A stretch of DNA of 33,933 nt from positions 1 through 33,933 of the forward strand of contig JACMPO010000030.1 in the NCBI GenBank assembly GCA_014377455.1. Reading direction: 5' to 3'. This stretch comes from Flavobacterium sp. (lineage in GTDB: Bacteria; Bacteroidota; Bacteroidia; Flavobacteriales; Flavobacteriaceae). The position numbers and the translations under genes were made by a program. Shown here piece by piece: positions 1-33,933 of this stretch. The notes below the pieces were generated by a model. That model searched no databases. It saw nothing but the letters and a program-made list of their open reading frames with translations, and was not told the DNA's origin. Every line of letters starts with the position of its first letter. The first letter of the stretch is position 1.

Positions 1-1
1 A

Positions 2-136
2 ATGTGCCAAAGTGTGTATCAACGAATGAATCCTGGCAAAAAATACGTGCTAAAATATACCACAGTTTCGGGTGTGGATGGTTTTGATGGCACCAGAAAA
101 GAATCTGAAAAAGCCGTTGTAAAATCAATCTATTAA
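2..136 (+). CDS. 3' end of an unidentified protein (partial)
   Basis: An open frame enters from the left edge and ends with a TAA whose last base is the first base of the ferredoxin ATG (TAATG). The visible part encodes about 44 C-terminal residues, rich in Lys, Gly and Tyr and ending KSIY. The stop-start overlap implies that this gene and the ferredoxin gene are translated from one message. I do not recognise the family from this tail. By context it could be a redox partner of the ferredoxin, but that is only inference. Confidence 0.5.
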   Translation: MCQSVYQRMNPGKKYVLKYTTVSGVDGFDGTRKESEKAVVKSIY

Positions 137-465
137 TGCCAAAAGATATAACCATTATAATTACAGATAGAAACGGGCAAATTCATGAAGTTCAAGCTCC
201 AACTGACATGAATATGAATGTTATGGAAGTAGTAAGAATGTATGAACTTGCGCCCGAGGGAACTATTGGAATTTGTGGTGGGATGGCAATGTGTGCTTCG
301 TGCCAATGCTATGTTTTAAATGATGTTGAAATTCCAGAAAAATCTGATGATGAAAATGCAATGCTTTGGGAAGCTTTTCATGTTAAAGAAAATTCGCGAT
401 TGGGTTGTCAAATTCAAATTACCGCAGCTATTGACGGACTCGAAATTGAGTTAGCTCCTGAATAA
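136..465 (+). CDS. Adrenodoxin-type 2Fe-2S ferredoxin
   Basis: A soluble electron carrier of 109 residues, the usual length for vertebrate/ISC-type [2Fe-2S] ferredoxins. The cluster ligands are visible as C47-x5-C53-x2-C56 (inside CGGMAMCASC) and C91 in the LGCQI segment, which is the adrenodoxin spacing rather than the plant spacing. C58 is an extra cysteine just after the third ligand. Acidic residues 65-75 (EIPEKSDDENA) form the usual acidic helix for partner docking. The start ATG overlaps the stop of the preceding gene, so the two are probably co-translated and the upstream protein may be a functional partner. The gene converges on mfd with only 3 bases between stop codons and no clear terminator. 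Confidence 0.9.
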   Translation: MPKDITIIITDRNGQIHEVQAPTDMNMNVMEVVRMYELAPEGTIGICGGMAMCASCQCYVLNDVEIPEKSDDENAMLWEAFHVKENSRLGCQIQITAAIDGLEIELAPE

Positions 466-468
466 TTT

Positions 469-3400
469 TTAGACTAAGCTAATCATTTCTAAAGCTTTAT
501 TAATCGATTTTACATTGTCAAATGTAATTAATAACCGCAATCCGTTTGGGGTTTGCTTTTCCTTCATTTTAAACAAATTGGAATTTTTTTGAACCGACTG
601 CAACACCTTTTGAAACTGTTTTGAAGCATAATAATCACTTTGCTGATCAGAAACAAAATAACAAATCATTTTGCCCTGTTTCATTATTAGTTTTTCGATT
701 CCAAGTTTTGTAGCAATCCACTTTATTCTAATACTGTTTAGTAACGCAACCGCAGGTTTTGGAAGCGCGCCAAAGCGATCTATAAGTTTATTTTGATATT
801 TTTCTAACGTTTCTTCGTCTTTTATTAAACTCAATTCGTTGTATAAATTCAGTCTTTCTGTAATGCTGTTGATGTATTCGTCTGGAAAAAGCAACTCAAA
901 ATCGGTATCAATTTGCAAATCTTTTACATATTGTTTTGTATCTACATCGCTTTCAGAAGGATATAACTCCTTAAATTCGTTTTCTTTTAATTCGTCAATG
1001 GCTTCATTCATGATTTTCTGATAAGTATCAAAACCAATATCGTTTATAAAACCACTTTGTTCGCCACCTAATAAATCTCCAGCACCACGAATTTCTAAAT
1101 CTTTCATGGCAATGTTAAAGCCACTTCCAAGCTCAGAAAATTGCTCTAACGCCTGAATTCGTTTTCGAGCATCATCGGTCATAGCAGAATAGGGCGGACA
1201 AATAAAATAACAAAATGCTTTTTTGTTACTTCTACCTACTCGACCTCGCATTTGATGCAAATCTGACAATCCAAAATTATTAGCATTATTTATAAAAATA
1301 GTGTTTGCGTTTGGAACGTCTAAACCGCTTTCTATAATTGTAGTGGCTACTAAAACATCAAATTCTCCATTCATAAAAGCAAGCATCAATTCTTCTAGTT
1401 TTTTCCCTTCCATTTGTCCGTGACCAATTCCTACTCTGGCATCTGGAACCAATCGCTGTATCATACCGGCAACCTCTTTTATATTTTCAATGCGATTATT
1501 TATAAAAAAAACTTGACCATTTCGCTGAATTTCATAAGAAACTGCATCTCTTATTAGCTCTTCATTAAAGCCTACTACATTAGTTTCTATGGGATATCTG
1601 TTTGGTGGCGCAGTTGTAATCACTGATAAATCTCGTGCTGCCATAAGCGAGAATTGCAAGGTTCTAGGAATTGGGGTTGCTGTTAACGTTAGCGTATCAA
1701 CATTTGCAGAAATGGTTTTCAACTTGTCTTTTACATTAACACCAAATTTTTGTTCTTCATCTATTACTAATAACCCTAAATCTTTAAAAACCACATTTTT
1801 ATTAACTAATTGATGTGTGCCTATGATAATATCGAGTTTTCCATCGGCTAATTCTTTCAACGTTTCCGCTTTTTCTTTAGCGGTTCTAAATCGATTTAAA
1901 TAGCCTACAGTTACTGGCATTTCTTTCAATCGCTCGGTAAAGGTTCGATAATGCTGATATGCCAAAATGGTGGTTGGAACTAAAACCGCGACTTGTTTTC
2001 CGTTATCAACTGCTTTGAAAGCGGCACGAATAGCCACTTCAGTCTTTCCGAAACCTACATCACCACAAACTAATCGATCCATTGGGCGATCGTTTTCCAT
2101 ATCATTTTTTACATCTCTCGTTGATGTTATTTGATCGGGTGTGTCCTCATAAATAAACGAACTTTCTAATTCTTTTTGCAAGTAACTATCGGGAGCGCAA
2201 GAAAATCCTTTTTCTAATCTGCGTTTAGCATAGAGTTGAATCAAATTAAATGCAATATTTTTAACTCTGGCTTTCGTTTTTTGTTTTAATGCCTTCCAAG
2301 CACCAGATCCTAGTTTGTAAATCTTAGGCGGAGCACCATCTTTTCCGTTAAACTTAGCAATTTTGTGCAACGAATGAATGCTTACATATACAATATCGTT
2401 ATCTGCATAAACCAGTTTTATGGCCTCTTGGGTTTTACCTTCTACCTGAATTTTTTGTAGTCCACCAAATTTTCCTATTCCGTGATCTATGTGTGTAACA
2501 TAATCGCCAACCGAAAGTGATGTAAGCTCTTTTAAAGTTATTGTTTGTTTTTTTGAGTACCCATTTTTGATATTAAACTTATGGTACCGTTCAAAAATTT
2601 GATGATCGGTATAGCAGGCAATTTGATTTTCCTCATCTATAAACCCTTGATATAGTGGGAAAACTATTGATTTATATTTTTTTAAATTATCCTCATGGTT
2701 TGTTTCATCAATGTCTTCAAATATTTCTTTAAATCGATTTGCCTGATTTTCATTGGAACAAAACAAATAATTCTTGATTCCATTAAAATGATTTTCGTTC
2801 AAATTATTCAATAATAAATCGAATTGCTTATTAAATGAAGGTTGTGGTTTTATATTGAAAACTATGGTTTTATCAGATGTAAAAATTGGCGAATTGCTCA
2901 ATTCAACCACCGAAAAAGATTGAGATTTTTTTAAAAACTGCTCTCTGTTTAGAAAAATTTCTTCAGGTTTGGCGTGTTTTATATCTTTAGATAATTGGTC
3001 GAAAGCTTCTATCGCTTTAGCAAATGCCTTATCCAATTGAGCAACTAAAAGCTCTGTGTTTTGTAGAAAAATTACGGTTTGTTGGTCAATATATTCTAAA
3101 AAACTTTCTCTGTTTTCTTCAAAAAATTTATTTTCTACGTTCGGAATTATTAATATTTTCTTTAATCTTTCAATTGATAATTGAGTTTCTACATCAAAAC
3201 TTCGAATAGAATCAACTTCATTTCCAAAAAATTCAATTCGATACGGATTGTCATTGGAAAACGAATAAACATCAACAATACCACCACGAACAGAAAATTC
3301 GCCTGGCTCAGTTACAAAATCAACTCGTTTGAAATTGTATTCAAACAAAACTTCATTTATAAAATCGATGGCCAACCTATCGTTTACAGAGATTTTAAAT

Positions 3401-3825
3401 GTGTTTTTTTCTAATTCTTTTCGGGTAACCACTTTTTCGAAAATTGCCTCAGCATACGAAACGATAATGGCTGGCTTTTTTCGGGAATTAATTCTGTTTA
3501 AAACTTCTGCACGAAGTAAAATGTTAGCATTATCAACATCGTCTATTTGATATGGACGTTTGTAAGATCCGGGATAAAAAAGTACATCCCGATCGTTTAC
3601 AAGTTGCTCTAAATCATTAAGATAATATGCCGCTTCTTCTTTATCATTAAATAGTAAAAGTAATGGCAAATTTGATTTTTCAAAAATCGATTGGACTACA
3701 AATGATAGTGAAGATCCTAATAATCCTTTTGCGTTAATTTTAGAATCCCGAGTTTGTAGTGCATTTGCTAATAAATTAACTTTAGCCGATTTTTGGAAAG
3801 TGGAAAGTACAGACAGTTTGCTCAA
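469..3825 (-). CDS. mfd: Transcription-repair coupling factor Mfd
   Basis: A DNA translocase that displaces RNA polymerase stalled at lesions and recruits UvrA. It has 1118 residues, within the family range. The N-terminal UvrB-like region covers about residues 30-340 (YPGSYKRPYQI and GEFSVRGGIVDVYSF are typical). The CarD-like RNA-polymerase-interaction module is at about 430-500 (VGDYVTHIDHGIGKF). The helicase core has Walker A GDVGFGKT at 588-595, DEEQ at 689-692 and a GRVGRS motif in the second RecA domain; the C-terminal UvrA-gating domain follows. The start codon is TTG at 3825: the frame is closed by a stop 27 bases upstream with no ATG between, and homologues start at the same MSK-like position. 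The stop of the upstream lipoprotein gene is 5 bases away, so the two are probably one transcript. Confidence 0.97.
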   Translation of the reverse strand: MSKLSVLSTFQKSAKVNLLANALQTRDSKINAKGLLGSSLSFVVQSIFEKSNLPLLLLFNDKEEAAYYLNDLEQLVNDRDVLFYPGSYKRPYQIDDVDNANILLRAEVLNRINSRKKPAIIVSYAEAIFEKVVTRKELEKNTFKISVNDRLAIDFINEVLFEYNFKRVDFVTEPGEFSVRGGIVDVYSFSNDNPYRIEFFGNEVDSIRSFDVETQLSIERLKKILIIPNVENKFFEENRESFLEYIDQQTVIFLQNTELLVAQLDKAFAKAIEAFDQLSKDIKHAKPEEIFLNREQFLKKSQSFSVVELSNSPIFTSDKTIVFNIKPQPSFNKQFDLLLNNLNENHFNGIKNYLFCSNENQANRFKEIFEDIDETNHEDNLKKYKSIVFPLYQGFIDEENQIACYTDHQIFERYHKFNIKNGYSKKQTITLKELTSLSVGDYVTHIDHGIGKFGGLQKIQVEGKTQEAIKLVYADNDIVYVSIHSLHKIAKFNGKDGAPPKIYKLGSGAWKALKQKTKARVKNIAFNLIQLYAKRRLEKGFSCAPDSYLQKELESSFIYEDTPDQITSTRDVKNDMENDRPMDRLVCGDVGFGKTEVAIRAAFKAVDNGKQVAVLVPTTILAYQHYRTFTERLKEMPVTVGYLNRFRTAKEKAETLKELADGKLDIIIGTHQLVNKNVVFKDLGLLVIDEEQKFGVNVKDKLKTISANVDTLTLTATPIPRTLQFSLMAARDLSVITTAPPNRYPIETNVVGFNEELIRDAVSYEIQRNGQVFFINNRIENIKEVAGMIQRLVPDARVGIGHGQMEGKKLEELMLAFMNGEFDVLVATTIIESGLDVPNANTIFINNANNFGLSDLHQMRGRVGRSNKKAFCYFICPPYSAMTDDARKRIQALEQFSELGSGFNIAMKDLEIRGAGDLLGGEQSGFINDIGFDTYQKIMNEAIDELKENEFKELYPSESDVDTKQYVKDLQIDTDFELLFPDEYINSITERLNLYNELSLIKDEETLEKYQNKLIDRFGALPKPAVALLNSIRIKWIATKLGIEKLIMKQGKMICYFVSDQQSDYYASKQFQKVLQSVQKNSNLFKMKEKQTPNGLRLLITFDNVKSINKALEMISLV

Positions 3826-3830
3826 AACTA

Positions 3831-4418
3831 CTATTTTATAATTTGATTGGTGTTAGGGATTGCTCTAGCTGTATCTTTCATTCTAATTAAATCAGGTTCA
3901 CCAGCTTCTTTTGGAATTTTTGTTCTGATGATAATTTCTTCCAATTGTTTTTGAAGAGAATTAATTTCGGCATTAATTTCGGCTATAAACTGAATTACTT
4001 TTTTGTCTGGAATTTGATTTAAATGAATAAACAAATCCATTGCTTTTATTTTAGTAATAAGCACTAATATCCTGCTTTTTACTTGTGGTTTGTCAAAAAT
4101 TTTAGGAATATTATGATCTAAATCGGCTACTTTTTTGGACAATGCACTTGACTTATTTTGAAAAGCTCCTATTGAACTTTTAGGTTTTTGGTTGATTTCG
4201 GTTAAAAAAGCACGCCACTCAATCCAGTTATTAACACTTGACTGCGTTGAACTTTCCAAAGACGGAATGACAAATATCCAAGCTTTACTGATGTTATCAA
4301 AAATAACTTCTTTTTTCTGTGCTTCTTTTTGTTGAGATGCTTTTTCAATTACGGAATCGTCTTTACAGGACAAAAATGCCAGAATTAGCAGTAAAAAATA
4401 GAGTGAAGTAGCTTTCAT
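3831..4418 (-). CDS. Uncharacterised lipoprotein
   Basis: A 195-residue protein with a lipoprotein signal: a short Lys start, a hydrophobic stretch, and lipobox LAFLSC with the modified cysteine at C18, followed by KDDS. Asp residues right after the lipid-modified Cys can mark sorting in some Bacteroidota, but I do not rely on that. The mature part is largely helical and Lys/Gln-rich with no motif I recognise. It lies 5 bases upstream of mfd and is probably cotranscribed with it. A -7 type box (TACTTTTG, 4440-4447) lies just upstream of its ATG. Function unknown. Confidence 0.8.
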   Translation of the reverse strand: MKATSLYFLLLILAFLSCKDDSVIEKASQQKEAQKKEVIFDNISKAWIFVIPSLESSTQSSVNNWIEWRAFLTEINQKPKSSIGAFQNKSSALSKKVADLDHNIPKIFDKPQVKSRILVLITKIKAMDLFIHLNQIPDKKVIQFIAEINAEINSLQKQLEEIIIRTKIPKEAGEPDLIRMKDTARAIPNTNQIIK

Positions 4419-4439
4419 TTATAGTTTTAAATGGAACTG

Positions 4440-4447
4440 CAAAAGTA
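4440..4447 (-). promoter_or_regulatory. Putative -7 box for the lipoprotein-mfd unit
   Basis: On the minus strand the sequence reads TACTTTTG, an exact match to the Bacteroidota -7 consensus TAnnTTTG, and its 3' end is about 21 bases upstream of the lipoprotein ATG. No clear -33 TTG is seen at the right distance, so the call rests on the -7 box alone. Confidence 0.35.
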
Positions 4448-4490
4448 GCAAAGTGTAATGTAGATTATATTAAAAATAGTATAAAAAAGA

Positions 4491-5204
4491 TTAAATATGT
4501 GTTATTTCATCATCAATTAGTAATTCTTCTTTTCTAAATCGAAGAAATACTTGCGCCACAGCAATTACATCTTTTTCGCAGTAGGTTACAATTCTATCAA
4601 TATCTTTTTCGACATAAAAAACGTGTCCCACTTGGCTTCCATCAATATCGCCTTTAGATGAAGGAATTCCGAGAATTTTAGTTAGTAATTTTAGTGATGT
4701 AAAATGTTTGTAATCGCCAAATTTCCACAATTCCAAGGTGTCAAGATGGGCTATCTCCCATGGTTTTTTTCCGAATAAATTCAGCTTGCTTGGAATAGAA
4801 ACTTGATTAATAATCATTCTTCTGGCAATAAAAGGTAAATCGAATTCTTTAGCATTGTGACCGCACAAAATGTGTTGCGAATTATTAAAATGATTGTTCA
4901 ACAAATTATTAAAATCGAGTAGAATCTTCTTTTCTTCACCAAAAAAAGAGGTTACTCTAAAGTTTCGTATGTCGCCATTTGTAACAAAATATCCTACCGA
5001 AATACAGACAATTTTTCCAAATTCAGCCCAAATTCCTGCGCGGTCGTAAAATGCTTCTGGTGTGAAATCGTCTTTGCGTTGGTATTGTGTTTTTTGTTCC
5101 CAAAGTTGTTTCATCTCATCGTCAAGCGAGTTGAAATTTTCTTCTAATGGAACGGTTTCTATATCTAAAAAAAGAATGTTGTCTAGGCGGATTTTTTCTA
5201 TCAT
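4491..5204 (-). CDS. Predicted 3'-5' exonuclease related to PolB exonuclease domain
   Basis: A 237-residue stand-alone DnaQ-fold nuclease of the type annotated as the predicted PolB-like 3'-5' exonuclease family. The three exonuclease motifs are visible: Exo I D14-I-E16 (LDIETVP), Exo II around H116-N117 to D122 (GHNAKEFDLPF), and Exo III Y208-C-E-K-D212 (YCEKDV). These give the four acidic residues expected for two-metal catalysis. There is no polymerase domain. The gene precedes the lipoprotein-mfd pair by about 70 bases and sits next to a DNA alkyltransferase gene, so a DNA-repair role is plausible but not shown. Confidence 0.85.
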   Translation of the reverse strand: MIEKIRLDNILFLDIETVPLEENFNSLDDEMKQLWEQKTQYQRKDDFTPEAFYDRAGIWAEFGKIVCISVGYFVTNGDIRNFRVTSFFGEEKKILLDFNNLLNNHFNNSQHILCGHNAKEFDLPFIARRMIINQVSIPSKLNLFGKKPWEIAHLDTLELWKFGDYKHFTSLKLLTKILGIPSSKGDIDGSQVGHVFYVEKDIDRIVTYCEKDVIAVAQVFLRFRKEELLIDDEITHI

Positions 5205-5291
5205 AATTTTTAATTAGATAATGTGAAAATGAAATAATTAAAAACGAATGTAAAAAAATTTGTGATAACTCTTGTAATTAGAAGGAAACTT

Positions 5292-5762
5292 TTAAAACAA
5301 ACTTTGTTGATTAGTAGGATTTTCATGTTCTAAAAGCCATTTTTTGCGCCATAAACCTCCTGCATAACCAGTTAAAGAACCGTCTGTTCCAATGACTCTG
5401 TGGCATGGAATTACTATTAAAAGTGGATTTTTACCATTGGCTGAGGCTACAGCTCGGATTGCTTTTACGTCGCCAAGTTTTTTTGCTAAATCGAGATAAG
5501 ACATAGTTTTTTCAAATGGGATATTAAATAATTCTTGCCAAACTTTTTGTTGAAATTCGGTTCCTTTTGGGTTTAATTGGAATGAAAATTCAATTCGTTT
5601 TCCTTCAAAATATTCTTGAAGTTGAGTTACAGCTTCTTTTAATTCTTTTGGGATTTTAGTTGACAGTTCGCCTTCTTGAAGAATTGATACAATAGAAATA
5701 CCGTTTGCATCACCAACAATTTTGATAATTCCAAGTGGCGAATTTATGAAAGAGGTTTGCAT
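5292..5762 (-). CDS. ogt: O6-alkylguanine-DNA alkyltransferase (Ogt/MGMT)
   Basis: A suicide enzyme that moves the alkyl group from O6-alkylguanine in DNA onto its own cysteine. It has 156 residues and the acceptor motif IPCHRVIG with C120. The helix-turn-helix arginine is in AIRAVASANG (R103) and the Asn hinge is N109. The N-terminal RNase-H-like domain is short, as in Ogt-type enzymes, and there is no Ada AraC domain. The last residues are NQQSLF, which resembles a bacterial sliding-clamp-binding peptide (see findings). The name ogt is by family; paralogues cannot be told apart from one sequence. Confidence 0.93.
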   Translation of the reverse strand: MQTSFINSPLGIIKIVGDANGISIVSILQEGELSTKIPKELKEAVTQLQEYFEGKRIEFSFQLNPKGTEFQQKVWQELFNIPFEKTMSYLDLAKKLGDVKAIRAVASANGKNPLLIVIPCHRVIGTDGSLTGYAGGLWRKKWLLEHENPTNQQSLF

Positions 5763-5819
5763 AAATTAATAATAAAAAAAACACTACGACGGCACTAAGT
5801 GTGACAATTTATAATATTA

Positions 5820-6185
5820 TTATTTAAAGGTACTCAAAATATATTTTTCTAAAGATTGCAATTCAGCATCGCTCATAACCTTGGTGATTTCGAGATTAAT
5901 CTTCATGGTTTCGTATTGTTCAGGTTTTACGATAGGTTTTGCTTCTCCTTTTAGAAACAGAATCAAATTTCCTTTTTTTTGACTGTAAATTTGTGCCATG
6001 TCTTGCAAACTTGGACCAACTACTTTCTGATTGAGTTGATGACAAGCGGTACAATTATTTTCTTGAAAAAGTTGTTCACCTCTTTCTATTGAAGCAATTT
6101 CTTGACCTGAACTTTCGGTTTTTTCTACTTCTTTTTTGCAAGAAAATAATAAAAAGGAAAGTACGATTATATATAAATTTTTCAT
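5820..6185 (-). CDS. Small lipoprotein cytochrome c
   Basis: A 121-residue periplasm-facing c-type cytochrome anchored by lipid. The signal ends in lipobox FLLFSC (C16). The heme-binding motif is C45-T-A-C48-H49. The distal ligand is probably Met94 (YETMKINL) with M104 as the alternative, and the C-terminal helix (LQSLEKYIL) is the usual class I cytochrome helix. The gene is the next one downstream of hemB on the same strand, about 160 bases away. The link is suggestive, since heme is made upstream, but the spacer contains a hairpin, so cotranscription is uncertain. The redox partner is unknown. Confidence 0.88.
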   Translation of the reverse strand: MKNLYIIVLSFLLFSCKKEVEKTESSGQEIASIERGEQLFQENNCTACHQLNQKVVGPSLQDMAQIYSQKKGNLILFLKGEAKPIVKPEQYETMKINLEITKVMSDAELQSLEKYILSTFK

Positions 6186-6245
6186 TTTGAAATTGTTATT
6201 TTAGTTAATTACAAATGCTATTTAGCCCTGATTGAATGGAATAAC

Positions 6246-6266
6246 ATCCCGATTTTTCTTCGGGAT
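6246..6266 (-). terminator. Weak hairpin after hemB
   Basis: A perfect 7-bp stem (ATCCCGA / TCGGGAT) with a 7-base loop lies between hemB and the cytochrome gene. On the minus strand it is not followed by a strong T run, so it may be a weak terminator, an RNA-processing hairpin, or part of a dispersed repeat. Confidence 0.3.
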
Positions 6267-6346
6267 TTATGAAAGGAAAGCAGGAAAAAGGTTTTTTAAA
6301 ATGCGCAAGCCATTCGCTCCTTATTTCGACTAAGCTCAAGATAACA

Positions 6347-7342
6347 TTATTTTTTATTTAAAATAATTGTGGCTTCTTTTGCAAAATAAGTCGAAATTAA
6401 ACTTGCTCCAGCGCGTTTAATACACATTAATTGTTCCATCATAATTTTGTCGTGATCGAGCCAACCTCTTTCGGCTGCAGCTTTAATCATGGCATATTCG
6501 CCAGAAACATGAAAAACGGTCACCGGAACATTCACGGCATTTTTCACTTCACGAACGATGTCAAGATAGGCGATTCCAGGTTTTACCATAACCATATCAG
6601 CACCTTCTTCGACATCCATAAGTGCTTCTTTTATGGCTTCGATGCGGTTAGCATAATCCATTTGGTAGGTTTTTTTGTCCTTTGGTACTTCGATATTATC
6701 AACTGGCGCTGAATCTAAAGCATCGCGAAACGGACCATAAAACGCTGAAGCGTATTTAGCAGAATAACTCATAATTCCCACGTTTTGGAAACCGGCTTTG
6801 TCTAAACCTTGGCGCAAACGCAAAACGCGTCCGTCCATCATATCGCTTGGCGCTACAAAATCGGCTCCAGCTTGAGCGTGAGAAACTGCCATTTTAACTA
6901 AGGCTTCGTTCGTTGCATCGTTGGCGATATCACCGTTTTCTATTATTCCGTCGTGTCCGTAAATTGAGTATGGATCGATTGCTACATCTGGCATTACAAT
7001 CATTTCGGGACAAGCCGTTTTGATGGCTTTGATAGCACGTTGCATTAATCCGTTTGGATTCCAAGCTTCTTTTCCGGTGTTGTCTTTTAGACTTTCGTCA
7101 ACTTTTACGTAGATGTTTACGGCTCGAATTCCTAAATCGAATAATTCTTTAACTTCTAAAACGGTTAAATCTATCGAACGACGAAAAATTCCAGGCATTG
7201 ATGGGATTTCAACTTTATAATTTTCACCTTCTGCGATGAACATTGGAAACATAAAATCACTTGGACTTAATGTTGTTTCGCGAACCAAACTTCTTATGGA
7301 TTCGTTTACTCTTAAACGACGATTTCTTTGTAATGGAAACAT
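6347..7342 (-). CDS. hemB: Porphobilinogen synthase (delta-aminolevulinate dehydratase) HemB
   Basis: Condenses two molecules of 5-aminolevulinate to porphobilinogen in the cytosol. It has 331 residues, standard length. The two Schiff-base lysines are K196 (MSYSAKYAS) and K254 (VMVKPG). The metal-site segment at 119-132 reads DVAIDPYSIYGHDG and lacks the three cysteines of zinc-dependent enzymes, so this is the cysteine-free, magnesium-type class. The start MFPLQRNRRLR is normal for the family. It is the last heme gene of the minus-strand cluster; the spacer to hemF contains palindromic element A. Confidence 0.97.
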   Translation of the reverse strand: MFPLQRNRRLRVNESIRSLVRETTLSPSDFMFPMFIAEGENYKVEIPSMPGIFRRSIDLTVLEVKELFDLGIRAVNIYVKVDESLKDNTGKEAWNPNGLMQRAIKAIKTACPEMIVMPDVAIDPYSIYGHDGIIENGDIANDATNEALVKMAVSHAQAGADFVAPSDMMDGRVLRLRQGLDKAGFQNVGIMSYSAKYASAFYGPFRDALDSAPVDNIEVPKDKKTYQMDYANRIEAIKEALMDVEEGADMVMVKPGIAYLDIVREVKNAVNVPVTVFHVSGEYAMIKAAAERGWLDHDKIMMEQLMCIKRAGASLISTYFAKEATIILNKK

Positions 7343-7359
7343 ATTATTTTATTTTTTTG

Positions 7360-7422
7360 AACCATTAAGGTATTGAGGTTCATTAAGAGTTTCGCTTAAT
7401 TTTTCTTAATACCTTAATGGTT
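7360..7422. repeat. Palindromic intergenic element, copy A
   Basis: A 63-bp element bounded by a perfect 15-bp inverted repeat (AACCATTAAGGTATT at 7360-7374 and its complement at 7408-7422). It fills most of the hemF-hemB spacer. Its reverse complement is closely similar over its whole length to copy B (11485-11546), so the two are the same element in opposite orientation. It would fold as a hairpin in the heme mRNA. Confidence 0.85.
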
Positions 7423-7425
7423 TGA

Positions 7426-8328
7426 TTATATCCAATCAATTGGTTTTTCTAGTACTTTAATTAATTTTTCTTCTTCGCTTCCAACTTCTGGATGATGATC
7501 GTAAACCCATTGCACATTTGGTGGTAATGACATTAAAATACTTTCAATTCTTCCGTTGGTTTTGAGTCCGAATAAGGTGCCTTTATCGTGAACCAAATTG
7601 AATTCTACGTAACGACCACGGCGGATTTCTTGCCAAGTTCTTTGTGCTTCTGTATATAGTAAATCTTTTCTTTTTTCTAAAATTGGAGCATAAGCTTTAA
7701 GGAAACTGTTTCCAACTTCGGTTACGAAATTGTACCAATTTTCCATAGACATTTCTTCACTTTCTTTGCAATAATCGAAAAATAATCCGCCAAGTCCACG
7801 AGCTTCATTTCTGTGAGCGTTCCAGAAATAGGCATCGCATTGCTTTTTATATTTTGGATAAAACTCTGGATTATGTTTGTCGCAAGCTGCTTTACACGTT
7901 TGATGAAAATGAATAGCATCTTCTTCAAATAAATAATAAGGTGTTAAATCTTGTCCACCACCAAACCAAGAATTTATTACATTTCCTTTATCATCGTACA
8001 TTTCAAAATAACGCCAATTAGCATGTACCGTTGGTGCCATAGGATTTTTAGGATGAATTACCAAACTCAATCCGCAAGCGAAGAAATCGGCTTCACCAAC
8101 ATTGAACATTTTTTGCATGACTTCTGGTAATTTTCCGTGAACTGCTGAAATGTTTACACCACCTTTTTCTATAACGTTTCCGTTTTCTATAACTCTTGTT
8201 CGTCCTCCGCCACCTTCTGGACGGGTCCAAATGTCTTCACGGAATTTGGCTTTTCCTTCGACAGCTTCTAATCCGGCAACGATTTGGTCTTGCAGATTTT
8301 GTATGTATTGGTAGAATTTATTTTTCAT
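7426..8328 (-). CDS. hemF: Oxygen-dependent coproporphyrinogen III oxidase HemF
   Basis: Oxidatively decarboxylates coproporphyrinogen III to protoporphyrinogen IX using O2. It has 300 residues, the usual bacterial HemF length. Family signatures are visible in order: the WTRPEGGGGRTRVIENG segment near residues 34-50, FFACGLSLVIHPKNP with the conserved His, WFGGGQDLTPYY, the GLGGLFFDY stretch, and RRGRYVEFNLVHDKGT near the C-terminus. The oxygen-dependent type implies an aerobic host; the anaerobic HemN is not in the window. It lies between hemE and hemB in the cluster. Confidence 0.97.
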   Translation of the reverse strand: MKNKFYQYIQNLQDQIVAGLEAVEGKAKFREDIWTRPEGGGGRTRVIENGNVIEKGGVNISAVHGKLPEVMQKMFNVGEADFFACGLSLVIHPKNPMAPTVHANWRYFEMYDDKGNVINSWFGGGQDLTPYYLFEEDAIHFHQTCKAACDKHNPEFYPKYKKQCDAYFWNAHRNEARGLGGLFFDYCKESEEMSMENWYNFVTEVGNSFLKAYAPILEKRKDLLYTEAQRTWQEIRRGRYVEFNLVHDKGTLFGLKTNGRIESILMSLPPNVQWVYDHHPEVGSEEEKLIKVLEKPIDWI

Positions 8329-8404
8329 ATTTAAATAATTGGTTTTTGGTTGTTGGTAGATGTCAAATCGGAGTGACCCACAACTATCAACTTTAAACCA
8401 ACAA

Positions 8405-9427
8405 CTATTTATATTCCTTCACAGCATCCACAAATGCCTTCGCATGATCTACAGGAATATTTGGCAAAATTCCGTGACCAAGGTTTACTATATAATTGTC
8501 TTTTCCGAATTCGTTTATCATTTCGTGCACCATTTTTTTGATGGTTGAAATTGGCGACAATAATCGTGATGGATCAAAATTTCCTTGTAATGTGATTTTT
8601 CCGCCTGTTAAATAACGAGCATTACTTGCTGAACATGTCCAATCTACACCAAGTGCTGATGCTTTTGATTTAGCCATGTCGTTTAAAGCAAACCAACATC
8701 CTTTTCCGAAAACAATTACTTTGGTGTCTTCTGAAAGTGCCTCAACGATTTGGTTGATGTATTTCCATGAAAATTCTTGATAATCGATTGGTGCTAACAT
8801 GCCGCCCCAAGAATCGAAAATCTGAACAGCATTACAACCCGCTTTTACTTTTTCTTTTAAATATAAAATAGTTGTATCAGTGATTTTTTGCAGTAAAGTA
8901 TGCGCTGCAACTGGATTTGAAAAACAAAAGCCTTTCGCCGTATCAAAACTTTTTGACCCTTTTCCTTCTACACAATAGCAAAAAATTGTCCAAGGCGAAC
9001 CTGCAAAACCAATAAGCGGAACCTCATCGTTCAACATTTCTTTGGTTAATTTTATGGCATCAAAAACGTAACCTAAAGTTTCATGAACATCGGGAACAAT
9101 TACTTGATCTACTTGTTCCATTGTGCGAATAGGATTTGGAATAATGGGTCCCAAATTGTCTTTCAATTCAACGTGAATTCCCATTGCTCTGGGAACAACT
9201 AAAATATCTGAAAATAAAATAGCTGCATCTGGTTTTACAATTCTAATGGGTTGCACCGTTATTTCTGCTGCTAGTTCTGGTGTTTCGCAACGTGTGAAAA
9301 AGTCGTATTTGTCACGCAAAGCTCTGAATTCTGGTAAATATCTTCCAGCTTGTCGCATCATCCATACTGGTGGACGTTCTACGGTTTCGTTATTTAATGC
9401 TCTTAAAAATAGGTCGTTTTTAATCAT
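8405..9427 (-). CDS. hemE: Uroporphyrinogen decarboxylase HemE
   Basis: Removes four carboxyl groups from uroporphyrinogen III to give coproporphyrinogen III. It has 340 residues, the usual length. The N-terminal signature [17 protein letters not shown] carries the conserved substrate-binding arginines, followed by [16 protein letters not shown] (conserved Asp) and [11 protein letters not shown]. The [11 protein letters not shown] motif is at the C-terminus. Its ATG is one base downstream of the stop codon of the T9SS esterase gene, so translation of the two is probably coupled. Confidence 0.97.
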
Positions 9428-9428
9428 T

Positions 9429-10787
9429 TTATAATATTATTTTTTTATTTAAAGTAGCATTCAAAATAAAATAAATGCCTTTTTGAAATTCTTTATTTAA
9501 TGGATTGTTTCCATTTTTAAGAGTCATTTTGTCAACCAATTTCCCATCTGTCGAAAAGATGTAAACGTCTTGATTATCTTTTAATCCTTCAACAAAAAGT
9601 TGGTTATTACTGGTTTTGAAAATGTTAATTTTATCGTTTATAAATGAATTGTTCGCCAACGTAACATTTTGAAAAAGCCATAAATAAGCTGCTGCAAATT
9701 CGCCTCTCCAATAACCTTCGGAATGTGTGCCGTAACTATCGTATTTTGTTTGAGTATTTGAAGTAGCTAATTGCTTGTTTTGAAAAGCATTTTTGACATC
9801 GTTACAGTCTGGAACCATAGTGGAATCTTCATTTGTGCCTGCTACGAAATACATTCTGGAGTTGGAATAATTTTGAGAATTTGTATTTATATAATTTAAT
9901 AATTGGGGTTTTGCAAACCAATAAGCCGAGCTAAAATTGCCCACTTTTTGAAAAATATTTGGATATTTTGCTCCAATATAAGATGAAATTAATGCACCCA
10001 TTGAACTTCCTACAAGAGCATTATATTGCGCTTCAGGTTTGGTTCTGTAATTCAAATCGATATAAGGTTTTAATGTTTCGGCTACAAATTGTGCATACAA
10101 ATCGCCTTGTCCGCCACCATAACTTGGGTTGTTCCATGGAGAATATTCGTTTAGTCTTTCTGATCCACCGTTGTCAATTCCGACAACAATAGCACCATAA
10201 TTTCCTTGATTAAAAAGCGAATTCAAGGTTTCATCTACTTGCCATTCGCCAGAAAATGATGTGGCTACGTCAAATAAATTTTGTCCGTCTTGCATATACA
10301 AAACAGGGTAGGTTTTAGTTATAGTGTTATAATCTGGTGGAAGATAAAGCCAAATTTTGCGGTTGCGGTTGAGTTGTGGCATAAAAAAAGACGTGCTCAA
10401 AATGGAAACATTACTTGCTGCGGTACTATTTGTTCCACCCAAATCTTCCCAACTTTGAACCGTTAAATTAATTGTTTGCGGATTTCCTGTAAAACTAAAA
10501 CTTCGGTTTGTTAAATATCCGCCATTTGCATTGCCTTCAACCGTTGCCCAACTTCCGCGAGTAAATTTATATTCAACAGTTCCAGTACCTTCTGGAATTA
10601 CAATTTGATATTGACCATTTCCTAAATCTTGCAGTTGATTAGCCGTTGCATTCCAACTATTTAAACTTGATGGCATAAATATCGTAGCACTTTGTGGCGT
10701 ATTGGTCGGAATTTGAGTGATTTTCAAAGTGACTTGGGCAAAAATCACATTTTCAAAGAGTAAGACTAAATAAATAAATTTTTTCAT
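9429..10787 (-). CDS. Secreted esterase-fold hydrolase with T9SS sorting domain
   Basis: A 452-residue protein with four parts. A signal peptide is at residues 1-17 (ending FAQ). An N-terminal beta-sandwich at about 20-115 resembles glycogen- or starch-binding/E-set modules ([18 protein letters not shown]). An esterase-D-like alpha/beta hydrolase domain spans about 130-375, with nucleophile S262 in GSSMG and a likely His355 (YGTHSEGYW); the acid is probably in the TNEDS segment. A C-terminal type IX sorting domain lies at about 380-452 ([18 protein letters not shown]). It is therefore exported by the T9SS to the cell surface or medium. It starts 16 bases after hemD and ends 1 base before hemE, although its role has no obvious link to heme. 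Substrate is unknown; carbohydrate-linked esters or siderophores are possible. Confidence 0.88.
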
Positions 10788-10803
10788 TTTTTTCTAATTA
10801 AAT

Positions 10804-11472
10804 TTAAGAAAATTCTATTATAACGTCCTGAATTACATAATCAACCGATGGTTTGTCTGCAATTATGATATTCATTATTTTTTTATTTTCTAATGCTTCT
10901 GCTGTGGTTTCCCCTATACAAAAGCAAATTTCGTTTTTTATGGTATTCAATTTCAAATAACTTTCAACACCTGATGGACTAAAAAATAGAATTCCGTCTA
11001 ATTTTTCTTTAATTTTTTTAGATGTTATTTTGGTTTCATACACTTCAATTTCGTTGAACGTGATTTCGTTTTCTTTTAAAGCATTTGGTAACACATCTCG
11101 ACGTAAATTTCCGCTGAAAAAAGTAAAAGATTCACTCGAATAGACTAAGGATATTATCTCGGCCAAATCTGCTGCGTATCCTGTGTAAGCAACAACATTG
11201 AATCCGTTTTCAGTTAATAATTCTTTGGTTTTCATTCCAACAGAAAATACGTTTCTCGGTTTTAATTCTCCTACTTTTGGATGATTTAAGATACTTTGAA
11301 CGGCATTTTGACTTGTAAAAATTAAATTATCGTTAACCTTTGATAATTCAAAATTCTTGCTATTTGTTTCAATAAAATCTTCTTCAATTAGATTGATGTT
11401 GGCGTTTACTAATTCTTGCTTTTGATTTGGTAAAAGCTTTTTGGTTGATAATATGCTGATTCGTTTTGTCAT
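10804..11472 (-). CDS. hemD: Uroporphyrinogen-III synthase HemD
   Basis: Closes hydroxymethylbilane with inversion of ring D to give uroporphyrinogen III. It has 222 residues. HemD is poorly conserved, but the pattern fits: two alternating alpha/beta halves, NLIFTSQNAVQSIL near residue 50 (the conserved TSxNAV segment), a VGMKTKELL segment, FFSPSGVESYL (SPSxV segment) and CIGETTAEAL. It is placed after hemC, the standard position for hemD. The spacer to hemC holds palindromic element B. Confidence 0.93.
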   Translation of the reverse strand: MTKRISILSTKKLLPNQKQELVNANINLIEEDFIETNSKNFELSKVNDNLIFTSQNAVQSILNHPKVGELKPRNVFSVGMKTKELLTENGFNVVAYTGYAADLAEIISLVYSSESFTFFSGNLRRDVLPNALKENEITFNEIEVYETKITSKKIKEKLDGILFFSPSGVESYLKLNTIKNEICFCIGETTAEALENKKIMNIIIADKPSVDYVIQDVIIEFS

Positions 11473-11484
11473 TATTTCTTTTTA

Positions 11485-11546
11485 AACCATTAAGGAATTA
11501 AGAAAAATTAAGGACAAACTTAATGAAACTTAATACCTTAATGGTT
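11485..11546. repeat. Palindromic intergenic element, copy B
   Basis: A 62-bp element bounded by a 15-bp inverted repeat with one mismatch (left arm 11485-11499, right arm 11532-11546, ends AACCATTAAGG / CCTTAATGGTT). Read on the plus strand it matches the reverse complement of copy A at most positions, including an inner AAGAAAAATTAAG block. It fills most of the hemC-hemD spacer. Confidence 0.85.
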
Positions 11547-11550
11547 CAAT

Positions 11551-12477
11551 TTATTTCTTTAATTGTTTCTTTATTTCTACCATCAATTCGCTTCCGCCAT
11601 TATTTAAAATTTCTTGAGCGCAATTGAATCCCAATTTTTTCCATTCAGAAATGTCTACTTTTTTCTCGATTTCTAATTTTTGTTTTCCATCAATTGATAG
11701 CAAAACTCCTTTGAAATCTATAGTATCTTCCTTTTCATTATAGGTTGAAAGTGCTCCAATTGGTGCCGTGCATCCACCTTCTAATGTTTTTAAAAACTGT
11801 CGTTCTATATAAGTACAAATTTCGGTTTCAATATGATTTAATTGAGATAAAGCATCTAAAGTAAAGGCATCATCTGCCATTGCTACTACAACCATTGCGC
11901 CTTGTGCTGGTGCTGGAATCATCCAATCTAAGTTGATGTAATTCTCTGGTTTTAAGTTAATTCGTTCTAATCCTGCAGCTGCGAAAACAGCACCGTTCCA
12001 GTCATTATCTTGCAATTTTTGCATTCTCGTATTTACGTTTCCACGTAAATCTACCACTTCATGATTTGGATATTTATTCCACCACATGGCTTGACGACGC
12101 AAACTTCCTGTTGCGATAGTTCCGTTTGATTCTAAAAAATCTAAATTTCCTTTGTGAACCAAAATGTCTAAAATATTGGCTCGTTCCAAAACTGCTGCTT
12201 GCACAATCCCGATTGGAAGTGCGGTTGGAACGTCTTTCATAGAATGCACGGCAATATCAACTTGACGGTTAATCATTGCAATGTCTAAAGTTTTTGTGAA
12301 AATTCCAGTAATACCGAGTTCGTAAAGTGGCTTGTCGAGAATAATATCACCTTGCGATTTTACAGCAATAATTTCAGTTTTATAACCTAAATCGTTGAGT
12401 TGTTTTTGAACCGTGTGTGCTTGCCAAAGTGCTAATTCACTGTCACGAGTTCCTATACGTATTGTTTTATCAGACAT
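11551..12477 (-). CDS. hemC: Hydroxymethylbilane synthase (porphobilinogen deaminase) HemC
   Basis: Polymerises four porphobilinogens into hydroxymethylbilane. It has 308 residues, normal length. The start IRIGTRDSELALWQA is the classic HemC N-terminus. The catalytic Asp lies in the SMKDVP segment (79-84), the arginine-rich GSLRRQA is at about 124-130, and the dipyrromethane cofactor is attached at C236 in EGGCTAPIGA. It is the second gene of the cluster; the 135-base spacer from hemA carries the longer palindromic element C. Confidence 0.97.
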   Translation of the reverse strand: MSDKTIRIGTRDSELALWQAHTVQKQLNDLGYKTEIIAVKSQGDIILDKPLYELGITGIFTKTLDIAMINRQVDIAVHSMKDVPTALPIGIVQAAVLERANILDILVHKGNLDFLESNGTIATGSLRRQAMWWNKYPNHEVVDLRGNVNTRMQKLQDNDWNGAVFAAAGLERINLKPENYINLDWMIPAPAQGAMVVVAMADDAFTLDALSQLNHIETEICTYIERQFLKTLEGGCTAPIGALSTYNEKEDTIDFKGVLLSIDGKQKLEIEKKVDISEWKKLGFNCAQEILNNGGSELMVEIKKQLKK

Positions 12478-12488
12478 TTTTTTGTTTA

Positions 12489-12614
12489 AACCATTAAGAA
12501 CATTAAGTTACATTAAAGATTATTAATTATTAGTTTATGCTAAATTTTTAAGTTTATAAAAGAAATTCAAATTACACAATTGATATCTTAATTTCCTTCA
12601 TATTCTTAATGGTT
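12489..12614. repeat. Palindromic intergenic element, copy C (longer, divergent)
   Basis: A 126-bp stretch bounded by the same 10-bp termini as copies A and B (AACCATTAAG at 12489-12498, CTTAATGGTT at 12605-12614), with further ATTAAG units inside the left half. The interior is longer and does not align simply with A and B, so it may be a degenerate or expanded relative. The right terminus overlaps two bases of the hemA stop codon. Confidence 0.55.
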
Positions 12615-13872
12615 AAGAAAAAAATTTCTCTTGTTCCAATTGAAATACTTTTTCAATCCATTCAATTCCTTCTTCCATTGAATCGCCGTCTTTTAAATGG
12701 TTTACAAAGTGATTTGTGATTTTTTGAATGATTCTATTGCTGATTAATTCAGCTTGTTGTTCGTCAAAATTGGATAATTTTTTGCGTTGAAAATTCAATT
12801 CGCCGTCTTTAATGGAATTTAATTTTTCTTTCAAAGCGTGAATTGTTGGCGCAAATTTTCGATTTTTAGACCAAGTGATGAATTCTTCTTTTATTTCTTC
12901 AATAATTGCTTCGGCTTGCGGAATATGAAGTTTACGATTTTCTAGAGTTTCATCTGTAATTTGAGACAAATAATCCAAATGAATCAACGTTACGCCTTTA
13001 ATCTCTTGAACATTTTCATGAACGTTTTTCGGAATTGATAAATCTAAAATCAAAAGTGGTTTTTTCAAATTCAAAATCGCTTTATCAATAGTCGGATTTT
13101 GAGCGCCAGTTGCCACCACCACAACGTCGGCATTTTGTAATTCCAATTGTAAATCGGCGTAATCTTTAACCACTAAATCCAATTTATTTGCCAATTTTTC
13201 GGCTTTATCTTTGGTACGATTGATTAAAGTAATATGATCGTGTTTGGTATGTTTTACAAGGTTTTCGCAAGTATTTCTACCAATTTTTCCAGTTCCGAAA
13301 AGCAGAATGTTTTTATTAGAAACATCTTCAACATTTTTAATAATATATTGAACCGATGCAAACGAAACTGACGTTGCGCCTGAGGAAATTTCGGTATCGG
13401 TTTTGATTTTTTTGCTGGCTTGAATTACCGAATTTACCAAACGTTCCATGAAAGTATTAACTAATCCGTTAGATTTACTTTCGTTGAAAGCAATTTTTAT
13501 TTGACTAATAATTTCAAAATCGCCTAAAATTTGACTGTCTAAACCTGTTCCCACACGAAACATATGGTTGATAGCTTCGTGATTTTTATAGATGTAAGCT
13601 ACTTCTTGAAACTCTTGAACGCTTCCTTGACTGTTTTCGCAAAGTAGTTTTATTAACTCATACGGATGATTTGCAAAACCATAAATTTCGGTTCTGTTGC
13701 AGGTCGAAGTCACTATCAATGCTTTAATTCCTTCGGCTTCGGCTTGCATCAATAACGTTGACTTAGCTTTAGCATCCAGACTAAATTTTCCTCTCATAAC
13801 CGCATCGGCTTTTTTATAACTGATACCTAATGCGTAAAAAGAAGTATGTTTAGACATATTAAAATTTTCCAT
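12613..13872 (-). CDS. hemA: Glutamyl-tRNA reductase HemA
   Basis: NADPH-dependent reduction of Glu-tRNA(Glu) to glutamate-1-semialdehyde, the committed step of C5-pathway heme synthesis. I start it at the ATG at 13872 (419 residues). A longer reading from 13899 is open, but a -7 type box (TAATTTTG, 13897-13904) overlaps that codon, and family proteins start near MENF..SKH. The catalytic cysteine is C58 in STCNRTEIYG. The NADPH-binding loop is LLFGTGKIGRNTCENL, followed by a C-terminal dimerisation helix region. It is the first gene of the minus-strand heme cluster and divergent from the AraC-type regulator gene, with about 225 bases between the two starts. Confidence 0.95.
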   Translation of the reverse strand: MENFNMSKHTSFYALGISYKKADAVMRGKFSLDAKAKSTLLMQAEAEGIKALIVTSTCNRTEIYGFANHPYELIKLLCENSQGSVQEFQEVAYIYKNHEAINHMFRVGTGLDSQILGDFEIISQIKIAFNESKSNGLVNTFMERLVNSVIQASKKIKTDTEISSGATSVSFASVQYIIKNVEDVSNKNILLFGTGKIGRNTCENLVKHTKHDHITLINRTKDKAEKLANKLDLVVKDYADLQLELQNADVVVVATGAQNPTIDKAILNLKKPLLILDLSIPKNVHENVQEIKGVTLIHLDYLSQITDETLENRKLHIPQAEAIIEEIKEEFITWSKNRKFAPTIHALKEKLNSIKDGELNFQRKKLSNFDEQQAELISNRIIQKITNHFVNHLKDGDSMEEGIEWIEKVFQLEQEKFFS

Positions 13873-13896
13873 AAATACTTTTCTAAAAAAGTTAAA

Positions 13897-13904
13897 CAAA
13901 ATTA
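13897..13904 (-). promoter_or_regulatory. Putative -7 box of the hemA promoter
   Basis: On the minus strand TAATTTTG matches TAnnTTTG exactly and lies about 25 bases upstream of the chosen hemA ATG. No strong -33 TTG is seen. It supports the shorter hemA start. Confidence 0.4.
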
Positions 13905-13997
13905 TTGCTATCTATTTTATAAAAATAACGCTCTAAGAACTTTTTGTGTCGCTTTGAGATTTTTAATCCAAAAAGATTAATTCAACGTAAATTCTAT

Positions 13998-14005
13998 TAA
14001 ATTTG
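13998..14005 (+). promoter_or_regulatory. Putative -7 box for the AraC-type regulator gene
   Basis: On the plus strand TAAATTTG matches TAnnTTTG. It would give a leader of roughly 85 bases before the regulator ATG at 14098. The intergenic region is AT-rich, so a chance match is possible. Confidence 0.35.
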
Positions 14006-14097
14006 CAATGATAACAAGTGTTTCAAAAATTATTGTTTAGATTAATTCTAAATAACAATTTGTTCATTCCACTTCTTATTTACGAAAAAATATCGCT

Positions 14098-14964
14098 ATG
14101 GGTTCTCAAGAAGAGATAAAAATTGAAAATGATTTTATGTTGTTGCGATTTCAAAATGATGCAGGTGATAATTATCATGTAAAAAGACATGTAAACCAAG
14201 GGCTAATTCAGTTTCATTTTGGGATAAAAGGCAGGGCTAAATTTGTGTTTAACGAAGGGAATTATGCACTAGAATTGAGAGATGAAAAGTCATTATTATT
14301 TTATAATCCTCAAAAAGAATTACCTTTAAATATGGAATTAGCACCCAATTCGTGGATAATTTCTGTGCTAATTTCAATACAAAAATTCCACAGTTTATTT
14401 TCAAATAATGCGAATCATATTCCTTTTTTAAGTGAAGAAAACAAAGATCAAAAATATTATAAGGAGAACAACATAAGTCCATCGATGTCTATAGTTTTAA
14501 GCCAATTGTTTCATTATAATTTGAATCCTTCAATTAAAAACTTATATTACAAAGGAAAAGGATATGAACTTTTAAGTTTATTTTTTAATCGAACTGAAGA
14601 TTCAAATGTAGAACAATGTCCATTTTTAATTGATGATGAAAAATTAAAAATTAAAAAAGCCAAAGAGATTATAATTATAAATATGGCGGAACCACCAGGA
14701 TTAGAAGAACTTTCGGAGCAAGTAGGTTTGAGTTTGAAAAAATTAAAAATCGGTTTTAAACAGTTATATGGTGATACCGTTTACGGATTTTTATTTGATT
14801 ATAAAATGGATTATGCCCGTCAATTATTAGATTCTGGTTCTTATAACGTAAACGAAGTAGGTTTAAAAATTGGTTACAGCACCGGAAGCCATTTTATTGC
14901 CGCATTTAAGAAAAAATTTGCAACTACACCTAAAAAGTATTTGATGTCGAAAAACACAAATTAA
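14098..14964 (+). CDS. AraC-family (PchR-like) transcriptional regulator
   Basis: A 288-residue regulator. Residues about 1-110 look like a beta-rich sensing domain. The C-terminal DNA-binding domain has two helix-turn-helix units at about 200-222 (GLEELSEQVGLSLKKLKIGF) and 249-270 (NVNEVGLKIGYSTGSHFIAAF), ending KKKFATTPKKYL. The segment KLKIGFKQLYGDTVYGFLFDYKM is the type seen in PchR-like regulators, which respond to ferric siderophores. It is divergent from hemA and 106 bases upstream of hemH on the same strand, so control of iron or heme metabolism is the best inference. The ligand is unknown. Confidence 0.88.
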   Translation: MGSQEEIKIENDFMLLRFQNDAGDNYHVKRHVNQGLIQFHFGIKGRAKFVFNEGNYALELRDEKSLLFYNPQKELPLNMELAPNSWIISVLISIQKFHSLFSNNANHIPFLSEENKDQKYYKENNISPSMSIVLSQLFHYNLNPSIKNLYYKGKGYELLSLFFNRTEDSNVEQCPFLIDDEKLKIKKAKEIIIINMAEPPGLEELSEQVGLSLKKLKIGFKQLYGDTVYGFLFDYKMDYARQLLDSGSYNVNEVGLKIGYSTGSHFIAAFKKKFATTPKKYLMSKNTN

Positions 14965-15070
14965 TTATTTAATTAAAATAATTAATGAATATCAAACAAG
15001 AATTAAAAAATTGTTAATCAAAATAATCAAAAAAGAAGTTTAATTACTTTTATAAAAAAAATTGCACACC

Positions 15071-16087
15071 ATGAAAGGAGTATTGTTAGTAAATTTAGGT
15101 TCGCCAGAAAGTCCAACTGCTAAGGATGTAAAACCTTATTTAGACGAATTTTTAATGGATAAATATGTAATCGACGTTCCTTTTTTACTTCGTGCATTAC
15201 TGGTTCGTGGCGTTATTTTGCAAACAAGACCTAAAAAGTCTGCCGAGGCTTATGCAAGAATTTGGACTGATGAAGGTTCACCATTAATTGTTATTTCCAA
15301 AAAAATGCATGAAAAAGTTAAAAATATGGTAGATATTCCTGTTGCTTTGGCGATGCGTTATGGAACAATTACAATACTTAAAGGACTACAAGAATTGCAC
15401 GATAAAGGTGTAAATGAAGTACTGTTATTTCCACTTTATCCGCAACACGCAATGGCATCTACAACTTCAATAGTTGCCTTAGCAGAAGAGTTGAGAGCAA
15501 AGCATTTCCCGGAAATGAAATTTAAAATAGTTCCTGCATTTTACAACAAACCCGATTATGTTCAAGCATTAGCTAACTCAATTAAGAAATACTTGGATAC
15601 TTTTGAATACGATCATTTACTGTTTTCTTACCACGGAATTCCAAAAAGACATATTCGAAAAACAGACATTACCAAGTCGCACTGTAAAATGGATTTTTCA
15701 TGCTGTCATACCGCTTCGCCTGCACATGAATTTTGTTATAGTCATCAATGTTATGAAACTACAAAACAAGTAGTAAAATTACTGGGAATTCCTGAAGGAA
15801 AATACAGTCAAACATTTCAGTCTCGTTTAGCCGGAGATAAGTGGCTCACTCCTTATACCGATGTTGAAGTTAATAAAATGCCAGAAAAAGGAATCAAGAA
15901 ATTGGCGGTTGTGACACCAGCTTTCGTATCTGACTGCTTAGAAACTTTAGAAGAAATTGCAATGGAGGCCAACCACGAATTTAAAGTGCATGGTGGGTTA
16001 GATTTTATGGCAATTCCCTGTATGAATGATGGTGATGAATGGTGTGGTGTAGTTGCAAATTGGATAAAAGATTATCAAAAAAATTAA
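15071..16087 (+). CDS. hemH: Ferrochelatase HemH
   Basis: Inserts Fe2+ into protoporphyrin IX. I start it at the ATG at 15071 (MKGVLLVNLGSPESPT, 338 residues); an upstream in-frame TTG would add only three residues. The catalytic His is H188 in LLFSYHGIPKRHI and the conserved acidic segment is SDCLETLEEI near 288-297. A cysteine-rich stretch (C205, C211, C212, C222, C227) lies in the middle of the protein, where some bacterial ferrochelatases bind a [2Fe-2S] cluster. hemH is transcribed away from the hemA-hemB cluster and downstream of the AraC-type regulator gene, and it converges on a glycosyltransferase gene. Confidence 0.97.
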   Translation: MKGVLLVNLGSPESPTAKDVKPYLDEFLMDKYVIDVPFLLRALLVRGVILQTRPKKSAEAYARIWTDEGSPLIVISKKMHEKVKNMVDIPVALAMRYGTITILKGLQELHDKGVNEVLLFPLYPQHAMASTTSIVALAEELRAKHFPEMKFKIVPAFYNKPDYVQALANSIKKYLDTFEYDHLLFSYHGIPKRHIRKTDITKSHCKMDFSCCHTASPAHEFCYSHQCYETTKQVVKLLGIPEGKYSQTFQSRLAGDKWLTPYTDVEVNKMPEKGIKKLAVVTPAFVSDCLETLEEIAMEANHEFKVHGGLDFMAIPCMNDGDEWCGVVANWIKDYQKN

Positions 16088-16099
16088 AATTACATTGTT

Positions 16100-17134
16100 T
16101 TAAATTTTATTAATTTTTGAAATTATTTCTTCAACTGTAATTGTTCTCATAGCATTTTCATACCCTGAAACATTTATATTCCCATAGACAGATGTTGGAA
16201 TTAGTGGAAATTGAATTCTATCTGCTGTAAGGAAATTTTCAAAAGGCTGGTTAAAAGGTGCAAAACCAACATGCGGATGAGTAGAACCCCAAAGTGTAAT
16301 CACTTTCACACCTAACATTGCGGCGATATGTCCATTTCCAGAATCCATGGAAAGCATTACATCCAGATTGGAAATCAGTTCTAATTCTTCTTTTAAATTT
16401 AGTTTCCCAGCTATGACAATGCAATTTTTATTGTCCCTGGAAAATTGATTTAAAATTTCAATTTCTTTTTTTCCACCGCCAAAAAGAAAAATTTTATTGT
16501 TATTTATAGAAAGTTCATTTATAACTTTTTGCATCAAGTCTTTTGGGTAAACTTTACTTTCATACTGGGCAAAAGGAGCAATTCCAATCCACTTTAAATT
16601 GCCTTTATTACCTGTTATAGATACAATTTTTTCAGATAAAATTGCCTTATCTGGGATATTCGGCTGCGTTAAATCTACTTTTATATTAAGTTTAATGAAA
16701 GTAGTCGCATAACGGCTAATCACCGGTTGTAACGGTTTAAAAATCTTATTTTTCGACCGAGTTAGTACTTTTTTTTCAGTTCTTCCTTTATCTGTAAAAG
16801 CTACTTTTGTTCCGCTTAAAGAAAACAAATTTCTAATTATTTTAGATCGGATAACGTTATGTAAATCGACAAAAGCATTGATATTTAATTTTTTTAAATC
16901 TGCATATAAATTAAAAATTCCTAAAAGTCCTTTGTGACGATTATTTAAATCAACGTCAAAAAATGTAACATTATTGATTCCATCAAAAAAAGGTTTGTAA
17001 AATGGTCTTGAAATAAATGTGACTTTAACGTCAGGATTTTGTTCTACGACTGCTCTAATTACTGGAACAGTCATAGCTACATCTCCCATTGCGGAAAGCC
17101 TTATAACGGCGATATGAACTATTTTTTTTGTCAA
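16100..17134 (-). CDS. Family 9 glycosyltransferase (heptosyltransferase-like)
   Basis: A 344-residue GT-B fold enzyme of the ADP-heptose:LPS heptosyltransferase family. Family marks are the N-terminal IRLSAMGDVAMTVPVIRAV with the catalytic-region Asp18, the IGIAPFAQYESKVYPKD start of the C-terminal Rossmann half (about 183-199), and the nucleotide-sugar motif MDSGNGHIAAMLG at 263-275 followed by LWGSTHPHVGFAP. It is expected to build lipopolysaccharide core at the inner face of the cytoplasmic membrane. The exact acceptor cannot be read. A terminator-like hairpin separates it from the ompH-like gene upstream, so it may have its own promoter. Confidence 0.9.
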   Translation of the reverse strand: MTKKIVHIAVIRLSAMGDVAMTVPVIRAVVEQNPDVKVTFISRPFYKPFFDGINNVTFFDVDLNNRHKGLLGIFNLYADLKKLNINAFVDLHNVIRSKIIRNLFSLSGTKVAFTDKGRTEKKVLTRSKNKIFKPLQPVISRYATTFIKLNIKVDLTQPNIPDKAILSEKIVSITGNKGNLKWIGIAPFAQYESKVYPKDLMQKVINELSINNNKIFLFGGGKKEIEILNQFSRDNKNCIVIAGKLNLKEELELISNLDVMLSMDSGNGHIAAMLGVKVITLWGSTHPHVGFAPFNQPFENFLTADRIQFPLIPTSVYGNINVSGYENAMRTITVEEIISKINKI

Positions 17135-17141
17135 TATTTTT

Positions 17142-17192
17142 AAAAAATAAAACCTGTTTAATTGTATTTTTATAGAGATTAATCAGGTTTTA
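17142..17192 (-). terminator. Rho-independent terminator after the ompH-like gene
   Basis: On the minus strand a 9-bp perfect stem (TAAAACCTG at the 3' side of the ompH-like gene, CAGGTTTTA) is extended by a further 5 bp after a T/T mismatch and is followed directly by TTTTTTA. It lies between the ompH-like stop and the glycosyltransferase start. Confidence 0.65.
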
Positions 17193-17213
17193 GTGAGATT
17201 GAGTTTCGAAGAA

Positions 17214-17792
17214 TTATTTTTTTGATTGTTTCTTGGTATCTACTTTTTTACTTGTAGATGTATATTCTTGATTTACAATTTTAATTAAATCGTTTGTAAT
17301 ATCATAACTATCTTTTGCATATAAAACCGTGGCAGCCTCTCCAGTTCCATAAATATAATCGTACCCTTTATCTTTGCCATATTTTTTAAAAACTTTTTTA
17401 TATTTCAACACAAGAGAATCCATTTCATTACCACTTTCGCCTTGTAGCTGTTGCAACATTCCTTGTTGCGCATATTGCAACTGTTGTTCTCTTTGCTGCA
17501 ATTCTTGTCCTTTTTGTTGCGCCCAAGCTTGACCTTTCTCCATTGCATTTTGTTTAAAACTTGATGCCTCTTTTTGAAGTTTTACAGCTTGTGTTTTTAA
17601 CTCACCTCCCATTTCAACCGATTTGTTTTTATATTTTGATTCAATATCTTTTGACTCGGTACTTTCTTCCATTAATTTGGAAGTATCAATATAAGCAGTT
17701 TTAAAACTTTTAGCTTCTGTTGGCTTATTACAAGAAACAATAGAGATGGAAAAAATAAGAATCGCAATTTTAATTTTGAAGTTGTTGTTCAT
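17214..17792 (-). CDS. OmpH/Skp-like lipoprotein
   Basis: A 192-residue protein with a signal ending in SIVSC (lipid-modified C21), so it is a lipoprotein rather than a soluble Skp. The remainder is a long Gln/Lys/Glu-rich helical region (about 55-125, with QQKGQELQQREQQLQ-type heptads) and a C-terminal KVFKKYGKDKGYDYIYGTGEAATVLYA segment that is diagnostic of the OmpH/Skp family. Skp homologues chaperone outer-membrane proteins across the periplasm as trimers with coiled-coil tentacles. A perfect palindrome lies in its promoter region and a terminator follows it, so it is probably monocistronic. Confidence 0.9.
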   Translation of the reverse strand: MNNNFKIKIAILIFSISIVSCNKPTEAKSFKTAYIDTSKLMEESTESKDIESKYKNKSVEMGGELKTQAVKLQKEASSFKQNAMEKGQAWAQQKGQELQQREQQLQYAQQGMLQQLQGESGNEMDSLVLKYKKVFKKYGKDKGYDYIYGTGEAATVLYAKDSYDITNDLIKIVNQEYTSTSKKVDTKKQSKK

Positions 17793-17828
17793 TTTTTAAT
17801 TTTAAGATTTTAAGATTTTATATTACTC

Positions 17829-17836
17829 CAAAAATA
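17829..17836 (-). promoter_or_regulatory. Putative -7 box of the ompH-like gene
   Basis: On the minus strand TATTTTTG matches TAnnTTTG and lies about 36 bases upstream of the ATG. A TTG sits about 23 bases further upstream, inside the 15-bp palindrome at 17838-17873, a slightly long -33 to -7 distance. Confidence 0.45.
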
Positions 17837-17837
17837 T

Positions 17838-17873
17838 AAATTTTAAATTTGTTATAACACAAATTTAAAATTT
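17838..17873. repeat. Perfect 15-bp palindrome in the ompH-like promoter
   Basis: AAATTTTAAATTTGT and its exact complement flank a 6-base spacer (TATAAC). It lies immediately upstream of, and abuts, the putative -7 box, so it would cover the -33 region. It could be an operator for a dimeric regulator or an AT-rich hairpin. Confidence 0.6.
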
Positions 17874-18000
17874 TGAGTAGATATAATAATTATTGACTGT
17901 ATCTATTGAAATAATATTTATAATAAGGATACGCTATTGAATTTGAATTAAATTAAAGCGATATAAAAACAAAACAAAAAGTACCATGCATAATTTATAA

Positions 18001-18017
18001 AACTGTTGAAAACAGTT
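18001..18017 (-). terminator. Possible terminator after the methyltransferase gene
   Basis: A 7-bp stem AACTGTT/AACAGTT with a 3-base loop, followed on the minus strand by TTTATAAATT. The stem is short and the T tract interrupted, so termination would be weak. It lies 23 bases past the methyltransferase stop. Confidence 0.35.
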
Positions 18018-18040
18018 GAAAATAAGTCCTATATTGTCGT

Positions 18041-18886
18041 TTATTCATTTTTTAAGATATAAATGTGTGATGAATATTCTAAATTTTGTGTTCCTTTCCA
18101 GTTAGACTTTAATCCGATATAAAAAGCTTTTATGAAATTCATTTTTCCTGTTTTATATTTTTCAGATAATAAACTAACATAAAAACTGTCAAATTTCATT
18201 GGAAGCACTTTCACCAACTTTAATTTTTCAACTGCAAATAATTTTTTTATTGCTGTTTTGGAAAAATGCCAAAAATGAATTGGAACATCAAAAGCAGCCC
18301 AAAATTCTCCATAATGTTTGGCATCGAAAGAATTAAAATTGGGAACTGCAATAATTATTGTACCGTCAGGTTTTAGTAATCTTTTTAATTTTGCTATTTG
18401 TTTTTCTAAATCTGGAACATGTTCTAAAACATGCCACATTGTGATTATGTCAAACGAATTATTCTCAAGTTCAGACAAATTATTTACAAAAGCAACTCCT
18501 TTTTTTTGGGCAATTTGTTTTGCTTTATAACTTGGTTCAACTCCAATAATTTCCCATCCATCGCTTTTTGCAACCGAAAGAAAATCTCCAACTCCAGCAC
18601 CAATATCTAAAATCCTACCTTTTGGCGATTGTGAATTAATTAATTTCAACTTGTTTTTTAATGCAATAGATTTAACAAATTGATACATTTTTTCGAACAA
18701 CGATTTGTTTCCATCCGTATGCGAGATATAGATTTCACTCTCGTAATATTTAGGGAGTAATTCAAAACTTGGTTGTGGATGCGTAATTAACATGTCTAGA
18801 TTATTATCATAAAAAAGCTCAAAAGTTTCTTGTGATACAGAATGATCTTTAACTTTTAAAAAAGGTTTTAAATTTGAAATATCCAT
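18041..18886 (-). CDS. Class I SAM-dependent methyltransferase
   Basis: A 281-residue protein from the ATG at 18886. The SAM-binding glycine loop ILDIGAGVG is at 92-100, the acidic residue ending strand 2 is in IIGVEPS (113-119), and the post-I region is DIITMWHVLEHVPD, the pattern of the UbiE/UbiG-like Methyltransf_11/23 group with HVLEH. The frame is open back to 18976, but that extension translates the parS-like palindrome at 18921-18936 as FHVKQ and looks unlike protein, so the internal ATG is preferred. N-terminal residues 1-50 resemble the short leader found in Bacteroidota sugar or lipid methyltransferases. Substrate unknown. It probably ends the mnmG-ybeY-DUF4175 transcription unit. 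Confidence 0.88.
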   Translation of the reverse strand: MDISNLKPFLKVKDHSVSQETFELFYDNNLDMLITHPQPSFELLPKYYESEIYISHTDGNKSLFEKMYQFVKSIALKNKLKLINSQSPKGRILDIGAGVGDFLSVAKSDGWEIIGVEPSYKAKQIAQKKGVAFVNNLSELENNSFDIITMWHVLEHVPDLEKQIAKLKRLLKPDGTIIIAVPNFNSFDAKHYGEFWAAFDVPIHFWHFSKTAIKKLFAVEKLKLVKVLPMKFDSFYVSLLSEKYKTGKMNFIKAFYIGLKSNWKGTQNLEYSSHIYILKNE

Positions 18887-18920
18887 TAAATGATGTTGTT
18901 TTATTGATGTTGGGAAAGCT

Positions 18921-18936
18921 TGTTTCACGTGGAACA
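18921..18936. promoter_or_regulatory. parS-like ParB-binding site 1
   Basis: TGTTTCACGTGGAACA, a 16-bp near-palindrome differing from the perfect consensus TGTTTCACGTGAAACA at one base. It lies in the spacer between mnmG and the methyltransferase start. The reverse strand reads TGTTCCACGTGAAACA, a form known among chromosomal parS sites. Confidence 0.9.
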
Positions 18937-18987
18937 AATTAAAATCAGATTTTATATAATTAATGTTTGACAACAAAAAAATTAATA

Positions 18988-20856
18988 TTATCGTCCCATA
19001 TAAATTAATAAAACTGAAATATCACTTGGTGAAACACCGCTAATTCTTGATGCTTGCGAAATAGTAATGGGTCTTATTTTAGTTAATTTTTGCTTTGCTT
19101 CTATCGACATTGATTTAATTTTCTCGTAATCAAAGTCTTCCGGGATTTTTACATGTTCCAGTCTAGTTAATTTTTCAGCATTATTTCGTTCTTTTTCGAT
19201 ATAACCTGAATATTTTACTTGAATTTCAGCTTGCTCTAAAATTTCTCGATCAAAATTATTCTCCTCGACATAATTTTTGACCTTTTCAAATTTCAAAAAA
19301 TCATCTAAATTAACCTGTGGTCTTGAAAATATTTTAAACATTTTATCCGATTGTGTAATTTGAGAACTTTCCTTTGATTCTAAAATAGGATTTGCCTCAT
19401 CTAAAGTTACACTTGTTTCTTTAAAAAATTCGACCAGTTTATGTGATGATGCAAACTTTTTTTCCATTCGATTCATTCTATTTTGAGATGCTAAACCTAT
19501 AGCATAAGCTTTTGGGGTTAGTCTTTCATCTGCGTTATCTTGCCTAAGCAACGTTCTGTATTCAGCTCTTGAAGTAAACATTCTGTAAGGTTCTTCTGTT
19601 CCTTTAGTAATTAAATCGTCTATCAAAACACCAATATATGCCTCGTCACGTTTCAAAATCATAGAATCTTTTTCCTGTACTTTCAAAGCTGCATTTATAC
19701 CAGCCATCATTCCTTGAGATGCAGCTTCTTCGTAACCCGTGGTTCCATTAATTTGACCAGCAAAATACAATCCATCTACTAGTTTAGTTTCTAGAGTATG
19801 TTTTAATTGCGTTGGCGGAAAATAATCATATTCAATAGCGTAACCAGGTCTGAAGAATTTTACTTTTTCAAAGCCTTCTACCTGACGCAATGCTTTAAAT
19901 TGAATGTCTTCGGGTAACGATGTTGAGAAACCGTTTACGTAAACCTCACAAGTATTCCAACCTTCTGGCTCAACAAACAATTGATGTCTTTCTTTATCTG
20001 CAAACCGATTTATTTTATCCTCTATTGATGGACAATATCTTGGGCCAAGAGATTTAATTCTTCCATTAAACATCGGAGATCGATCAAAACCTTCTCTCAA
20101 AATATCATGAACATTTATTGAAGTATAAGTCATATGACATAAACGTTGATGGGTTAACGGTTTAGTAACGTCAGAATATGAAAATTTATCTGGATTAATA
20201 TCTCCAGCTTCCTCTTTCATTTTAGAAAAATCTAATGATCTACCGTCAACTCTAGGTGGCGTTCCAGTTTTCATCCTACCAGCTTCAAAACCTGCGTTAA
20301 CTAAATCTTCTGTTATTCCATAAGCTGCACTCTCGCCTGCTCTTCCTCCACCAAATTGTTTTTCGCCGATGTGTATTAAACCATTTAGAAAAGTACCATT
20401 TGTTAAAACTACCGATTTTGCTTTTATTTCTAACCCTAATGATGTTTTAATTCCATCTACTTTTCCGTTTTTAATTATTAACCCACTTACCATTTCTTGA
20501 TAGAAATCCAAATTTTGAGTTGCTTCTAACATCAATCTCCATTCCTCTGAAAACCTCATTCTATCAGATTGTACTCGAGGAGACCACATAGCAGGACCTT
20601 TAGATTTATTCAGCATTTTAAATTGAATAGCAGTTCTATCGGACACAATTCCGGAGTAACCGCCAAGTGCATCTATTTCACGAACAATTTGTCCTTTAGC
20701 AATGCCACCCATTGCTGGATTGCATGACATTTGTGCGATATTTTGCAAACTCATAGTAACAAGCAGTGTTGAGCAACCTAAGTTAGCCGATGCTGCAGCA
20801 GCTTCACAACCTGCATGGCCCGCACCTACAATTATTACATCATAAACATTAAACAT
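18988..20856 (-). CDS. mnmG: tRNA uridine 5-carboxymethylaminomethyl modification enzyme MnmG (GidA)
   Basis: The FAD-dependent partner of MnmE, which makes the cmnm5U34 wobble modification. It has 622 residues, standard length. The FAD-binding loop is VGAGHAGCEAA (10-20), followed by the hallmark SLQNIAQMSCNPAMGGIAKGQ with the catalytic-region Cys, then PSIEDKINRF and GQINGTTGYEEAASQG. The C-terminal domain (IRPITISQASRISGVSPSDISVLLIYMGR) binds tRNA and MnmE. It starts 54 bases after ybeY, and that spacer holds parS-like site 2. In many bacteria gidA is close to oriC, which fits the parS sites, but neither dnaA nor mnmE is in the window. Confidence 0.98.
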   Translation of the reverse strand: MFNVYDVIIVGAGHAGCEAAAASANLGCSTLLVTMSLQNIAQMSCNPAMGGIAKGQIVREIDALGGYSGIVSDRTAIQFKMLNKSKGPAMWSPRVQSDRMRFSEEWRLMLEATQNLDFYQEMVSGLIIKNGKVDGIKTSLGLEIKAKSVVLTNGTFLNGLIHIGEKQFGGGRAGESAAYGITEDLVNAGFEAGRMKTGTPPRVDGRSLDFSKMKEEAGDINPDKFSYSDVTKPLTHQRLCHMTYTSINVHDILREGFDRSPMFNGRIKSLGPRYCPSIEDKINRFADKERHQLFVEPEGWNTCEVYVNGFSTSLPEDIQFKALRQVEGFEKVKFFRPGYAIEYDYFPPTQLKHTLETKLVDGLYFAGQINGTTGYEEAASQGMMAGINAALKVQEKDSMILKRDEAYIGVLIDDLITKGTEEPYRMFTSRAEYRTLLRQDNADERLTPKAYAIGLASQNRMNRMEKKFASSHKLVEFFKETSVTLDEANPILESKESSQITQSDKMFKIFSRPQVNLDDFLKFEKVKNYVEENNFDREILEQAEIQVKYSGYIEKERNNAEKLTRLEHVKIPEDFDYEKIKSMSIEAKQKLTKIRPITISQASRISGVSPSDISVLLIYMGR

Positions 20857-20875
20857 TTGGAATCATATTATGTTT

Positions 20876-20891
20876 GGTTCCACGTGGAACA
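20876..20891. promoter_or_regulatory. parS-like ParB-binding site 2
   Basis: A 14-bp perfect palindrome GTTCCACGTGGAAC at 20877-20890 within the 16-bp frame GGTTCCACGTGGAACA. It lies between ybeY and mnmG, 45 bases from site 3. It keeps the CACGTG core and the flanking TTC/GAA of parS. Confidence 0.85.
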
Positions 20892-20910
20892 CTAAAATTA
20901 AATAAGGGAT

Positions 20911-21336
20911 TTAGTCATGATGTTTCACGTGGAACATCAATATTTTTTCATCCTCTTTCATTCTCATTATTTCAATATCTGGGACAGACTTATCTTTAAA
21001 ACCGCAATAGTGCAAGATGCCGTGAGATAAAACTCTTAAAAGTTCGTCTTTAAAAGTGACATTAAATTCAATTGCATTTTCCGTAACTCTTTCAACAGAT
21101 ATAAACACATCACCATGGAGTTCATTTCCGATACTGTAATCAAAAGAAATAATATCTGTTAAAGTATCATGCTTTAAATATTTCTCATTTATATTTAAAA
21201 GATAATTATCATCACAAAAAACAAAGTTAATTTCACCTTCTTGTTTGTCTTCAGATAATATAACATCTGAAAGCCAAGAACTTATTTGAATTTCATCAGA
21301 GAGAATAAAATCTGTTTCGTAGTTAAAACTAATCAT
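20911..21336 (-). CDS. ybeY: Endoribonuclease YbeY
   Basis: A single-strand-specific RNase needed for 16S rRNA 3' maturation and ribosome quality control. It has 141 residues. The conserved DVISFDY-like segment is DIISFDYSIG (61-70), followed by GDVFIS. The metal motif is H105-GIL-H109-YCGFK-D115, where most YbeY proteins have a third His at the last position, so an Asp probably takes the ligand role here. The last eight residues MFHVKHHD are encoded by parS-like site 3, an unusual tail. Its start overlaps the DUF4175 stop by 8 bases, so the two are probably translationally coupled. Confidence 0.93.
   Translation of the reverse strand: MISFNYETDFILSDEIQISSWLSDVILSEDKQEGEINFVFCDDNYLLNINEKYLKHDTLTDIISFDYSIGNELHGDVFISVERVTENAIEFNVTFKDELLRVLSHGILHYCGFKDKSVPDIEIMRMKEDEKILMFHVKHHD
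20921..20936. promoter_or_regulatory. parS-like ParB-binding site 3, inside ybeY
   Basis: TGTTTCACGTGGAACA, identical to site 1, located within the last codons of ybeY. On the coding strand it reads TGTTCCACGTGAAACA and contributes residues FHVKH. Confidence 0.9.
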
Positions 21337-24300
21337 TACCTTTAAAATATTCTTGAACCTTTTTATTGAAATATGCTCGCAAAGGTACTGTTTGTCTGTT
21401 TAAAATCTCAACACTATTCAAATAATCTTTTAATTTTGCTGGCAAGGCATTTGAAGTGTTGTTAAATTCCTTTTTATTAGTTTCTGATTGCCTTTTTTTC
21501 TCCTCACCTTGCTGTTGAACTGCTTTATCGAGTTTAAGCATTTCATATTTCAAATTTAAAATGCGTTGCAATGTTTCGTTATTAAAACCTTTATTTAAAA
21601 GTTGCTTTTCAATTTGTTTCATCTGGTCTAAAGCATTCTGACCTTGACCTCCTAAACCCTGTTTATTTAATTCGTTTTGTAATGCTTCGCGTAATTGCTG
21701 TTGCTCTTTATAAATTTCCATTATTGCTTTTGCATCGTTTTCGCCATCAGGTCCATTTTGACTATCATTTTCGCCTTGACCACTTCCGCTGGATCCAGGC
21801 TTTCCATCTTTTCCTGTCTTACCTTTTCCGTCTTTACCTCCAGGTTTATCACCATCCTTAGCGTCACCAGGTTTGTCACCAGGTTTTTTTCCAGGCTTCA
21901 AGCCATCTTTTATTTTTTCTGCAAGTCCTTCTTGTTTTTTAATAATATCAGGTAATTGCATTCCTGAACCAGAACCTTTTCCCGGTGATGGTTTCCCTTT
22001 TCCTTTACCAGATCCAGACATTGATAAAGACATTTGCATATTAGTTAGCGTTTCGGCTAACATATCGGCAAGTTTGTTGCTTGCGCTGGTTGCAAACTGC
22101 TGATATGAAATTCCTTTTGGAACATTTGCATCAGCTAACGTTTCAATGGCTTTATCGACATTATATTGAACATTACCAATCTCAGTTGTTACTTCTTCAG
22201 CTATTTTAGGATTTCGAAGTGAAAGTGCAAAAAGTGAATCATCTACATGTTTAAACTGTTGTTTTAAATCTTGTTGTATTTTTAAATTTTTATTAAATGA
22301 TGGTGACCCTCTTTTTAAACCTTTAAATTGCTTCATCACATCTTCTTGTGAGAACGAATAAGCTAATAAATTATCCAAAATTTGACGCAACATGGCAACA
22401 TCTTCTTCCATTTGATCCATTTCTCCACCTTCCATACTAGATTGCATGTCCATACTCATTTGCTTCATTTTCTTAGAAGCACTTTTTTGCTTAGGTTTTG
22501 CTCCAGCTTTAGAATCTTTCTTTAATTCATCTGATGCTTTCTTTAAATCTTCGTCAATACTTTTCTCTTTAGGAGCTGTATCTGGAAGTTCAACTGGCAT
22601 TTTTAATTCTTTATTATCCTTTTCTAAATCTTTTAATTCCTCTTGAATCTTATCAAATTCCTTATTGATTTCTTCTTGTTTTTGGGTAGAATTTTCTTTT
22701 TCGTTATCCGATAATTTGTCTTGCTTTTCAGAAAGTTTATCTAATTTATCTGCAATTTGTTCAGCTTTCTTTTCGACATAATATTTCTTAGTAAGCTCGA
22801 CTAATTGTTGCAAACTCTTTGTTTGGTTTTTACTTTGTTGTTTAAGTTTGTCAATTTTCTCAAACAACTCATCTTTCTCTAATTTCTCATTAAGCTTTTG
22901 AAGTTCCTCTAAAAGTTTTTTATTCTTTTCTAAATCTTTATCAACTTTCTCCAATCTATCTTTTAGAATTTCTTTTACTTCATCTTTCTTTTCGGTTTTG
23001 ACTTTATCGAGATTCTCTTTCATTTTCTCAGCAAAATTCTTCATCGTTTCATCTTGCTTCTTTTGCTTGTCAAGAAAATCATTTACTTTTTGTTGTTCTT
23101 TGAATTCTAAGTTATCTTTCTCTTTACCCATTTTTTGCAATTTCTCCATTTCATTCAATTGCTTGTCTTGAGTTTTTAAAGATTTTTCTAATGAATTTAT
23201 ATTATCATTTTGCTGTTGCAACACTTGATCTTCTTTTTCAGTTTCAGTGGATATTCTATTTGAGAATACCGATGATTTTGTGCTTTTGAAATTATGCAAA
23301 GCATCATTATCAAAAATTTCAAAATAATATTCATAAGAAACACCTTCTTCAACAGGAAGATTACTTGGAAAAGCAAAAACAAATTGATCATACACATCAC
23401 GCTTCACAGCAATTGTTCCACGTTTAGACAAATTAGGTTTGTCTTTTGGATAATAAACTACTTGCAATTTAGAAAGTCCGTAATCATCAGAAACTTGTCC
23501 TAAAACATAGTTTTTTTCAATTTTAAGGCTATCTGGTGCGTTTCCTACAGAAATCGATGGAAACTGGTCTTTAACAACAGAAATCTGATAATTTAACTTC
23601 TCATAATTCTGAACCTTAGTATTAGAAGTAACAATTTGATAATCTGTATTTTGAACTATATTTTTAGACAATAAAAACTGATTATCTTGTTTAGCAAATG
23701 AATACTTTGCAGAAGCATCCAACCATTCAACTTTTTGAGTTGCTAACGTATTCATTGTCCAAGTTACACGAGTTCCTTCTGGAAGTACTGCATTTCCTGT
23801 TCCTTTAATGACTTCTGATTTTTTATTTAGATATCCTGGAAAATTTAAAACCATTTCAAAATTAGCAATCGATGGAACAGTTACGACATTCAATTCATAT
23901 TCATGAGAAGAAACATCGTTTGCTTCAATATGGAATTCTAAATTTTCTTTAGGCTTCGGAATCACGAATTGGAATTCTCCAGCTTTATTACTTTCCATGA
24001 AATAACTTTCGTTACCAATGAAAATCATAGCATTTTCAGGAACAACTTTACCAAGGGTTTTGACTTTTAAAAGAAAATCTTGGTTTTGTTCGGTTTGTAA
24101 ATTTTTATTTAAAAGTTGGAATTCAAATGGTGCTGGCGGCAAAAATTGTTGTTTATAATGTACCACACGATTGAAACTTTGAGATATAAAATTACTGTTT
24201 CCACTTAAATAAAAGAAAGCAAAAAACAAAATTGGAATAATCGCTAAAGGCAAAAATTTCTTATTTGTTCCAAAATTAATCGCGTTTCCAAAAGGAACTG

Positions 24301-24721
24301 GTTGTAGTGTATTTGCTTTTTGATCTATAGAAGCCAAAAGCAATTCTGAATTTTTCTGATGACTATCAGAATCTCTTGATAATTGTAAAAAATTGGTAAG
24401 CTTATCGCCTACTTCGTTAAAATGGTTTCCGATAATTTTGGAAGCATCGTTGTAATTAATTCCTTTTTGAAGTTTGAATAATTTAAAGATTGGAAACAAA
24501 ATAAATCGCAACAACAAGAAAAGTTCCACGACAATAAACGTCCAAAACAAAATGGTTCTGGAAGTAGGTTTTAACCAAAGGAAATATTCTACAAAAAGCG
24601 TGAATAGAAAATAAATCAAACCAATTCCGACAAAAAAAATGGTTCCTCGTAGCAGTTCGTTTGTGTAAAACTTCTTAATAAACTGTTCGAGTTTATCGTA
24701 AATTATATTCTGATTTTCCAA
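21329..24721 (-). CDS. DUF4175-family large membrane protein
   Basis: A 1130-residue protein. N-terminal hydrophobic segments occur at about 25-45, 55-75 and 155-172 (IPILFFAFFYLSG), so it is anchored in the inner membrane. A beta-rich extracytoplasmic part follows to about residue 480. A very long charged Lys/Glu/Gln coiled-coil region then covers about 490-760. Near 930-1010 there is a Gly/Lys/Asp-rich, collagen-like low-complexity tract (GKGKGK, PGKKPGDKPGD, GKTGKDGKPG). The C-terminus is again helical. This layout fits the Bacteroidota DUF4175 family, whose function is unknown. It is the first gene of a minus-strand unit with ybeY, mnmG and the methyltransferase, and is divergent from gltX by 131 bases. 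Confidence 0.88.
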   Translation of the reverse strand: MENQNIIYDKLEQFIKKFYTNELLRGTIFFVGIGLIYFLFTLFVEYFLWLKPTSRTILFWTFIVVELFLLLRFILFPIFKLFKLQKGINYNDASKIIGNHFNEVGDKLTNFLQLSRDSDSHQKNSELLLASIDQKANTLQPVPFGNAINFGTNKKFLPLAIIPILFFAFFYLSGNSNFISQSFNRVVHYKQQFLPPAPFEFQLLNKNLQTEQNQDFLLKVKTLGKVVPENAMIFIGNESYFMESNKAGEFQFVIPKPKENLEFHIEANDVSSHEYELNVVTVPSIANFEMVLNFPGYLNKKSEVIKGTGNAVLPEGTRVTWTMNTLATQKVEWLDASAKYSFAKQDNQFLLSKNIVQNTDYQIVTSNTKVQNYEKLNYQISVVKDQFPSISVGNAPDSLKIEKNYVLGQVSDDYGLSKLQVVYYPKDKPNLSKRGTIAVKRDVYDQFVFAFPSNLPVEEGVSYEYYFEIFDNDALHNFKSTKSSVFSNRISTETEKEDQVLQQQNDNINSLEKSLKTQDKQLNEMEKLQKMGKEKDNLEFKEQQKVNDFLDKQKKQDETMKNFAEKMKENLDKVKTEKKDEVKEILKDRLEKVDKDLEKNKKLLEELQKLNEKLEKDELFEKIDKLKQQSKNQTKSLQQLVELTKKYYVEKKAEQIADKLDKLSEKQDKLSDNEKENSTQKQEEINKEFDKIQEELKDLEKDNKELKMPVELPDTAPKEKSIDEDLKKASDELKKDSKAGAKPKQKSASKKMKQMSMDMQSSMEGGEMDQMEEDVAMLRQILDNLLAYSFSQEDVMKQFKGLKRGSPSFNKNLKIQQDLKQQFKHVDDSLFALSLRNPKIAEEVTTEIGNVQYNVDKAIETLADANVPKGISYQQFATSASNKLADMLAETLTNMQMSLSMSGSGKGKGKPSPGKGSGSGMQLPDIIKKQEGLAEKIKDGLKPGKKPGDKPGDAKDGDKPGGKDGKGKTGKDGKPGSSGSGQGENDSQNGPDGENDAKAIMEIYKEQQQLREALQNELNKQGLGGQGQNALDQMKQIEKQLLNKGFNNETLQRILNLKYEMLKLDKAVQQQGEEKKRQSETNKKEFNNTSNALPAKLKDYLNSVEILNRQTVPLRAYFNKKVQEYFKGND

Positions 24722-24827
24722 AATTGTTAATCATTTATTTATAACCTATAAAAGTAATAATTTCTAGTTAGAATAAAAATTAATTCTTTGCTAAACGAAA
24801 TTTTCAATTCAAATCCCAACTTCTAAT

Positions 24828-24835
24828 TATCTTTG
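24828..24835 (+). promoter_or_regulatory. Putative -7 box of the gltX promoter
   Basis: TATCTTTG matches TAnnTTTG and ends 17 bases before the gltX ATG, implying a very short leader. No good -33 TTG is present at the expected distance. Confidence 0.5.
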
Positions 24836-24852
24836 CATAAAATTTATCAAAA

Positions 24853-26388
24853 ATGTCTAAACAAGTTCGTGTGCGTTTTGCACCAAGTCCGACAGGACCA
24901 TTACATATTGGCGGCGTAAGAACTGCTTTGTTTAATTATTTATTTGCAAAGAAAAATAACGGTGTTTTCTATTTACGAATTGAAGATACCGATCAAAATC
25001 GTTTTGTTGCTGGAGCAGAAGAATATATACTTGAAGCGCTAGAATGGTTAGGAATTTCACCTAGTGAAACTGTTGGAAAAAACGAAAAATTTGGACCTTA
25101 CCGTCAATCGGAACGAAAAGAACTGTACAAACAATATGCGGATCAATTGGTAAATTCAGGTTGGGCATATTATGCATTTGACACCGCTGAAGCTTTAGAT
25201 GTACACAGAAAACAACACGAAGCCGATGGAAAAACGTTTATTTATAACTGGCACAATCGTGAAAAATTAGATACTTCTTTAGTAATTTCAACAGAGGCAA
25301 CCGATAAACGAATTACAGCTAGTGAAGATTATGTAATTAGATTTAAAACTCCAGTAAACGAAACGTTACACTTGCACGACATTATTCGTGGCGATATTAA
25401 ATTTGAAACTAATTTATTAGACGATAAAGTTTTATTTAAGGCAGACGGAATGCCGACTTATCATTTAGCCAATATTGTAGACGATCATTTAATGGAAACT
25501 TCACATGTAATTCGTGGTGAGGAATGGTTACCATCAATGCCGTTACATAGTTTATTGTACAAAGCATTTGGTTGGGACGCACCTGAATTTGCACATTTAC
25601 CATTGATTTTAAAACCAATCGGAAACGGAAAATTATCAAAACGCGATGGAGACAAAATGGGATTTCCGGTGTTTCCTTTAGAATGGACTCGAGCCTTAGG
25701 CGAACAGAACGAAGCTAAAACGGATGAAGGAATTTCATCTGGCTACAGAGAAAATGGCTATTTTCCAGAAGCTGTGGTTAACTTTTTAGCATTATTGGGT
25801 TGGAATGACGGAACTGAACAAGAAATTTTTTCATTAGAAGAATTGACTGAAAAGTTTGATTTGACTAGAGTTCATAAAGCTGGAGCAAAATTTGATCCTG
25901 AAAAAAATAAATGGTTTAATCATCAGTATTTACAAAAACAAAGTGATGAAGATTTGGCAAAAGCCTTCGCTCCTATTGTTTATGAAAAAGGAATTGATGT
26001 AGATTATACAACGCTTGTCAAAATAATTTCTTCCATAAAAGAACGCGCTAATTTTGTTTCAGATTTCTGGGAATTGGCTGATTATTTCTTCGTAGCTCCA
26101 ACATCTTATGATGAAAAAGCAGCTAAGAATTGGAAAGAAGAAACACCAAATTTAATGCAACAATTGATTTCGGTTTTAGAAAATATTGGAGATTTTACAT
26201 CAGTAAATATTGCAACGATTGTAAAAGATTGGATGACAAAAAACGAAATTGTAATGGGAAAAGTAATGCAACCATTTAGATTGAGTTTGGTTGGCGCTTT
26301 AAAAGGTCCTCATCTTTTTGATATTGTAGAATTGATTGGAAAAGATGAAACTATTAAGCGATTGGAAAATGCGATTGCAAGTTTATAG
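24853..26388 (+). CDS. gltX: Glutamate--tRNA ligase GltX
   Basis: Charges tRNA(Glu) with glutamate, supplying both protein synthesis and HemA. It has 511 residues, standard length. The class I HIGH motif is HIGG at 18-21 in FAPSPTGPLHIGG and the KMSKS loop is KLSKRDG at 260-266. The discriminating LRIEDTDQNR segment is at 41-50. The zinc-type cysteines of some GluRS proteins are absent near WAYYAFDTAEA, so this is the zinc-free form. It is divergent from the DUF4175 gene and followed by a bidirectional terminator hairpin. Confidence 0.98.
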   Translation: MSKQVRVRFAPSPTGPLHIGGVRTALFNYLFAKKNNGVFYLRIEDTDQNRFVAGAEEYILEALEWLGISPSETVGKNEKFGPYRQSERKELYKQYADQLVNSGWAYYAFDTAEALDVHRKQHEADGKTFIYNWHNREKLDTSLVISTEATDKRITASEDYVIRFKTPVNETLHLHDIIRGDIKFETNLLDDKVLFKADGMPTYHLANIVDDHLMETSHVIRGEEWLPSMPLHSLLYKAFGWDAPEFAHLPLILKPIGNGKLSKRDGDKMGFPVFPLEWTRALGEQNEAKTDEGISSGYRENGYFPEAVVNFLALLGWNDGTEQEIFSLEELTEKFDLTRVHKAGAKFDPEKNKWFNHQYLQKQSDEDLAKAFAPIVYEKGIDVDYTTLVKIISSIKERANFVSDFWELADYFFVAPTSYDEKAAKNWKEETPNLMQQLISVLENIGDFTSVNIATIVKDWMTKNEIVMGKVMQPFRLSLVGALKGPHLFDIVELIGKDETIKRLENAIASL

Positions 26389-26389
26389 A

Positions 26390-26419
26390 AAAAAAGCTCT
26401 GACATTCAGGGTTTTTTTA
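26390..26419. terminator. Bidirectional terminator after gltX
   Basis: A hairpin with core CTGA/TCAG and a 3-base loop extends outward through G-C, G-T and A-T pairs to AAAAAGC / GTTTTTTT. It has T-rich tails on both strands and lies between the gltX stop and the stop of the convergent gene at 26428. Confidence 0.65.
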
Positions 26420-26427
26420 ATATAGTT

Positions 26428-27015
26428 CTAGTTATATTTTCTGTATTGAACTGCTTTAAAATATACACTTACTTCTTGCTCATTTGCAGTAAGAGCATCC
26501 ATTTCGGGCTTTAAACTACCAAAATATTTTCGTACTAAAACAATAGCATTTTTTTGATCCTGATAAATTTTTTGATTGAATTCAGAACAGATAAATGATA
26601 AATCAGCTACAACATTATTATCATTATCTATTATTAATGAATAAATAATTTCTTTGGTACTTTGTGATAAATCATAATATATTGCTATGCTAATAAGTTT
26701 GTATTTATCTGTTTCAATCAATATAAAATAAGTGAATTTTAAGTCTGCTTTAGTTTTAACTTTATTAGGATTATTTAATTTGAATGATTTTAATAACTTT
26801 CCTTCTGTGCTGACATAATCCAAGTCGCTAAATCCAACATGTTTTGACCCTTTTTCGCCAGGTAATTGATATTTCACCTTTTTACCTTTAACAACAATTT
26901 CGATAGTTTCTTTTAATGGAATAATACTCGAACCGTCTTTTAAAACAATTTTATCTTGAGCGAAAGCACTACATGAAACAATAATAATCAAATAAAACAA
27001 ACGTATTAATTTCAT
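26428..27015 (-). CDS. Uncharacterised secreted protein
   Basis: A 195-residue protein with a Sec signal peptide (MKLIRLFYLIIIVSCSAFAQ, cleavage expected after AFA). The mature part begins DKIVLKDGSSIIPLKETIE. This is a motif often seen in Bacteroidota exported proteins that describe a stored key or property, but I cannot assign a function. It is beta-rich and Lys-rich with no catalytic motif visible. It is convergent with gltX and lies 66 bases downstream of the outer-membrane barrel gene on the same strand. Confidence 0.75.
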   Translation of the reverse strand: MKLIRLFYLIIIVSCSAFAQDKIVLKDGSSIIPLKETIEIVVKGKKVKYQLPGEKGSKHVGFSDLDYVSTEGKLLKSFKLNNPNKVKTKADLKFTYFILIETDKYKLISIAIYYDLSQSTKEIIYSLIIDNDNNVVADLSFICSEFNQKIYQDQKNAIVLVRKYFGSLKPEMDALTANEQEVSVYFKAVQYRKYN

Positions 27016-27081
27016 AGAAATTAGATTTCAAGGTTGAATGTTGTAAAGTGAATGTATAAAAAATCTTCATTTTACTCATTT

Positions 27082-27738
27082 TTACAAATTAAAGATTATC
27101 TGGACTCCTAGAGTACCTAAGTTTCCTTTAAACTTTTGATTCCCATTTAAAATCAATAGTGCATCATCACTATTGAGTTTTCCAAATATGTTTGTAAAAC
27201 CATATTGATAAAAAATAATTCCCCGCACTACTTTTGAACCTGCTGAAAAACCGAGATAAAAATTTCCGTTTATGTTGCCTACATCTACTATTTGGTTAGC
27301 CTGAAGCAAAGTTCCTTTTAATATATTTTTCTCATCATCAGATTTTACAGTCATTTTGCCATTTATTTGTAAAACAGGTCCGAAATCTACTGAAACATGA
27401 TCTTTAACAATGTTGTAACTCAATAAAAGTCGTTGTTGAAATCCTGATAAACTAAATTCAGTATCTTTATTTTGAAGGGCTTTTGTAGATTCTAATGAAA
27501 ATGTATTAATAAAAAATTGCATGCCGTAAACCATGCTCCAATTATTATAATAGTTTCCTCTTACCGAAAGTCCACCACCATATCCTATGCCTGGTTTTGA
27601 TGCAAAATTTGACGCATAAAGTGTAGATTGTGATAAACCTCCAGAAATTCCAATTCGGTTTCCATCTCTATAACCATATTGAGCAAAGCCAATTGTGGTG
27701 ATACAAATAACTAAACATACTGAAAATAAATTCTTCAT
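27082..27738 (-). CDS. Small outer-membrane beta-barrel protein
   Basis: 218 residues when started at the ATG at 27738. The signal peptide MKNLFSVCLVICITTIGFAQ is followed by alternating amphipathic strands rich in Gly and aromatic residues (RIGISGGLSQSTL, YGGGLSVRGNYY, MVYGMQFFINTF) and ends in the strand LGTLGVQIIFNL, the pattern of OMP_b-brl/PorT-like barrels. The frame is open to 27930, but a TTG(-33)/TATGTTTG(-7) promoter lies between that codon and 27738 and the extension overlaps the divergent SPFH gene, so the internal start is right. It has no assignable ligand. Confidence 0.82.
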   Translation of the reverse strand: MKNLFSVCLVICITTIGFAQYGYRDGNRIGISGGLSQSTLYASNFASKPGIGYGGGLSVRGNYYNNWSMVYGMQFFINTFSLESTKALQNKDTEFSLSGFQQRLLLSYNIVKDHVSVDFGPVLQINGKMTVKSDDEKNILKGTLLQANQIVDVGNINGNFYLGFSAGSKVVRGIIFYQYGFTNIFGKLNSDDALLILNGNQKFKGNLGTLGVQIIFNL

Positions 27739-27759
27739 TATTAAAAGATTAATTTGTAA

Positions 27760-27786
27760 CAAACATACATTTTTATCGTATAACAA
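27760..27786 (-). promoter_or_regulatory. Promoter of the outer-membrane barrel gene
   Basis: On the minus strand a TTG is followed after 16 bases by TATGTTTG, an exact TAnnTTTG -7 box ending 21 bases before the ATG at 27738. This supports the shorter gene start. Confidence 0.55.
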
Positions 27787-27811
27787 CCACATAACCTTAA
27801 AAAATATATTT

Positions 27812-28804
27812 ATGGAAGCATTATTTATTGTTTTAGTGATTTTTGGCTTAATTATTTTCTTTTCCTCTTTTTTCACTGTCAAACAGCAAACGGCAGTTGT
27901 TATTGAACGGTTTGGTAAATTTACAAGCATCAGAAATTCTGGTTTGCAACTAAAAACTCCTTTAATTGACAGAATTGCGGGTCGCGTAAACTTAAAAATT
28001 CAGCAACTAGACATTATGATAGAAACACAAACTAAAGATAATGTGTTTGTGAAAATGAAAGTTTCTGTTCAGTTTAAAGTAATTCCAGAACATGTTTACG
28101 AAGCTTTTTATAAATTAGAATATCCTCACGATCAAATTACTGCTTATGTATTTGATGTTGTTCGTGCCGAAGTTCCAAAATTGATTTTAGATGACGTTTT
28201 TTTAAGAAAAGACGACATTGCTGTAGCTGTAAAAAGGGAATTGAACGAGGCGATGATGACTTACGGTTACGATATTATCAATACTTTGGTAACGGATATT
28301 GATCCAGATATTCAAGTAAAAAATGCCATGAATAGAATTAACGCAGCCGAAAGAGAAAAAACTGCAGCTACTTTTGAAAGTGAGGCACAACGAATAAGAA
28401 TAGTTGCTAAAGCTAAAGCAGAAGCAGAAAGTAAAAAATTGCAAGGTCAAGGAATTGCAGATCAACGACGAGAAATTGCTAAAGGTTTAGTGGAAAGTGT
28501 TGAAGTTTTAAATGCGGTAGGGATTAATTCCCAAGAAGCCTCGGCGTTGATAGTAATTACTCAGCATTATGATACATTACAAGCTATTGGAGCAGATACA
28601 AATTCAAACTTAATTTTGCTTCCTAATTCGCCTCAAGCAGCAAGTGATATGCTAAATAATATGGTTACAAGTTTTACAGCATCAAATATTATTGGCGAGC
28701 AAATGAAAAAACAAGCACCACGAGTTAAAAAAACTGGAAATCACTCTTCGTTAGATTACAATCCATCAGATACTTCAGATAACGGAAATGAAACACAAAA
28801 ATAA
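27812..28804 (+). CDS. SPFH/band-7 (stomatin-like) membrane protein
   Basis: 330 residues from the ATG at 27812. An upstream in-frame start at 27695 would add 39 residues overlapping the divergent gene and is rejected. An N-terminal membrane segment (MEALFIVLVIFGLIIFFSSF) is followed by the band-7 domain (FTVKQQTAVVIERFGKFTSI to about residue 190) and a charged coiled coil (AEREKTAATFESEAQRIRIVAKAKAEAESKK). SPFH proteins form large membrane-associated rings that scaffold proteases or lipid domains; QmcA/stomatin type is the nearest by pattern. No NfeD-like partner gene is adjacent. A strong terminator follows. Confidence 0.92.
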   Translation: MEALFIVLVIFGLIIFFSSFFTVKQQTAVVIERFGKFTSIRNSGLQLKTPLIDRIAGRVNLKIQQLDIMIETQTKDNVFVKMKVSVQFKVIPEHVYEAFYKLEYPHDQITAYVFDVVRAEVPKLILDDVFLRKDDIAVAVKRELNEAMMTYGYDIINTLVTDIDPDIQVKNAMNRINAAEREKTAATFESEAQRIRIVAKAKAEAESKKLQGQGIADQRREIAKGLVESVEVLNAVGINSQEASALIVITQHYDTLQAIGADTNSNLILLPNSPQAASDMLNNMVTSFTASNIIGEQMKKQAPRVKKTGNHSSLDYNPSDTSDNGNETQK

Positions 28805-28819
28805 TAATTGAATATCAAT

Positions 28820-28848
28820 AAAAAAGAGGCTTAATTGCCTCTTTTTTT
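28820..28848. terminator. Bidirectional Rho-independent terminator
   Basis: An 11-bp stem AAAAAAGAGGC / GCCTCTTTTTT with a 6-base loop (TTAATT), T-rich on both strands. It terminates the SPFH gene on the plus strand and overlaps the 3' end of the small gene at 28831 on the minus strand, so it serves both convergent units. Confidence 0.88.
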
Positions 28849-29085
28849 GTTTATAAACCATTTAAAAATATACGGTATTGCAAGCCTAAGTAATGTTCCA
28901 TAAGTACCTGAAAATGCTTTTTGATATACATCACCAAGTACGGAAATTGTTTGTGAGGGCAATATATACTCTTTAGTTTTATCAATACTAATTAACAGTT
29001 TTTGATAATGAATCTCCTTTTCGAGATTTAAAATTTCCAGCTCTTTTTCTATTTGTTCGTAAGAAGAATATTTTCGAGTTGTCAT
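28831..29085 (-). CDS. Small protein, DUF6327-like
   Basis: 84 residues: an N-terminal helical charged half (SYEQIEKELEILNLEKEIHYQKLLISIDK) and a C-terminal half with a semi-hydrophobic segment (TLLRLAIPYIFKWFINKK). It looks like the Bacteroidota DUF6327 small proteins found with holin-like and YtxH genes; that family name is from memory and moderately certain. It is the third gene of a compact minus-strand trio, 3 bases after the stop of the holin-like gene. Function unknown. Confidence 0.72.
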   Translation of the reverse strand: MTTRKYSSYEQIEKELEILNLEKEIHYQKLLISIDKTKEYILPSQTISVLGDVYQKAFSGTYGTLLRLAIPYIFKWFINKKRGN

Positions 29086-29088
29086 AAA

Positions 29089-29439
29089 TTAATTATTAAA
29101 AAATATATCCGAAAATTTCTCTAAAATAGGCTTTTCTATCGATTTGTCTTTTATTAAAAACACTAATAGTCCCAAAACAAAATAAATTCCTGCAATTATT
29201 AAAAATCCGATAGCATAATTATTGAACATTTTTCCAAGTGCAAAAGCACCAGAAATAGAAAGAAAAAACAATACAAACGCAAAACAAAATACAATTAAAC
29301 TGAATTTTAAAATTAACGTTGTGGATTTCATCGCCACTTTAAAACCCCAAAGTTTATAATAAGCTAAACTGCCTTCAATATACTTTTTGGCGTTTTCTTG
29401 AACGGCATCAGTATTTTCTTTTAATTCTTCAAATGCCAT
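29089..29439 (-). CDS. Holin-like (phage_holin_3_6 type) membrane protein
   Basis: 116 residues with two transmembrane segments at about 43-68 (TLILKFSLIVFCFAFVLFFLSISGAF) and 76-97 (AIGFLIIAGIYFVLGLLVFLI). An amphipathic N-terminus (ELKENTDAVQENAKKYIEGSLAYYKLWG) and a C-terminal SIEKPILEKFSDIFFNN tail complete it. Such proteins are annotated as phage holin family or competence proteins in Flavobacterium, but there is no prophage here, so a housekeeping envelope or stress role is more likely. It shares a base with the YtxH gene (ATG/stop overlap at 29439). Confidence 0.78.
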   Translation of the reverse strand: MAFEELKENTDAVQENAKKYIEGSLAYYKLWGFKVAMKSTTLILKFSLIVFCFAFVLFFLSISGAFALGKMFNNYAIGFLIIAGIYFVLGLLVFLIKDKSIEKPILEKFSDIFFNN

Positions 29440-29768
29440 TACTTTTGAAATTTGGCGTTTTGTTTCTTTAATTGCTCTAATTTTTCTTCAAGATAAACTA
29501 TAGCATCTTCGGCTTTATAACTAGAACTTGAAAGAATACCGTCAACAGATTCTTTAAAACCTTGTTTTCCTTCCGAAAATTTTTCTTTACTTCGTTTTGC
29601 TACTGTGTCCCACTTCGATTTAGCTTCATCTTTTAAACCATCGTAAGTTCCTTTAAGTTTTTCTCTAGTTTTTGAACCTTTTTCGGGAGCAAATAAAATT
29701 CCAAGTCCAACTCCAATACCAGCACCAAGTAAAAGTGCTAATGCGCTGTTTCCACTATTTTTTGACAT
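29439..29768 (-). CDS. YtxH-domain protein
   Basis: 109 residues with the YtxH signature: an N-terminal glycine-rich membrane segment (ALALLLGAGIGVGLGILFAPEKGSKTREKLK) followed by a long charged amphipathic helix (AKSKWDTVAKRSKEKFSEGKQGFK) and a C-terminal coiled coil. These proteins are commonly envelope- or general-stress-induced. It starts the three-gene cassette with the holin-like and DUF6327-like genes, which are overlapping or 3 bases apart, so the three are translated together. Confidence 0.85.
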   Translation of the reverse strand: MSKNSGNSALALLLGAGIGVGLGILFAPEKGSKTREKLKGTYDGLKDEAKSKWDTVAKRSKEKFSEGKQGFKESVDGILSSSSYKAEDAIVYLEEKLEQLKKQNAKFQK

Positions 29769-29961
29769 GATAATTGTAATTAATTTTAAATAAAAGTAAT
29801 AAATATTTTAATTAAAAATTCAATTAAGAAAGTAAAAACTATTTAATCACATTCGTTGACGTTTTTTTATTATCATTTACTACAAATAGTTATCTATTAT
29901 CATGGAAAAACTTAAGAAAAATATCTAGACTTATAAATATCCATAAATGGAATACAAAATA

Positions 29962-31644
29962 TCATTGCTCGATAACTTTTGCCCAAGTATCTCTTAAGCC
30001 AACTGTTTTATTAAAAACCAATTTTTTGGCTGAAGAATCTTTATCAACACAATAATATCCCAAGCGTTGAAATTGAAAACGATCGCCATCTTTTGCAGTA
30101 GCTAAACTTGGTTCTAAATATCCTTTAATTACTTCAAGCGAATTTGGATTGATGTATTCTTTAAAATCTACATCTTTATCGCCATCAGGATTTTCGTGTG
30201 TGAAAAGTCTGTCATACATGCGAACTTCGGCTTCTATTGCATGTTGAATAGAAACCCAATGAATTGTTCCTTTTACTTTTCTTTGACTAGCTTCTGTTCC
30301 GCTTCCGCTACGAGAATCTTCGTCATACGTACAATGAATTTCTGTGATATTTCCCTCAGAATCTTTTATAACACTTTCTCCTTTAATGATATAAGCGTTT
30401 TTCAAACGTACTTCTGTGCCTAAAGTCAAGCGAAAAAAATTTTTATTGGCTTCTTCCTGAAAATCTTCTCTTTCGATAAATAATTCTCTAGAAAATGGCA
30501 CTTGACGGAAACCTAAACTAGCATCTTCTTGACTATTTTCGGCTTCTAAACTTTCTTCTTTTCCTTCTGGATAATTTGTAATTACCAACTTCACCGGATT
30601 TAAAACTGCCATTACTCTAGGTGCTGTTTTATTTAAATCTTCACGAATACAGAATTCTAAAAGCGAAACATCAATCAAATTGGTTCGTTTTGCAATTCCG
30701 ATTGTATTAGCAAAATTCCGGATGGAAGCTGGAGTATAACCGCGTCTTCGCATTCCAGAAATAGTACTCATTCGAGGATCATCCCAAGATGTAACATGCT
30801 TTTCTTGAACTAATTGTAATAATTTCCGTTTAGAAACTACAGTGTGTGAAAGGTTTCTACGTGCAAATTCTCTTTGTTTTGGTCGAACTTTATTACTATT
30901 ATAAATCTGATTTAAAAACCAATCGTATAATTCTCTGTGAGGTAAAAATTCAAGTGTACAAAATGAATGTGAAATTTGTTCTAAATAGTCACTTTCTCCA
31001 TGAGCCCAGTCATACATTGGGTAAATACACCAATTATCACCTGTTCTGTGATGATGTGAGTGTAAAATTCGATACATAATTGGATCACGCATCAACATAT
31101 TATTGGCACCCATACTTATTTTGGCACGAAGAATATGTGTTCCGTTTGGAAATTCTCCGTTTTTCATTCGTTCAAATAAGTCTAAATTTTCTTCAACCGA
31201 GCGATTTCTGTAAGGCGAATCGGTTCCAGGAGTTGTAGGTGTTCCTTTTTGAATTGCCATTTCTTCGGAAGTTTGACTATCTACATAAGCCTTTCCGTTT
31301 TTGATAAATTCAACTGCCCAATCGTATAATTGTTGAAAATAATCCGATGCATAACATTCAGTATCCCATTGGTAACCAAGCCATTCTACATCTTTTTTTA
31401 TGGCATCAACAAATTCCTGTTCTTCTTTTGCAGGATTAGTATCATCAAAACGCAAATTTACTGGCGCATTATAATCTATTCCTAAACCAAAATTCAAACA
31501 AATAGCACTCGCATGACCAACGTGTAAATATCCGTTAGGTTCAGGCGGAAATCGAAAACGCAGTTTATCTTTAGATAATCCGTTTTTTAAATCTTCTTCA
31601 ATGATTTGTTCTATAAAATTTAAAGACTTTTCTTCTGTTGACAT
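29962..31644 (-). CDS. glnS: Glutamine--tRNA ligase GlnS
   Basis: Charges tRNA(Gln). It has 560 residues from the ATG at 31644 (MSTEEKSLNFIEQII); the frame continues to a TTG at 31665 but that leader is unlikely. HIGH motif: PPEPNGYLHVGHA (HVGH 41-44). LRFDDTNPAKEEQEFV is the GlnRS/GluRS class signature, the KMSKS-type loop is VVSKRKL, and the C-terminal anticodon-binding barrels follow (HWVSIQHAIEAEVRMYDRLF). A native GlnRS means tRNA(Gln) need not go through Gln amidation. About 193 AT-rich bases separate it from the YtxH unit. Confidence 0.97.
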   Translation of the reverse strand: MSTEEKSLNFIEQIIEEDLKNGLSKDKLRFRFPPEPNGYLHVGHASAICLNFGLGIDYNAPVNLRFDDTNPAKEEQEFVDAIKKDVEWLGYQWDTECYASDYFQQLYDWAVEFIKNGKAYVDSQTSEEMAIQKGTPTTPGTDSPYRNRSVEENLDLFERMKNGEFPNGTHILRAKISMGANNMLMRDPIMYRILHSHHHRTGDNWCIYPMYDWAHGESDYLEQISHSFCTLEFLPHRELYDWFLNQIYNSNKVRPKQREFARRNLSHTVVSKRKLLQLVQEKHVTSWDDPRMSTISGMRRRGYTPASIRNFANTIGIAKRTNLIDVSLLEFCIREDLNKTAPRVMAVLNPVKLVITNYPEGKEESLEAENSQEDASLGFRQVPFSRELFIEREDFQEEANKNFFRLTLGTEVRLKNAYIIKGESVIKDSEGNITEIHCTYDEDSRSGSGTEASQRKVKGTIHWVSIQHAIEAEVRMYDRLFTHENPDGDKDVDFKEYINPNSLEVIKGYLEPSLATAKDGDRFQFQRLGYYCVDKDSSAKKLVFNKTVGLRDTWAKVIEQ

Positions 31645-31761
31645 ATAATTTTGTAATTTTAACAAAGATAGAAAAAGACTTTATAAGTGAATAAGTTTAT
31701 AAGTTTATAAATGTTCTTTTTTATATTACCTCATAAACTCATAACTAAATACCTTTTTTAA

Positions 31762-32121
31762 ATGGGAACAATAAAATTACAAAATATCAGGATTTATTCT
31801 TATCATGGTTGTTTGCTAGAAGAATCGAAAATTGGTTCAGATTACCGTGTGGATTTAAAGGTCAAAACCGATTTAACGAAATCAGCACTATCTGATGACT
31901 TGAATGATACGGTTGATTATGTACTATTAAATAAAATTGTAGAAGAAGAAATGGCAATTCGATCTAAATTATTGGAACATGTGGCGAAACGAATTTTAGA
32001 AAGAATTTTTGCTGAAATTAACGTTGTTAACCTTGCAAAAGTAGCTGTTTCAAAACTAAATCCGCCTATTGGTGGTGATGTTAAAGCGGTTACTATAGTA
32101 ATGGAAAAGGTTAAAGCTTAA
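31762..32121 (+). CDS. folB: Dihydroneopterin aldolase FolB
   Basis: Converts 7,8-dihydroneopterin to 6-hydroxymethyl-7,8-dihydropterin and glycolaldehyde in folate synthesis. It has 119 residues, normal length. The N-terminal IKLQNIRIYSYHGCLLEESKIG contains the conserved YHG and Glu. SDDLNDTVDY is the family core, and KLNPPIGGDVKAVTIVMEK is the C-terminal strand with the conserved Lys. It is divergent from glnS, with about 117 bases between the starts. No other fol genes are near. Confidence 0.93.
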   Translation: MGTIKLQNIRIYSYHGCLLEESKIGSDYRVDLKVKTDLTKSALSDDLNDTVDYVLLNKIVEEEMAIRSKLLEHVAKRILERIFAEINVVNLAKVAVSKLNPPIGGDVKAVTIVMEKVKA

Positions 32122-32132
32122 TTTATAAATTG

Positions 32133-32255
32133 GTGATAATTTTAACAACAGATATTATTCGAGAAATTAGATCATATTTTTCACCCCTAATTAATATCGT
32201 TTTAATTTTGATGATTATTTACATAATTTTTAATAAAAGTAAATCAAAAAAGTAG
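32133..32255 (+). CDS. Possible small membrane peptide
   Basis: A 40-codon frame that starts at GTG (or TTG at 32130) 11 bases after the folB stop and ends at TAG (32253-32255). It reads as an amphipathic front (LTTDIIREIRSYFSP), one hydrophobic segment (LINIVLILMIIYIIF) and a basic tail NKSKSKK, which is a typical single-pass small protein with positive-inside charge. The region is very AT-rich, which favours hydrophobic codons by chance, and the start codon is not ATG. I therefore give it limited weight. Confidence 0.35.
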   Translation: MIILTTDIIREIRSYFSPLINIVLILMIIYIIFNKSKSKK

Positions 32256-32351
32256 ATATACTTAATAATAAAGTATTTCTACTTTTAAGAAGAACATTCT
32301 ACTTTAATCTAGGTTATTAAAAAGTTTAATTAATTTTTTCTAAAAATTTAA

Positions 32352-32380
32352 TAAAAAAAACCTTCAAGATATCTTGAAGG
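32352..32380 (-). terminator. Rho-independent terminator of tRNA-Cys
   Basis: A perfect 20-base palindrome (CCTTCAAGATATCTTGAAGG, 32361-32380) is followed on the minus strand by eight T. It lies 7 bases past the tRNA 3' end. Confidence 0.9.
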
Positions 32381-32387
32381 TTTTCAG

Positions 32388-32458
32388 AGGCATCGTCCGG
32401 ATTCGAACCGGAGTAGGAGCTTTTGCAGAGCCCAGCCTAGCCACTCGGCCACGACGCC
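32388..32458 (-). tRNA. tRNA-Cys (GCA)
   Basis: A 71-base cloverleaf on the minus strand. The acceptor stem GGCGTCG pairs with CGATGCC (one G-T). The D arm is GCCGAGTGGCTAGGC, the anticodon arm GGGCT-CTGCAAA-AGCTC with GCA at loop positions 34-36, and the T arm CCGGTTCGAATCCGG. The base after the acceptor stem is T, the U73 identity element of tRNA-Cys. CCA is not encoded, so it must be added by the CCA enzyme. A promoter lies just upstream and a terminator downstream. Confidence 0.96.
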
Positions 32459-32472
32459 ATTTCAGCGGAATG

Positions 32473-32501
32473 CAAATATATATAAAAGATTAATTAAACA
32501 A
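32473..32501 (-). promoter_or_regulatory. Promoter of tRNA-Cys
   Basis: Minus-strand TTG (32499-32501) is followed after 18 bases by TATATTTG (32473-32480), matching the Bacteroidota -33/-7 pattern. The box ends about 14 bases before the tRNA 5' end. This fits a dedicated tRNA promoter and the start of a monocistronic unit. Confidence 0.75.
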
Positions 32502-32514
32502 TAACTTGATTGTT

Positions 32515-33204
32515 TTATTTTTTAAATTCCTTAGCGAGCTTTTGCTTAATCATTTCTTTTTCGTTTGGGAAAAATCCTTGGCACATTAAAAATGTTCCAA
32601 AAATCATTAAAATAACACTGATAACTCTTTTTATTTTATAAATATTATAAGGAGTTAACCTCGATTTTAATTGTTTTGCAACATTTATTTTTAGTATATC
32701 AACAAGTACGTAAGTTATTATGATTGTGGATATAAATAATATAATTCTGTGGGTTTCCATATTTAGTTTTGGTCCAAAAACAATAATTATACCAAGCCAA
32801 AAACCTAAAACTCCAATATTTATAAAATTTAAAAGAAATCCTTTGAAAAAAAGTTCAATATAATTATTTACCTGAATCGTATCATCATCTATTACCTCTT
32901 CGCTTACTTTTTTAAAAGATTTTTTTTCTTTTATGAACGAAATAATCCCAAAACTTAACATAATTACACCTCCAAAAATAAATAGACTAGGATCGTTCTT
33001 AAGTTTTTGTAAGAGTTGATTTGTACTAAAATACGCTATTAAAATAAAAAAAACATCAGCAAAAACAACACCTAAATCAAAAGTCATTGCAGCACGAAAA
33101 CCTTTGGTAATTCCTGTTTCGAGCAGTATAAAAAAAACTGGTCCTATGGTAAATGAAAGTAAAATTCCCCAAGGAATAGCGGATAGAATATCGTTTATGT
33201 TCAA
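32515..33204 (-). CDS. LysE-family amino-acid exporter
   Basis: A 229-residue inner-membrane protein with about six hydrophobic segments. The N-terminal LSAIPWGILLSFTIGPVFFILLETGITKGFRAAMTFDLG carries the conserved GP and the G-x-R-AAM pattern of the LysE/RhtB family. The central acidic loop (KKVSEEVIDDDTIQ) and the C-terminal basic tail are cytoplasmic by charge. The start codon is TTG at 33204: no in-frame ATG lies nearby upstream, the next Met is residue 40, and a TATATTTG box lies 25 bases upstream. The export substrate is unknown. Confidence 0.87.
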   Translation of the reverse strand: MNINDILSAIPWGILLSFTIGPVFFILLETGITKGFRAAMTFDLGVVFADVFFILIAYFSTNQLLQKLKNDPSLFIFGGVIMLSFGIISFIKEKKSFKKVSEEVIDDDTIQVNNYIELFFKGFLLNFINIGVLGFWLGIIIVFGPKLNMETHRIILFISTIIITYVLVDILKINVAKQLKSRLTPYNIYKIKRVISVILMIFGTFLMCQGFFPNEKEMIKQKLAKEFKK

Positions 33205-33229
33205 GATTGTTTTATTTCAAGTTGATAAT

Positions 33230-33237
33230 CAAATATA
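33230..33237 (-). promoter_or_regulatory. Putative -7 box of the LysE-family gene
   Basis: Minus-strand TATATTTG, an exact TAnnTTTG match, lies about 25 bases upstream of the TTG start. A TTTG is found 24 bases further upstream, slightly beyond the usual spacing. Confidence 0.5.
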
Positions 33238-33312
33238 AAAAATAATTTATTATTTGCTATCAAACATTAATTAAAACTCTTGATTAACATTACCAAACCT
33301 GTAACTGCTCGA

Positions 33313-33933
33313 CTATTTGTTAACTTCCTCTATTGTTCCGCCAGCAATTATTTTTTGGCTTATTTGCTTTGGTTTACCAAATATAAGTATTTTTCCACCA
33401 GCGCGAACTTTTGCATCAACAAGGTTTGTAGCAAATATAAATGCTTCGCCACCAGCATTTGATGTTATGGTAGTTTGACTCGTAACCAACTTTTCAGCTT
33501 CAAAATTTCCATCAGAATTTACTAATATATCTTGATTGGAAGCCTTGCCTGATATTATTATTTTAGATCCATTAGATACCCTTGCAGTTAATTTATCTAC
33601 CATTAATTTGATATTAATTTCAGATCCTTCTTTTGCAATAATATCAAAAGATATGGATTTTATTACTGATTCACTAGCAATTCTTGAACCTTCATTGGCT
33701 TCAACAGCATTAATATCTTTATAATAAACCGTTGCTGAAACATTATCGCCAGACAATAATTTAGTTAATGGCATTCTAATTTTTAACTCTCCATTTTTAT
33801 TTACAAGTTCTACACTTTCAGAATCATTGCCTTCTAAAATAATTTTATTTTCATCTGATTTTATTAACAAAACATCTATCTGATCAAATGAAGTTACTTT
33901 ATTAAAATCCCCAACATTTTTCTCGGTTTGGGA
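33313..33933 (-). CDS. DUF2807 (head-GIN-like) beta-helix protein, 5' end cut by the window
   Basis: The frame is open from the stop at 33313 to the right edge, giving about 206 residues of the C-terminal part; the true start lies outside. The sequence shows the repeating short-strand pattern of DUF2807 proteins: VGDFNKVTSFDQIDVLL, then KNGELKIRMP, SATVYYKDINAVEANEGSRI, and IKLMVDKLTARVSNGSKIIISGKASNQDILVNSDGNFEAE. It ends KPKQISQKIIAGGTIEEVNK. The family is a predicted exported beta-helix of unknown function in Bacteroidota. The signal peptide, if any, is outside the window. Confidence 0.85.
   Translation of the reverse strand, partial: SQTEKNVGDFNKVTSFDQIDVLLIKSDENKIILEGNDSESVELVNKNGELKIRMPLTKLLSGDNVSATVYYKDINAVEANEGSRIASESVIKSISFDIIAKEGSEINIKLMVDKLTARVSNGSKIIISGKASNQDILVNSDGNFEAEKLVTSQTTITSNAGGEAFIFATNLVDAKVRAGGKILIFGKPKQISQKIIAGGTIEEVNK

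Follow-up and report, generated by a model that had tools for sequence, protein, structure and literature searches.

Three palindromes that match the parS consensus, which are its only exact copies in the assembled genome of a Flavobacterium sp., bracket the mnmG gene, and very probably they are ParB loading sites, i.e., the predicted centromere of the chromosome, situated near the likely replication origin. This predicted centromere is of the known parS kind, and its arrangement around mnmG, apart from both dnaA and parAB, is conserved across most of the Flavobacteriaceae. The window analysed is a whole contig (JACMPO010000030.1; C95) of 33,933 bases, from an assembly of 3,285,859 bases in 269 contigs that is 94.68% complete. 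The three sites and the genes of their neighbourhood are the following:

18041..18976, minus strand: SAM methyltransferase gene (PF13489, 98.4 bits), the downstream neighbour of mnmG; the open reading frame begins at a TTG, and the likely start is an ATG at about 18886
18921..18936 (core 18922-18935): parS-like site 1, TGTTTCACGTGGAACA, 52 bases beyond the mnmG stop codon and upstream of the likely ATG of the methyltransferase gene
18988..20856, minus strand: mnmG (gidA), bracketed by the sites (TIGR00136, 837.8 bits, above the cut-off)
20876..20891 (core 20877-20890): parS-like site 2, G-GTTCCACGTGGAAC-A, in the gap between ybeY and mnmG, 20 bases before the mnmG start codon
20911..21336, minus strand: ybeY, rRNA maturation RNase, the upstream neighbour of mnmG, which contains site 3 (TIGR00043, 89.3 bits, above the cut-off)
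20921..20936 (core 20922-20935): parS-like site 3, TGTTTCACGTGGAACA, within the last codons of ybeY, translated ...MFHVKHHD
29962..33870: glnS, folB, tRNA-Cys, LysE and DUF2807, at the contig end

Elsewhere in the window, a Flavo-1 RNA is found near hemB at positions 6220-6291 (RF01705, 49.3 bits; gathering threshold 42), and the haem genes hemB, hemF, hemE, a hemD-like gene (below the cut-off), hemC, hemA and hemH form one run at positions 6347-16087.

The 14-base core of the parS consensus, GTTYCACGTGRAAC, is matched exactly by all three sites. The core of site 2, GTTCCACGTGGAAC, is a perfect 14-base palindrome, and the two other sites are one base off a perfect palindrome. When up to three mismatches to GTTCCACGTGGAAC are allowed, the window contains exactly three matches, versus a mean of 0.40 in dinucleotide shuffles, none of 100 of which reached three. 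The sequence-only reading of this DNA had proposed three palindromes within 2 kb, at 18921, 20876 and 20921, and the pattern search and the shuffles confirm them. Its description of the sites as lying around mnmG was also right, with one in the end of ybeY, the next between ybeY and mnmG and the third beyond the stop codon of mnmG, and its remark that the window holds no further full copy extends to the rest of the assembly, where no exact match to GTTYCACGTGRAAC was found outside these three sites, all inside about 2 kb. As the assembly is 94.68% complete, another copy could lie in a gap. With one mismatch to GTTYCACGTGRAAC allowed, the whole assembly yields one more site (contig C11, GTTTCACGTTAAAC), which is at chance level because a backwards control pattern scores 3. 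Counted genome-wide, the sites are thus not scattered, all exact copies being in one spot. That three look-alike palindromes arose by chance in AT-rich DNA is suggested by the small number of sites and by nothing else; it is refuted by the shuffles, none of which reached three, and by the conservation across the family, and its probability is practically negligible.

Exact parS-type sites were found in 293 of the 299 Flavobacteriaceae genomes, while the backwards control gave 3 copies in all 299 together. Exactly two sites are present in 249 family genomes (hand count), and most of the pairs listed are about 1.9 kb apart, which is the length of mnmG. In 24 site-bearing family loci, one from each of 24 genomes picked from those listed with sites, mnmG is flanked on both sides in every case; the exceptions in distance were one upstream site 4.3 kb away and three downstream sites 427-476 bases away. 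In all 24, a relative of the methyltransferase gene follows mnmG at no more than 1.1 kb. Across the phylum, sites were found in 229 of 247 genomes. Among the 20 loci listed from other orders of the same class, mnmG stands no more than 1.5 kb from the site in 14 and is absent there in six, so that the link to mnmG is not universal.

A second survey employed named mnmG loci, namely the best 80 of at least 591 matches, 12 of the 80 being interrupted by a contig end. Sites are present on both sides of the gene in 67 of these loci, upstream only in 10 (three Tenacibaculum, two Polaribacter, Algoriphagus, Roseivirga, Fluviicola and two other MAGs), downstream only in 2, and on neither side in 1, a Capnocytophaga MAG; a downstream site is accordingly present in 69 of the best 80. 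In the same 80, the number of copies upstream of mnmG reaches seven in Flavobacterium loci, and in 37 loci an upstream site falls inside an open frame of 80 codons or more, translated FHV(E/K). Two contigs, filed as Limnohabitans and Chitinophaga MAGs (L230 and L231), encode MnmG proteins 82 and 85% identical to that of this Flavobacteriaceae window, which makes their labels or bins doubtful.

In the best 80 of the at least 591 matches, the site nearest to mnmG is found 7-142 bases before the gene (median 27) and 2-125 bases after it (median 12). Operators and terminators also occur at such distances, and the palindromes could be operators of an ordinary transcription factor for mnmG, ybeY and the methyltransferase gene, their likeness to parS being coincidental; the six of 20 same-class loci listed that have no mnmG beside the site may be counted on the same side. 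However, the core fits the parS consensus and the genome encodes a parS-type ParB, there is no other exact copy in the assembly while Flavobacterium loci have up to seven upstream copies, and a position within ybeY or beyond the 3' end of mnmG is ill suited to an operator. We consider such operators very unlikely, and favour the reading of the palindromes as ParB loading sites.

The genome itself encodes a parA-parB pair on contig C258. The parA product has CbiA/ParA and AAA_31 domains, and the parB product has ParB_N, HTH_ParB and ParB_C domains, with its best match among solved structures being a ParB family protein (7bnk, E value 1.1e-50). This ParB includes the sequence GERRLRA, which corresponds to GERRxRA, the motif of CTP-binding ParB proteins. 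It also aligns with the residue pair R173 and G201, the parS-type pair, where the Noc row has Q and R. In Caulobacter numbering, R173 and G201 are reported as conserved in ParB, with Q and R in their place in Noc (PMC7383237). The R and G pair was likewise found in the nine best family ParB proteins and in five family ParB proteins from genomes without an exact site, a count from which several non-family ParB proteins were left out, as the residue script returned no residue for them. The script found no match in two long proteins with a ParB domain (L122 and L123, of 599 and 616 residues), which are encoded 0.46 and 0.38 Mb from the sites.

No exact copy was found in 6 of the 299 family genomes and 18 of the 247 phylum genomes, and parB is nevertheless present in 23 of those 24. 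One-mismatch copies show no excess over the backwards control in these 24 genomes (106 versus 166, hand sums). Among the matches listed, seven of them (G329, G343, G377, G438, G466, G473 and G523) each have a pair of one-mismatch copies separated by 34-87 bases, a pattern suggestive of site drift. In two non-family genomes of the siteless group (L322 and L325), ParB has an A where family ParB proteins have G201, and the sites there may have changed together with the protein that reads them.

ParB binding, spreading and segregation are predicted to take place at these sites. A ParB dimer with CTP would close on a site, slide away as a clamp, and coat the ybeY-mnmG neighbourhood; the ParA ATPase would then pull each newly copied origin domain into a cell half. 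Canonical SMC was searched with the TIGR02168 profile. None of nine family genomes, the present one included, has a protein over the cut-off, with weak partial matches only, while 10 of 14 controls pass. Because of this failure in all nine genomes, the sites are not expected to load SMC in the way those of Bacillus do. For two other Bacteroidetes, PMC10197239 reports that no known condensin was found.

The position of the sites relative to dnaA and parB was measured by hand, as was that relative to rpiB (below). The distance from dnaA to the sites is large in all eight single-contig relatives with sites that were examined: 1.10 Mb in G059, 2.03 in G143, 1.38 in G154, 1.05 in G254, 0.75 in G352, 1.00 in G460, 1.04 in G494 and 1.59 in G125. 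The best parB lies about 0.7-2.0 Mb from the sites along the contig in eight genomes that have both on one contig. The sequence-only reading had dnaA, parA and parB as not in view, and they are indeed absent from the window; that wording falls short of the real separation, with dnaA 0.75-2.0 Mb away and the best parB at a distance of at least about 0.7 Mb. Since dnaA and parB lie so far from the sites, the position of dnaA is the wrong yardstick for the origin in Flavobacteriaceae, and GC skew is the right one. Five of the eight single-contig genomes (G143, G154, G254, G460 and G125) begin their numbering at dnaA, though 1.0-2.0 Mb separate it from their parS sites; skew was tested in three of these five and gave no support for dnaA as the origin.

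The remoteness of parAB and dnaA from the neighbourhood would also suit a fossil, an ancestral parS retained by its linkage to mnmG after the centromere role had been lost. But a 14-base palindrome in gaps that are mostly non-coding would be expected to decay, and yet 293 of the 299 family genomes retain at least one exact copy; moreover, ParB has no other exact copy to use in its own assembly. A fossil is highly improbable.

Uncorrected GC skew, taken over 20-kb samples, mostly reflected gene strand and was difficult to interpret, and it was replaced by skew at fourfold sites corrected for gene strand. Twenty stretches of 20 kb were taken from each of four complete relatives, and the origin was fitted with the terminus opposite. 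Relative to the sites, the best skew origin is at +3 kb in G154, 0 in G059, -51 kb in G143 and -173 kb in G254. The signed log-likelihood gain is 19.8, 53.3, 42.1 and 11.0, respectively, when the origin is placed at the sites, and -1.5, -6.0, -42.7 and -4.9 when it is placed at dnaA, i.e., the polarity of the skew is right at the sites and wrong at dnaA in all four genomes. The value of -42.7 indicates that dnaA of G143 lies near the skew terminus. In G254, the place 173 kb off beats the position of the sites by 9.3 log-likelihood units. With the terminus left free (40-kb grid), the best origin is 137 kb (G154), 40 kb (G059), 271 kb (G143) and 173 kb (G254) from the sites.

Fine mapping over adjoining stretches around the sites in two of these relatives placed the skew switch 8-20 kb from the sites. 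Within 3 log-likelihood units, the switch in G059 is at 370.1-379.4 kb, with the sites at 358.9-360.8 kb (about 9-20 kb apart), and that in G143 is at 2014.5-2022.0 kb, with the sites at 2030.1-2032.1 kb (about 8-18 kb apart). In both genomes it is located between the glnS orthologue and those of LysE-DUF2807. The earlier proposal that this segment belongs to an origin-proximal segregation domain is therefore supported, by orthologous sites 0, 3, 51 and 173 kb from the skew origin in the four relatives and 8-20 kb from it in the two that were finely mapped. For the window's own sites, closeness to the origin is supported by way of orthology, from the four complete relatives.

The most AT-rich 400-base window of both finely mapped stretches (0.8375 in 460 kb; 0.835 in 439 kb) falls in a gap that is orthologous between the two genomes, upstream of rpiB and towards rnr; rpiB and rnr were named by PF02502 and PF00773, respectively. 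The gap, with TTATTAACA-type motifs, is located as follows:

G059, contig C1, 388284-388830: AT-rich gap upstream of rpiB
G143, contig C1, 2022256-2022778: AT-rich gap upstream of rpiB
own genome, contig C123 (L217), 320-900: AT-rich gap upstream of rpiB

It is possible that this gap is oriC, and we treat it as a candidate. In G143 (2022.3-2022.8 kb) it adjoins the best skew interval, and in G059 (388.3-388.8 kb) it is about 9 kb outside of it. In the present genome, the gap, between rnr and rpiB, would by synteny follow closely after the right-hand end of the window.

The location of rpiB was surveyed in 30 genomes picked from those listed with sites. It lies 8-69 kb from the sites in all 23 family genomes that have both on one contig; in two more family genomes, the present one included, rpiB and the sites are on different contigs, and one has no rpiB match. 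In four non-family genomes of the same class, rpiB and the sites are 97 and 235 kb apart or lie on different contigs. The 650 bases upstream of rpiB were examined in 25 of 29 genomes, the four non-family ones being omitted and G130 contributing 441 bases only. In these, TTATTAACA is present in 19 of 25 family genomes, with 33 copies against a shuffle mean of 2.0 (200 shuffles, largest 6), the motif having been chosen post hoc on the same sequences, and the classic TTATCCACA is present in 7 of 25 against a shuffle mean of 0.1. The clusters of exact TTATTAACA are small, 2 copies in 600 bases, a density matched once elsewhere in each mapped stretch, and the motif was absent from six dnaA loci examined. 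The gap on contig C123 holds TTGTTAACAA- and TATCAACA-like copies, and not exact TTATTAACA. Neither the window (12 one-mismatch matches, 10.7 expected) nor either finely mapped stretch contains a cluster of DnaA boxes of the classic type, and the right-hand end of the window, where repeats and inverted repeats were looked for, showed nothing recognisably origin-like. Alternatively, TTATTAACA may be a control element of rpiB.

Taking these observations together, we speculate, at somewhat less than even chances, that the Flavobacteriaceae have a split origin. In such an arrangement, the centromere, with parS on either side of mnmG, would lie within some 10-70 kb of an oriC that occupies the AT-rich gap upstream of rpiB and is built on a divergent DnaA box, TTATTAACA, with dnaA and parAB each removed by the better part of a megabase or more, and with ParB working without canonical SMC.

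The sites can serve to locate the origin domain by sequence in a very large family of bacteria, whose finished genomes often start their numbering at dnaA. This bears on estimates of replication rate from read coverage and on chromosome engineering, and the gap upstream of rpiB is a concrete oriC candidate. It also raises the question of how ParB acts without canonical SMC.

That mnmG (gidA) is origin-linked has been described for many bacteria (PMC2099444). In the Flavobacteriaceae, Ori-Finder predictions have placed oriC at or beside mnmG in one genome each (PMC11278836, PMC12843772), so that an origin near mnmG has already been predicted for single members of the family. One of these two papers states that dnaA does not fit the GC skew, and PMC12843772 gives mnmG as the origin of another genome. 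The main text of neither mentions parS, the only match to 'pars' being 'parsimony'. What is added here to the Ori-Finder predictions is the parS pair, its conservation, and the nearby AT-rich gap by rpiB. We found no paper linking parS sites with mnmG or, judged by titles and the opening of abstracts, rpiB with oriC in this sense, and no fitting title among those listed for pairings of parS, gidA and Flavobacterium. The standard parS survey (Livny 2007) was outside the search and may already list flavobacterial sites near gidA; the sites themselves are not claimed as previously unreported.

Among known systems, the sites resemble those of Noc (NBS), in that both are related 16-base palindromes with a reader of the ParB fold, the NBS differing from parS at positions 1 and 6 (PMC7383237). 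The NBS are scattered (PMC4331003), whereas the sites described here are clustered. The residues of the reader speak against Noc binding sites, the ParB of this genome having R173 and G201 and not the Q and R of Noc. Another likeness is to Bacteroidetes of the mouse gut studied by Hi-C, in which clusters of parS mark the origin, and the origin does not always coincide with dnaA (PMC10197239); that paper concerns other families (Bacteroides, Muribaculum), and the text available from it contains no mnmG arrangement. As in the chromosomal ParABS systems of Bacillus subtilis, Caulobacter and Pseudomonas (PMC7333895), there are few palindromes of the parS consensus, they are clustered near the origin, and both ParA and ParB are encoded. 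Unlike in those systems, no canonical SMC passes the cut-off here, parAB and dnaA each lie about 0.7-2 Mb off, and the sites bracket mnmG across most of a family.
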